NCBI GenBank assembly: GCA_002049455.2
Contig: KV919021.1
Location: forward strand, 50,138-114,137
Reading direction: 5' to 3'
Source of the DNA: Porphyra umbilicalis
Taxonomy: Eukaryota; Rhodophyta; Bangiophyceae; Bangiales; Bangiaceae
Length of the DNA: 64,000 bases
Below the pieces are notes generated by a model that was not told the DNA's origin, made no database searches, and saw only the letters and a program-made list of their open reading frames with translations. The translations under genes were made by a program, and so were the position numbers. Every line of letters starts with the position of its first letter. The stretch's first letter is position 1. Positions 1 to 64,000 of this stretch are shown piece after piece.

Positions 1-1239
1 CACGGCACCGACACTGCTCAGACATCGCGTACGCGGGGGTCTTTCCGGCGCTGGGTGGGGACACGTAGAACTCGCAGGACATCCCACGATCAAGAAGCGT
101 AACGCGGCACCTACAAACGGCGATCTATCACGCTTCCCTTGCGGGCTGTCGTGAGGCTGTTTTTTGGTCTGCAGGGGGGCCGTTTATGCCTCGTCTCATG
201 CGTTTATTCTTTGGCTGCGCTTCCTCTGCAAACACTGCATAACATATCAAGCAGAGTCCAGGCCAGAAAAAATGACCAAGAATAAAAACTATAGCAGAGG
301 TTACAACGCCCCGGCTTGATCGCATGCTGGACCCCCGCGTGCCCTGCTGAGCGCGTCAATGAAATAGAAACGAGTAGACCAGCGTCGAACGCAGAAAAGC
401 CAGAAAGAGATAAACACGTAGCCAATTCCGAGAAGCAAAGAGATCGACGAGCAACACGGAAACGCGAGCCGTGCGTCAGTACAATGACACAAAAACTCAG
501 TACGCCCGCGAGACCCGCAAACACGTAGCCAATCACGAGAAGCAAAGAGATCGACGAGGAACACGGAAACGCGAGACGTGGGTCAGTACAATGATACAAA
601 CACCCAGTACGTCCGTGAGACCCGCACCGGCACCTACAAAGTACGCAGGTACAACAGGCCACTGAATTGTATCACTCTGAGCAGCTGCACGACAAAGCAT
701 CCGCCTCGCGGCACGTACCGAGGAGCTTGCGGCAGATCGGAGACGGATCGAGGGGGTGGCGAACGACGGCGACGCCGGCGTGGCGTCGGACGACGCCAGG
801 AGGGTGGGCGAGGGCGTCGGTCTCGACCCGACTCGACGACCTGTGGCACAGCCTCAGAGACGCCGCCCTCGCGGTCACGTTGGCTCTGATGAAGCGAGCG
901 CACTGTTTTTCGACCCTCTCAGACGCACCGAGAGGGCACATTTTGCACGGTCCGCCCAGCCTCTTTCGACTCAGTGTGCAGCTGCGCGCTGTCGTTTGCG
1001 ACTCATACATGATGCGTTCCATGGAACACAGCGATAGCCTCCCTGTCAGCTCTCGACAGCAATGCTGCGTCATCAAACTGTGTGCACGTATCTGATTGGG
1101 CAACGATAGCTTTTCGAACGTAAATTTGACCGGTATCCACCTTCGTTGCTCGTTTTGATACGTGCTGAACGCTGGTGGCTTCTGGCAGTCCAGGGACGCC
1201 CGACACAGATTGATGTGTGACAAACCGTCCTGACCGGCC
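1..1239. other. Intergenic DNA, no gene recognised
   Basis: Short ORFs occur on both strands but none resembles a known family, and several merely read through the 107-bp repeat at 412-625. The segment ends at the insertion site of the transposon that starts at 1243. Confidence 0.5.
412..625. repeat. Two-copy 107-bp tandem repeat
   Basis: Units begin AAACACGTAGCCAAT at about 412 and 519 and share the block GAGAAGCAAAGAGATCGACG, a run ending in GTCAGTACAATGA, and GAGACCCGC. The copies differ by scattered substitutions. 107 is not a multiple of three, so coding repeats are unlikely. Confidence 0.8.
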
Positions 1240-1242
1240 CTG

Positions 1243-2715
1243 CGCAGTGGGGCTCGTTGCAGGATCCACGACGAGGCCCTTTTTTCTCGATTCGGCGACG
1301 AGAAACCCGTCAAGCTGGCGAAAAACCCCCCTTGAATGCCCTTGTGAGAGCTTTTCTCGTCGAATTCCATATTCTGCTTGTCAGTGGCTACGTATTTGCA
1401 TTTTTCACACTGTTCTTGGGTGCTCCAGGACCGTCACGGAGAGCGCCTTCAAGTGATGTAGAACAGCATGGTGTGAGATGGAGCATGAGGAAGGTAACAA
1501 GGGACAACGAGGCCTCATCGAGCCAGCGAGAACGGTCGCAACGATGTTTGAACATGAAGCTCGTTGAGCTCTTAATCCCCGCTGGTAGCAAGCGCTCATA
1601 TTAAGTCGCTCACAGGGTGCGGAGATACTGCAAAGACGACTGTCCGTGCAAGTTGCGCGCGGATTCAAGTGAGAAATACGGAATTGATACGCCCATCGTG
1701 GATGCCAGCTGTTATGGATCTGAAGAGTAAAAGAATGGAAACACAACTGAACTAGGAAATTAATCAGTCCGATCCACCGAGCTGAAGCGGGATGCATCCG
1801 AAGCCGAACGACGCCAGTCGCCGACGTCCAAGAACGGGGCTGAGAGCGCGTTCCGATCCGCTCGTGACCCCGGCTGAATCCGCGAATTCCACGCGTTCCC
1901 ACCGCCTTCGTTGGGCGAGTCAAGTCTATGTGGAGCGCAATGCCTCCATGCGGCTGCCGCTGCTCGTTCTGTAGGAGTTCCTTCCGCAGCCATTGGCAGG
2001 TATTGCCGGCTGACGAGGGTGCCACAGTCTTAGGAGAACGGGGAGATGCTGGACCCCGGGGGCACGAGGTCGCGACCAGCACCGGGGCTGTCCGCGGTGC
2101 CGGGGTCTGCCCGGTTGGTAGTCGAACGGGGGGCAGAGGCGATAGCTGCCGCTTTGAGACGCGTGCGGATGAGTGGGTTTGTCCATGGCACGCCGCACGG
2201 CCGCCCACGAGGGCAAGGTCCCCGTGTTGGCGTCGTCACCGTATTCGGCGTAGGCGGGGGGGGAGGGAGTGTTGTAAAAAGCACTCGGTGATACTTCTGA
2301 GGCAATGCAACATGTACCTTTTGTTAGCCGCGATGGTTGTTTGTGGCACCCAACCACCGCGCTGCGGATTGGCGGGAAAACAAGGAGGAAGCCATGTGCG
2401 GCCGAATCATGCGCTGTTGTGTGAGTCATCGGGCTGCACTTGAGTCTGTTTTGCTCCTACTTGTGGGGCTCTTGTAGAACTTTTCGCAACTTGCGCGTAG
2501 CTCTCTATTATCTACTTGCCAGGACTTCGGGGCACTTAAAATGACCTCTATTAGAGCCCAACAGCTATTATAGTCGAAGTCGAGAATCTCGATCAGGCAT
2601 ATCATGACCGAGTGACGAGGTTTTGACGAGAAAAGTACCCTCGTCAACGAGCAAAAACGAGCGATCGGGGGGGAAAAAGGGCCTCGTCGTGGATCCTGCA
2701 ACGAGCCCCACTGCG
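1243..2715. mobile_element. Non-autonomous DNA transposon, copy A, with CTG target duplication
   Basis: The left end reads CGCAGTGGGGCTCGTTGCAG and continues through GGATCCACGACGAGGCCC. The right end is its exact reverse complement for about 42 bp. Both ends are flanked by CTG (1240-1242 and 2716-2718), a 3-bp target-site duplication. The 1473-bp interior shows no transposase, so it depends on a source elsewhere. The subterminal DNA is rich in CGACGAG/CTCGTC words. It belongs to the same family as the element at 31817-33184. The 3-bp duplication recalls CACTA or PIF/Harbinger elements, but the termini do not match either well enough to assign it. Confidence 0.85.
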
Positions 2716-2950
2716 CTGGCACGCTGCGAAACGACGAAGACACACCTGTGTGCGCGTCACTTGTAGCCTGCTTCAGCAGGGGCTACAAGCCCACGAATCT
2801 GGCCCGATTTACCTGGTACACCCCACGGCGCCAGCACGTGAGACTTGTAGCCCACGTTCTGGACACCCCCGCCCCCAGATGCCGCGCGTTCGGCCCCCCC
2901 CCCACGGCCGCCGCTCCAAATTGATGCCAGTAAGGCAATCGGGCCTGCAG

Positions 2951-3353
2951 TATTGCTGATCCCCGAATTTTGTCCTGGGAGACAGAGACAGAGACTGACT
3001 CTGAATAAGAGCACTCTATTGGTTTAAAACGACAGTAAGAAGGCATCGAAGCCAATAGAAAGCCTGCATTCTGTGCCAGGACCTTGTATCGAGCAGAACT
3101 CACTGTTTGTTACCGCTTGATCCGCTTTTCTTGGCACGGAGCGAGCTGCCCACGCGAGATCTTGAGATTTTCTACTGTCTCCTCGCCAGAAGTGCAGATG
3201 AGAAGAGGAGCTGATGTTGATTTCCAGGCTGCATGGGCACATGTAAGAAATCAGGAGCACCAAGTCAGTCCCAGGGGCGCATCTGATTGGTGGAGAGAGT
3301 CGGTCCGCAAGTCAGTCACTGTCCACCAGGACAAAATTCGGGGATCAGCAATA
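2951..3353. mobile_element. MITE with 28-bp terminal inverted repeats beginning TA
   Basis: The left end at 2951-2978 starts TATTGCTGATCCCCGAATTT and continues TGTCCTGG. Its reverse complement is at 3326-3353. The about 400-bp interior has no recognisable gene. Both outer ends read TA, as expected for a Tc1/mariner-type element with a TA target duplication. It ends only 28 bp before the inverted repeat at 3382, so this spot has taken repeated insertions. Confidence 0.8.
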
Positions 3354-3381
3354 CATGAATTTTAGCCTAAAGTACTCGTCT

Positions 3382-3417
3382 TATGGCACTTCTCCCAAAA
3401 ATGACCCCACCTCTGTG
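3382..3417. repeat. Left 36-bp inverted repeat of the candidate giant element
   Basis: Starts TATGGCACTTCTCCCAAAAA and ends CCCCACCTCTGTG. It matches the reverse complement of 27055-27090 at 35 of 36 positions. A subterminal AAACGTTTGGAAACGTT lies just inside, near 3429. Confidence 0.85.
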
Positions 3418-4143
3418 CAGGCTGTGGAGGGGGACAAACGTTTGGAAACGTTCTGTAAGGCAGGGAGGGGCCAATAGGAGGCGGAGGTTCTGTGCCCCGA
3501 TAGAAAACTCGAGCCCCAGCGACCTTGTCGCGCGATTGACTCATACTGCCCGCAGCCATGCACGGAAGCGCCTCCTCTGCCACAGGTCCGCAATCTACGG
3601 CAGGACGCCGTGTTGGAGGCCAGTGGCAGGAGATCGTGTCCGATGTGTGTCGTCGTCGTCGTCGCTGCTGTCCCGCTGGACCGTGGTCCCCGCGCCTCTC
3701 TCGCGCTCCCCTCCTCCCCCTCCCGCCGTGCCGCCCGGCAGGCTCCCGTTGTGGCGTGTCTTTTTGCTCAAGGTGGCCGGCGCTCGTGGCTGTCCAGTCG
3801 CTCCACGACGCGCGGCGAGTGCGTCAAGCCACGCTGTTCCAACGGCGGGCTTCCTTTTCCCCCGGCGGTGGCGCGACGACTCCCTTTGCTGTTCCACCGG
3901 CTTTGCGCCTGCGGCGGCGCTCCGCCGGCAGCGGCGGGTGGCCGTGGTCGTGCTCCTCCACCACCGGCGGCGGTCTGAGGCTGTGGCCGTACCGGTCGGC
4001 ATTCGACTTTGACCGGCGGTGGCGGGCGACTGCGGTCGCGCTCCCCCACCGGCGCCCGTGAGCGGCTGTGACTCTACTGGCTGGCTGGCGTCGCATGTTT
4101 TAGGACGGGACGACGGAGTCTTCTGTTGCTCCTTGCTCCTGTC

Positions 4144-6138
4144 ATGGTTTGCCTGTTGTGTGGGTTTGACCTCGGGAAAGACGCTGACGGCAACAACATC
4201 AAGGGCAACCACTCGCAGCGCACGTGCACAATGCGCTCCATGCCGTGCATGTACCAGCTGTCGCCGACTAGCAAGTTCTTCAAACCGGGGGGCACCGTGT
4301 CGTGCCTGGACAAGGGTTGCGTACACGAGCTGACGTGTCCCAGGTGCCGAGCTGTTGGACATCTGCCGCACACGCTGCGTATTACTGACGAGCTGTACGC
4401 CCGGAACAACGCAGGAGACCCCATCCGCGTCAAGGAGGCGGGTTTCGTGGAGCGTGCGTCGGACTACATGTGCAGGACGCTGGATGACCACCACGCTGCA
4501 GAACTCAAGGCTGACGTCGTTGGCAAGGCCTATCGGCACCACGCGGAGAAGAATCGGCTGGCCGGCACCGCGGCCGCCATTGCCGGAAATCTCTACCAGT
4601 CCGGGCTACACGTGTCGTCATCTGCTACAGCCAACCTCATGGAGGCGAGCGGCACGGCTGCTGCATCATTGGCACCTGCCAACCGCGGCCAATTCGACCG
4701 GGCGTCGACGGCGTTGCAGAACCGCTCGAACACTGCGGTCGAAGCGTCGCTGCTCGCTGCAGGTGGAACCGTTGGGCGTGACGCTGTCGCCGCCGGCGGG
4801 GCTCTGGCGGCGGCCGCCGCCGGTCGCGCTGCGGCTGGTGGCGCTGTGGGTGTCGGTCGTGCCGACGGCGCCGCAGCCGCAGCCGCTCCGGGTGGTATGC
4901 CGCCCTCCTCGCTGGTTTCTGGTGGAACCATCCGGCGTGGCACAGCCCCACCTGCTGGTCGGGCCGTTCGTGGTCGTCGGGGCGGGCGCGGTGGCTCGAG
5001 CTCAACGGACGGGGCGGCGCATGTGCTCGGGGCGACCGCAGCTGCCGCTGCCGCGGGTGCCGCTTCAGCCGCTTCAGCTGTCGCCGCCGCCATTGCTGGT
5101 GTCGCTGGAGCTGCCCCCTCCGCCGTTGGTGGGGGCTCATCACCCGGCGCCACTGGTCGTGGTGGTACCAACGCGCGTGGGCGCGGCCGAGGCCGCGGCC
5201 GCGGTGGCCGGGGATCCGCGCGTGGTGCAGCTACAGCCGGGTCGTCCTCCTCTCGTGGTGGCGGCTCCGCAGGTGGAGAAAACGTCTTCCCGTCTGTGGT
5301 GGACCTCATGCGACAACAGCAGACGCGGAGTGCAGCTGAAGCGGACCGGCACGCGCAGTCTCTCATGGAGATGACTACGTCCGGTTCGGGGTCGACGCGT
5401 TGGACCGGCAGCCCGGGTCGTGGCGGTGGAGCAGGCGCAGCGGCGGCCGGCGGTGTACCAGGAACGGCATCTGCGCCTGCGAAGCATCTCATGTGGCCTC
5501 CCGGGCGTCGGGATCAGTTCCTGGCTCACCATGTGTTTGAGAGCGCGTACGTAAGCCAGCTCTCGGCGCGGGAGCTCGCCCTAGTTGCCCTGGAGCAGGA
5601 TGTTGGTAGCGGTCCGCAAGCGCTCTACCCGGAGCTGGAGTCGCAGTTGATTTCCGCGGCAGAGGGGAACTTCCTCTTTGGCGCGTCGATAACCTGCGGT
5701 GCAGTGTCGGCGGCAGAGTTCGCCGAGCGCCTGTGCTCCACACGCGTCAATGTTGACAACTCGATTCTCCTGGTGATGCTGGCCCAGTGGATGGAGACCT
5801 TTGTACGGGACCAGCGCCGCATCTCTGCCGCCGCCGCTGCTGGGTCAGCAGCTGTAGAGGGCACCGGTCTGTGGGAGGAGGACGTCGACGATGAGCAGTC
5901 GAACATAGCGCAGCTGGAGCGCTTAGGCGGCTGCGGCACGGATCGTGGTGCAGGTCGTGGGTCGGGAGGTGATTCAAGGCGGGGGGCGGGGCGTGGTGCG
6001 GGGGGTGGCGCTGTCGCGGAGCGCCACTCTATGGGCAGAGGTGCGGGTCATGCGGCGGCGCGGAGGGTGGTCGTGAGCGACAGCGACGGAGAGGATGACG
6101 ACGGTGACGAAGATGATGGGGAGGGGGACGACTTTTAG
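4144..6138 (+). CDS. Unknown 664-aa protein: N-terminal Cys/His zinc domain, Ala/Gly and RG-rich middle, acidic tail
   Basis: I do not recognise the family. The start is the first ATG in frame and opens directly into the zinc domain. Residues 1-80 hold C-x2-C, then H-S-Q-R-T-C, C, C-x4-C-x-H and C-x2-C-x3-G-H, a plausible multi-zinc module also seen in the ORF at complement 21873-22223. An Ala/Gly-rich segment follows, then RG/RGRG repeats typical of RNA- or chromatin-binding proteins. A more complex helical region (from about residue 455, around MWPPGRRDQFLAHHVFESAY) has ordinary composition and may be a folded domain. The last 25 residues are almost all Asp/Glu with SDSDGEDD. It lies 430 bp upstream of the methyltransferase on the same strand, so a chromatin-related role is possible, but this is inferred from position and composition only. 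Confidence 0.7.
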   Translation: MVCLLCGFDLGKDADGNNIKGNHSQRTCTMRSMPCMYQLSPTSKFFKPGGTVSCLDKGCVHELTCPRCRAVGHLPHTLRITDELYARNNAGDPIRVKEAGFVERASDYMCRTLDDHHAAELKADVVGKAYRHHAEKNRLAGTAAAIAGNLYQSGLHVSSSATANLMEASGTAAASLAPANRGQFDRASTALQNRSNTAVEASLLAAGGTVGRDAVAAGGALAAAAAGRAAAGGAVGVGRADGAAAAAAPGGMPPSSLVSGGTIRRGTAPPAGRAVRGRRGGRGGSSSTDGAAHVLGATAAAAAAGAASAASAVAAAIAGVAGAAPSAVGGGSSPGATGRGGTNARGRGRGRGRGGRGSARGAATAGSSSSRGGGSAGGENVFPSVVDLMRQQQTRSAAEADRHAQSLMEMTTSGSGSTRWTGSPGRGGGAGAAAAGGVPGTASAPAKHLMWPPGRRDQFLAHHVFESAYVSQLSARELALVALEQDVGSGPQALYPELESQLISAAEGNFLFGASITCGAVSAAEFAERLCSTRVNVDNSILLVMLAQWMETFVRDQRRISAAAAAGSAAVEGTGLWEEDVDDEQSNIAQLERLGGCGTDRGAGRGSGGDSRRGAGRGAGGGAVAERHSMGRGAGHAAARRVVVSDSDGEDDDGDEDDGEGDDF

Positions 6139-6565
6139 CAGCAGTGCACCCCGCGATACCATGAGCTGTTCCATACACATTGTGCGACTTGGTGTCTCCC
6201 CTCTTTCTGTCCCGCGAGCGCATGAAAATAGACCGCGGCGGTGACCTGGTTGTGCAGAAACAGTTGCAGCTGCAAAAATCGGGAATGCGTTCCCGTTTTT
6301 TAATTTTATGTTTTTCTCAGTGGGCCCGATCAGGATCTGATCTTGGCCGTGCAAGGACCGGCTTTTCCGAGGATCACGCAGATTCTTGGCGGTGCTTCCG
6401 CACCGTCAGCCGTCGCTGTGTTTGTGTGTGTTTCCGTCGCGGCTATAACGTCGCAGGTGTGGCTGTGGCGCAGCAGGGGCTGGTAGGTGGGTAGGACCTG
6501 GTGCGGCCGCCGTTACCTTTGCGTCCTCGCGTGCTCGTGATGCTATTTCTGTGGTTCTGCCGGTC

Positions 6566-9500
6566 ATGACGCCCCCGAGGCGGGCGCGGGGGATGGTGGG
6601 GCTTGAAGATGACTTTGTCCGGGAGTGGTTCGCGGCGGCCAGCTCCTCGGGGGACTCGGGGGACGACGCTGGCGACGACGCTGGCGAGTGTATGGGGGAG
6701 GGCTCGCAGCTGCTACCAACAGTCACTCGTGTATTCCACAGAGCAATGGAAGATGCGAAACAGCGGCGGAGTGCTGCTGTGCATGTTGCAGTGGTGGCCA
6801 ACCGAGCCGCTGTGAACCGGCAACGGCATGTGGCCGCGACCTTAATTGGAACCTGTGGCGTTGAACTGCCACCTGTGGAAGCGCTTGGTGCTGTCATCCG
6901 TCTCGGAGCGAGCGGGGACATCGGCGGCGGCTGGGGACGTGGAGCCGGTGGAGTTGGTTTGGGAGTAGGTGCCAGTAGCAGCGGTTGTGTAGGCCGCAGC
7001 GCCGGGGATGGTGTTGGCGTTGGTGTTGTGCACGCTGGCTCCGCTGGAGGGGCGGGCGGCGGGACGCCCGGCAGGAGCGACGAGGACGGTGGCTTCGACG
7101 ACGGGAGCAGCGAATACAGCTGGTGCAGCGACGACGGCGGGATTGACAACGGCGGAGGACACGGCAGGAGGGGCAGCAGCAGCAGCGAAGAAGACGGTTA
7201 CGTCGGCACCACAAGCGGGAGCGACTCCAGTTGGCGTCTCGACCACGGTCGGAAGGGCGGCGGCAGCAGTAGCAGCGGGAGTGGGAGTTTCTGTCGTGAC
7301 CATGGCAGCCGCCGCAGCTGTCGGCGCATCAGCAGTGTACGAGGCCGGAGCACGGCGGTGCAGCGCGCCTCCACCGGCCAGAAGGACGCGGCAGGTGCGG
7401 CTGCTGCCGGTCACGGCAGTGTGCTTCGAGGGCGGCGTTTTGACCGTGGCCCACCGCGCAAGGTGCTTCGTGCGGGTGATGCTTCTGGTGGGACCGGATC
7501 TCTCCCGGCTACTGTGGCGAGAGGGCGGGTTTGGGCTGCCGCTCATGCGGCAGCTCCTCCCTTTGTCCCCCTGCGCGCGTGCACGCCTCCTCCGACAATG
7601 ACGGCGTATGCACCGTTGCGTCGCTGCTTTCGTCGTGTCGAGCCGCACAAGGACGTGCGCTTTGTGCCGTACTTGGGAGATGCTGCGGTGCCGCGTGCTC
7701 TCTCGCGCTCAATTGTGCTAAAGAATGGGTGGCAGCTGGTGGACAGCGACGGCAGCGACGCGTCCGAGTCGGACGACGACAACCGCCCCAAGGACTACTA
7801 CTCCATGGGCGCGCGTACCCGGCGCGCCGCGGAACGGCGGGCGGTGGGGGCCGTCATCAAGGAGTTTGGTTCGGGACCGTCGGTGGTGCAGGCCCTAGCT
7901 ATGAATCTGCAGCGGAGCGAGGCGGCGGTGCGGCGTCTACTGGGGCTTGTGCAGCGCCGCATGCGTGACGTGGACGCGGCTCGACGCGGTCGTCGTGCCG
8001 CTGCCGCACGGTCCGCTGCGCTGGAGGAGCTTACGGGGGGGCAGCGCCTGGCAACGATCATGGTGGGAGGCGACGTTGGTGCAGCAGCTCGTTCTCCGCC
8101 GGCTGGATGGCAGGAGGCCTGGGATGGCCTAGCGGTGCCGGCTGCTGCATTTGCTGCCGGTCTAGAGGCGGGCCGTGACGTCGCCGCAGCAGGACTTCCT
8201 GCTCGCAGTCGAGCGTGGCTGGTGGCAGAGAAGGTGTCAGCTGCTGTGGAGCTTGCGCCCGCCGCGTCTCGTATCGGTGATGTAGCGGCCGTCAGAGAAT
8301 ATCTGCAGAGTGCCTGCGACCCAGCAGACGACGGGCGCACGTCCCGTGTGGGCTCCAACTCTGCATCTAGATCGTCGCCGTCAAGTGTTCGTGCTACTTC
8401 ATCCGGTGGGGGTGCCGCGGCGCATGCAGAGACACCCACGTCCGCTAATGGGGCTGTAGTGCTCGACTGCTCTATCTTGGGCCGGGACACGTTCTCCAGG
8501 CTGCTGTGCCGGCTTTGCCTCCGCTATGCCTGTCGAGCGCATGGGGCTCGACAAGGGCTGGAGCTTCACGCCCCACCGTTGAGTGCACCACGGCACCTAC
8601 CGGTCGACCGCGACCGGATTCGTACTCACGTGGCAGCTGGTGAGCGTTTGCTCGCGCCCGACGTACTGGGCACCGTCCGTCGTCTATTCATCCCCGGTGC
8701 AGGACCTGCAGCGGCCGCGGCCGCGGCGGCGCTCGGTGACGATACGAGCAGCGGGTCAAGTGCTGCTGCTGCACGCAACCGTCGCGCCGGTGTGCAGCAC
8801 GAAGCGCTCTCGGTTGCCGGCGGCACTTGTGTCGATTGTCGTCACGACGTGCGTGCTCATCCCTCCGTTTTCAAGTGTGGTCTTGGAGCGCCAGCGGAAA
8901 GCCAGTGGACGGCGGAACAAGTTGCACTGTTACGTGCGGCAGCGGAGCTGGTCGGCAGACATGACACGTGCCGTCTCGCGTGCTTCGTTCCAGACAGGAC
9001 GTGCCGCGGGGTTGCGCTGTACCTCGACTTGTTTGGGTGGCCGCCGGCAGCTGCCCCTGTCGAAGGGGCCGTCGCGGAAGAGGCGGAGGGGGAAAAGGCG
9101 CCTCGATGTACCCTGGCTCCTGCCGCAGAGAGCGGGACATCTGCTCATGTCGGTGTTGTTTTATCACCCGGCGACGCGGTCATGAGCAGCTTGGAGGATG
9201 CAGCGGCCCCCGACAAGGTTGCGGACTACCGGCCGTGCATGCACAGCGGACCATGTGTGGACGACCGCTGCAGCTGTGTGCGAAACGCGCTTCCCTGCAA
9301 GAAGTATTGCGGCTGCTCGGGCACACGCTGGATTGCCGGTGGGGCGGGGTGCCCGCGAGGCGCAACGTCAGCGCTCTCGGGCGCTGCAGGAGCGAGCGAG
9401 ACGGCGGCTGGTTCTTCCCTGTGCCGGCAGCGCACGTGGTGCACTTGTCGCCCCCCCGCGAGCTGCAGCACCGACGATTGCCCTTGCTTCAGGGTGGACC

Positions 9501-10126
9501 GAGAGTGTGACCCGGACGCTTGTTTGTCCTGTGGGGCACACTGGCACCCGCTCTCTGGTGTCGACGGCACCATCCTGCAGAGTGGACGGCGGGGCGGTGG
9601 ACGAACGGGACGTGGTTTACACGGTGCGGCCACCGTGGAACCTGCTCCGCGGGACGGCGTCGGTCTCGTGCAGTCTGGACTGTCAGGCGGTGGCACCTCT
9701 GTGGGCACCCGACGCTGCCGTAACGTGCAACTGCAGGTGGGGCTTCGACCGAGACTGCTACTTGGTCCGTCTGCGGCGCACGGGCTGGGTGTCCTTGCGG
9801 GTGAGGAGGTCGCGGAAGGTGCTTTCGTCGGCGAGTACACCGGGGAGGTGCTGTCGTTGACGGAGGCGCGGATCCGTGGAAGGACGTATGACGCGGCCGA
9901 CGTGAGCTTCCTCTTCCGGACGACCAAGACTGTGGTCCTAGACGCCATGTACTGTGGCAATCGCACCAAGTTCATCAACCACAGCGCTGCGTCTCCGAAC
10001 TTGGAAGTGAAGCTACTAAGCGTTTGCGGCGACATTCGAGTGGCCTTTTTTGGTACGAGTGCGCTGCGTCCAGGGGAGGAGCTATTTTTCCATTATGGGT
10101 ACACTGTCAGCGGGTGGCGTGCATGA
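6566..10126 (+). CDS. Enhancer-of-zeste-type histone H3K27 methyltransferase (PRC2 catalytic subunit), CXC + SET
   Basis: The 1186-aa protein ends in a complete E(z) catalytic unit. A cysteine-rich CXC/pre-SET region lies at about 890-1020, with clusters such as CVDDRCSCV, CKKYCGC, CSTDDCPC and RECDPDACLSCG. The SET domain lies at about 1056-1186, with HGLGV (cofactor loop), FVGEYTGE, SFLFRT, KFINHS and ELFFHYGY. The segment GRDTFSRLLCRLCLRYAC corresponds to the pre-CXC SANT/MCSS Cys region, and VPYLGD matches the conserved piece near the E(z) middle. By family knowledge it transfers methyl groups from AdoMet to histone H3 Lys27 in the nucleus, in complex with SUZ12 and ESC/EED. Oddities: the conserved Asp of the FFDYxY motif is His here, although both tyrosines remain. 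The N-terminal 870 residues carry long Gly/Ser/Ala insertions. The first ATG in frame was chosen. The reading frame has no intron, although animal and plant homologues have many. Confidence 0.93.
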   Translation: MTPPRRARGMVGLEDDFVREWFAAASSSGDSGDDAGDDAGECMGEGSQLLPTVTRVFHRAMEDAKQRRSAAVHVAVVANRAAVNRQRHVAATLIGTCGVELPPVEALGAVIRLGASGDIGGGWGRGAGGVGLGVGASSSGCVGRSAGDGVGVGVVHAGSAGGAGGGTPGRSDEDGGFDDGSSEYSWCSDDGGIDNGGGHGRRGSSSSEEDGYVGTTSGSDSSWRLDHGRKGGGSSSSGSGSFCRDHGSRRSCRRISSVRGRSTAVQRASTGQKDAAGAAAAGHGSVLRGRRFDRGPPRKVLRAGDASGGTGSLPATVARGRVWAAAHAAAPPFVPLRACTPPPTMTAYAPLRRCFRRVEPHKDVRFVPYLGDAAVPRALSRSIVLKNGWQLVDSDGSDASESDDDNRPKDYYSMGARTRRAAERRAVGAVIKEFGSGPSVVQALAMNLQRSEAAVRRLLGLVQRRMRDVDAARRGRRAAAARSAALEELTGGQRLATIMVGGDVGAAARSPPAGWQEAWDGLAVPAAAFAAGLEAGRDVAAAGLPARSRAWLVAEKVSAAVELAPAASRIGDVAAVREYLQSACDPADDGRTSRVGSNSASRSSPSSVRATSSGGGAAAHAETPTSANGAVVLDCSILGRDTFSRLLCRLCLRYACRAHGARQGLELHAPPLSAPRHLPVDRDRIRTHVAAGERLLAPDVLGTVRRLFIPGAGPAAAAAAAALGDDTSSGSSAAAARNRRAGVQHEALSVAGGTCVDCRHDVRAHPSVFKCGLGAPAESQWTAEQVALLRAAAELVGRHDTCRLACFVPDRTCRGVALYLDLFGWPPAAAPVEGAVAEEAEGEKAPRCTLAPAAESGTSAHVGVVLSPGDAVMSSLEDAAAPDKVADYRPCMHSGPCVDDRCSCVRNALPCKKYCGCSGTRWIAGGAGCPRGATSALSGAAGASETAAGSSLCRQRTWCTCRPPASCSTDDCPCFRVDRECDPDACLSCGAHWHPLSGVDGTILQSGRRGGGRTGRGLHGAATVEPAPRDGVGLVQSGLSGGGTSVGTRRCRNVQLQVGLRPRLLLGPSAAHGLGVLAGEEVAEGAFVGEYTGEVLSLTEARIRGRTYDAADVSFLFRTTKTVVLDAMYCGNRTKFINHSAASPNLEVKLLSVCGDIRVAFFGTSALRPGEELFFHYGYTVSGWRA

Positions 10127-10838
10127 GTTTTATTTTTTTCCTTTCCTGTGTCCTGCTGTATCATTTCCTTGCCCGTAGTATGAGCACCGGTGCTCACAGA
10201 GGAAAGCGGGTGAATCTACGTTGTGCCGCCCATCTTGTTCTTCTCAGTCGTGTGGGCCAATCTCCTCGGCGTCTCTCAGCCATTCCGCAACGCTGGTACA
10301 TTTGCGATCGGCACAGAAAACCTCGCGTTTCTCCGTGTGTGTTTATTGCTCACTTCCGCATGTACTTGATGTCTGTACTTGTCACATTCAAATATTGTAT
10401 TTTTGACCTGATCGTGTGCAGGTCCAATGATACGGCAGCCCGTGTCAGGACTTTTGACCTCGCTGCTGACCCAGTTTTTGTCAGTTGCTGCATTGGCGCG
10501 CTGCTCGCGCATCGTGCAGGTGTTGGACGTGCCTCAGGCCACGTTGCCTGGGTTGCGTAGCCACGCACACCAGCTGGCGCTGCGGCGCCGCTGTCGCCGT
10601 CGCGCTGTTGTCGGACGCGCGGCGACGCAGCCCGCGCCAACCACACGCGCCATCCACCTCGGGTTCTGAAGCGCCTCTCGCGCCGTCTCTCCCTGCCGCC
10701 GATTACCCACCCTCTCCCCCCCGCTGCTCTTGTGCGCGGGCGGCAACAGCTGCCAGAGGGTGCCGGCGCGTTTGCCTCTCCTCCCCCCGCGCGTCCCCCT
10801 GGTGCTGTCCCCACCCCCGCCCGCCTGACATTGTGACC
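10127..10838. other. Intergenic DNA between E(z)-like and PEX11-like ORFs
   Basis: After the methyltransferase TGA there is AT-richer DNA with T-runs (10129-10140) and no ORF with recognisable similarity. It probably holds the 3' UTR of the methyltransferase and the promoter of the next gene. Confidence 0.4.
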
Positions 10839-11575
10839 ATGGCGGCGCCCCTGGACGACACGGTGCTCGCGACCAGCCCCCTCTCCCTCCCCGCCATGGC
10901 TGGCGACCCGCCGACGCGCGACGCGCTGCTGCGGCTCGCGCACTACGTCACCGCCCTGATGCGCCTGTCGACCGCTGCCGCGGCCGCCCGCCGCGCCGGC
11001 GGCGGCGGCAGCAGCGCGTCCCCCCCCCCCCCCCCATCGTCCCTCGAGGCGGCGCTCGGCACGACGCGGCGGCTGGTGCGGCTGGCGACCCTCCCCACCC
11101 TCTTCACGCCACCGCCGCGGTCGCGGCCGGGGTGGATTTGGTGGCGGGCCTCCGCGCGACGGCGGCGCCGCCGGCAGCGGCCGACGGGTGAGGGTGGGCA
11201 GGGGGGGGCGCCAAGCCCACCCCCCGCCCCCGCAGGTTGGCGTGCCTCGCGGCGCTGCTGCGCGCCGTGGCGGCGGTCGCCGCCGCCGCCGTGGCCATCC
11301 GCGAAGCGTCGGCGACGGAGCGGCCCTGGCGCGAGCGGTGGGGGGCGGGCGCCGCCGCCGACGCGAGCGACGACGCGGGCGTGCGCACGTGGGTCGCCCA
11401 CAAGCGGGTCTACCCGTGGGTGGTGGCCGTCAAGTACGCGGGCCAGTTCAGAGCAGGTCGTTTAAAGGACGTCGTATGGCGGCCGCTGCAGCGCCTCCGC
11501 TGCAGCAGCAACCCGTTGGCGCCATCCCGACCAGGTTGCGCCAGAAAGACGTCCACTGGCGGCTCCGCACCATGA
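10839..11575 (+). CDS. PEX11-like peroxisome-proliferation protein, apparently frameshifted
   Basis: The N-terminal pattern TRDALLRLAHYVTALMRL, followed by SLEAALGTTRRLVRLATLP, resembles the N-terminal amphipathic region of PEX11 (RD-x-L-x-R-x-x-QY, then R-K-x-x-R-L). The similarity continues in another frame (HATAAVAAGVDLVAGL) from about 11103, so a 1-nt shift is needed near 11100. A short intron then fits at 11188-11235 (GTGAGG...CCCCGCAG, 48 nt) and rejoins LACLAALLRAVAAVAAAAVAIREAS. PEX11 proteins bind and elongate peroxisomal membranes. Either the assembly has an indel in this extremely GC-rich stretch (a C-run also sits at 11020-11035) or the gene is broken. The family call rests on pattern resemblance only; the low-complexity composition makes chance similarity a real possibility. 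Confidence 0.4.
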
Positions 11576-11776
11576 CTCCTGTGACGACGCTGTGTTCAGG
11601 CGACAGTGAACGCGGCCTGTTGCTGGTTGTGCTCTGCGGGTGCAGTACCTGCCATTCTCCATGCAAAAGGCGTCCCATCTACGAGCCGTCGGGTAGCCAT
11701 AAAAAATCACACTAGAAATCAGTGGTCGTCATTTCTACTGCCCCCCCTGGCAGGCAAGGCTTGACGGAGACATGAC

Positions 11777-14301
11777 CTATCGCTGCCGCAACACGTCCCA
11801 AACACTCTGGTCATTCGCAACATCTGCCGCTGCGCCGGTGAGGCCAGCAGCAGCAACAGTCACGGCCTCCACAGGATGTAGTCCCGACTGTGTCGCTCGA
11901 GCACCTGTCAGGACGCCAACAGCTTGCGCCGCCGTTCCGGCGTCGACGAGCCCTTGCTGCACCAAAATGCGTACATGAGCAACCAATTGAGGCAGCAGGC
12001 CAGCACGTGTCAGCGCTGTGGCACGAGCAGCAACAAAGTTGGTGAACAAATCCGCAGTCCCGCGGTCGCCCCAAGGTGGTGCGGCTTCGACAAATCCGGT
12101 CCACATGCCCATAAACAGCACGTCCGCCGGTGGCAGTGGTAGAGAAGTCATGCGAGCAGCGTCCATGGCAGTCAACCAGCTTTCGTCCATGTCGTCCTCC
12201 GAGTCGGCCGACAAGTCAGGTGCAGGCAGGTGCGTCAGCCGCATCCGCCTGAGACTGTTGGTGTGGTAGTAGTGCCGTCGAGGCGGGGTCTTCGTCCGGC
12301 GACTCGGTGCACAGGTTCCGGCCGCACGTGCCGGCAAGCCCCCCGCACGGGCTGGGGCACAGGCAGAGGGAAAATCTGGCCTGCTTCTGGACGCCGCCGC
12401 AGCGATAGGATGTGGCACCAGTGGAGTCGCAAGTGAGGAGACTGGTCGTCGCTCCATGTTCAGCGCCAAAGAACTGCTGTCGGCAGCATGCAGTTGCTCA
12501 GCACAAATGGGCAGGCGGTCACAAAACAACAGGCCACGATACAACAAGCGCGACGGACCGGGGATGTTAGTACAGCATTGGCGGCAAGATGCGCTCTTGC
12601 AGCGGCCAGCGTGCCGTTGCAGTGGCAGAGATGCGGGACGTCCCCAGGCATCCGCCGCTCCCGCATGCTCGGAGGGCAGTAGAGCGGCCTACAGTCCAAC
12701 GTACAGGTCGTCCAGAAGGCCATCTCGTTCGACAGCACCACTCGCAGCGGCCTCAACAGGAACATATGGCACTGTAGTAGAGAACAAAGACAGCCGAAAT
12801 GCCAGCCAGCGGCGACGGGCGGCACGTCGGTGCACCAGTCAAAGCCGCACAGGACAAAGTCAGGAACCTGCGCTTGCCACGTTAAGAAAGGAAGAGTGAG
12901 CGATGCTCTGAAGAGCACGAATCCACCACCCACCCGCCCAAATAGTAGTCCTCTCCCACCGTCGTCACTGTTCACCAACATACCTCCAGCCCACAGCGCG
13001 TACGCGGGAACGCGCCGCCCGACGCAAAGAACCTCGTCAATAGTTGACGAGTCCGAGTCGTTCCCGACGTCGCGCTCGGTGCTCGGCCGCACATCCACAT
13101 GTGAAGCTCGCGGCAACCACTTGACGAGCGCGATGTAGTGGTCAACGTCGGCCTCCACAACAGCGGGGAGACGAACAGCTGCAGAGGACCTTGCGACGGC
13201 AGGCGATGAGGTCGCCCGAACAGCTCGGGCACGGGAAAAGGTAATCGCAACGCCACTGTGACCCGTGTTCGAGTGGACGACCAAAGCCGCAAACGTGCGG
13301 CAATGGACATGGCAAAGAGGACACCTTGCGTCGCGGCGGGTGCTCCTGGATGTGGCGTTCAAGGAGCCAGTGGAGGCCTCGGGTGTGATGTAGTCGATGC
13401 GCAGTGGCCGCGACTGCCGCCACATCGCGGCCGCAGTTGTACCAGGCGCGCCAGGACGGACAGCGGGATGTGCACCGTGCCCCAGACGACGCGTTGTCGG
13501 CGCCGTCACCCGGATACTAATTCTTGGCTCTTGCTCTGTAGCCGCGTCCGCTGCCATCTGCTCAGCCGCGGCGGAGGCCTTGGCTGCCGCATCCGCAGCG
13601 TCGAGTGCTGCTGAAACATCTGCGTTCGGCATGCCCAAGAATATGGTGTACGTCCGCAGGTCGTCCAGCGGCGACGTACCACCAACCCATGCGAGGCGAA
13701 CACGCCAACCACCAGCACAAGTGTCGGCTGACAAGAAGCGCCCGTTCCCGTCCCCCACAGCTGCCCAGTGCCCCGACGCGTGCAGGATGATGTCCCCAGC
13801 AGCCGATGCTATGGCGTCTCCGTCGCAGGAGCGCGGCACGACACGAATCAGCAGTCGTCCTCCACGCCCTGCAGCCGTGGCAATGTCGAGCGGGGTGTTG
13901 TCTTGCACAATGGACTGCTCAAGCATGGCTGCAACACCGGGGCGCACGTCGAGGAACAGCGGCTGATGTGGACCAGCGACAACACAGCTGATCAGCGTCT
14001 GGTCAGCACCAGATGGCGAAGGCGCCTCGGAAACAAGGGCTACGAAGGCCGTGCGGGGGTCTCCAGAAGAGACTGGAACAGGAGCCGTCCCACACGAATT
14101 GGAGCGAGCCGCGCTGCGACCAACAACGCTGCGTGGCCAGCCGGCGAGCACAACGGTCAGAGCAAGGGGGAGAGCAGGTACACCTGCTGGTAGCGCTGCT
14201 GTGGGTGGCGTCGCCCGGTGGTGGCAGCGACCGAAGGGGGTGGAAGCCCGGGCGGCATATGGCAGCAGGGGCGGGGCCGGGGAGCATGTGTGACGGCTCA
14301 T
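11777..14301 (-). CDS. SUZ12-like Polycomb protein (C2H2 zinc finger + VEFS box), intron-containing
   Basis: Two overlapping minus-strand frames join through introns. The first (ATG at 14301, the first ATG in that frame) encodes a C2H2 finger at 13252-13323 (CPLCHVHC...H...H) whose spacing and following aromatic stretch match the SUZ12 finger. The second frame carries a VEFS box at about 12277-11900: YYHTNSL, then an acidic stretch SADSEDDMDESWL, LFMGMWTGFV, LFTNFVAARATAL and HVRILVQQGL, in the same order as SUZ12/EMF2/VRN2. One in-frame intron is likely (GTGGGT ... CTTAAC ... GCGCAG, about 66 nt, near 12933-12868). One or two more must remove the overlap around 12460-12770 (donor GTACGT near 12703, acceptor GACAG near 12482); exact junctions are not resolved. 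By family knowledge SUZ12 scaffolds PRC2 and its VEFS box activates the E(z) SET domain. It is convergent with the methyltransferase gene. Confidence 0.85.
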
Positions 14302-14944
14302 GACGACAGTCAGGCGGGGTCTCCCCAGCCGGCTGCCACGGCAAGGCAACACCGATGCACGCCGATGTCCACGGCAGGCAGCCAGTGGACTATCTGGGGG
14401 TGCTGACAATGCCACCGCACGCCTGGCGTGATCTGAGGAACGAAGTCCAGCCGACAACGTCCAATTAGTTGCTTACCGGACGGCCCGACTGCGAACGAGC
14501 GCATGGAGAAGAAGCCAGCCAATCACACACGCCCACAGAAGACACTTACACTCGGCTTACATGACGTTGTTACCCTCGATTTACTCGTCGCACTGGGAGA
14601 CAAATTCCATGAAGAAACCCAAGAGAGACAGAGAGGTCAATGCCCTGACCGTTTTTTTTTGGAGCCTTCAGAACACCACGTCCATGCTTTCGAGTCATAA
14701 AAAATTCCGGCTGAGAAGGGAAACAAAGTAGGTACCGCATTGCTGTGGTTCGTCGTGACGTCGCCTGGTGGAAGACGGCCAGAAGCAACGGATGCGAGTA
14801 CGGGAACACCGCTGCACAAGGAACAACACAAGAAGCCCGTGTCACAGCACCTTCAGCCGCGCCAGAAGCATTCGGTACAGCAGCACGAGCACGGAAGCAC
14901 CAGCCGCAAAATCTGACCATAAGATTGCGGAGGAACACAGGCGG

Positions 14945-16050
14945 CCGGTGCCCGAGCACGAGCACGTGCAACCGCCCATGAAGCAGCGGATGCACGACCA
15001 CGAGCACGGCAGCAACTGCCGCAAAAACCACCCCAAACAAAGGCAGAGAAACACCCGCAGCCGGTGCCCGAGCACGAGCACGTGCAACCGCCCATGAAGC
15101 AGCGGATGCACGAGCACGAGCACGGCAGCAACAGCCGCAAAAACCACCCCAAACAAAGGCAGAGAAACACCCGCAGCCGGTGCCCGAGCACGAGCACGTG
15201 CAACCGCCCATGAAGCAGCGGATGCACGAGCACGAGCACGGCAGCAACAGCCGCAAAAACCACCCCAAACAAAGGCAGAGAAACACCCGCAGCCGGTGCC
15301 CGAGCACGAGCACGTGCAACCGCCCATGAAGCAGCGGATGCACGAGCACGAGCACGGCAGCAACAGCCGCAAAAACCACCCCAAACAAAGGCAGAGAAAC
15401 ACCCGCAGCCGGTGCCCGAGCACGAGCACGTGCAACCGCCCATGAAGCAGCAGATACACGAGCACGAGCACGGCAGCAACAGCCGCAAAAACCACCCCAA
15501 ACAAAGGCAGAGAAGCACCCGCAGCCGGTGCCCGAGCACGAGCACGTGCAACCGCCCATGAAGCAGCGGATGCACGACCACGAGCACGGCAGCAACAGCC
15601 GCAAAAACCACCCCAAACAAAGGCAGAGAAACACCCGCAGCCGGTGCCCGAGCACGAGCACGTGCAACCGCCCATGAAGCAGCAGATACACGAGCACGAG
15701 CACGGCAGCAACAGCCGCAAAAACCACCCCAAACAAAAGCAGAGAAGCACCCGCAGCCGGTGCCCGAGCACGAGCACGTGCAACTGCCCATGAAGCAGCG
15801 GATGCACGACCACGAGCACGGCAGCAACAGCCGCAAAAACCACCCCAAACAAAGGCAGAGAAACACCCGCAGCCGGTGCCCGAGCACGAGCACGTGCAAC
15901 CGCCCATGAAGCAGCAGATACGCGAGCACGAGCACGGCAGCGACAGCCGCAAAAACCACCCCAAACAAAGGCAGAGAAGCACCCGCAGCCGGTGCCCGAG
16001 CACGAACAACCGGTGCCCCAGCACGAGCGACCGGTGCCAGAGCAGGAGCA
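14945..16050. repeat. 116-bp minisatellite, nine full copies plus a degenerate end
   Basis: Units begin CCGGTGCCCGAGCACGAGCA at 14945 and then at 15061, 15177, 15293, 15409, 15525, 15641, 15757, 15873 and 15989, exactly 116 bp apart. Copies are nearly identical, and a few variants (GATGCACGACC versus GATACACGAGC) alternate, suggesting higher-order units. The last copy decays into about 24-bp units of GGTGCC-AGCACGA type. On the minus strand all three frames stay open through the array. It lies just downstream of the zinc-finger gene at 16249-17754, possibly in its 3' UTR. Confidence 0.95.
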
Positions 16051-16248
16051 CCTGCAGCCGCGCATGAAGCAGCGGATACATGTGGACGAACACGGGAGCG
16101 CCAGCCGTGGAGAACAACACGACGCACAAACAAAAGAAAAGACCCCGAGCACAAAAGAAACAGCGAGAAACAACCAGGAATAACTGCGAAGCCCATCGTC
16201 AACAGCGCCAGACAAGCGACGGACACATGCGCCGGCCACAGCAAGAAG

Positions 16249-17754
16249 TCAACGGGAGCGGGCTGGCCGCTTCCCCTTCCCTGCGTCACGTCGACCCTCC
16301 CACCCCTCACCGTTCCCATCTCGAGCCGGCTCCCTACCACCAGGCGCGCCTCCCCCCTCGCTCTGCCCCTCCTCGTCTTTACCAGCCGGCGTGCTGGCCG
16401 CGCACACCACCGCATGCCGCTCAAAAGCGATCGTGACACGGTAGCCGCGGCTGCTGGCCGGCACTGCAGCTGCTGACGGCCTGCCATTGTCCTCCCGGGT
16501 GACGCCGCCACGTCCACCTTGAGTACCACGTGACGGCCCGCCACCGCTCCCGCCGTAGCCATCTGCGGCCCTCACAGCGTCGTTCCAGCTGTTGCCGACG
16601 CTGCCGTGGTAAGAACCACGCGACGGCCCCCCACTGCCACCGCCGTAGCCACTTGCGGGGTGGCGCCCCGCGTCTTCCCAATTGCTGCCGCCACGTCCGT
16701 CAACAACGCGATCAGCCGGTGCGCCACCGCTTCTGCCGTAGGCGCTCGGTCGGTGCTCTTCTTCGTCCCACCTGCTTCCTCCACGTGGACGCGGAGAACC
16801 ACCGGACGGTTCGCCACCACCGCCGCCGTAGGCACTAGGAGAAGTCGCATCGTCCTGCCAGCTGCCTCCCGCATGACGAGCACCGCTGGACGGCCCGCCA
16901 CCGCCGCCGCCGTAACCACTGCCGGCGTGGCAGTCGTCCTCCCCGCCGCTTCGCCCGTGACCGCCACCGCCGGACGGCCCACCACCGACGCCTCCGTAGC
17001 CGCTACGGACTTTGCCGTCGTCGTCGCACCACCTGCTGCCGCCACGGGGGTGGGCCGCACCGCCCGGCCTCCCGCAGGCGCCTGTTGAAAGGCGGCGCCC
17101 GGTCTGCAGGTGGCCACCCCAGCTCCGGTTGCCTCGACTATGCCCAGCTTCACCGGACGGCCCGCGGCCGTTGCCGACTGCGGCACGGCCCCCGTTGGTC
17201 GAGCCGCCACCAGTCGTACGGCGCGCCAGTCGGGCTTGGAGCTCCTCGTCGGGCTCTCCGGGACGCCGACCCGCCTGCACCGCTCCTTCAATGGCCGCTG
17301 CAAAACGACTGACGTCCTGGCGCTGCTCGTGCGCCACTACACGAGCGGCACGCAGCCGCGGTGCCACTTGGTCAATGGCGTCGAACTGCCGCCGCTGGAA
17401 GTGGTGCCCTAGATTCTTCATATGGGTGGAGCCCTCGACGTGCGACAGCAGCATGAGCGGCGTGCCGCACTTAGTGTTGCACAGCGGGCAGACCCAGCGG
17501 CCGTCGGCGCCGCTAGCGGCAGGCGGAGGTCCCCCAGCAAGCACAGCGCAACGCTTGAGGTGCGGCCGGCCGGCCAGGTGTTGCTCCCAGTTCTTGTTGC
17601 CAGAAACGTCCATGGAGCACCGATGGCACGTGTACACGCCCTTCTGGTCGGGACCCGACCACCACAGCTCCACGGGCTCCGAGGGGGGACAGGGAGAGCG
17701 GCCGGGCCCCGGGGGTGGCGGTGGCGGCGGCGGTGGTGGGGCAGGTGCCGCCAT
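16249..17754 (-). CDS. U1/matrin-type zinc-finger protein with six Gly-rich repeats
   Basis: A 501-aa protein whose start is the ATG at 17754, opening MAAPAPPPPP. Two fingers with C-x2-C-x12-H-x5-H spacing lie in the first third: CHRCSMDVSGNKNWEQHLAG and CPLCNTKCGTPLMLLSHVEG. This spacing defines U1-C/matrin/dsRNA-binding fingers, which usually bind double-stranded RNA or splicing factors. The C-terminal half is about six imperfect 25-27-residue units with the core SGYGGGGGGPS, then a basic end. An RNA- or RNP-binding role is inferred. It runs in the same direction as the SUZ12-like gene, 1.9 kb upstream of it. A longer in-frame ORF reaching 17970 exists, but its extra N-terminus is low complexity and starts away from the Pro-rich leader. 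Confidence 0.75.
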   Translation of the reverse strand: MAAPAPPPPPPPPPPGPGRSPCPPSEPVELWWSGPDQKGVYTCHRCSMDVSGNKNWEQHLAGRPHLKRCAVLAGGPPPAASGADGRWVCPLCNTKCGTPLMLLSHVEGSTHMKNLGHHFQRRQFDAIDQVAPRLRAARVVAHEQRQDVSRFAAAIEGAVQAGRRPGEPDEELQARLARRTTGGGSTNGGRAAVGNGRGPSGEAGHSRGNRSWGGHLQTGRRLSTGACGRPGGAAHPRGGSRWCDDDGKVRSGYGGVGGGPSGGGGHGRSGGEDDCHAGSGYGGGGGGPSSGARHAGGSWQDDATSPSAYGGGGGEPSGGSPRPRGGSRWDEEEHRPSAYGRSGGAPADRVVDGRGGSNWEDAGRHPASGYGGGSGGPSRGSYHGSVGNSWNDAVRAADGYGGSGGGPSRGTQGGRGGVTREDNGRPSAAAVPASSRGYRVTIAFERHAVVCAASTPAGKDEEGQSEGGGAPGGREPARDGNGEGWEGRRDAGKGKRPARSR

Positions 17755-19811
17755 GGCGACGGAGAACGGGGACGCCCACAGCGAAGACGGAGGCGAGAAG
17801 GCACAAGGAGCAACCACGACGACTGGTAGGCGATTGGTCTGCGTGGCGACACCTGTCCCCAACGCCGGCGACAGCACGCGACGACAGCACGGAGAGCATT
17901 CACCCGCGTCGTGCAGGGGAGTGGGGAAGTGGGGATGAGGGAAAGGGGGGATGGGGGACAATAGCCACAAGGGCTCGAGCAGCTGCGACCGTCACTGACG
18001 GCAGCACAGTAGCGACTGCGCGACCGCAGCAGAACGAGGCTCTGCGCACACCGCTCCAGCTGGCACCTGCAGGTTGCGGGGCGACGAGGACGTCGGGCGA
18101 CGAGAACGGGGAGTGCTGGAACGGGCGATAACAGCTGCTCCTTGTCGTGGCGCCATCACAGACACGAATCAACGGAGCAAGAGCCGGAACGTCCATGTCT
18201 TGGCGGCATCGATCGACCTTCGTACTCGACAAGTACAATTACATGAAATATCTTCATGCAATATCACCGGCAGGCGAGGAAGTGATCCTGATGCGCTGAT
18301 GTCAGCCTCTGATCTGCGGATCGGACTGCGATTCTTCCATTTCTTTGAAGAAGACGCACGGCACTTGTTCACACCTGCCGCACGTGGCCGCCGTGTCCAC
18401 AACACCTCTGCATCCGAACACTGCTGAATGGATTCTGTGCTAAAGATGACCAGCGCACCCTATGCACTCACGACTCGGCAGCTGTTCGGATGCCCGCCAA
18501 GCCCTTTGGACTGTGCTCCGTTCCGCCGGCAACGGCTGCATCCGGGAGCGGTAGAGGGCATTCTCACAGAGCAGCACTGAAGACGGGCGTCTTTCCTGCC
18601 ACCGCAAAGACGCTGCCGACATGGTGACCGCCAGAGCCCCCCGGCCTAATAGACCATCCACCTGCGAAGCAGCATACCCCTTGTGTTTTTCCCCGTGCTG
18701 CACCTCCACCGTGACAGGTGCAGAACACGATGCGAAAGCATGCCGCCCACAACACGCAGACGACGGTCCAAGCACTTTGACGAACTACACATGCATGTCC
18801 TTACTATTTATTTTCGAATTAGACATGTATTTCTTCACATGGTCTCGAATTGTTCTCGATCGACAGATGAATGCACCGGTTAGTCGCCCACCATCCATTC
18901 GATCGGTGCAAGACGACCGCTGCCTGCATGTCACGGCGTGAAGCACAACGTCGCAATGACCACGCTGGTCACCTCGTCTTCCGCACAGGCAGCGCACGAG
19001 CATGGCAATTGGCGATCCCTGCCTCTACTGAACCGACGGATGCATCTGGACGGCCTCTGCCATTCAGTCAAAGCCGTCACGTACACATCGAAGTGTAACA
19101 ATGCCGTCACGTCCTCTTTTTAATTCACTGTGGTGCGGGCAATCGCTGCAAAACGAGTGCAGGCTTCCATCACCAATGATCGCCAACAGCGCAACTGCAG
19201 CCCAGCACACCGTGTTCACAGTAATTTCACGCCCAAGTCGAATCATTCCTGATCATGTAATTTTCTGTTCCTGCTTCATTCCAACGGCGGCGGACTTGTT
19301 CGAGACTGGTACGACTTCGTCAATGCACGCCGCCGAAACCACGGGCATACCGCTGGTCATCGTGCTTTTCCCATCGATTCGGTCGGGCACATCATCGCTG
19401 CGGTCGTACGAGGACAATTTGCAGGGGGGCTACGTTGATCTCGGCTCCGAATGAGGCACGCCCGGGGACGAACCACGTCCACACACACGGCCCTTGGCGC
19501 AAGCGCGGGTTCTCATTGGTGCATATCGAGATCCCCATTGTTCGACTACTGACCGGCCGACTGACGCTGTCACCGTCGACGTCACCGTCACCCTCACCGC
19601 CGCCGTCGTCGTCCCCGCGCAGAACGTCCCCGCCGTCCCCACCATCGTCACCACCTCCGTTGTCCCTTCCCCAGCCGTCGGGCCGCGCCCGCGTTGGTCT
19701 CCTTGCCTGCTGAGTGACTGCCACCCGCGACGACGACCTTCTGCTTCGGTCGCGCCGCCCGCCCCCATTGTCGTCGCCCGGGCCGTCGTTGCTCACTTGA
19801 GTACATTGGAG
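17755..19811. other. Intergenic DNA, no gene recognised
   Basis: The first 250 bases are probably the 5' leader and promoter of the zinc-finger gene. The rest has lower GC than its neighbours and only short ORFs without family resemblance. Confidence 0.4.
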
Positions 19812-20339
19812 CATCCATTCATGATCTCCTTTCCACGATGGACCTGGGGCCGCCATGGCCAGAACAGTGGGCATCATGAGCAGTCGTGCACCTGCCTGAG
19901 TCAGTTGCTGACGACACCGCTGTGACCCGATGGATGCATCGCTGCTGTTCCTGTGTGCCTGTCGATGGGTGTTTTCTGCTCTTCTCTTCGCTTTGATCCT
20001 CGAATTTCCGTGATGCAGGACGTCGGAGGTCCTGGGCGGCAGCGGCAGATGATGCACTCTGAGTACGTGCGGCAGCATCCATTCATGATCTCCTTTCCAC
20101 GATGGACCTGGGGCCGCCATGGCTAGAACAGTGGGCATCATGAGCAGTCGTGCACCTGCCTGAGTCAGTTGCTGACGACACCGCTGTGACCCGATGGATG
20201 CATCGCTGCTGTTCCTGTGTGCCTGTCGATGGGTGTTTTCTGCTCCTCTCTTTGCTTTGATCCTCGAATTTCCGTGATGCAGGACGTCGGAGGTCCTGGG
20301 CGGCAACGGCAGATGATGCACGCTGAGTACGTGCGGCAT
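19812..20339. repeat. 264-bp tandem duplication
   Basis: Two nearly identical 264-bp units start CATCCATTCATGATCTCC at 19812 and 20076. 264 is a multiple of three. A 315-codon minus-strand ORF (19392-20339, with ATG) reads both copies as 88-residue repeats containing TSDVLHHGNSRIKAK. Whether that ORF is expressed cannot be judged; it matches no family I know, so I annotate the repeat rather than a gene. Confidence 0.9.
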
Positions 20340-21138
20340 GCCGCACGTATGTTGACGGACGTCGGTGAGCGCGAAGCTGCTGTGACCGTCGTGCTCGGGG
20401 TCAGCCGTACATCCTTCCGTCGCTGACGCCTAGCTCAACCTGCTCACGCCGGAAAACCGAGCGACGACGTCGTGTTCATGTCGAGCAAGTACCTCAATAT
20501 GTCGTTCACCGAATGGAAGAGGGATTTGCGGAGGACCCAACGCCGCGCGCAATGGCGCGCCCTTTTGGTCGGACAGCTGTTGGACGGCAGCAGCACGTCC
20601 TAGGCCCTCTTAGTGACCGACGAGGTAGTCGTCTGGGTGTGGAGCGCTTTAGGAACTGTAGGGCTGCACACAGTGGGGAGACGGTTGTGTGGACGGTTGT
20701 GTGGACTTGCGCACCGTCTTTTCTTTCTCTCGTTACCATCTTAAAAAAAGCCATGCTCCGGCTTCCCCAGAAGAAGACCGTATATGAAGTACTTCCTTCC
20801 GTCGAGCATGCACGGCGACACGCCCAACGCACGACCTATGCTCGTCGAGCGGTGGGCGACGGGCAACAGCGGGGCAGTGACGCTGGTCAGCTTGTACTGC
20901 TCGGTGTCAGGCCAGCCGACCAGCAACAGTGGATTCCGTTATGCAACAGACGCGGTCGAGGTGCTGTCAGGCTGACGGTGCTCGACGGCGGAAACGGGGC
21001 GTCGCTGCTCGCGAAACGGGGCGTCGCTGCTCGTCGACAGCTTCTGCTTGACGTGCGGCAGCGGTGCATTGCTGCTCGTGCGCTGGTAATGAAAATACGT
21101 GCCGGCTGTGCTCGACGTCTACGAGCGGGAATGTACTT
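20340..21138. other. Gene-free DNA between two tandem-repeat blocks
   Basis: Only unrecognised short ORFs are present. Degenerate CTGCTCGTC-type words at the right end merge into the 119-bp repeat. Confidence 0.35.
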
Positions 21139-21377
21139 CTCGTCGGCGGCTGCTCCTCCACGTGCTGCGGCAGGGTTGACTCGACGTGAGGCACCAGGGT
21201 GCAGCCAGTCGGCTGCTCCTGCTCGCTCCTGCGACGTCGACGAGCGGGAGTGTGCTGCTCGTCGGCGGCTGCTCCTCCACGCGCTGCGGCAGGGTTGACT
21301 CGACGTGAGGCACCAGGGTGCAGCCAGTCGGCTGCTCCTGCTCAACGCGTGGCACCGGCGTGCTTCCCATCTGCTGC
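21139..21377. repeat. 119-bp tandem repeat, two copies
   Basis: Units start CTCGTCGGCGGCTGCTCCTC at 21139 and 21258 and include GGGTTGACTCGACGTGAGGC and a CAGCCAGTCGGCTGCTCCTG block. Further degenerate GCTGCT-rich copies extend on both sides (about 20990-21680). Confidence 0.8.
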
Positions 21378-21872
21378 AGGTGGTCAATGTCGAGCTACTG
21401 GGATGGGGCGCTCTTCAGCTGGTGGTCCTCTAATTCCACAGCGCGGGCGTGCTTCCTGTCGGCTGCGGAGGCCGGATACCCTGCGCCGGCGCGAGTGCTG
21501 TTCATGGGCTACTGCTGCTCTGCTTCAGGCATTGCGGAGGTTCTTCTGCTGGTCTATTGCCCGACGTCCAGGGGAGTGCTTGCCGGCTGCTGGAGCTGCC
21601 GCTCACCGACGGCGGGGACGCGCTGCCATTCGGCTGCTGCTCCCGATTGAGTACCCGGTCTGGACAACTCGGCTGCTGGTGCTCGACGACAAGCAGCCGC
21701 GGGGGTGCTACGCGTGACGCGGCTCCTTCGCCAGCCCCGTGCTACGCCTCCTCACTCGGCTGTCGTGGTAGTTTTTCTTCCTTGCTTGCTGGGCGGCTCC
21801 AGCACGAAAAGCGCGGTTCGAACAGAGGGAACAAAGTGCAAGAAGCGGCCGTTTATTCGTGTTGTCGCCAAG

Positions 21873-22223
21873 CTAGGCAGCGGCGCCAGCAGGACCGTCC
21901 CCCGGCAACACAATGCGGTAACGACATGCAAAGTCATCATCTGCCAACTTCCTCTGGCGAATCGCCGGTCTCAGCTCGCCGCTTGCCCCGATCTGCCACC
22001 TACCGATGCGGGGCACTTGTGAGTTGAAGCTGTGGCCGTCCTCATGACAAGCAGAACACTTGATGTCGCTGTGCTCTGGGTTGCGACACACACCTCGCAA
22101 GTAAAACACATTGTCATCTGGAAGAGTGTAGCGGCAAACAAAGTCGCGCTTGCGGCACACTCGGAACGAGTGGACGCCTTGGGAACCATCGTCGGAGCCA
22201 CAGTAGCCGCATCGTGGCGCCAT
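21873..22223 (-). CDS. Small 116-aa Cys/His protein sharing the zinc module of the 4144-6138 gene
   Basis: The ATG at 22223 leads directly into C-x2-C-(14)-C-x6-C-(15)-C-x4-H-x4-C-x2-C-x3-G-H, that is CGYC, VHSFRVC, DFVC, GVCRNPEH and CSACHEDGH. The ligand order and several spacings (H-S-x-R-x-C, then six residues, then C; later C-x2-C-x3-G-H) match residues 1-80 of the protein at 4144-6138. Such clusters normally bind two or three zinc ions. The C-terminal 45 residues are basic then Gly/Ala-rich. It may be a complete small protein or the first exon of a longer one. Function unknown. Confidence 0.55.
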   Translation of the reverse strand: MAPRCGYCGSDDGSQGVHSFRVCRKRDFVCRYTLPDDNVFYLRGVCRNPEHSDIKCSACHEDGHSFNSQVPRIGRWQIGASGELRPAIRQRKLADDDFACRYRIVLPGDGPAGAAA

Positions 22224-23235
22224 TGCGCGACACGACTGCTACAACGGAGCCAAATCACCGAGCATAGAGCAGCACCAAGAATCGTCAGAAGCACATTAGC
22301 GGTGGCGACGTCTACACCAATAGACGTGGTCCGCTGAAACGCACGCCAGCCGCATAGCACGTGCCGCATCGAGATCCACCGTTCACGACGTGCCCCCCTT
22401 TCACCATGACGATCAGCGCGGGTCAGCACCGTGCACACGCCACGACTGCATACCAATCCACGTACCGCCACCGACAGAACCACCGAGACGACGGAGTGAC
22501 GCCTGGCGCACGGTCAATCGAAGTCGCGCGACGTGACGGCCAACCGTAGCCACCAGATGGCGTGCCGGTGGCGGATGACGACGACGACGACGGTGTGGGT
22601 GCCGCGGCCGACAGCAACGACAACTGGTGGTGGTGTTCGTCGATCACGATGCGGCGCATGGTTCTCTCTGGGACCGAATCTCCCAAAATGGCCACCCGAG
22701 CGCCGCTGAAGCGGCTTTTCCAGGTCGGACCGATCGTTGTCCACGTTCTTCGCCCGAGGCAACACGAATTCACAGCCACAGTGTCCACTCATGTCCGCCG
22801 TTTGCACTGAGAACCGATCCGTAAGTCGATGTAGCGCACCCTCAGGCTTTTAATTGCAATTGTCCACCTTGCCTTGCAGAAGAGGGGAGAGTATTGGCTT
22901 GACTCTGGCGCGATGCCTCGGCACGATCGAAGGCGCCGGAGACAACAGCACGCGACCGACGCCACGACACCTTCCTTGTTCGCGCACGATTCGATGAGCA
23001 GCACCCCTGACTGCACGGGAGACGCATGTCAAAGAACATGGACCAAACTGTTCGCCGACGTCCACAGTGCGTGTGTCTTGTGGCGCGCGACAACGACAGA
23101 TACACCATCACGGACCCGCGCACGAGGCGCGCAACTCCCTCCGAACGTTTCTGGCGCCCGTGCTCTGCGACTCCTTTTCATGGCACCTGCCCTTGGTCGA
23201 CAAGCTGACAGAAGTAGCAACCTCGATCGTCCTTT
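22224..23235. other. Intergenic DNA upstream of the transposase 3' end
   Basis: No ORF with family resemblance. No terminal inverted repeat belonging to a compact Tc1/mariner element could be seen here, which matters for deciding what the adjacent transposase belongs to. Confidence 0.35.
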
Positions 23236-24276
23236 TTATTCCGCAATCAGAGCGGTCATAGTCCGCTCGACCCGATCGAATTGGCCAATTACTTGGCGAC
23301 GGGTGATGAACATTGCGGCCATCGCCTGCAGCAAATGCGGCTCGTCCAGTAACCACGGCTGACCGTAGATCAAGTTGCGGATGATGACCTTGAGGTCGTT
23401 AAATACACCTTCCACCGGCTGCAGGTCGGGGCTATAGGGCGGGAGGTGCAGGAAGGGGATGCCGTTGGCGGTCAGGAACGCGTCGCCAGCAGCATCGTGG
23501 ATGCACGCGTTGTCAAAGAGCAGCACACAGTTTGGGGGCTGCTGGTGCCACGGGCTTCCAGGCCGGTAGACGCCGAGTCGCGGTATCAGGTTCTGCAGGA
23601 ACAGTCGCCAGTCCGCTGCAGTCAAACCGCTTCCGCCATCGCTGCACGCGGCGGACATGTGGCCGAGGATGCTACCGTCACTGCCCACCGCCATCGTCGT
23701 GCTGGTCCTCGGGATCGACCGCGGGTCCCGGTCCCACCGCCTCACACGGTTACGGCGCAGACCTCGTCCATATTTTCGGTAGACGTCCTCACCGTCCGTG
23801 TGCGTTTCGTCCACAGAGACGATCGGCATAGGTCCCATGCGCCGCCGCAGGCGGGCGTGGGCACGACGAGCCACGGCGTTCGCCTCCTGGAAGAGCCGCA
23901 GCACGCGCTTTCTGGTGAACCCCATGCGACGGAGGTGACGGTCCACGGTCGCCTCCGAGCAGCACATGTTCACCCAGAGGCCGCTAGGGTGGTCCCGGAC
24001 GCGCTGCAGCAGCTTAGAGTGCTCACGGAGCAAAGCCTGGGGCCGCTCCCGCACAACCATGAGCAGCGCGTTCATGAGGCGCTGGTCCAACCAGCACGAG
24101 TCTCCATGCAGGTTACGGCGCTCGGGGTTGCGCCAGACAGTCCCGTTCTGGCGATGGTAGCGACACCACCTCTTGAGAGCGGATTGTTTTACACCAACGA
24201 TCCTCTGAACGACCTTGCGCGGCACACCGTGGGCAACCATGCTGATTGCGCAGAGACGCACGTTAGCTGGAAACAT
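23236..24276 (-). CDS. IS630/Tc1/mariner-superfamily DDE transposase
   Basis: A 346-aa protein from the ATG at 24276. An N-terminal helix-turn-helix region (PANVRLCAISMVAHGVP, then QSALKRWCRYHR) is followed by a second helical region with SEATVDRHLRRMGFTRKR. The DDE core follows: VSVDETHTDG (first Asp), LLFDNACIHDA (second Asp), then LPPYSPDLQPVEGVFNDLK (Glu). 33 residues separate the second Asp and the Glu, close to the family's usual 34. The enzyme would cut at terminal inverted repeats and insert at TA. The frame is intact. A compact element around it is not visible, but TA-ended 36-bp inverted repeats lie at 3382 and 27090, so it may drive that interval. Alternatively it is a separate insertion with decayed ends. 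Confidence 0.9.
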   Translation of the reverse strand: MFPANVRLCAISMVAHGVPRKVVQRIVGVKQSALKRWCRYHRQNGTVWRNPERRNLHGDSCWLDQRLMNALLMVVRERPQALLREHSKLLQRVRDHPSGLWVNMCCSEATVDRHLRRMGFTRKRVLRLFQEANAVARRAHARLRRRMGPMPIVSVDETHTDGEDVYRKYGRGLRRNRVRRWDRDPRSIPRTSTTMAVGSDGSILGHMSAACSDGGSGLTAADWRLFLQNLIPRLGVYRPGSPWHQQPPNCVLLFDNACIHDAAGDAFLTANGIPFLHLPPYSPDLQPVEGVFNDLKVIIRNLIYGQPWLLDEPHLLQAMAAMFITRRQVIGQFDRVERTMTALIAE

Positions 24277-26300
24277 GGCGTCCCTGCAAGTCCGCACAGA
24301 CCACCGCACAACGCCCAGCGACCGCGGCCGCGAAGGAACACCACACAACGCCCAGCGACAGCGGCCACGAAGGACCGCCGCCCCGTGTCACGACGCCGCC
24401 GCGATTCGCCGAACAACCGCGCCCTTGGCCTTGAAGGAAGCCCGAGGAACGAAGACGAGGGCCGCCAACCGCAGCGGGCACACACACGAATACCAGCTGC
24501 AGCCCTACGTCGACAGGAACGCGAGTACTACTGCCGGCCGGGCGCCGTCGCCCGCAAAACAAGTGCCGCCGGGCGCCGTCGCCCGCAAGACAAGTGCCGG
24601 CCGGGCGCCGTCGCCCGCGGGAGCACGAGCCTGGGCAACAGACGGTGAACCACACCCCAAGAACCCAGGAAAGCGTCCAGACCAGGCACCCCGCGCCGCG
24701 GACTGGGGCAAGACCGGCAGGGGCACCGTCGCCCACAGGTCACGGCCACAGGCACCAAGTGTGGCCTGCGGTGCGGATAGCAGGAGTACCCCCACCACTG
24801 CGACACAATGGTGCACGGGAGCACGAGGACGAGCACCACCCGGTTGGAAGGCACGCGCTGGAGCACGAGCACGGGCGCGAGCACGAGCCGCGCACAGCAG
24901 GTACACAGTCCACCAGTCACGGGGACGACGACGAGCAGTAGCACGGGCACCAGACGGGGCACCGCTGCTCTCTGTGAGCGAGCACGTGAACGGGGTGCGA
25001 ACACACGGGGAGGGCAACGGGACGAAAACGCACACCAGGAGCACCGCAGAGGATGCCCGTTTCAGGACCACGCACACCAGCTGCCGCACCGCCACCCACT
25101 GGAGCACGAGCAAAGCACGAGCCGCAGTGCACACTGTATCACCGCCGCCCGCTGGAGCTCGAGCACTTGCACGACGGGGGTGACACGGCGAACGGGGCAC
25201 GACCACGCACGCCACGTCCACAATGCACAGGTCACGGAAATGTTCACCAGCCAGCCGCCGCACCGCCGCACGAGCCGCAGTCCACTACTCACTGAGACGA
25301 CCAGCTTCCGCACCGCACCCCGCTGGAGCACGAGCACGGGCACGAGCACGAGCCGCAGCGGCCACTGGAGCACTGCCGCGACCTGAGCCCGAGCACTTGC
25401 ACGACGTGCGGTCACAGAGTGCGCGGAGCTCGACCACACACAGCAGGTACACAGTCCACCAGTCACGGGGACGACACCCGAGCACACACAAGACTTGCGG
25501 TCACGCAGTAACAGGACGACCGCGCACACCAGGTACACAATACACAGTCCACCAGTCACGGGTACGACCACCAGCCGCCGAACCGCCGTACGTACGAGCC
25601 GCAAACCACTACTCGCAGAAACGACCAGCCGCCGTACCGCCGCCGACTGCAGCACGAGCAAGAGCACGAGGACCACCCGAGGCACCACCGCCCGCAGACG
25701 CTCGAGCACATGCACACCGTGTCGCACCACCGCCCGCCAGAGCTCTAACAAGAGCACGAGCACCAACCGAGGCACCGCCGCCCGCCGGAGCTCTTGCGCA
25801 CCGTGCCGGGCCGCCGTCCGCTGGTGCACGGGAACGCACACGACGCCCACTGAGGCACGACGAGCAAGAGCACGAGCACCACCCAGAGGCACCCCCGCCC
25901 GCTGGAGCACGTGCACCACATGCACAACGTGCCGCACAGCCGCACGCTGGTGCACGAGCGCGCCCACGACGTGCGGCCACGCGGTGAGCGGAGCACGACC
26001 GCGCACACCAGGTACACAGTCCACCAGTCGCGAAGACAGCCACCGGCCGCCGCACCGCCGAACGAGCCGCACGAGCCGCAGGAGTGTATTCCGCCACTCA
26101 CGGGAACGACGAACCGCCCCACCTCCGCCGCCAGTGGAAGCACGACGCAACCGCCGCGCAATCGCCGCAGAGCCGGCCACGAGAGCGCCAGCACTACCGA
26201 CCGGCCGCCGACGAACCGCCGCCACCCGCGGAGCACGAGGAGCGCGAGGGGCACTGGGGGCTCGTGGCCGGCCGGCGCCCGCGGAAGAAGACGACGTCGC
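24277..26300. repeat. Degenerate GC-rich repeat field with recurring CAGTCCACCAGTC core
   Basis: GCACGAGCACGAGC-type words dominate. A longer shared block, AGGTACACAGTCCACCAGTC followed by ACGGGGACGAC, recurs near 24898, 25444, 25530 and 26009. Duplicated GACCACCG/ACGCCCAGCGAC blocks lie at 24300-24360 and three CGGGCGCCGTCGCCCGC units at 24540-24620. ORFs on both strands follow the repeats and are not credible genes. Confidence 0.65.
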
Positions 26301-27054
26301 CTACAACAGTGCTGTGCGCCGCCAAGTCCCGCTGAAGACTTGGCGTCGTTGGCAGATCTGACGCCGTGAGCTCCTTGCACGGCCCTGCCGCCAGACGAAC
26401 TGGCCCCGTGCAGATCTGAGATGACGGCCGCAGGCCATTGGTCGGCGCGACAAAACGCACGCTGCTTGCAGGCTGCTTGCAGGCCGCACAATCCAGGCGT
26501 GACAGAGACTGCAGTCTGTTTCCCTGTCTAGGACGTCCAGATCGATTCAAGCGACCGAGATTGCCGCTGTGTATACTAGTTTGCACGCTTGAGTTACTGT
26601 TTGCATGTGGCTCTGGACCCGCACTGGGGGAACGTTTGCCGGCACGTTCGCCCAGATTACCCCAGATTGGCGCTTGCGCTGCCGCCGAAATCCGCATTGA
26701 ATCGGGACCCCCTCCCCGTTGCTTCGTGACGGCCCCTTCTCAAAATAGAATTCGATCTGGATGGACCGGACTGGCTGCAGTGCGAAGCGTTTGTCTGCAC
26801 GTTTGCTCAAATTCCCGGCGGGGCCGCCAATGGAAATCAAGTTTGGGGGTTCGGTCGACCCCATTAGGGTGGTGGGCCACCGCCCGGGTCGCATTCGACG
26901 ATTGCGCGGCCTCCGCGTCCTGAGAGCGCGGGCACGTCCTGGCAAGTGACCTCGCGATGGGGCGGCACTGTCAGGAAACGTTTGGAGACGCTGTCGCCGG
27001 CAGAAACCCATGTCGCCTCAGGGCCCCCTGGGGGGGGGGTGGGAAACGTTTGCT
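26301..27054. other. Subterminal DNA inside the right inverted repeat
   Basis: No recognisable ORF. AAACGTTT motifs occur near 26977 and 27043, the same motif as just inside the left inverted repeat, consistent with subterminal binding sites. A run of ten G lies near 27030. Confidence 0.4.
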
Positions 27055-27090
27055 CACAGAGGTGGGGTCATTTTTGGGAGAAGGGCCATA
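27055..27090. repeat. Right 36-bp inverted repeat of the candidate giant element
   Basis: Reads CACAGAGGTGGGGTCATTTT and ends AAGGGCCATA. It is the reverse complement of 3382-3417 with a single mismatch. Immediately outside is GTACACGTCT, close to the GTACTCGTCT that precedes the left copy. Confidence 0.85.
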
Positions 27091-27201
27091 GTACACGTCT
27101 AGTATGCGCCCCACTTTCCCGACGATGACCGCAACGCTCTCGAACTGAAAAACTCAGTTCGACCAATATTTCGAATCCAAAACTAGTTCACAAGCAATGT
27201 T

Positions 27202-27382
27202 CACTGTGACGAACGTACGCGGACGGGCCGCGTACAGCCGTTCTCCCAAAAATCCCGCACTCCAACTGTCGCAAAAGAGTTCCAAATCGACCTCTGCGGG
27301 GTCGTAGAGGCCCATGTGGAACTCTTCTGCAACTGTTGGAGTGCGGGATTTTTGAGAGAACGGCTGTACGTTCGTCACAGTG
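27202..27382. mobile_element. Palindromic mariner-like MITE / hairpin
   Basis: A near-perfect inverted repeat. The left arm contains CACTGTGACGAACGTAC, then TACAGCCGTTCTCCCAAAAA and CCCGCACTCCAACTGT. The right arm is its complement, ending GGCTGTACGTTCGTCACAGT. The left arm has about 17 extra bases (27219-27235). The inner palindrome starts and ends TACAGCCGTTCTC, flanked by TA like many Tc1/mariner MITEs. TTCTCCCAAAAAT is shared with the inverted repeat ending at 27090, so the two are probably related. Confidence 0.8.
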
Positions 27383-27387
27383 ATCAC

Positions 27388-30230
27388 ATTCCAGGCACGT
27401 GCGTGCAATACCCTGGCCTTAAGGGCGGTAGCGAGCTCGGCGACGCATCGACACCGGGCACGCCGGCCGGCTCCATAGCCGCGAGCGCGCACGGGGGCCC
27501 GTACAGCCACGCTGCCGTGGCGGGGAGAACGTGGGGCGGGGAAAGGGGTTCCGCCGCCGCCACCACAGCGACGGCGGCCCGCCGGCGTCGCACGACGCCC
27601 ACAGATGGGGCCGGCACTCCGCCGCGCAGCGCACCTGCGCACGGCGGGCAGGGCGGCCGACACGTCGCACGGGCGGGCGGGTGGGACTGATCGCCGCGCG
27701 ACGGGGCGCCTCCAACCGTTCCGCGAGATCGCGCCAGCAATCGCCGACGTGCCGCCGCAACAGAAGCCGGCGCGCAGGCATGATCACCCGCGGGTCATCG
27801 TGGGCGCGTCGAACCCCGGAAGTCGCTGCGCGCGGTCGCCGCGCGCGACACGGGGCGGTGCGGGGGGGCAGAGGGACAGACGCCGTCCGGGCCCTGTGAC
27901 CCTTGTGGCAGAACAGTCCTTCTCAGCCGCTTAACCCTATTCGCTTTTAGCGTCATCGCGACCCTTCCAACGCTGACTCTGCCTCAGATCCCTGAGGACA
28001 CGAATGCAGACTGCCACCTCTGAAACGGAGATCAAGTCCCTTGATTTAAGTGTGTGTGTGCATCACTACACTTTGAGAGCACCCTGTCCTAAAGGCCAGG
28101 GAATTCCAGGCACGTACGTGCAATACCCTGGCCTTCAGGGCGGTGGCGCGCTCGGCGACGCATAGATACCGGGTAAGCCGGCCGGCTCCATGGCCGCGAT
28201 CACGCACGGGGGCACGTGCAGCCACGTTGCCGTGGCGGCACAGCAACGCAATCGATTGTCCTCACCACCGTGACAGGTACTTTGAGGGGGCAGATGTCGC
28301 GTGCGAACGATCATTGCTCTTTTGCAGACATCTGCTTTTCTGTCACTTTCTTCTAAGTACTGTGCGAGTGCTGGTACAGGACAAAACATATTCAGCAGCT
28401 TCTCATACTTGTATTCGAACATCTTGGTCATCGGGGCAGGGCCGGTTCTCCAATCTCGTCGTGCCCCTTTCCGACCTCGGAATGCAAGCGCGCTGCGACC
28501 GCAGCAAGGTGTGCCCATCTGGGACCCACGCTGCAGCTTGGATGCTCACGCCCGGCGCAGAACGTTTGCAGCAGCGGATGCTGGTTGGGCATCGCCAGCG
28601 CGGCAGGTGGCGCCCATGACCCACTTTCTTGGTGTGCTCTTTCGCCTGTCGGCTCGCCTTCGACGTAGCTGCGGTGCCCGCTTCCTCGCCGTTGCCGGCG
28701 CCGCCAGCACTGCAGTCCTGTGTGGGTGGTGTGTAGGGTATTGCGCTGTTGGCCTCAGTATCAACGTGGTCTGGAAGTGAACGGGGCGGGGGGGGGAGGG
28801 GTGACGGGATGTGTGGCAGTGATGCGATTTCTGACGCCTGGCGCTTTTCCTTGGGACCGTCGCTGTCTGTTTTCCTTTCTGCACCTTTTACGTAGAACTG
28901 TTAGTTGGTATTGGTGTCCTCCTTACGCAGAGCGCCTGGCGTATGTGATTGTTGGGGAGAAGCGTGGTCCATGGGGGTGTGGTGTGGGGCGCTGCGATGT
29001 CAGCATCGGTATCAGGATGGTGTGGAAGAGGACGGCGCGGTGGGGAGGAAGAGGGGTGAGGGGATGTGAGAGTGACAGTACTGTTTCTGACGCCTGACGC
29101 TCTTCCTTGGGCCCTTCGCTGTCTGCTTTCCTTTGTACGTCTTGTACGTGGAAATGCTGGCTTCGGTGTCTCCTTCACGCAGAGCGCCCGGCGTATGTGC
29201 TTGTTGGGAAGTAGTGTGGTGTCTGTGTGTACGGAAGGGCGGCTCCTGCGGAGATGGGAGGGTTGGGCCTGTGGGGAGGGTGGATGGTGTATGTCCAGGC
29301 GGTGGGACGGTGTCAATGGGGGGGTGAGGGCGGCGCATGTGGAGTTGTCTTGGAGTAGAGGGAGGCAGGTGAGATGGACTTTGTGCGGTAGTGCGTGGTG
29401 CACGAGGCGACGGTACCCACACGGTGGAGGGAGTGTATATATAGGCAACAACCACTGTGTCCACTTTTCCTCCAATGTTCCCTTGTCCACGAAGCACTGG
29501 TACATAAGGACATTCAAAGAGCCATTCCTTCCTGAGATGCTCAGACATATGTTAATATACCGTTTCAATGTTACAGGCTTAGGCGGTCTTTGGAAGTCTC
29601 TCATGGGGCAGGTGTTTCGGAGTTCTCTGGGGATGTCGATAGAGGATTGAGCCGCGTTGCTGTGGGGGGGGGCGTGGGGCGGGGAAAGGGGTGCCGCCGC
29701 CGCCGCCGCGGCGGCGGCTGCCCGCCGGCGTGGTGCAACGCGTACGGGCGGGGCCGTCACCCCGCCGCGCAGCGCATCTGCGCGCCGCCGACAAGGAGCA
29801 CAGGCGGGCGGATGGGATCGACCACCGAGCGACGGGGCGCCTCCAACCGTTCCGCGAGATCGCGTTAGAAACCGCCGACGTGCCGCCGCAACAGAAGCCG
29901 GCGCGCAGGCACGATCACCCGCGGGGCCTCGCGGGCGCGTCGAACCCCGGAAGTCGCTGCACGCGGTCGCCGCGCGCGACACGGGGCGGTGCCGGGGGGC
30001 AGAGGGACAGACGCCGTCCGGGCCCTGTGACCCTTGTGGCAGGACAGTCCTTCTCAGCCACTTAACCCTATTCGCTTTTAGCGTCATCGCGACCCTTCCA
30101 ACGCTGACACTGCCTCAGATCCCTGAGGACACGAATGCAGACTGCCACCTCTGAAACGGAGATCAAGTCTCTTGATTTAAGGGTGTGTGTGCATCACTAC
30201 ACTTTGAGAGCATCCTGTCCTAAAGGCCAG
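27388..30230. repeat. 715-bp tandem duplication, second copy interrupted
   Basis: Unit 1 starts ATTCCAGGCACGTGCGTGCA at 27388 and ends TAAAGGCCAG near 28102. Unit 2 starts with the same motif at 28103, is broken after about 130 bp, and resumes at about 29655 (GTGGGGCGGGGAAAGGGG) to end TAAAGGCCAG at 30230. Copies share GC-rich and then AT-richer parts with few differences. ORFs in them are not recognised. Confidence 0.85.
28236..29654. mobile_element. 1.4-kb insertion with 11-bp imperfect flanking duplication
   Basis: The insertion interrupts the second 715-bp unit. CGTTGCCGTGG (28225-28235) and CGTTGCTGTGG (29655-29665) flank it, resembling a 9-11-bp target duplication as made by MULE-type elements. 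Terminal inverted repeats are weak at best. Inside are two about 255-bp tandem units (28770-29260) sharing TTTCTGACGCCTG, CAGAGCGCC and GGCGTATGTG. A TATATATA at 29433-29441 lies near its right side. No protein is recognised. Confidence 0.55.
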
Positions 30231-31816
30231 CCAAATCCGATTTTTACCCAATGTGAACTAGATTTAACCAATTATGATAAACCAGTTGGACCTCCCTAGC
30301 CACGGGGCCGGCCGTGCCGCCTGTGCTCCTTGTCCTGAGAGCGTTGTCAACAACTCAGGCTGACTCTATCGGCTATGCCATTTCAGAACCAAGTCCGCGT
30401 CCTTAGACAGCCACATGTACGTCAGCGGTTGGCTGCTTTGCTGTCAAGAGCCTAAGTACCTGCAGGATCCCTTACACCACGTCCTTTCTTGGCCCGATCA
30501 AGACGATATTTTCCGCCAGGACTTGATTCACTGCAGCGGCAGTTGACAACTGTGGTGAGCAGCCGTATCATCCATAACGAAGGCGCAGAGAACGCTCGTC
30601 GGCAGACGGACAAAGAAACAGGTCAAAATGCGCAGCGCTTGATGACGTCCACGCCTAGATGGGCGTCGCTGTAGGACCATTGCTATGTACGACAGCTCCT
30701 GCGAACGTTCCGGAACAGCGACCATCTCTGGGCAGAAGGAACTGGCAGTCAATCTTGCAGACGTGGCGCACACGTTTCAGCCACGTGCTACTATTAGCTG
30801 TGAAACGGGTCGTTGATCCAATACATGGGCCAATCAGAGGCTCCTGTGAGATAGCCTCGGCTATCCTAAAAGCTATTCCGATCGAAATAGAAAAGCGATA
30901 GCCGCACAGCTTTTCTTGGTCAGCGGAAGCCAGAATCAAGTAGGTAGTTCTATTTCCATGGCCCAAACAACAAAAGGGCTTCTTCGTCTAAAAAGTGGTG
31001 TTACATCAGACTTCTGGTGCTTAATAGGACACGTTGTGCAACGTGGCGTGAATATGGCGATAGCATCTCATTGTTAACAATGCTCTGAGGTGGCCCCACC
31101 CCAGCAGCTCGTGTCAGGTATTCTACAGTACTCGTACGTACAGCAGTGCACTGTCGTTCTTGTGGTGATGGAACATACGCATGTGGTACGGACAGAGGGC
31201 ACACACGGGGGCTGGGCAGCGATGACGGCCGCTGCGGGCGGCTGCCGGCCCAGCGGCCCACCGCCGACGTGCCGAGCGACCGTCAGCGGCCGTCCGGCCA
31301 GGCCTGGCGCGAAGTGTCTCTGCCTCCGACTCCACCGGGAGCAGGCTCAGCTCGTGAAGGAATCGGCCGTGCGCAGTTTCACATGACATTGGTGGGAATA
31401 TGCCATGTGAAACCAGCTCAGCCAATCAAATGACGACATTCCGCTGGCGAGCGCTGTGGTGACAGCAGAACAGACAGCCCTGGGACGCCCATGGGACGGC
31501 CGGATGCGTGCCAGACACAGACACCAGCGCCCAGACAGGCCGACGGACCCAGCCCAGACACAAACAAGGCCCCCAACAGGCGGAATGTCAGGGGGGCACG
31601 GCCTGTGTCAAGTGGCATATGACGAGGGAGATACGGACCAGATCACAGATAAAACGGAAGGGCTGTCCTCGGAGCCTGATAAAACCGCATGCTAGACCAC
31701 TGCTGCCAGCCACAGATCAAGCAGCCATGAATATCGGACCCATCGCGTCGCCCTCGAGGGCATGCTAATCTCAGGAAAAACATGCCATTCGGGAGCACCT
31801 GCGTGCACGCACCCTG
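30231..31816. other. Intergenic DNA, no gene recognised
   Basis: Unremarkable composition, short ORFs only. It contains the 38-bp quasi-palindrome at 31376-31413 and, at its right end, a fragment of the 154-bp satellite (31790-31816). Confidence 0.4.
31376..31413. repeat. 38-bp quasi-palindrome, copy 1
   Basis: GTTTCACATG ... CATGTGAAAC with inner ACATTGGTGGGAATAT. Its reverse complement recurs at 49855-49893 with a few differences. Being self-complementary at its ends, it could be a small mobile repeat or a protein-binding hairpin. Confidence 0.75.
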
Positions 31817-33184
31817 CGCAGTGCACCTCGTTGCTGGATCCACCACGAGCCCGGTTCTGGCCCAAATTGCTCGTAAACGCTCGTTGAAAACGGGCTCCTG
31901 CTCGCACGCTGGGAGTGATTGCTCGTATCCCGTCCAAAAAACTCGTTGTGGCGTGCTGGCGACGAGATTAGGGCGTGATTAAGAGCTCTATGAAGTCCGC
32001 TCAAGTTCTTACAAGTGCGACTTGATACACTAAACGGGTGCGGTGCTCAGTACCGGATCTGTGCCGAGTAGGTCAAGAAACACGTAGTACTGGTACGGTG
32101 GGGCGACGATGGAGGACATCGGGGAGGTCAGCCAGCGGAAGGGCCGGTGGAGCACGTGGCGGGGCGGGGCAGTGCCAGCGGGGGGGGGGGGAGGGGGCGC
32201 GTTGGTGGAGGTGGCGGGGGTGCGGCCGCCACGCAGGCGGCTCGGTCTCCGCAGCGGCGGTGGTCATCGCAGCAGGATGGGCGGTGGGGCAGGTGGCGGG
32301 GCGGGGGAGAGCCAGCGGGGGGGGCATGGCGGGGGTGGCGGGGGCGCGGCCGCCACGCGGGGCGGGGCCATGGCGGAGGTGGCGGGGGTGCGGCCGCCAC
32401 GCGGGCGGCTCGGTCGCCGCAGCGGCCGCGGCTGTCGCAGCGGGAGGTAGCCGCCGCTGCCGTAGCCGCCACTGGCGCAAGCACAGGCCGGCGGCGGGGA
32501 AGCACGGTAACAAAGGTGGAGTATGGCAACAGCAGTGGGCAATCGGCACAGAGTCGGCAGAGCGACGCGGATATCGTGCCGCAAGCCCCGCAACCCCCCC
32601 GGGGTGGGGGGCGTCGGAACCCGCTTTCTCTGCACGGGATGCATAATTCTTTGGCAATTGTCACAGAACTTGGTGGGAAGTGAGTTCACAATACCGAGAC
32701 CATTCCCTTTCGCCGTTCACGGAGGGACAGTTGCCGCTCCGGGGGCTGGCAATAAATACCGTCAAGTCGCAGAGAAGGGGGAGCTAAGTGTGAGAACCCG
32801 GTACTCGTGCAGCACCTCGACACCCGTACTCGACTTAATACACGCGCCTTGACAAGGGTGCCTTATGCAAGCGTGCAGAAATCGCAGAAACACCTCGTTG
32901 AGAGAACGGGAGAGCTCGCACGCGCTTGTTGAGCATCTGCGTACGTTTGCATACGGGCATTCACACTATGGCCCTGTACACCATAGGTGACGCTTCCAGA
33001 GACGCTTCTGATGCATCCAAAAAGTCGGTGTAAAATGCTCGACTGCAAAAGTATGCAAGTGAAAACATGGTTTGCACGAGAAAAACGCTCCACAGAGGCG
33101 TTTACGAGGGGTCGTGCAAGTTCTGAACGAGCAATTTGAGCCAGAACCGGGCTCGTGGTGGATCCAGCAATGAGGTGCACTGCG
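31817..33184. mobile_element. Non-autonomous DNA transposon, copy B, CTG target duplication
   Basis: The left end reads CGCAGTGCACCTCGTTGCTG and continues GATCCACCACGAGCCCGGTTC. The right end is the reverse complement over about 60 bp with two mismatches. CTG flanks both sides (31814-31816 and 33185-33187). The 1368-bp interior is GC-rich and without a transposase. The termini are homologous to copy A at 1243-2715 (both carry the GATCCAC-ACGAG core). It sits within the 154-bp satellite, splitting one unit. Confidence 0.87.
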
Positions 33185-33655
33185 CTGTGGGCGCCCTGCA
33201 CGCGCCCGCTTTGCGCGCGCACCGGCCAAGAATGGGGGCCCAGAATTGGCGCGCCAATAATCGCGGGCCCGCAGTTGCGGCGGGGGCCACTGTGGGCCAC
33301 ACCCCCCCATTCGGCCCCGCCACCTGCGTGCACGCACCCTGTGGGCGCCGTGCACGCGCCCGGTTTGCGCGCGCACTGGCCAAAAATGGGGGCCCAAAAT
33401 TGGCGCTCTCATAATCGCGGGCCCGCATTTGCGGCGGGGGCCACTGTGGGCCACACCCCCCCATTCGGCCCCGCCACCTGCGTGCACGCACCCTGTTGGC
33501 GCCCTGCACGCGCCCAATTTGGGCGCGCACCGGCCAAGAATGGGGGCCCAGAGTTGGCGCGCCAAAAATCCTGGGCCCGCATTTGCGGCAGGGGCCACTG
33601 TGGGCCACACCCCCCCATTCGGCTCCGCCACCTGCGTGCACGCACCCCCTGGACA
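33185..33655. repeat. 154-bp tandem satellite, three units, also present left of element B
   Basis: CCACTGTGGGCCACACCCCC recurs at 33287, 33441 and 33595, 154 bp apart. Each unit ends CACCTGCGTGCACGCACCC. The same end (CACCTGCGTGCACGCACCCTG) lies at 31796-31816, left of element B, showing that the element inserted into the array. Periodic ORFs on both strands reflect the repeat. Confidence 0.9.
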
Positions 33656-34020
33656 GCCCCCCCAGTCTGGCTTGATTCTTCAGGTGTACAGCGCTTGTTC
33701 TGTCGGGCAATCCGCCTACATGTTGTTGCCGCTGAGGCGCACGTCTTCTTCCCCACCGCCACCACTGTCGTAACCTTCTCGACCCGTGCTTGCGTGCCGC
33801 ACGGCTACTGCGGCACCCCCTCGCCAACCTCCCATACCCCCGCTGCGTGGCACTCTCGTTTTGTGTGGGCGGCGGCAGCGTCGCCGCCGCCGTCCGCAGT
33901 GGATGCTTCTTTTTGCGGCTGCGACCGCTGCTGCTTGTGGAGCATGCGCCCCCTCCCACCTGTGGTCCGCTGCGTTGGTGCCGATACCGTTTTCCTGCCG
34001 CTTCTTCCTCCCTCATCATC
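33656..34020. promoter_or_regulatory. Probable 5' leader of the KDZ gene
   Basis: No recognised ORF. The ATG at 34021 is the first that leads into the SWIM-containing frame, although that frame is open upstream from 33790. No clear terminal inverted repeat of a KDZ element was found here. Confidence 0.3.
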
Positions 34021-37000
34021 ATGTCGGGTGCGCCACCTGGGCGCAAGTGGCGTTTTCACGCGCCGGTTGTTGCCTCCTACGCCGGCGTCGGAACGGTGAC
34101 TCCCGCTCTGTCGCAGCACTTGGCGGCATTGCCGCCATCCTCCCTCGGTACCGCGGCGCAGGTGATTACTCCTGGCAGCAACTGCAGGTCGGTGGACGCG
34201 ACGTGGGACCCTCGCGTGCGGAAGGACCTGCGTCGCCGCCACCACGCCGGCACCTCGTCAACGGCGGACTGTGGCGCAATCTCCAACATTAGCGAGCCCC
34301 GCCCATACAAGCGGGTGCGGGTGCATCCTCCTCGGCCCACGCCGTCTTTTGGGGACGACTGCGGGGAGCGGAACGGGCCGTGCGCGCCACGGCGCGCCGA
34401 TGTCACTCGTGGCCAGCGCCCGCCGCTTGTCAGCAAGGAGGTGATGAACGCGCTCTCTGCCTGTGCGCACCGTGCCTGTGGTCGACCGTCAACCTCTCTC
34501 GTCGGGGAGGGCAAGACGATTGTCAGTGCGACGCAGCTCGGGGACCCCAACTCGCGCTCACGTGCCATCTTCCTCCGACTCGGGACGGGGAGGCACGAGC
34601 AAGTCGTGCTCTGGTCATCCAACCGTGGCGGCGTGTTATGCTCGTGCTTCACCGGCACTCAAAACGCACTCTTCCTCTCGGTTTCTTCCCGCAGCTTTGT
34701 CTGCAAGCACACATCCGCCTTGCTGTTTTGCTTGTCTACTGCCCGAACCCGGCTCGCCGAGTTTTGGCAGCGAATACACCTCGGTGCGGCGCCGAAGGAC
34801 TTTGTGCGCCGCTCCCCGCTCGGGTCGTCGTCGTGGCTCGTTCTCTTCCGCTCTGTCTACTTGCTCGTGTCGTTCACGCCGGCCAACGTGGCTGCATGCA
34901 TCGCTCCAAGCTGTCGCCGCTTCAGGGCCCGCTGCGGCCACGTCAAGTTGGCCCGTCCGTTTAACGCCGAGCTCCGGTCTGAAGTGGCAGTAGCTGTCAA
35001 GGAGTGGAGCTCGTCGGCGCCCAAGGCGGCACCTGCCGGCGATAGCGCCTGCCTCCACGGCGGCCTTCCCGAAGAAGACGCAGGCATTGAGAAGGAGCCC
35101 GGCGACACGGTACGCGACGGCGGAGATGCCGCCGAGGCGACCGTGGCGTTGCGCGTGCGTCGCAACCTACTCCTCTGCGTCGGTGAGAATGCTGCGGGGG
35201 AAGTTTGGGCGCGGACTTGCGACTGGAAGGAAATGTTTGCCGCCCGCTGAGCTCGCGGTGGGGATTGGCGGGCTGCGGATCTCAAGGGCATGAGCAACCT
35301 TTTCGACGTGTGCGCGAAGAGCGGATTGGTGCACGAGAACGGCTTAGTGAGCGTGGAGCCATACTGCGGTAGCTGCGGGTGTAAGCGCGAGGAGCGGCAC
35401 ATGGTGACCAAGGAGGCGGCAGTGCTCTACACGCACCATCCATCGGCACCTCCCATGCGGGTAAGTCGCTGCTCTTAGTGCTTGTACACTTGTGTTGTCG
35501 TTGTGTGCGGGATGTGCTGGTTGGCTCGGGGCGGTGACCTTTTCTGCCGGGCACTTTCTGACATCTGTGGAGCTGCTCTTGCTGCATGCCGGCCTTTCTC
35601 TCTTTTCCATGTCGCATTATTGTGTACTTGGACGACAGATGCTCATCGGGCGGTGGACGTGCGACTGTAAGCGCCTCGTCAAGTACGACGGCAATGCCGA
35701 CGCGCTCTTTAGTTTGAGACGGCGCGACCAAACTAGGCGCTGGGTGGTCTTCACCCGCGCTTTGCTCGACAAGCTCTACTCCTTCATTATATCCGCGCGG
35801 TCGACGTACACGGCGGCCACACGACACCTATCGGCGGACATTCTCTCCTTCTCGATGCGACGTCAAGACGTGGTCAAGGTCGGCACCGACATGCTGCGGA
35901 CATTCGTCATCCCCCCCGAGACGGCGTGCTGCCCCCTCTGTGGGCCAAACCCAGAGTTTATTGTCATCGATGGCCAGGCCCTAGGATGCACCTACCCCGA
36001 CGACGTCAACCCCGCGCGGCTGGAGGAGGAGGTGCCGGTGCTGGACATCCAGGCGTCCGCCCTGCGTGTCTTCCAGTCGCCGGCATTGCGCGCCGCGATT
36101 GCCAAGGTGCTCAAGTCCTCGACCGCTCTCACCGGTCCACAAACAGAGCTGATGCGGGCCTGGCACCGGACGATTGCTGTCAACGACCGCGCGTCGGTCG
36201 AGGCAGCTGCCGCTCGTGTCTTCTTCCACTTCTTTCCGTTCGAGGATGGGAGCGCCAGCAATGGGGCAGCGCCGCTGCCTTCTGGTGCCTCCGTCGCCGA
36301 GACACCGGCCGCCGGGGTGGTGCCAGATGTGGCTCCGTCCAGCACGGGCCTTGAATCGAAGCTCCGGACAGATGGCGACGGCAAATTGACGCTGGGCGGC
36401 AAGGGCGCTCCCGCCAAGCTGCCATCCGACTCCCGGCGCGAGCGCGTCGGCAATTGCGCGCCCAACTTCGGGGTGTACTCGACGGACGACGACGGGGCGT
36501 GGCTCCACATCCGTCCGTTTCTTCAAGCCTTTTTGGGTGAGACCGTATCGGGCATGTTCCACGGTCATGACGAGAAGGCCACGCGCCTCCTATCCAACTG
36601 CCTTCGGTTGCAGGTTGCCGGCAAGTGGCGCGACGTCTCCGAGGCCGTCGACGGCATCGGGTTTCTCACCAACTTCCTCGGGTGGTTTGCCGCCGTCCTT
36701 AACGAGGATGAGCCGTTCCGGCACGCCGTGGGGACCGTGTTGCTATGCGCCGTCGACATGGAGGAGGCGGTGGACAAGCTCTTCTCCGCCGCCGCCAACA
36801 AGAGGGACACCGTCGCCCGCGGGTGCGTCAATGCTGAGTACTGCCGCAAGTGGGGCGGCATGCCGATACCTGAGGACTACCAGCGGTGGCGCGCCTCTAA
36901 GATTGGCGACGATGGCGGCGACATGGACGACCCATTGGTGTGCTTTGAGTCGTTCCTCGGTCTCGACCGCGTCCGCCCTGGCATCAAGGACTCGGAGGCA

Positions 37001-38806
37001 CTCAAGCGGAGGGTTGGGTACAGGGGTAAGGACCGTCACGCCGCGGACGTGGAGGGGGATGGAGACGCTTGCAACAAGGCTTTTTCAATCAAGTGCGGCC
37101 TCACCTAAGGAGTCTTCAATGTTGTGTGCCCCCATGTGATTACCCTTGGCTTTCGTTGTCTCTTTCGTGCCGAGAGCGTAGGTGAGGCGCTGTCTATCGT
37201 GTTGGAGTGCTTCCCCTCTCTTCCGAAGGTGATCTTCTACGACGTCGCGTGCAAGCTGGACAAGAACGCCCTCCGCCGCGTCCGTCCCATCCTGAGCGCG
37301 CACGGCGTACGCTGCATTCTTGACCACCCCCACTCGATTACACACACCTGCTCCCCCCTGTACATGCCTGACGAGAGCCTGGGGGCTACCGCCGGTGTGG
37401 CTACGCAAGCTGCTGAGGTCTGGCACTCCATCGCCGTGGCGAACCGTACAAGTCTCGCGTACATGGCGCCGAAGACGTATATGGCGCACAAGATGGTTCA
37501 AATGGCGATGATGAACATCCGGAAGCTGCAGCGCATGGCGTCTTCCAACACGAAGGGGGAGAACGATCACGTCGCCCTCGCCCCGTTCTACCATAGCAAG
37601 CTCGTGCGAGTCTGTCAGCGCGGCTCGGCCTGCTCCTGTCAGGCGTCTATCGTCGACAACGGCGTACGCGAGACGGAAGCGGCTCTGCGCCACAAGATCG
37701 ACGGTACGGGCGGCATCAATGACCTCCTTGGCGCCGAGCCGGCGGCGGCGGTCGCCCCGGACGGGCGAGAGCGTGCCGAGGAGAACGACAAGGACGCGGC
37801 CGTCGGCGTCAAGCTCGACCAAGACCCGGAGGTCGATGACATGCTCGACGAGGATGTGGCGGAGGTCGTGGTGCTCGACGAGCATGCGGCGGTCGTCGAA
37901 GCGGATGGCGACGCTGCCGCCATGTTCCACCCCAACATTCCCGCTCAGGATGTGTCGCTTGAAGGCGGCAGGCTCGTCAACCTGGAGCCGCTCAGCACCA
38001 AGCCGCTGACAGACTCCAAAGCTGCGGGACTCAAGTCTCTCGTTGCCGACCGCGCGCCATCCACACTCGTGCGACCTCGAAGCAAGGCCAAGATCCGGCT
38101 GACGGTGGCCGACTTCCGCCGGTTTGAGAAGGAGATGTGGTTGACAGACTTCAACATCAACTCGCTCGTCGCGCTGATCAACTCTCGGGCACTGCAGGTC
38201 GCAGCCATGCGTGGTGCTGGGATGTCGGCGGCTGCTCGTCTACCCCGAACCTTCATGTTCAACACTTACTTTTTTTCCCGACTGCGGGAGCGTGCCGGCT
38301 CTTACGACTACGCCGGCGTGCGCCAGTGGGGTTCTAGGAACGGGCTGGACATTGCCTCCGTCGACCGCATCCTTATCCCGGTCAACTTGGAGAGCGTTCA
38401 CTGGGTGCTTGTGGTGGTCGACGTCCAGCACCGGCACTTTCTCTTCTTTGAATCTCTCGGCGGCACGGCGGCAGCGGTTCTGGGCACGGTGCGGCAGTGG
38501 TTGACGGACGAGGTGCAATCTCGTCTGGGGTCGGGCGTGGCCGATTCGTGGGACATTGGGTCGTGGGAGGGCGTCATTGATGTGGGGTTTTCGCGTCAGG
38601 TTGACCGGGGGAGTTGTGGGGTGTTTGTGATGGCCGCCGCTGATTATTTTGCCCTCGGTGCTCCCCTGGTCTTCGACCAGAAGGACATGTGCGTGCTGCG
38701 GCAGCGCATGGGTGTGGCTTTGTTTGCGGACAGCCTATCCATTGTGGACGGCTGCGCGTTTCTTCCCAACGTTTGCGACGGCGACGAGACTGGTGACGCC
38801 GAGTAG
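34021..38806 (+). CDS. KDZ (Zisupton-type) transposase: SWIM finger + KDZ core + Ulp1-like protease, one in-frame stop
   Basis: Three exons are inferred: 34021-about 35182 (donor GTGAGA; junction uncertain in phase), about 35287-35460 (donor GTAAGT), and 35639-38806 (acceptor GACGACAG; phase 0). Exon 1 has a SWIM motif, LCSC ... FVCKH. Exon 3 opens RWTCDCKRLVKYDG, the CxC-like start of the KDZ region, then FTRALLDKLY. The core shows GVFNVVCPH, PKVIFYDVACKLD (catalytic Asp region) and DHPHSITHTCSPLYMP. The last 250 residues are a Ulp1/C48 peptidase: VHWVLVVVD (His), FLFFESLGG (Glu where Asp is usual), FSRQ (Gln) and GSCGVF (Cys). The frame is continuous except for a TAA at 37106-37108 directly before GVFNVVCPH, a nonsense mutation, readthrough site or sequencing error. 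KDZ enzymes move their DNA elements; Zisupton is the closest described architecture. Confidence 0.88.
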
Positions 38807-39344
38807 TTGCACGTGGTGCCGATGGGGCTGGGCACGGCCCGGGACACATGGGCTGTTGCATTGTTATAGTTACCCTCTTGTGCAACCTACCTCTGGTACA
38901 TTTTTACGTCTCCACACCCGTTGGCTCCGCATGTGCGCTTCTGCTTGAATGGAAGTATAACAGCACATATGTAGCTTTCTGTTTGCAATGCGTAGGCTCA
39001 GTGGCCCAGGTCACCCCAGTCTCCGAGAGCCCCACCAGCATCACATAATGTCGCACCCTGCCCGCCTAGCATTGTGCAGCCACTCCCAGTGTGTGCAATA
39101 CCCGACAGCCCACTGCGCACATCGCACCAACTCGCACGTGGCGACCAGGCAGCCGGGCGGCGCCGACCAAAGCAACATGGGGAAGGAAAGAGGGTGCCGG
39201 TTGGGGTCAGAAGGTACATCGCCAAAAGCGGTGAGGAAGGCGACCTAGTACAAGAACAGACGCAGGATAGTCCATAAGTGTTGATACTGGCAGACGCGCT
39301 ATGTAACTGGTCGGTACTCGCGTGTCGGGACACTGGGTGTGTCA

Positions 39345-39660
39345 GTGTGTAGTTGTGCGAGACTGGCGGGGCATGATATAGGCTAGGGACAGACAGATCA
39401 CTGGTGTGGCCCGGAAGTGGTAGGGTGGGGCTGTGCGTTTCTGAAAAGGAGCCTTCTCTGCTGGGGATAGATGGCCCGTTGGCGTGGCCCGCACGTGTCG
39501 GGGTGGAGCTGTGCGTGACTGGCAGGGAATGTTGTCGGCTGGAGATAGATGGACCGCTTGTGTGGCCCGCATGTGGCAGAGAGGAACTGTGCGTGACTGG
39601 CAAGGAATGTATTCGCCTGGGGATGGAAGGACCGCCGGTGTGGCCTGTATGCTGAGTGTG
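39345..39660. repeat. 78-bp minisatellite, about four copies
   Basis: GTGTGGCCCG-type landmarks at 39404, 39482, 39560 and 39638 are exactly 78 bp apart, each followed after about 20 bp by CTGTGCGTGACTGGCA or a variant. The period is a multiple of three. Confidence 0.85.
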
Positions 39661-40474
39661 GTCGTCTTTGGAGCGGGGACGTTCACTCTACCCAACTGAG
39701 GCAGATGGAATGTACTAGTCATGTTCGCGTCTGATTGCGTTTCCTGCGGCGGTTGCTCGCCTTCTGGTTTGCGGGACGTGCCAGTACGGCAGCAGTGTAT
39801 GGGAGCCGCAGAGTTTTTAGTCCAGCTGACCGCCGTCCCTTGATCGCAGTTGCCCAGGCTCGACGGACCAACGTGCAACAACGAGCATCGGCAGCGCCGG
39901 CACTGCACGCCATGCCGAAAGCCACGCGTGGATGGTCCTGACTTGTGCCAACGTCATGGCCACTGTGGCGGATCTCCCCTCCCATGAGCGGACTCCCGGC
40001 CATAAGCTGGAGTAAGAATAGCAATAGCAGGGCAGACGGCGGGAGCTGGGGAGATTGGAAAGCTGGGCCCAACCAGAAAGCAAAACCAGCCACGCCGGGC
40101 GGCCGCAAACCGGGAGACGGCAGGGGTAGTGGCTGAAGCGGGGGGGAACGCGACAGTGCCCAAGCATGGACAGGCGGTCTCTGAATGGTTGCCGTCAGCG
40201 GCTCCCGGAGCATCGCCCGGGGCGGATGCGGGAAACCAGGCGGGGACCCGGGACGCAGGCACCTGTCAAGTGACTGACGCGGCCAGCGGGGAGGATAATA
40301 AGGGCGCTCTTCCTCTGGCGCTGCGAGGGGATAATGAGCCACGCGGCAGATAATACCAAGGTGGCGCGTCAGCATGGACAAGGAGCATCTGAGACTGAGG
40401 AGGGGGGGATGGCGTCCACTCTCTCCAGACGGCTCCAATGTCCAGGAACAGCGGCACCGCTACCCCCCCCGCGG

Positions 40475-40609
40475 ATGGCTCCTGTGCAGGGATTCGGGGT
40501 CAACCGCACCCCACCCCAAATGGCTCTAGAACAGGGGACCGGGGTCAATAGAACCCCCCTCCAGATGCCCCCACTGCGGGGGATCGGGATCGCCGCCCAG
40601 CCCCCAAGA
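40475..40609. repeat. 45-bp tandem repeat, three copies
   Basis: Units start ATGGCTCC, ATGGCTCT and ATGCCCCC at 40475, 40520 and 40565, each with a GGG(A/T)xCGGG(G/A)TC block. They are diverged, and an open plus frame reads them as 15-residue units. Confidence 0.7.
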
Positions 40610-40950
40610 GAGGGCTGCGAGGCATGGTGACAATGCACGCAGCAATCGCCGCCGACTTCGGCCGCCCGGAGCCTGGCGGCTCTGGGACCTGGCCTTCCGA
40701 TTGGCTTATTGCTATTGATTGAATTGGCTGGGACGAAACTGGCCCTGGCCCCCGATCTTCAAAGTTTTGAACTGAGATGTCTGGGCCTGGACGCAGCAGG
40801 CCAACGCATCAAGCCGAGCAGCCGTCACTTGTCGTGCGCATCAAACGGCCCATGGCGCTTGACGGTGCTGACTGCAGCCAGCTGGCTGCTACGCAGCTCC
40901 CCACGTCACCCTTCCCTGAGCATGGACGCCACAGTAGAGCCGGTGAGGCC

Positions 40951-42440
40951 GCTGGCGCCCTTCACCCAATGCTTCACCCCCACCTCTGTGCATCCGAGTG
41001 TTGACGCTGGAGTTCTTCCTCGCACTGCTGTGCGCCACGATGCTGTTCCTGCATTGGGTGGCACTGTCGCCGCCGCCGCTGCCGGATGCAGCCCCCTACT
41101 CTTGTTGGTAATTGCTGTGACCTCAGACGCGGGGGTGAACACAACGCACCCGCCGCGCCGCAGCCGCCGACCGGCGCCGCGGGGACAGGCGACGGGCGCT
41201 GTGCCGCCGCGTGCGTCGCTGTGGCGGCGGGGGGTGGCCGCGCTGACGCTGTCGAAGCCGGCGGGCGGTGCGGCGGCGGGTGCGGCGGCACGCGGTAGAG
41301 AGGGTGGCGGAGGGTTGGTGGCGGCGGTGCTGTCGGCGGTCGGCGGTCGGCCGCGGCATCTGTGCCAACCCGCCGGCCGGGGGCGGCGGCGGGCGCGGCG
41401 GCGGGCGGCCGCGCGCGGCCGCGCGGCGAGGTGCGGGGGGGCGAGGGAGGCGCCGCCACCCAAAGGGGGCACTCGCCGTGGCCGACGCGCGCGGGCGCCG
41501 GGACCGCCGCCGACTGCGTGGGTGGGGACTATGGGTGGCGGCGGGGGGGGGAAGGTGGGTGAGTGGCCTGCGACTGCCGTCGCGCGGCGGTGGGTGCGGT
41601 GGCGCCGCGGCCGTGGTTAGGGGGTGCCACCGCGGTGAGGGTCGGGTGCCACGGCGGTACACGTCGAGCGCCACGGCGGGGCGGGGGCGGCCGACCGGCT
41701 GTTGACGCGCGGCGGCCGCGCGCGCGGCTCGGGGGGGGCGACCCGCGCGAGCGGGTGGGGGGGATGCCCCGCAGCAGGCACGGAGGCGCGTACCAGGGAG
41801 GGGAGGGAGGGCGCCCACTGGATGCGCGTGACGGCGACGGCGGTGGGCGGCGCGGCGGTGGGAGCGTCGGGACGCCACCGCGTCGGAGAACGGGCGGCTT
41901 GGCGCCTGCGACAGTGACCGCGTGCGGCGCACGGGATGTCAAAGGGGGGGGGGACGGCGGCCACCACCGCTTGCGCGCCGCCGCCTGCACCCACAACGCA
42001 CCGTCGGTGGGGGGAGGGGGGCACCGCGCGCACAACAACAAAAAATATCAAGAGAGGCGGCGTCCCGCGGGGCGCGAGGGGAAGGCGGCACAACAACAAA
42101 GAAAATGAGGAGAGGCGGCGTACGGCGGGGCGCGGGGGGACGGTGCGGCCGCCGCCGGCGCGAGCCAAGGCCGGTCGGCTGCCGCGTGACGCAAACGGGG
42201 CGCGGGAGGGGGGGGTGCCGACCCGCTGACGCACGCGGTATGCGCGCGGCGGCGCCGCTCCCGTCGTGGCCGCGCCGTGCGCCGTGGTCAGTGTCTGTGG
42301 CGGTGGTGGTAGACGCAGCGGCGGTCCACGCCGCTTGGGCTGCCGCCGCTTCCCACGGCAAGGAACCTCCCCGTGGCGGCCAGCCGACGACGGGGCGGCC
42401 ATTCCTTGTGCTCCCCCCCGCCTCCCCCGTCATGTCGACC
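40951..42440. other. Extremely GC-rich low-complexity DNA
   Basis: Dominated by GGCGGC, GCGCGCG and G-runs. Long ORFs are open on both strands because stop codons are rare in such composition, so none is accepted as a gene. CCTCCCCCCC/AACAACAAAAA stretches near 42030-42110 repeat twice (AACAACAAAAAATAT / AACAACAAAGAAAAT). Confidence 0.5.
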
Positions 42441-43709
42441 ACTAGCAGCACGACGGAAGAACTCTTGGTACCAAACACCACATCTCACACGCAAGACCCA
42501 TGAACCGCACATAGAAAAGAAGTGGGAGACGTACTGGTTGATAGAACTCAAAGGCCTTCCGCCAAGGGAGCATCAGGTGTCTTCAGACGCGAACCAGGCT
42601 GCTCCGTGAGAACCATAGGCGCTCGATGTTTGGCTTCCTCTAGACGAGGCGCCTAGTGCATCGAGCAAGCCCATGAAGAGGCGCTCGTTGTTCGAGGCAG
42701 CCCCCGTACGGGGCGCTAAGAACATCGTGCAAGCCCCAAGCGGGCGCTCGACCCCCTAGCTCCAAGAAGCGAGGGCAGGGAGGCGTGCTGCCCGTCGGGC
42801 CCGGCGCAGCACACGCAGCGCTGCCCATAGTCGTGGCGCGCGGTACGTGGAGCCGCCGAGTATGTCCACGCCGACGGCGCCAGTGTTTGTCGTCAGCGCT
42901 CGTCGATGGATCTTCCCCTTCTCCCTCCGTGCTATTATTCTCCCCGCGTCCCACTCTGTCCTCTCGGAGGCGCTCGACCCCCACTCCGCACTTGCGGACC
43001 TCCCCAAACGTCCTCCCGGCACCGCCAACCGCCAGTGTGCCCTTGCGTGCCATGCCACCGCCCGCGCTCTTGCACACATCGCGACCGTCGCGGCGTCTGG
43101 GCCGCGTCAGCACGCACCGCCACGCTCTGTGCGCAGCGCTGGCGCCTCCCCGGCATCGCTGGGGAGCGGTCGCACCCGTCTGCTCATGTCGGCACCTGCC
43201 CGAGCGTGCCGCACAGACTCACCGGGCGCCGTCACTCTCATGACAGAGGGAGCGCGACCGTCACTCCCGCCACCAAGTTATTCACACGCGGTGGGTGCGG
43301 AGCGGTCGCTTCCACCCCGCCGGTTCCAATCGGCCCTGCGGTCGGACGCGCAATCTAAATTATTGAATATTGGTCGGGCCCGAACGACCCTTGAGGAGAA
43401 ATCATGAAGGATCTGCGTTGGTGTGGGGCCGAATTGGTTTACGGGTGGGGCCAGAGCGAAAGGGTGCGAATTCGAAACGCGAGTACAGTATTAATATAAC
43501 GACCTCGCTGAACCCCTTCGTCGGAGCCGAACCCACACCGATTGCCGACGTCTTCGCGTCTTCCGCTTTGACGGTGCGCGCACGCTGCGGCTCTCCGCCC
43601 CCGCGCCGTTGCTTGCGTGTCCTAGCACGGCTTCTCCCCCCTCTTTTTGCCATTTTCTGATCCCCCTCACCGCACCCCTTCTCACTTCCGCAGCGCTCCT
43701 CCCCTGTCG
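42441..43709. other. Intergenic DNA upstream of the PIF1-like gene
   Basis: Contains short ~32-bp degenerate repeats (42617-42760) and ends with the pyrimidine-rich leader of the helicase. No gene recognised; ORFs at 42785-43407 on several frames are low complexity. Confidence 0.4.
42617..42760. repeat. Degenerate ~32-bp repeat, about five units
   Basis: GGCGCT/GGCGCC landmarks at 42617, 42647, 42679, 42711 and 42743 are 30-32 bp apart, with ATCG-GCAAGCCC following in several units. The array is short and diverged. Confidence 0.6.
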
Positions 43710-46454
43710 ATGACGACCCCACCGGCAGCTGTGGGCCAGCAGCCTCTCCTGGCTGTCATTACCCCCCTCACTTATGTCCTTCTCCGCGCTTCCGACCGTA
43801 ACGGCATTGCCCAGCAGCTCCTTGCTATGGCGCCTGGCACCGTGCTGGCGTGTTGCTCGTTCGTGTCGTCTGAGCCGGCCATGTGCTGGCTCACGGATCC
43901 GGGCGCCATCAAGGTCGTCTCGAATTGTGCCGGTCAGGGGGATGACCACCCAGCCTCCTTTCCCGCCGTCTCTGCGGGCTGGTTGGCAGTGATCAACCGT
44001 GGTTCACGGTCCTGCTTCGACGTCGACCGGTCCGGTGTCGGAGGCGTCGTGCAGCTTCTACAGACGTCACCGGCGGCTCTCTGTGTGGCGGCACTTTTCT
44101 CCGCACCCGCGGAAGCGTACCACTGGCTTGCTGGGCACGCTTCGGACGCTGTTCTGGAGCTGCTGGCCTCCACGGCCGCGTCCTGCACCCCCGACGCGGG
44201 GCGCCATCCGCCGGTGTCTTCAACGGACGCCCTCGGCATCGAGTCGGCGCCGCTCGTGGCGGCCACGCAGCTGGGTCGCTCCGGCTCGCGTGCCAGCGCC
44301 GTCGACAAGGGGGCCTGGCGGGCAGATGGGTCCGCGGCTAGCGTTGGAGTGGACTCGCAGCTCACGACCACGTCGTGGGGGGGCACCCACGACGAAGGCT
44401 CCTGGACCGGCGGCTCGGCGCCCGCTCCGCCCGTTGCGATGCCGGCCGCTTGTGGCGGCGCAGTGCGGTCGGGTCCGTGCTCCTCACGGCGGCAAGTGGG
44501 CTTGGACTCTTCCACGTCGGTGCAAGCGACGCGTCGTCCTGCGCCTCGTGGGGGTGCCGCAAGCCTCAAACGGCTGCGGTGGGAAGGTGGTCAGGCGTCC
44601 ACTGGTGAGCGGGGCAGTTGCGATGGCGATGCGTGTGCGCCACCGCGTCGGTCGAGCCCCGCGAGTGTCAAGCGAGCACGCCTCTGTGAAGAGGACGGGC
44701 CATTGGCGGGTCTCAACCCCGTCGGCGTCATCCCCGACGGCTCTGAGCCGACTTTTACGTTTGGCACCGTGCGCAAGATGATGGGTGAGTCCCTGGCGGC
44801 CTGGGAGAAGGCGGACGTTGATGAGGCGCTGCGGCGTGACGCGGACCTACGTGTTCAACCTGGAGCAGCAGGAAAGAACGGGGGTTGTGCCAAGACTTTT
44901 GATCTCGTCCTTGTCGCTACCCGCACAGCTGGTGGCAGCTGCACGGTCGGTGTGCAAGGTCGCTCGCCGTTGGCCGAGGCCAACGCTTCTGGGGCCCCTG
45001 GCGCCGGCGGCGCTCGGCAGGGCGATGGTGTGCAACCCGTGCACGGCCCGATAAGCCGAATGGCTTCCGACCGTTCATGGACGGCGGTCTATGCGCGGCT
45101 CTACGAGCGGTCGCAGAGTACGTTCGTCAGCGGAGGGCCGGGGGTTGGCAAGACGTGCTTCTTGCGGGGGTTTGTGCCTTTTTTGCGGCACCGGTTGTCG
45201 GCGCCCAACGCCATCGTGGTCGTGGCGCCCACTGGAAGTGCGGCCAAGACGGCAAAGGGGGTCACCTACCACTCCTTCTTTGGGTTTGTGAAGGAGTACA
45301 AGATGCAGCTCTCTGACCCCGCTCAAGAAGCTGCGCGTATGTTGGCGCTCGAGCGGTGGAAGCCCATTGCGCGCCGTCTCGCCAAGGTCGAGGTCCTCCT
45401 GGTGGACGAAATATTTATGGTGCCGGCGGACAACCTGGACGTGATGTATGAGCTCCTGCGCCAGTCGCGCATGCGGCACGCGCGTCCCTTCGCCATCTAC
45501 GCGTTCGGAGACTTCTTGCAGCTGAGCCCTCCTTCCGGCAAGATGGCCTTCACCGCGAAGTGCTGGCAGCCGGTGTTTGGTGAAGCCTTCTTGGAGCTGA
45601 CGCACGTGTACCGCCAAGACCAGCCGGACTTTGTGGCTGCCCTCAACGACGCGCGCTTTGGCCGGTGCACAACGGTGGTGGAGAAGCTGATGGACGAATG
45701 CGCGGTGTCGGAAGAGCAGTACAAGGCGCTTGAGTGTACGGTCCTGCACCTGATGCCACGCCACGAGGATGTGCGCGCGCACAACTTGACGTGTCTTGCC
45801 CGGCTGTGTCCCGGCAAGCAGCCGGACGACTTCATTGCCATCGACAGCGTCAAGGTGGACCCCATCAGGGAGAGCCGTCTGCAAGAGCCAAACGTCGACA
45901 CCGTTTCCTCGTTCACCCGCGACGCTGCTTTGCTGGACTGCATCGCGCCCCGGTTGGTGCAGCATTTCCGCCAAGCCCGGGTGATGCTCATCACCAACCA
46001 ATTTCTTGGGCTGGGCCTTTTTCATGGGAGCATTGGTTGCCAGGTTGACTACAATAACCAGGACGGCGCACCGGTCTTGCAGTTTGAGAACCAAGACGTG
46101 GTACCGGGTATGCGCTCGGCGCAGGGCGTGCGTGATGCTGGCGCGGATTGGATTGAGGTATGTTGCCCGCCCATTGACTTTGAAGCTCGCATTTTTTCTC
46201 GTCCTGGGTGTGTTGCTGTGCGCTTGCAGGTTCCTCTTGTGTTGGGGTGGGCCATCACCGTGCACCGGTCGCAGAGTTTGACTCTGTCGGAGGCGGTGCT
46301 TGACGTTGGTGAGGCGTTTGGGGCGGGCATGGTGCTGGCCGCTATGAGCCGTGTGTCTGATAAGAGGTGCATGCATGTTCGATCTTTTTCTGGTAGTCGT
46401 TTGCTGGCCGATCGCACGGCACTGCACATTTACCGGGAGGGTACTCGTTTATAG
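43710..46454 (+). CDS. PIF1-family superfamily-1B DNA helicase
   Basis: A 914-aa protein from the first ATG. Residues 1-450 are Ser/Ala/Gly-rich with no recognised domain. The helicase begins near 460: Walker A SGGPGVGKT (about 475), motif Ia VVAPTGSAAKT, Walker B VEVLLVDEIFM, FGDFLQLSPPSG, LTHVYRQD (motif IV area), and near the end GWAITVHRSQSLTLSEAVLDVG followed by AAMSRV (motifs V-VI). All core ATPase motifs look intact, so it is probably active in unwinding DNA 5' to 3'. PIF1-like helicases occur both as chromosomal maintenance enzymes and as passengers of mobile elements. Its position between a KDZ transposase and an unknown convergent gene suggests the latter, but this is inference. Confidence 0.92.
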   Translation: MTTPPAAVGQQPLLAVITPLTYVLLRASDRNGIAQQLLAMAPGTVLACCSFVSSEPAMCWLTDPGAIKVVSNCAGQGDDHPASFPAVSAGWLAVINRGSRSCFDVDRSGVGGVVQLLQTSPAALCVAALFSAPAEAYHWLAGHASDAVLELLASTAASCTPDAGRHPPVSSTDALGIESAPLVAATQLGRSGSRASAVDKGAWRADGSAASVGVDSQLTTTSWGGTHDEGSWTGGSAPAPPVAMPAACGGAVRSGPCSSRRQVGLDSSTSVQATRRPAPRGGAASLKRLRWEGGQASTGERGSCDGDACAPPRRSSPASVKRARLCEEDGPLAGLNPVGVIPDGSEPTFTFGTVRKMMGESLAAWEKADVDEALRRDADLRVQPGAAGKNGGCAKTFDLVLVATRTAGGSCTVGVQGRSPLAEANASGAPGAGGARQGDGVQPVHGPISRMASDRSWTAVYARLYERSQSTFVSGGPGVGKTCFLRGFVPFLRHRLSAPNAIVVVAPTGSAAKTAKGVTYHSFFGFVKEYKMQLSDPAQEAARMLALERWKPIARRLAKVEVLLVDEIFMVPADNLDVMYELLRQSRMRHARPFAIYAFGDFLQLSPPSGKMAFTAKCWQPVFGEAFLELTHVYRQDQPDFVAALNDARFGRCTTVVEKLMDECAVSEEQYKALECTVLHLMPRHEDVRAHNLTCLARLCPGKQPDDFIAIDSVKVDPIRESRLQEPNVDTVSSFTRDAALLDCIAPRLVQHFRQARVMLITNQFLGLGLFHGSIGCQVDYNNQDGAPVLQFENQDVVPGMRSAQGVRDAGADWIEVCCPPIDFEARIFSRPGCVAVRLQVPLVLGWAITVHRSQSLTLSEAVLDVGEAFGAGMVLAAMSRVSDKRCMHVRSFSGSRLLADRTALHIYREGTRL

Positions 46455-46544
46455 ATTGTTGCCACCAATGTGCTCGTACTCTTTTGAACACACTGCGACG
46501 GGAGCGATGATGACATGGATAGGACAAATGTTGGTGTTTACTTA

Positions 46545-48899
46545 TCACGCATCGGCGTCCGCCTCATCTTCCTCCTCCTCGTCCATCATGGCGACCTCCG
46601 CGTCCGAGTCAGAGTCAAAGGGAGCACCAAGAGCGGATGAAGGATTAGCAACAGGTGCAGAAGGCAATGGTGCGGCGGATGGGAACCTCACGGCCACGAG
46701 GGCATCTGCAATCTTCGTCGCCGTTCGCAAAGAGGCGGCGACGCGCTGCATACCCCCACTCCTTGGCAAACGAGATAAAGAAAGAGGCGGCGTGCCAGAG
46801 CCAGAGGGCTGAGCACCAGGATCAGAAAGACTACCAACAGTGGAAGCAATGGGAGGGGAAAGAGCGAGTGATGGCACAGGCCCAACAGGAGTGGACAAAG
46901 ACAAACACTTGGGAGACACAGGCAGTGTTTGTTCTCCGTCTGGTAGTGAGCGCACCGCGCCGGGGGAGGAGAGGGAGGAAACAGGTTGCGCACCAACAAC
47001 ACCAGTTACATTCGAATGTTGAACGAGTGCAACGGGTGGAGCATCGTGGATGATAGAGAACGGTGCCGCGGTCACTTGGCTGATGCTCAAACCGCCCCCA
47101 TCAGCAGGCCCACCAGTCGCCAACTGCACCGCCGCCTTCTTGCGAGTTCCGCCCTTGGCCTCACGAGGAGTCGGGCGCTTCCTTGGCCTTGTCGCTGAGG
47201 CGGTTGCTGGCGACGAACCGGGGACGAGGGTTTCACCTGCGGTCGGTGGCTGCTCCAGGCGGGCTGGCGCACGGTCTCGCCGCCGGGCAAGTATGCGTTG
47301 AGCCCGATTGGCGCCAGCCGTGTCCGCCTTGTCTACAGCCAGGAGGTGGTCCACCTCGGCTTGGCGTTCCTCCACGACGGCAGCGAGTGGAGTGGCGGTC
47401 GTCGGCAGCTCGGCTGTGTCACCGTCCGTGGCCGTATCAGCCTCAGCTCCAATTGTGGCCCCGAGAGCCTGGCGTTGCCTGAGACCAGCCGACTCAAAGT
47501 CATGACAAGCAGCGTCAGCAATCGACGACTTGCGGTTGACGGGCGCCCGGCCCGACGCGGCTAACTGCTGCATGATGGTGCAAAACGCCGAGTCCCACGT
47601 GGCGACCAGCAGGATAGAAGCGATCGTCACGGCCAGCGGCACTTTCGTGACGGGCGCAATGCGCTGCACCTCGACGAAGGCGTCCAACGGCCCCTTCTTG
47701 AAGTGGCGGTCGGACGCGACCTCCAGGCGTCGGATGGTGGGGTTCGTGGCGGTCATGTCGACCTTGACCTTCCAGCGGGACGTGAGCATGGTGCGCCCGG
47801 GATGGGTCTGCCGCGACACCGACCCCTCGGGCGGCAGCGCGGCCACGTTGCTGACGGGGGAGCTCCACGTCGGCCAGCAGTCGGCCAGCAGTTTGCGAAC
47901 CGCCGGCCACTCGGTGGCCACGTCCGCGGCCGAGATCAAACCAGCGGCCGCCTTGGCCGTCTGGCCGCTGTGAAGACGCCCCCAGCACAAGAGCCCATCG
48001 ACTAGTAGTTGACGGACGACGCCCTTGGCGTCACTTCGACTGAGGCATGACTCTAGTACGGCGCTCGTACACGTCACCGCTTGCGGCGATGGGATGACAA
48101 CTGGTTGCTCCTTGAGGCGGACCGGGCCAGCCACGGGCCCAGTGACCATGAGCGCCTCGGCCGTCCCACCCGGATGGGCGGGTGGAACATGAGTTGGACG
48201 CCGCTCGACGACCGTGCCGCCGATCGCAGGCACATCGTCGCCACCGCCGTCAGTGGGGGCGGCCCCGGCTGCGGCGCCGGCAGGCGGATCTCGTCGAATG
48301 TGCAAGCCGCCGATGGGCACCGTCACGCCGCCGCCATGACCGCTGTCCTTGTCGTCAGGATAGAGCTCGTCACCGGCACCCGCACCTCGGGCGCTCCCAA
48401 CTCCATGCACACCATCGACTGCAGCCACAGCCCGGTCATTGCGAACGACCCGTCCCCCGTCGGGAACCTCTTCCGCACTGGTACTGGCCGGGACTTGAGA
48501 GCGCGTCTTGTTCAGACGAAACTGCTCCAGTCGCAGCTCGCTGACCGCCGAGAGCGCCTCGAGCTCCTTGTGCCGGTATGCAAACGTCAGGCCGGTGTTG
48601 ACGATGCGACTGGCGTGCTCGTCTTGGTCCGCAAAGAAGCCGAGACGATCGTGTACACGGATCCACCGATGATGGGGGGGGTCCATTGGATTCTCCCCTG
48701 CGCACATGCGGCTGACGGCGGCATGCAACACGGCACCGGTCGGCGCCAGGTACTCGTCAAGCTTGGCGCCCACCTCAAAGAAGCGTTCGAGCAGTCGAGC
48801 GAGGTAGGTCGTCCTCTGGTGGTCCGCGAGGCCCTACTCCCGGAAGAACTGCTTGTATTCCTCGTTGGTCTCATCGGGCACGGCTGCAACCCCGTCCAT
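46545..48899 (-). CDS. Unknown 784-codon frame with one in-frame TAG
   Basis: I do not recognise the family. Reading from the ATG at 48899, TNEEYKQFFRE meets a TAG at 48834-48836, and the same frame goes on GLADHQRTTYLARLLERFFE and then open to 46545. The first 150 residues look like a folded helical domain; HHRWIRVHDRLGFFADQDEHA and RHKELEALSAVSELRLEQFR are ordinary in composition. A second conserved-looking region has SRWKVKVDMTATNPTIRR and DAFVEVQRIAP. A basic/Ser/Pro-rich region and an acidic C-terminus (MMDEEEEDEADADA) follow. Just upstream, TTGAACAG before GTGATGG could be a splice acceptor, so an upstream exon may exist. It is convergent with the helicase, leaving 90 bp between stop codons. 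Confidence 0.6.
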
Positions 48900-51816
48900 C
48901 ACCTGTTCAATACGAACATGCAAACATGCAAACATGCACAAGTACAAACAGGAGGAGAAGAACATCAAAGAGCAAGGAGGAAACACAGGTGGTGAGCAGT
49001 CGACGCCACGATTATAAAACTCGACGCAGCGACGAGCCCCACCCGTTCCTACGGCCGCACAAAAGCAGAGCTCCCAGTGGCAAAACATGGCGCAAAACAG
49101 AGAATCGAAAAGACGAGAAGCGTACAGCTCGCAGCGGCTCACAGCAGTACAGCGCTGGCGATGAAAACCTGGGGAGGCAGCGCGTGATGCCAGGAGGCAC
49201 GCACAACGTCCTGCACCCACATGCGCCCCAGTCGGTGGCACGCCCGCGCACGCTGCCGTCCTCGGGAGGTACGTGCACATGCGCACACAGCTTTGCGGTA
49301 CACCCCCACGTGCTTCCGCGGACGGTGGCAGACTCGCTTGCGCTCGCCCGGCGGCGTCACTCCCACACACCCAGCCCGGAAGGCAGCACGTCCCTGCACG
49401 CTCTCCAGCTCGCGTCACGTCCGCCCGCGCGTGCCGCTGGCCGGTGTGTCCCCACATACAACTCAACAGGCGGTACGTGCCCCACAACGGGGCGCGCTGT
49501 GCCATGGTGGTGGTCACGACGATGACGGAGGTGGGGGGGGGGTCGCGCGCGCAGCGGTCTGGCTCGTGTCAGTCGGCCGTGGTGGCGCTTCCAAGCGGTG
49601 GATCGGTCCACCTCGAAGACGGTCTTTCCCACCGAGATAGTGGTCCCGTCGACGTAAAGGGGTCCGCCACCAAGATCCGGAGATCGACGCCCCTGGATAT
49701 TTTGAGGACAGAATCCACGTGATATGGTGATTGAAGGCCCAGAAATCGATGCAATCACCAGCCCGATTCAAGCAATCGCGCGGCGCATCCGGCCACCCCC
49801 CCCGCCCCGGCGCGCGCGATCGCAGCGCGCGCGCGCCCCCCCCCCCCCCCCACAGTTTCACACGGCATATTCCCACGAATGTCATGTGAAAACGCTAACG
49901 AGCATTTCTTACCTCGCTCAGCTCGACTGCGCGCCCCAACGCGCGCACAGAGATCGATTGAGCGAATCCGACGCCTCCCGCACGAATCAGGTGCGGCCGG
50001 TCGACGCCGGCCGCCGGGCACGAGCCTGGTCTGACGGCGGTCGGCCCATGTGCCCTCTGAGGGCAACCACTCGGCGCCGCCGGCTGCGCCAACGCCGAAG
50101 GCGGGCGGCGAGCGGCCGCTTCAACGGGGTGCGTGCCAGCCGGCGGGGCGGGCGTGCCGGCAGCGGGGCAGGCGGTGCGGTACTGCCCGCAAGGTGCTCC
50201 CCGCGTTGTTCGGCGAAACAGGGAACCAAATCGCACATGGCCGACGCCGCGGCGGCGGCAGCAGCAGTCGCCACGCGTGCCGACGCTACGCTGCGCCGCC
50301 GCCGCGCCGCGCTACGGCACCGCGCGTGCCGCGGCGGCTGCCGCGGTGCGGCCCCCGCGTGGCTGCGCCCGCGTGGGACCAGCGGCGGCGCGCGGTGGCC
50401 GTCGGCGCACCCGCGGAGGCGCGCAGCCGCCAGCGCCCGCCGGCATGGACAGGTGGGAGAGCAGGGGTCGGGGGGGTCACCACCGACCGTAGCATCGGGC
50501 GCGGTCGCCCTTCCCACCCGCGTGCCGGTGCGGGCGGGCGACCGGGGCCACTCGACACGCGGTGGGTGGGGCGCGTGCCGCCGCTCGGGGCGGGGCGACC
50601 CGGCCGCCCCAGCAGGCGCCGAGGGGGGAGCACGCGCCGAGCCGCCGCGCCGTCTCGACGGCCGCGCCGAGTCGGACGCCTACGCGTGCGCGGGCGGGCG
50701 GCGGTGCAGATGCCCATCGCGCCGGCCAGTGGGCAAAAACACAACGCTGCCGCGCGTCTGCCGCTGAGCCGCACCGTCGTTCAGGTTGTGCGGCGCCACC
50801 CGGCACGTGGGCGGCGGCGGTGCGCCAGTAGTGGCAGTGGGGATGGCTTCTTTTTGGCCCTCCTCGTCGTGAGGTCAGTCCACACCGAGCAGCCACTGGC
50901 GGGAGGTGACGTGAACAGTAGGAGTGCAACACTGAAAAAGGCGAATGGTCCTCCCGATCAGCCCACCCGAGGCAAGGTGGTGACGGAGCAACAAGACAGT
51001 CCGCAGCGCAAAACGGCGGGTCGTGGCGCCCCTCGGCGGGTGGGTAGCGCCGGAAGGGAAGCGCCGTGACCACGACCTGCCTGCCCCTCGGCGCCCTTGT
51101 TGCGTGCACCCTGTGGATCGTCCCACCCCCGCAACCGGGGCGCGACCCCTTTGGAAGCCGCGCGACGTCGCTCGCGTACGCGCCGGCGGCAGGAGCATCC
51201 GCCTCAAACGTCAAGTTCAGAAATTTCGACTCACTTGTCTCAAAGTCTGCTTACCTTTCATCAAATATGTCCGATCAAATCCTCTGTCACGAAGGTTCCA
51301 GAACCACCCAGACGTGCACAGGAGGGCGGCCCCTTCTGGAAAGCGCTCGAGCGCACACACCAAGGCCTGCAACAGCAGGGACTGTCGTCGCCGTCAGCAA
51401 TTGGTGGTCGTGCGTCTGTTTCTGCGGCTGGGGGAGGCTGGGGTGTCCTGGAGGGGGGGGTTGGGCGTGTCGCTTTGGCTCCCCCTGCACCGATTTCCAT
51501 CCCGCTGGGGTGGCCACACAGCGCCTTGGCCGCGCGGGGGGCGCAACCGTCGCCGACGGCGCACTGCCTCCGCGAACAGCGCGCGCCGCCGGTGCAATCC
51601 ACCCACCTGCAACGGGCAAACGCTTATTGCGGCAGTTGTCTCTGGCCTGGTGGGACGGGGACGAGTCACATCGACGCAGCCCACTCGTGCACCCACACAG
51701 TCGACTTCGCGCTTCTCCCCACGTCCACATCTGTCGACCGCCCCCCACTTTGCTTCCACCCTTGCCTCGGCTAGGTTCCATCTCGACACGGCTGGTGCTA
51801 CGGCTGGTCTCCCATC
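48900..51816. other. Gene-poor, partly GC-extreme DNA
   Basis: Includes possible upstream exon sequence of the preceding gene (48900-49517), a C-run and the second 38-bp quasi-palindrome (49855-49893), and a very GC-rich stretch at 49990-50800 in which all frames are open. The last 100 bases are the pyrimidine-rich leader of the chaperone gene. Confidence 0.4.
49855..49893. repeat. 38-bp quasi-palindrome, copy 2 (inverted)
   Basis: GTTTCACACGGCATATTCCC ... CATGTGAAAAC is the reverse complement of 31376-31413 with a few substitutions and one extra A. No matching flanks or target duplication were found outside the two copies. Confidence 0.75.
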
Positions 51817-54800
51817 ATGGCGTGCGCCGGGATTGACTTTGGCAGTAAGACCAGCGTCGTTGCCATCGCGCGGCGGGGCGGTATTGACGTCGTCTGCAAT
51901 GAGGTCTCCAACCGTGGCACACCGTACGTTGGTGCAGACTACGTGCTGATTGTTGTTCTGGCTTGGATTGCGAGCGGCTGCGTTGCCGCTTGGGTCCTGG
52001 CTGCAAGCCGTTGTCTGGTTGGATGCTGGTGGATGCAGAGTTAGTACGGACGACTGACATTCTGTGTGGATCACGTTTCTGCTGTTGCCACTTGCCCCCT
52101 GGTGTTGGTGGTTGTCTGCTATGTTCTGGACCACTGATTCTGTCCGCCCTGGTTGATGGTGCCGCGTTTGATCACAGGTCCATGGTGTCGTTTGCGGGCG
52201 CCGAGCGTCATGCCGGCGAGGCGGCCGCCAACTTCGCATCCCAAAATTTCAAGAATACCATTGCAGGCTTGCCGCTCCTCCTCGGACTGGACGCGGCCGC
52301 GCCGATGGTGGTCGCCGAAGCTGCGCGGTCCGACGCAACGATCATCCCCCACGCGGACACGGGCCGCACGGCAGTCAGGGTGAGCTACGGCGCGCCGCCG
52401 GTGGACACGGAGCTGACGGTGGAGGCGCTGTCGGCCATGTTCCTGGGCAAGCTCATGTCCTTTGCGTCGGCCGAGTACGGCTCTGCCGTGAAGGACTGTG
52501 TCGTTTCGGTGCCGGGCTACTGGACGCAGTCGCAGCGCCACGCGCTGCTCGATGCGGCATCGATTGCAGGCATCAATGTCATGCGGTTGATGCACGAGCA
52601 CGCGGCGCTTGCGCTGGCGTACGGCATGTTCCGGGCGTCTGCGCTGCCCGACGAGAAGCCTGCGAAGGTGCTCTTTGTGGACGTTGGTGACGCGACGACG
52701 ACCGCCTTTACGGCGACGTTCACTAAGGGCCGCGCCGATATCACCTCAACGGCATTTGACGCGACGCTGGGCGGACGCAGCATTGACGACGTGCTGGTGC
52801 AGCACTTTGCGGCCGACTTCAAGACCCGCTTCCACGTGGACGCCCTCTCCCGCCCGCGTCCGCGCCTGCGGCTGAGAAAGGATGTGGAGAAGCTCAAGCG
52901 AGTGTTGTCGGCCAACGCCGAGGGCCGTCTCAACATTGAGTGCCTCATGGACGATATCGACGTGTCTGCGGCCATGAAGCGGGCGGACCTCGAGGTGCTG
53001 ATCGCGCCGCTTGTCGACCGGACGACGCAGGTGGTCAAGCAGGCGTTGGGCAAGTCCCCTGCCGCCGACCTCCTTGCTGTGGAACTGGTGGGCGGCGGCG
53101 TACGGGTTCCAGCAATCAAGGCGGCGATCAAGGCCGCGCTCGACGGTGCGGACGTACCGCTGCAGACGACGCTCAATGCGGACGAGGCAGTGGCCCGCGG
53201 CTGCGCTCTGATGGCCGCGGACTTGATGCCCGGCCTGCAACGCCGGCCGTTTACTCTCAACGATGTGCTGCCGTGCGGCGGCGCGCGGCTGGTGCCGGCC
53301 TATGGCCCCGACGCGAACGCCGAGGCCGTGGCCACAGTCCGCGCTTCGATGGTGGCCTCTGATGCACAGCCGCTCGGGCGGCTCAACCGCGTCGAGCTGC
53401 CCTACCTGGGCGGCCCGATTGAGACGGCGCTGCACTACCGCAAACCCGAGTCGCTGCCCGTGGGTGTGCTCCGCGGCGAAGAGACGGCGTTTGCCAAGGT
53501 TCGCATCGAGGCCCCCGTCGAGGCGGTGGCGCTGGACAGCTCGGACGCACCGGCGTTTGCCGATAGCAAGCCGGCGGTGGGCTTCAAGCCGCAGGTTGAC
53601 GCCAACGTGCGTATCAACGAGAACGGTATCATCTCGGTGGTTTCCGCCCGACTGAAGAAGCTGATCACCGCCGAGGTGCCGGGCCCGCCGCCCGCCGCCG
53701 ACATGGCGGTGGACAGCGATGGAGCGGTGCCCAACGGGGACGTGGCGCCTGCAAACGGCGACGCGAAGGTCGACGACGATAAGTCGTCGGGCTTGGCCGC
53801 GACGGCAGCTGCGGCCGCGTCGCGCGCCGCGTCGGCCGTGTCGTCGGCTGCATCGGCCGCCGCCGCCGCTGTTTCAGGCTCCAAGACCGACTCTGCCGGT
53901 TCGGCGGCTCCCAAGGTGCCGATGAAGACTGTATCGCAGGTGGCGTGGGAGAATCTGCTGCTGACCCCGGTGCCGCCGCTGTGCCAGGGCGGCATGGGTG
54001 CCGCCGCCATCTCGGCGGCCGCCGATGTGGAGGCTTCCATGGTCGCCACGGACGTGTACCAAAGGGAGCTCGGCGAGGCGCGCAACGCCCTGGAGGCGTA
54101 CGTCTATGACGTGCGCGTGCGGGTCGACGCGGGCGGTGACCTTGCGCCGTTTGGCAACGAAAAGGCGCGGGCGGCGCTTCTCGCCGACCTTAACGCCGCG
54201 GAGGACTGGATCTACTCGGAGGAGGGGGAGGAGGCTAACAAGAGCGCCTTTGTGGCCCGCCGCGATGCGCTCGTGTCTGCCACTAGCGGCATGCTGCAGC
54301 GGAAGAAGGAAGCTGACAACCGCCTGCCGACGGCCGGCCACCTGCGCGCCATGGCCGCCCGCTTCCGTGCCGCCGCGGGGGGTCCGGATCTCGACCACGT
54401 CACCGACGAGGAGAAGGACAAGGTTGTGCGGGAGGCTGACGACGCTGAGCGGTGGATGGACGAGCGTCTTGCAGCGCAGGCGTCGGTCGCCGCTGACGTG
54501 GACCCTGTCGTGACCGTTGATGACATCCGCCGCCGCGGGTCGGCCATGTCGGCCGTCTGCACGCCGATCGTGACGCGGCCCAAGCCGGCGCCGCCGGCAC
54601 CGCCGGCGCCTGCCAAGGAGGAGGCGCCCAAGGCGGACGCCCCCACCGCTGATGGCGCCGCGCCGGCGGCGAACGCCGCCAATGGGGAAGCCAAGCCCGC
54701 CGATGCGGCGGCGCCTTCCACGAACATGCCGATGGAGACGGACGGCGCCAAGGTGACCGTGGAGGAGGTGGACGACGCGACGGCTGCCGACGCTCCCGCG

Positions 54801-54854
54801 GCGGAGGCGGTCAAGGAGCCGGTCAAGATGGAGGTGGAGGAGCCCACTGCGTAG
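51817..54854 (+). CDS. HSP110/HSPA4-type HSP70-family chaperone
   Basis: Exons 51817-51923 and 52178-54854 give 927 aa. The intron (GTACGT ... CACAG, 254 nt) splits a Pro codon and restores the family sequence NEVSNRGTP-SMVSFAGAERHAGEAA. The nucleotide-binding domain shows GIDFGSKTSVVAIA, VSVPGYWTQSQRHALLDAA, VLFVDVGDATTTAF, RRDVEKLKR-type RKDVEKLKRVLS and VELVGGGVRVPAIKAAI. A beta-sandwich region follows, with long Ala-rich insertions, then a helical lid and an Ala/Pro-rich acidic end. HSP110 proteins act as nucleotide-exchange factors for HSP70 and as holdases in the cytosol. It is somewhat longer than the usual 800-860 residues because of the insertions. Probably a host gene, marking the end of the mobile-DNA-rich part. 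Confidence 0.93.
51924..52177 (+). other. Spliceosomal intron of the HSP110 gene
   Basis: The donor GTACGT and acceptor TTTGATCACAG give a 254-nt intron with in-frame stops. Removing it joins CC|G as proline in the conserved NRGTPS motif. CTGAC near 52072 is a possible branch site. Confidence 0.85.
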
Positions 54855-57800
54855 GTCGGCTGCATGCCGTGCAGCCAATTCTCCGCTCTCTTTCGTCTTC
54901 CTTTTTTTGTGCTGTACTATTTGGTGTAGCTTGCGTGGGGCTGGGTTTGCCCACCCCTGTATACCCTTTCTCACTTGGTTTCTGCGCTGAGGTCGCGCCT
55001 AGGCTTTGTATGTTTTCTACGATAATCGCGTGCGCCGCTGCCCTTGTTGTACTTCAATATTTCGTACTGCTCTGCCGAGTCGACGCGTGTGGGTGTGGAT
55101 GCGACGAGTAGGTGGGCGGTGTATCCGGGATAGTGCCGTGTCATCATGTGGAAAAGTAAATAGAACACGATTGTAGCAACCTTGGCGTCGCAGCGTCTAT
55201 GCCAGCGCGGCCACACGGCGACACCACGCGGTCTTCACGACCGGCAGCGGTGGTACCGCCACGATGCCAAAGACGGCGCCCCCAGTGGTGGTGCCGCTGC
55301 GCGTGCCCGCTCCGCCGATGCCACCACAATCTACACTCGCGCCGAGGCCGAGCACGTGACGGCCCGTCTCGCTGGCACGCGCGTCGTTCCGCCTCCCACT
55401 GCCGAGGCGGCACGCGCTCCCCACCACGCACGCGACACGCAGGCACAACACGCAGCTATGTACAAAAAAGAAAAAAAAAAAGCGGGGACCAGCGGAGGGG
55501 AGCCCGAGGGGGTACCCCGCCCGCCTCTCGTGTCGAGGTCCGTCTCCAACGCGTCGCTGGCTCCCCGAGCCAGCCGACCGCGCTGCGCGCGCAGCGGCAG
55601 CGTGCGCATCACCGCCGTCCACCGCCGCCACCCGCCACAAGGCGCACGCCACGGCGACACCGCCTGTTTGGCACGCGTCGTGGCGGGGGGGCCGCGCTAC
55701 CAAGGCGGCGCCTGCTCGCGCCCCCCTCCCTCTCCCCCCAGCGAAAAAACAGCCGGTCTGTCGACGAAAAATACAGCGGCGGTGGGCGCGTCACGCCCCC
55801 GCGGCGGCGGCAAAGAGCGCGAGGCGCGCCGTGTCGCCGCCCGCCACACCGCGGCCGCCCGTGACCACTTTGCGGACGCCTCGCCCCTTGAAAGACGACG
55901 GCCGGGGGATCCCGGCCGCTGCTGCGGCAGCGGCCGTCGTGGTCGCCGCCACCGCCGTCATGGACGCGGTCGCCACCGCGGCCGTCACCGACGCGGTCGC
56001 CGCCACGGCTGTCGCAGACGCGGCCGCGGTCGCGGCCGCCACCGACACGGCAGCGGCAAGGGCGGTGGCCGGCGCCACGGCCGGCGCCACCTCCTCCTCC
56101 CCCTCGACAATGGCAGACAGCGTCGGCACGCGGACGACGCGCCCATACACCCGCCGGCGGGCGGCGAGGCGGGCCGCCTCCCCACGGCGCCGCCCCGGCG
56201 TCGTGGGCGCCAAACACCGCACCGCGCGGCGCGGTGGCGGGGCCCCCCCAACCGCCGCAATCGCCGCGGCGAGCGACGCGGGGAGGGCGGGGAGCGCGCC
56301 GCCGTCCTCACAAGCGGCCGCCACTGGGGCGGGGCGGGCGGGCAGGGGTGGGGGCGGGGGGGGGGGGGGTGGCAACCGTCGGGCGGCCGCCACCGTGCGC
56401 CGCCACCGCCGCCGCCGAGGGGGGCGTACTCGGCGGGGTCACGGGCGACGTTGGGGGGCCGAGGCAAGCCGCCGGAGGCGTTGTCGGGCGGTCTCCATCC
56501 CCGCCGCCGCCACCGCACGCGGTTGGTCGCGGAGCGGGGGGGGGCGTCGACGGGGGGGTACACACGGGCGAGTCCGGGGGGGAGTCCCCGCCGGCGGCCG
56601 CCGCGGCGGCGGCGGCCGCCCGCGGGGTGAGCGCCGTGGCGAGGGCGGCGCCCTTGCCGACGGTGCGGACGACACCACGCATGGTTGTAGGCGTGTGGGG
56701 GGGGCAGGGGAGGGCCTTAGGACGCAGCGGGAGGGAGCAGGGGGGTAACGCGGTTCGCCCGTCGCCGACCCATACAACTCACAACGCCGGCAAGGACAAC
56801 CGCAACAGAAAAAAAAGGAACGTCGAACGGACTGCCGCGTCGCCGGGTGAGGCGCCGACACCGTCAGGGGCTAGGGCGGTAGTGGCACGGCGCAGGGAGT
56901 AATGGAGTGTCGGCCATAGGCACCCCGGATGCGGATAGTGCCACGTCCGTGACGGGCAACGGGGGCGACTGCCCGCCGCCGCGACGCCGCTCGCCGCCCC
57001 GCCTGTCCCGTGGCCGTCAGCAGCAGGTGGCGCCGACCCAAGTCACCCGTCGGTAGAGTCAACGCACGCGGTCGCCCGTCGTCGTGGCCGCCGCACGCCG
57101 CGCTGCGCCGCCAAGAGTGCGCGTGGGACCACCGTCAGGCCCGCCGTCGCCCGCGGCCTCATGCGCCGACCGACAGGCCCGTCGCCAGCGGCCGCGACCG
57201 CCACCGACGCCAGCGAGGTGGGCCACCCCCAGCGCCGCCCCGCCACTCGCCCGTCTCCGTCGTCGGCCGGTGGGCTGGCGACGCTCGGGTGGGTCGGCGG
57301 CTGCCGCACGGCGGCGGCGGGGGCCCTCGACCGACCGCTCAAGCTCCGTGTGTCCCCCCCTGTCCGACGGGGGACGCCTGGCGCCGACCGCCTCGCCGTG
57401 CATCCACCGCAAGGCGCGCGTGGGTCCGCCGCGCACCGCGCACACGGCGCGTTTGAGTGGGTGCCCCCTAAAGGCGCGCGGTAGGCGCTGCCGCAAGAGA
57501 CGCCGTCGGAAGGAGTGTTGCATACGGCGCCCCAAGACAGGGGGCACAGTGCACGCAGTCAGGCGGGACGAATGGACTTCGTGGCTTCCGGGCTGCGGAG
57601 GCACATAAAAAGTCCGTTGACATGAGCCAGCTGCTCGGGCCAATGACAGGGGGGGTGCGACGACGAGTGGTTGTTGCGCCGCACTCGTGTTTGACAGCCA
57701 GGTCCAGGGGCTGGGTGCTGGGGAAGGCGTCCCACCCGCCACACGGGTTTCTAGCTGTACACGCCAAGCATCTGGGGCAGCAGGACTCACTCGGCAGGAG

Positions 57801-60123
57801 GGGTGTCCGCGCGGCGATGCCAGTTGGCAAGGGTCTGGGCGCCGCCCACCAAGCCACGGGCGGGCAGGTGCAGCGCCGCTCGCGGCCGTGGATTGGGGCG
57901 CGTGCAGTTGACCGATCGGGCAGACGGCACCAGGCACCCCGTCGTCGACAGCCACGTCTGGGCGCACCAGCAACCGCCTTGATTGTGGCTACGCGCTGCA
58001 TCGACGAAGCGCCTGGAGGGGGGCGCTCGTCCACAGAGCGACCATCAGCCCAGAATCAAGTGTAAAGTATGCCACCTGTCGCACCGGTTGACATTCTTGT
58101 CCGTGGAAGCAGCTCTGCGCGCTGTTCATGGGTCCGCCACGACCGCGACGATGCTGACAATTCTGGATATCTCTGCGACAGAGGGGGGCCACCGACCGAG
58201 ATGCAAGCTTCCAGGGTAGGTTGCCACCTGGCAGGACTCGCGAGCACTGTCTATCCGCGAAGGCCCAGCAAACAGTCCGGAGGCCCCTGTACTGTATGCT
58301 CGGGCCCAGATACGGCACCTTGAGATACTGTACAGCTCAGGCTGTCGGATTGGCTCCCCAATGCACCCGGTTGCTGGGGCTCCAACGTCAGATGAGGGCC
58401 AAGCGCTCTGATCCCGGCGCTACCGGTATGAGCGAACCCCGAAGGCAGGGTTTGCCATCACGGTCAGCTTGTGGCGCGAGCGTCGCGGTTGCCGGCTGCG
58501 GCTCTGGTCTGGGAGCTCGCCGCCGCGGGCTCGCCCGACAAGACTGTCTGTTGCATTGCTGCCGGTGCTGCTGGGGTGGCTGCGAGAAGGGCTGGCGACG
58601 CCCCGCGGCTCTGCTCCGCCGCACTGGCCGTGCCTCGTGAATCTGCGGGTGTGGCGTGAGACGGCCACGGAAGCTCTTAGTGGTGTCTGGCGATACCTTT
58701 GGGTGTGTATGGTCTGGGGAGGAGGGGGTGGGTGGGGATGGTGGCGGCGGGGGTTGGCATGACGCGCGTGCGCATGACAATTCGTAGGTTGGGGGTTGTT
58801 AGAGAACTACCAAAGCATGGGTGCGACATGCATGGCACAACTGGCATACGCTCATCGTGGTCGTGAAGGAAGCCAGGATGTCTTTCTTGGCCACTGAGCA
58901 CTGCGATGGGCCCCGAATAGTACGTGGGACATTCTCAAAGCCATTATTGGGACGACAGGCGTCCCAGAATGACTGTTGGGGAAGCAACTGACCATCGACG
59001 TCGTCGATGGTCGTCCCCGACAGCACTCTTCAGCATCGCATACCACAGCGCACTGGCACAACAGGGGAGCGCCAGACTATTTAATTTTAGGGAGCAGCGC
59101 TGAACTTCCGCAGTGTGGTTCTTGCGGTGATGGCTACCCGCAGGGACCTGTTCTCTGCTCACGATGCGGCTGCGTCCATGGCCACGTTGCGGAGAGGGAC
59201 AAACGTAGCCTCGATGTGTTACAGTTGTCTCCCGATGGTTCTTCGCATCAACCATCCAAATCGTGCCCTATCCTATGGAGCAGGTCTTATTTCCACGACT
59301 CGAGACGTGTATTTAACGTAAGCTCGTACATTACTGTACGCATTTCGGGGCCTAACCACAGGAACCACATTGTTTTCCACTGGAAATTCCGCGCAACACA
59401 TATTCCGTATGCGTTGGCACTTCAGATGGCCCGCCATCGCGCTCCCCCGCTTGCCTGACGAGGCCTGTTCCTAGCTGTACATTACACTGCTATGCTCCTT
59501 GCTTTCCAGTTGTTCTTCGTAGCCATGTCTGTGGATGGAACGCGCGTCCCGTAGACGAGCGCTCCATGCAGCAGGCTATGGCGGCCGCGGCGACGCAACG
59601 TGATTGACTGCGACCAACCGGCGCGCGCACTGGCCAGGTCCGAGCTGGAACCCGGAGCCCCGGCGGCACGCCGCACACGGACGCGGGGGTCATTGCGAGG
59701 CCAATGTTGCTCTCTCACACGCACATTGGCACAGGGCTTGGCCGCGGCCATCGCAACGTCGAGACGAGACGCGTATCGCCACAGTTGGCAATGAGCGAAA
59801 CAGCTGCTGCCCTCCCCCGTGTTCACCTTGTGCACCGCGGGGCCTCTGCCGCAGTGGCTGGGTACAAGAGCGGGCTCGGCCCGACCGGCGTCGCGAAAAA
59901 CGACGCAGCCGAACGTCGACTGCCCAGCGCCTTTTGCAGAAAAGCGTTGGTGCACACCAAGGAGCAAGCCCTCCCAGCTCGAAGGCCCCGTATACGCCGA
60001 TCCTTCCCCTCCCCTCGCCACTCACCACTGGTGGTTGCCCCTCTCGTTGAGCCAACCCCACCGTCGACGTACCTCAATCCACGCGGCAGAGGCGACAAGA
60101 CTTTGCCAGACAAGACAACCACG
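54855..60123. other. Long gene-poor stretch; possible minus-strand Ala/Pro-rich gene at about 55197-56682
   Basis: No known family is visible. Between 55197 and 56682 the minus strand has an ATG at 56682 followed by MRGVVRTVGKGAALATALTP, which could be an organelle-targeting leader, then Pro/Ala-rich sequence in two frames joined across a 13-G run near 56350-56370. A genuine gene broken by homopolymer indels is possible but cannot be shown. The remainder (56700-60123) is GC-rich up to 57500, then ordinary, with short unrecognised ORFs. Confidence 0.3.
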
Positions 60124-60420
60124 ATGGGCCTCATCGCCCGAGTTCGGGACACCCGCACCCGCAAGCGCGAGGCGGCTGAGCAAGCCAAGAAGGCGTCTGA
60201 CGGAGGCCACCGCTCCAGTCGAGTCGCCCTGGTGGAGGTCCTCACCGAAGGCGCTGCGTCGCTGTTTGACGGCAGCAGCGGTGGCGGGGGGGACGGCGGT
60301 GGCAGCGGTGGCGGGGGGAACGGCGGTGCCGCCGGCGGTGACGGTGGGGGGGGGGGGGGGGGGGCGGTGGGGGTGGCGGCGGCGGTGATGGGGGGGCGGC
60401 GGCGGTGGGGCCGGCTGTGA
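60124..60420 (+). CDS. Possible 98-aa Gly-rich small protein
   Basis: The ATG follows a pyrimidine/CCAC-rich leader, and the first 50 residues (MGLIARVRDTRTRKREAAEQ and then SSRVALVEVLTEGAASLFDG) have ordinary, helical composition. The rest is a Gly run encoded by a GGC/GGG simple repeat including about 19 consecutive G at 60346-60364. No family is recognised. It could be a chance ORF or the first exon of a gene whose rest is lost in the homopolymer. Confidence 0.25.
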   Translation: MGLIARVRDTRTRKREAAEQAKKASDGGHRSSRVALVEVLTEGAASLFDGSSGGGGDGGGSGGGGNGGAAGGDGGGGGGGAVGVAAAVMGGRRRWGRL

Positions 60421-62052
60421 CGGCTGATGTGCCCGCTCGGCGGTCGGACACCGGATGCTTGTGGCTACACCGCGCCCCGAACGGAAAGCGGAGGAATGAG
60501 CGGATGGACGGGTGTTTGCGAGCGTGGATGTAGAAACAAAAAAGCAAACAGAAAAGATGCTTGCGTGCACGGGCGGATCGCTCGCCTCTGGTTCCAGCCC
60601 TGGTCACGCTGGCTCGTGGCGACATGTGGACCAACCTGCGGACTCCACTTGTATACACTCATCTCGGCGTTTCTCTGCCCCTCTCCGTCCACTCAGCTGC
60701 TCAATCTCACCGTGCGATGAGTGGTTGGATCATCCGTCCAGATGTGGTGGTGCACCAAGAGAGTTACCAGTAGTCACCTCTTCCCGAGGTGCGCAGCGAA
60801 GCAAGCAAGAGCGTCACACCCCACGAGATGAACCTGGTGAACAGAGAGTTATGATTATCGATAGGCAGCTTCGACAAACAGCGACGTGTCCAAAGATGCC
60901 ACTCGAGCACACGACTGAAATTTAGCCACGTCACGAAGGTCGACGGGACGTCCTCTCGTCCGCCGTTGGCGTCCGGTGTGGGCGAGCAGATCGCGAGACC
61001 ACTCGTCGGCTGTACATTCCTTACCAACTTCCGCTCGCGCGAGGGCACCTGGGTGTCACTATCCTAACGTGGTCCCCAAGCGCTCGTGGCGCGATTTCAT
61101 GCATGACTTGGCAGTCGTTTCGGACAGCTCGGCGATTTATTTTCATCCTGCGTGTGCCGACGCCCAATGAAGTGTCGTGTTGCGTGGGATCCGCCCTTTG
61201 CATCTCGTGTGGTTTGCTTGATGCCCTGGCATATTGAAAAAGGGCTTTTCGGCTTGTGACGTACCACAGGGCTGCATGGGGCCCCGTCGACAAATCCTGT
61301 CAAACCTCGCGGCGGACGCTCGGTGAGAGAAACGCTGCGGCGCACAGGCGGTTCCGCAGTGGCTGGGACTGGGCAGGGCGTGAGCCTGCGCTGGCGGCTG
61401 GCTGACTCGTGCCACGACTCACGGCCACAGCCCCGCCGCATTGGGCCTGCGACATCCGCCCACGGAGGCGGTCGTTCGTGGCACCGCCTGTGGGGTGGAA
61501 CTGGTCGCGCTGGCCGGTCAACTGCTTCACCAAACGTGGCCGAGGTCGGACACAACCACGTGCGGCACGTGGGCTTCTCCGCCACCGCTGCCACGCACCG
61601 AGTCAGGGTTTGGTGCTTCGTCGGCTGCGCCGGTCAAGCGGGGTGAGGGGCGGCCGTGTGTCGTCTGGAGGGGTGGCACCCACCTCGCTTTTCACGTGGG
61701 GGACAAGGACGGCTGTGCAAGTCGCGGGTGGCGCCGTGCCCACACCCCTCGGGGTGGCGCTGGCGCGGCCGGCAGGCGGCGTTCCGTCGGCCTGCCCCAC
61801 TGCCGACGTGCCCCCACGCTGACCGTGGGCGGGATCGACGCGCGCCGAGAGCCGACGCGTCCAGCGCGGGTGCCAACCACGGGGCTCGGTTGCCCGTGTC
61901 GTCCTCGTCCTTGGCCTCGCTTCCATCTCGTTTGTTCCGTGCCCCCCCCCTTCCTCTCATTCTCACCCTTCCTCCATTTTTTTTGTTTTTTTTTCCTCCC
62001 TTGCGCCCCGGCGGATCCTCCCTGCGGTCCCCCTTGGACCGCCCCCCCCGCC
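60421..62052. other. Intergenic DNA before the metalloprotease gene
   Basis: No gene recognised. The last 130 bases (61925-62052) are strongly pyrimidine-rich with long T and C runs, a likely promoter/5' leader. The frame of the metalloprotease is open upstream to 61441, but that sequence shows no domain. Confidence 0.35.
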
Positions 62053-63985
62053 ATGGCGGATGATCACCCACCCCGGCGGCGGCGGCGCCGCGGCCGCCGC
62101 CGCCCGGCGATACGCTGCCTCGCCGGCGCGGCGGCGGTCGCGGCACTCGCCGCCGCCGCCGCCGCGCCCCCCACCGCCGCCGCCACCGACCGGTCGCCCG
62201 CCGAGCGCGCGGGCGGCCGCCTCGTCGACGGCGCCGCGCACGTGGAGACGGCGGTGTGGGACGCGGCCGCCGCGGCGGGCCCGTCTGGCGTCCTCTCCCC
62301 CGACGCGGCCGCCTGGGCCGCCGCCTACGCCGCCGACGTGGCCGACGCGGCGGCGGCGGACGCGGCGACCGCCTTTGCGGCCGCCCACCCGTGGCTCACC
62401 GCCGCCGCCCGCCGCCTCCCCGTCGCGGTGCGGGGGTGGGCCCCCCCCCTCCCCGCACGCGCCGCCGACGCGGGCGCCGCCGCCGCCGCCGTCGCGTCAA
62501 CGACGCGGCAAACGCTCGCCTTTGGCCGCCTCGTCAGGGGCACCGCGTCGGCGTTTGCGCTCGACCTCGACGACCGCATGCCCGCCGCCGAGGTCGAAGC
62601 GGTCGTTGCCGCCGCGCGCCTCTGGGCCGCCGAGTGGCCGTCGAGGGTCCCCGTGCGGGTGGAGGTGACGTGGGCGGACGGCGCGCGGTTTTCCCTCGGC
62701 TCGGCGGAAACGCCGACCTTCCACCCGGGCGGCATCGACGGCACGCGCGTCGACACGGCGTACGGGGCGCCGCTGTACCTCTCCCTGACGGGCTTGGACG
62801 TCGTGCCGTCGGGGTCCGCGCACATCGTCATGTCCCTCAACCGCCGCATCCGGTGGCACACGGACTTGGGCCGCCGCGCGCCGGGCGACCGGTGGGACCT
62901 GACGACCGTGGCGGCGCACGAGCTCGGGCACGGCCTCTTTTTTACGGGGCGCATCTCGGGGTTTCCCCCGTCGGCGACCGCCACCGTGCCGCTGTCGAGC
63001 TCCGTGCCGGAAACGTCCCGCTTTGACACCTTTATCGCCGACTTGGACGGCAACGCCGTCGTTGCGTCGTGCATGCGCGGGCGGCGCCCGCGGCTGGCGG
63101 GCGGCCTATACAATGCGGTGACGGCGAGCGGCCTCGCCTTTCGCACCAACGGCTCGGCGGCGGACGGGGGGGTGCCGCCGACGCGCCTCCCCCTGTTCGC
63201 GCCCAAGCCGTACGACCCGGGCTCGTCCGTCTACCACTTTGACGGGGACCTCCTGCGCGACGGGTGCGACGCCTCGGGCATCCCCGCCGACGAGTGCAGT
63301 TCGCTCATGGAGGCGGCGCTGCCGTCGGGGAAAACGGCGCGCTCCCTCGGCGCCAATACGCTCCGCGTCATGCGCGTCGTGCGGTCGCAGGGGGTGGTTG
63401 GCGTCGAGGGGGGGACCTGCGCCGTGTCGTCGTCGGCGCCGGGGTCGGTGGGGGGGCGCGGCGCGGGGGACTTGGCCGACCGCTTTGGGGGGGGCTCGGC
63501 GTTGACTTCCCGCGCTGGGCCATCATTGCGCTCGCGGGGGCGGCGGGCGCGTCGGTGCTGCTGTTTATCGGCGCCTTTTTCTTCAACGTCGGGCTGCCGA
63601 CGGCGGCGGCGCGGGGGGGGGGGGGCGCGCCGCGCGGCCGCAGGCGGCAGAGGCGGCGGCGGCAGAGGCGGCGGCGGTGGCGGCGGCGGCGGGCGTGGCG
63701 CCGCCGCCGCGGGCGTTTCCGGGGCCGGGCGCGCTGCCGCCGCCGGCGCCGCCGGCGCCGCCGCCGGCCGACGCGGGGTGGCAGCCGGCGCCCGAGTTTT
63801 GGCCCGACCCGCCGCCGGCGGGGGGGGGGCGCCGCCTGTGCCGCCGGGCAACCGGAGGGGGGGGGGGGGGGGCGCCCCCCGGTCGGCGCCGACGCGGTGT
63901 GAGGGGGGGTGGCCGCGCCACGACGGGCGCGGCGGGGCGCTGCCGACGCGGGCGGGGGGGGCCGACTGACCGCGCCGGCTCGTGA
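62053..63985 (+). CDS. Secreted or membrane-anchored zinc metalloprotease (HELGH), frame broken in G-runs near the 3' end
   Basis: The ATG at 62053 opens a basic leader (RRRRRRGRRR) and a hydrophobic Ala-rich stretch, a signal peptide or anchor. At residue 289 is AAHELGHGLFF, the HExxH zinc/catalytic motif. Downstream are RFDTFIADLDG, LFAPKPYDPGSSVYHFD and SSLMEAAL, the order seen in a family of secreted HExxHG proteins (GSS-x-x-H and LM motifs after the active site). At 63486-63493 eight G precede CTC; the frame that makes sense afterwards is another one, encoding RWAIIALAGAAGASVLLFIG, a clear transmembrane helix. A further G-run at about 63611 seems to shift again into a Pro-rich tail (PAPEFWPDPPP). 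One-base errors in homopolymers are the simplest cause; true frameshift is the alternative. Inferred type I membrane ectoprotease. Confidence 0.8.
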
Positions 63986-64000
63986 CGCCCCCATGGACGG

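Follow-up and report, generated by a model that had tools for sequence, protein, structure and literature searches.

Predicted E(z)-like and SUZ12-like Polycomb genes as cargo of a giant TA-flanked DNA transposon in a red alga

Results

Comparison of copies within the genome shows that the predicted E(z)-like and SUZ12-like genes of the window (the 64,000-nucleotide stretch of Porphyra umbilicalis DNA analysed here, part of contig C261) are cargo of a giant DNA transposon, flanked by TA and bounded by terminal inverted repeats (TIRs). We consider it fairly probable (roughly 60%) that such giant transposons carry the catalytic lobe of PRC2 and would borrow EED from the host, most likely for self-silencing, activity and target being predicted from sequence. 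The first-pass annotation, which had read the two genes as a partial PRC2 module, is partly supported; the main point that it missed is that the pair travels on a mobile DNA transposon.

The element has sharp edges and the ends of an IS630/Tc1/mariner transposon

The boundaries and the transposase are as follows.
3382..27090, no strand: whole element, IS630/Tc1/mariner-type DNA transposon carrying PRC2 genes, 23,709 bp, from BLAST against the C71 and C317 copies
3382..3417, + strand: left TIR, 36 bp, begins with TA
27055..27090, - strand: right TIR, 36 bp, 35 of 36 positions identical to the left TIR
23236..24348, - strand: transposase, DDE_3 (2.5e-9) plus a weak HTH; D180, D279 and E313, the second and third separated by 33 residues

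Near-identical copies of the element on contigs C261, C71 and C317 sit between different flanks. By BLAST, the C71 copy matches the window at 99.3% over 12.2 kb, up to the end of contig C71, and the C317 copy at about 99%. The left edge at 3382 is common to both comparisons and the right edge against C317 falls at 27091, one base past the TIR. With edges set by BLAST and no motif used, TA is found at both ends in C261 and C317 and at the left end in C71; 19 further TA ends come from a list whose search pattern already included TA, and one end on C2 reads GATGG. The TA target duplication of IS630/Tc1/mariner elements is therefore present as read from occupied ends rather than from comparison with an empty site, and the TIRs are also of the kind found in this group. 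The DDE_3 match of the transposase scores 37.6 bits (Pfam cut-off 28.6); the protein had no significant match among PDB sequences. Within the 64-kb window Rfam gave no match, and no tRNA genes were found.

Three further features lie inside the element.
4126..6138, + strand: ORF with a Cys-rich part followed by an RG/A-rich part, unmatched in Pfam and of uncertain coding status
14882..16005, no strand: tandem array of a 116-bp unit, 9.7 copies
16249..17970, - strand: ORF with a zf-met zinc finger (2.9e-5), with 4 nonsense differences in other copies

The coding status of the zf-met ORF is uncertain because of these nonsense differences, and the long ORFs running across the tandem array (14570-16562, - strand) are probably not genes. 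A large size (16.8-43.8 kb between TIRs in the large elements) and several ORFs of no assigned identity would also suit an endogenous virus or a Maverick-like element. However, the Pfam scan, which covered 15 of the 55 element ORFs of at least 150 aa, gave no match to a capsid, polymerase B or viral integrase, and searching viral contigs with proteins P0002 and P0003, an approach limited to close relatives, gave no match; with TA ends and a DDE_3 transposase in place, we regard a viral origin as very improbable.

The E(z)-like gene

6566..10126, + strand: predicted E(z)-like histone methyltransferase, CXC at 9440-9538, SET at 9782-10099

The ORF starts at 6551 or 6566. The CXC and SET domains that the first-pass annotation had read here were recovered by Pfam: SET matched at 8e-14 and, ahead of it, preSET_CXC (PF18264) at 2.5e-7 (31.5 bits, cut-off 23.3). 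The best solved-structure match of the protein was EZH2 (1.2e-33). A profile of four rows (the window, C71, C117 and C228 copies) gave about 1e-46 for EZH1/2 and 4e-21 for EHMT2, the class next in rank, which places the SET domain in the EZH class. Before CXC and SET lie segments colinear with EZH2 that we take to be MCSS- and SANT2-like, but these are weak (the MCSS match reaches 0.0099 in one paralogue); PF21358 had no match in the genome and none in control genomes either. The N-terminus is long and of low complexity. SET and CXC were the only Pfam matches in this ORF, with no EED-binding helix among them, and the predicted structure (mean pLDDT 31) is too poor to use.

In the SET domain, the NHS motif and the C-terminal Tyr motif do not vary across the four aligned rows, two of which are 98% identical. 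The residues aligned to what we take to be Y641 and A687 in EZH2 numbering are not Y and A. Some copies are broken: C278 has NHR at the SET motif and an internal stop, C143 has GKDTFF at the SET end and a stop, and in C233 the frame is broken within SET.

The SUZ12-like gene

11777..12547, - strand: SUZ12-like gene, VEFS-box ORF, VEFS at 11921-12301
12460..14457, - strand: SUZ12-like gene, upstream ORF with a C2H2 zinc finger at 13234-13344, in a frame different from that of the VEFS ORF

Profile matches bear out the reading that E(z)-like and SUZ12-like genes stand side by side. The VEFS box (PF09733), which had been placed at 11900-12277, was found overlapping that interval with 3.3e-10 (40.4 bits, cut-off 23). 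The annotation had joined it with a zinc finger in one protein at 11777-14301; here the VEFS part stands, the finger stays below threshold (Zn_SUZ12 1e-4, 22.4 bits, Pfam cut-off 28) and the two do not form one open frame, so that an intron or a frame change is needed between about 13100 and 12400. A paralogue on C273, P0003, is a single ORF that aligns at 40% identity with the finger part (13114-14118, - strand) and at 46% with the VEFS part (11816-12382, - strand), which lends support to a SUZ12-type finger. Zn_SUZ12 is itself sub-threshold in P0003 (21.4 bits) and unmatched at 0.05 in P0004. Each of the two ORFs has one nonsense difference in another copy.

Searched singly against the PDB, the VEFS proteins gave no SUZ12 match. 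A SUZ12 profile that included a diverged SUZ12-like protein encoded on C478, separate from the element, matched PDB SUZ12 at 1.4e-6; with the C478 protein left out, the element-only profile had SUZ12 as its only PDB match, at a non-significant 0.16 or worse. The predicted VEFS structure (mean pLDDT 49) is too low to use.

The element lacks a visible EED gene

No EED/ESC gene was found in this element by Pfam in the 15 of 55 ORFs of at least 150 aa, so the PRC2 core seen here is incomplete. A plant EED homologue used as query had no match on C261, and a home-made WD-motif pattern, applied in six frames with no positive control, matched at a single isolated place. Elsewhere in the genome EED-like genes occur on C527 and C20. 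On C278, another element-bearing contig, there is a weak match to WD (1.4e-8) at a distance of 29 kb from a TIR end, and an unread subfamily could therefore differ in EED content. We guess that C76, with a broken SET match and no clade transposase near, holds the host's own E(z).

The PRC2 genes recur with one transposase clade across the genome

The genome holds 26 VEFS and 76 CXC matches, and 22 of the 26 VEFS matches have a CXC match no more than 16 kb away. Transposases were assigned to the clade of the window's transposase at 50% identity or more, a cut set after the table was seen. Among the 111 of 378 transposase candidates that were scored, a clade member lay within 25 kb of 59 of the 76 CXC matches and of none of the other 17, and 28 of the 87 clade transposases had no E(z) match within that distance; less similar transposases were near E(z) in only 1 of 24 cases. 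Random placement, with the genome handled as one line, gave a mean of 3.8 and a maximum of 11 in 1000 trials for the figure of 59. Other scorings covered 150 of 359 candidates (the window's own transposase not among them) and 39 of 7618.

TIR ends were taken from about 100 listed out of 1269, using 68 with at most one mismatch and one C2 end with two. Among the ends listed, 12 of 14 inward-facing pairs enclose E(z) and the transposase, and 10 of these 12 also enclose SUZ12; E(z) places for C2, C135 and C193 and SUZ12 places for C2 and C378 were added from separate searches. At the level of predicted genes, these counts show that the element belongs to a large, diversified family in which one transposase clade is usually accompanied by the E(z)-like gene and, in a subset, also by the SUZ12-like gene, which is present at only about 27 places. 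Related elements with one or both PRC2 genes appear to number in the dozens within this genome.

Segmental or tandem duplication of an immobile host gene pair would also yield many copies on many contigs. It is already contradicted by the sharp edges, which coincide with inverted repeats at the left end in C261, C71 and C317 and at the right end in C261 and C317, with flanks that differ. The transposase inside also speaks against it, as do TIR pairs 3.5 and 4.2 kb long that lack E(z) and SUZ12 genes, and we give it almost no credence. A host PRC2 locus as such is ruled out by copy number, by the edges and by the separate SUZ12-like gene on C478; that the pair might be the sole, syntenic PRC2 genes of the host, a condition raised in the first-pass annotation, is likewise excluded in this genome. 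Its proposal of a partial module inherited together without EED held up, as the genes recur together at many loci. In eukaryotes other than this one, E(z) and SUZ12 are as a rule not linked.

The cargo genes are under purifying selection between subfamilies

Comparisons between subfamilies give low dN/dS values of about 0.2-0.4 overall, with dS near saturation. It is 0.17-0.23 for the E(z) SET domain and 0.14-0.39 for SUZ12-like genes compared between the C466/C59 group and the C273/C184/C233/C174/C346 group, where the stretches from C346 (71 codons), C174 and C233 cover only part of the gene; at 677 codons, the longest pairing gives 0.25. For the window VEFS exon, 4 of 7 pairings were computable and gave 0.20-0.26. 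Recent copies behave otherwise: the C261 and C71 E(z) genes differ at 3 synonymous and 17 nonsynonymous positions, and C228 against C143 gives 0.88 in SET and 0.46 over the whole gene. Purifying selection is thus seen between subfamilies and none is visible among recent copies.

Discussion

In the reading that we prefer, the transposase would move the element by cut-and-paste at TA, and the element's E(z) and SUZ12 proteins would come together as the catalytic lobe of PRC2 and recruit host EED (and p55-type) subunits. The complex may then deposit methylation of the H3K27 type, for which the most likely site is the chromatin of the element itself. This would lower the element's transcription and reduce the harm done to the host (self-silencing, latency), and the element would keep a targeting subunit apart from host SUZ12. 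More tentatively, and at somewhat less than even odds, giant elements of the IS630/Tc1/mariner type may form an old and diversified lineage that keeps an active PRC2 lobe, with its own SUZ12 in a subset, parallel to host PRC2 and regulates its own chromatin across dozens of loci.

The element proteins could instead draw host EED away, or compete for it, and in this way weaken the host's Polycomb repression of transposons. An element in which no EED is seen would depend on the supply in the host, repression of transposons by PRC2 is described for several eukaryotes (PMC10638273), and there is a reported precedent in ALP1/ALP2, domesticated transposases of Arabidopsis, of which ALP1 antagonises PRC2 (PMC4671723, PMC7282668). 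A decoy, however, needs no conserved catalytic SET; the invariant NHS and Tyr in four rows, together with the low dN/dS from one subfamily to another, point to an active enzyme, although some copies are broken, and we hold anti-silencing to be rather unlikely. Less likely again is that the methyltransferase or zinc fingers steer insertions to, or mark, safe repressed chromatin. Chromodomain retrotransposons are a precedent for such targeting and zinc fingers occur in the SUZ12-like protein and the zf-met ORF, but the latter has nonsense differences between copies.

Compared with PRC2, the element offers the colinear MCSS-, SANT2-, CXC- and SET-like segments of E(z)/EZH2 (the first two weak) and the VEFS box and sub-threshold finger of SUZ12; unlike PRC2 genes, these are transposon-borne, in many copies and with no EED seen alongside. 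IS630/Tc1/mariner elements are usually a few kb long. The present family shares with them the DDE_3 transposase with its D-D-E residues, TA ends, short TIRs and MITE-like derivatives, and differs in its size and its chromatin-modifier cargo. The vSET protein of a chlorella virus is a small lone SET protein with H3K27 activity and is not known to have a SUZ12 partner; it resembles our case as a parasite's own H3K27-type methyltransferase (here predicted from sequence), whereas here E(z) and SUZ12 are found together on a transposon.

ALP1 and ALP2 are Harbinger-type transposase derivatives. They are likewise transposon proteins tied to PRC2, which they are reported to join or contact, but as transposase-derived host genes acting on PRC2, whereas here a transposon bears the PRC2 genes (PMC4671723, PMC7282668). 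Retrotransposons of dinoflagellates and charophytes are described as having taken up DNA methyltransferases, with self-methylation suggested (PMC5890265); there too a multi-copy transposon family captured a host silencing enzyme, but those elements are RNA-based and concern DNA methylation, whereas ours is a DNA transposon with two histone methyltransferase subunits (PMC5890265). Enlarged DNA transposons are also reported from the red alga Chondrus crispus, as CACTA (En/Spm) elements of 16-20 kb with another transposase family, and the excerpted text of that report does not mention PRC2 cargo (PMC6431247).

The best-ranked literature matches held no report of transposon-borne PRC2 genes. Transposon silencing has been proposed as the first role of PRC2 (PMC10638273, PMC8788455). 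A chromatin-silencing enzyme known to repress such elements would now be their cargo, and a transposon-borne lobe would invert that proposed origin and make self-silencing, disarming of the host and supply of new Polycomb genes testable. With 76 CXC matches in one genome, counts and trees of E(z) and SUZ12 in such genomes may consist mostly of transposon copies.

The PRC2 gene pair lies within a transposon

The first-pass annotation had placed an E(z)-like and a SUZ12-like PRC2 gene side by side, and ORF and Pfam analysis bore out the positions it gave for the VEFS box and the E(z)-like ORF. The E(z) protein matched EZH2 in PDB (1.2e-33), and a four-row E(z) profile matched EZH1/2 at ~1e-46 (next class, 4e-21). 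The VEFS ORF matched Pfam VEFS at 3.3e-10, and the zinc finger of the SUZ12-like gene scored under the Pfam cut-off. P0003, a single-ORF paralogue from contig C273 with the zinc-finger and VEFS parts in one frame, aligns to both SUZ12-like ORFs of the window.

As judged by sequence comparison, this pair sits in a transposon.

Window features
3382-27090: transposon, 23,709 bp
6566..14301: E(z)-like and SUZ12-like genes
23236-24348, minus strand: transposase

The edges were mapped by BLAST of the window (C261:50138-114137) against three other copies (on contigs C71, C317 and C154). The left edge at 3382 is common to C71 and C317, and in C317 the right edge falls at 27091. C154 has a partial copy, and the C317 copy has two extra internal stretches. 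The edges are 36-bp inverted repeats (TIRs) with one mismatch and TA at the start, the flanking sequence differs between copies, and the TIR core motif was found twice in the window (0.00 expected). An ORF of the element matches DDE_3 (2.5e-9) with weak HTH matches, and the D-D-E residues of the transposase are D180, D279 and E313.

Genome-wide (83.8 Mb in 665 contigs), a 22-base TIR pattern (≤3 mismatches) occurred 634+635 times, compared with 1+1 for a reversed control. Pairing used, of ~100 listed, the 68 ends with at most one mismatch and one C2 end with two. Among these, 14 inward-facing pairs lay within 60 kb; 12 of them, spanning 16.8-43.8 kb, contain a single E(z) locus together with a single clade transposase (≥50% identical to that of the window), and 10 of these 12 also a SUZ12-like match. 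The remaining two (3.5 and 4.2 kb) are without E(z), transposase or SUZ12. The TIR was present at all 23 ends inspected (4 from C261 and C317 by BLAST, 19 from the list of pattern matches, the pattern including TA). Past the TA, the sequences to the left and right of an element are unlike each other, except at C79, where 9/12 positions agree; an additional TIR-like copy occurs in one C135 flank. C261 and C71 are 99.3% identical across 12.2 kb, which points to recent movement, and the element would move by cut-and-paste at TA.

Among ~100 places listed, seven inward pairs of TATGGTGCGTGTCCCAAAAATG-like ends lie 632-635 bp apart and are MITE-like, being related to the TIR (e.g. C1:735369-736000 and C2:589710-590341). 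A palindromic, TA-flanked MITE-like element of ~131 bp with a related TIR (window 27236-27366) lies ~145 bp beyond the right end of the transposon.

E(z), SUZ12 and transposase genes are linked genome-wide

Profile searches of the contigs gave 26 VEFS and 76 CXC matches; a CXC match lay within 16 kb of 22 of the 26, in three recurring arrangements.

Arrangements of VEFS and CXC matches
Opposite strands, 1.1-2.6 kb apart (window type): 9
Same strand, 6.5-12.2 kb apart: 9
Opposite strands, 13.1-15.5 kb apart: 4

As queries, the window E(z) protein gave at least 63 scored matches (identity 33% to 100%), a SUZ12-like protein of the element family 41 in ~27 places, and the window transposase at least 111 scored relatives, 87 of those 111 at ≥50% identity. 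A clade transposase lay within 25 kb of 59 of the 76 CXC matches, against a mean of 3.8 and a maximum of 11 in 1000 random placements, and 59 of the 87 clade transposases had an E(z)/CXC place within 25 kb; among transposases <50% identical, 1 of 24 lay that close to E(z). No E(z) match was found within 25 kb of the other 28 clade transposases, two of which (C431, C509) start at contig base 7. At E(z)+transposase loci on C21, C115, C138, C41, C50 and C179 a SUZ12 match was absent and the E(z)-transposase spacing was alike (5.1-6.0 kb, same strand). These represent subfamilies that have E(z) on its own or with a partner that went unrecognised.

Constraint between subfamilies and probable decay of copies

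Between E(z) subfamilies (C261/C71, C117, C228/C143), dN/dS was 0.17-0.23 in SET, 0.20-0.32 in CXC where computable and 0.26-0.31 over all aligned codons; these values are rough because synonymous sites are near saturation. For the SUZ12-like genes it was 0.25 over 677 codons (C273 and C466), 0.36 (C273 and C184) and 0.14-0.76 in other computable pairs. Recent copies are unconstrained: C261 and C71 E(z) differ by 3 synonymous and 17 nonsynonymous changes, the window E(z) ORF differs from C71, C317 and C154 by 15 and 49, and C228 and C143 gave dN/dS 0.88 in SET and 0.46 overall. This fits individual copies decaying after insertion while active lineages would be constrained. At the sequence level, mobile-element anatomy, linkage and constraint between subfamilies are shown.

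The SET domains of four aligned element rows retain the NHS and terminal Tyr motifs. C278 reads NHR, C143 and C278 carry stops, and the C233 frame is broken in SET. Where EZH2 has Y641 and A687, the aligned residues of the element copies are A/Q/V and I/V; a plant E(z) sequence (an approximate query) also has no Y at the first position, so no product specificity is concluded.

Probable host Polycomb genes and proposed use of the element genes

A diverged VEFS gene on C478 (27% to the element VEFS; Pfam VEFS 7e-12), with no CXC match within 20 kb and not recovered by the element SUZ12-like query, is likely the host SUZ12. A plant EED homologue matched two genes.

EED/ESC-like genes
C527:8898-9863 (1.2e-36)
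C20:216890-218268 (7.5e-36)

C527 had no VEFS or CXC match in genome-wide searches and none of the 111 scored transposase relatives, and the C20 gene lies ~11 kb past the nearest TIR end among those listed. On C278, a weak WD/EED-like match (C278:30931-31164, 1.4e-8) is separated by 24 kb from the E(z) copy of that contig and by 29 kb from its TIR end. No EED was seen in the element by Pfam on 15 of 55 ORFs of ≥150 aa or by the plant EED query against C261. A plant E(z) query ranked element-type copies first, so a host E(z) was not singled out.

PRC2-evolution papers mention transposon silencing by PRC2 (PMC10638273, PMC8788455), the reverse, a transposon carrying PRC2, being unmentioned in the passages seen. 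Top-ranked search results, mostly outside the subscription literature, contained no report of it.

The element E(z) and SUZ12 would form an active PRC2 lobe drawing on host EED. Its likeliest use may be self-silencing, because the SET motifs and the constraint are retained and a mere decoy would need neither. The SET departures of C278, C143 and C233 speak against this. A serious rival is anti-silencing.

Other features of the window

Stretches 27388-28104 and 29650-30230 share 84-88% identity with sequence on C317 and C71 and form another repeat family. Outside the element, ORFs for a Ulp1-type C48 protease (37124-38806, 9e-25) and a PIF1-like helicase (43647-46454, 2e-11) perhaps belong to another mobile element, and a 963-aa Hsp70-type ORF (51963-54854, 2e-88) is perhaps a host gene. 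C665 (185,000 bases) carries phycobilisome-family matches, eight near full-length and two partial, which makes a red alga the probable host; genome size and GC may point to the Porphyra/Pyropia group. Window GC is 56-80% in 2-kb steps.
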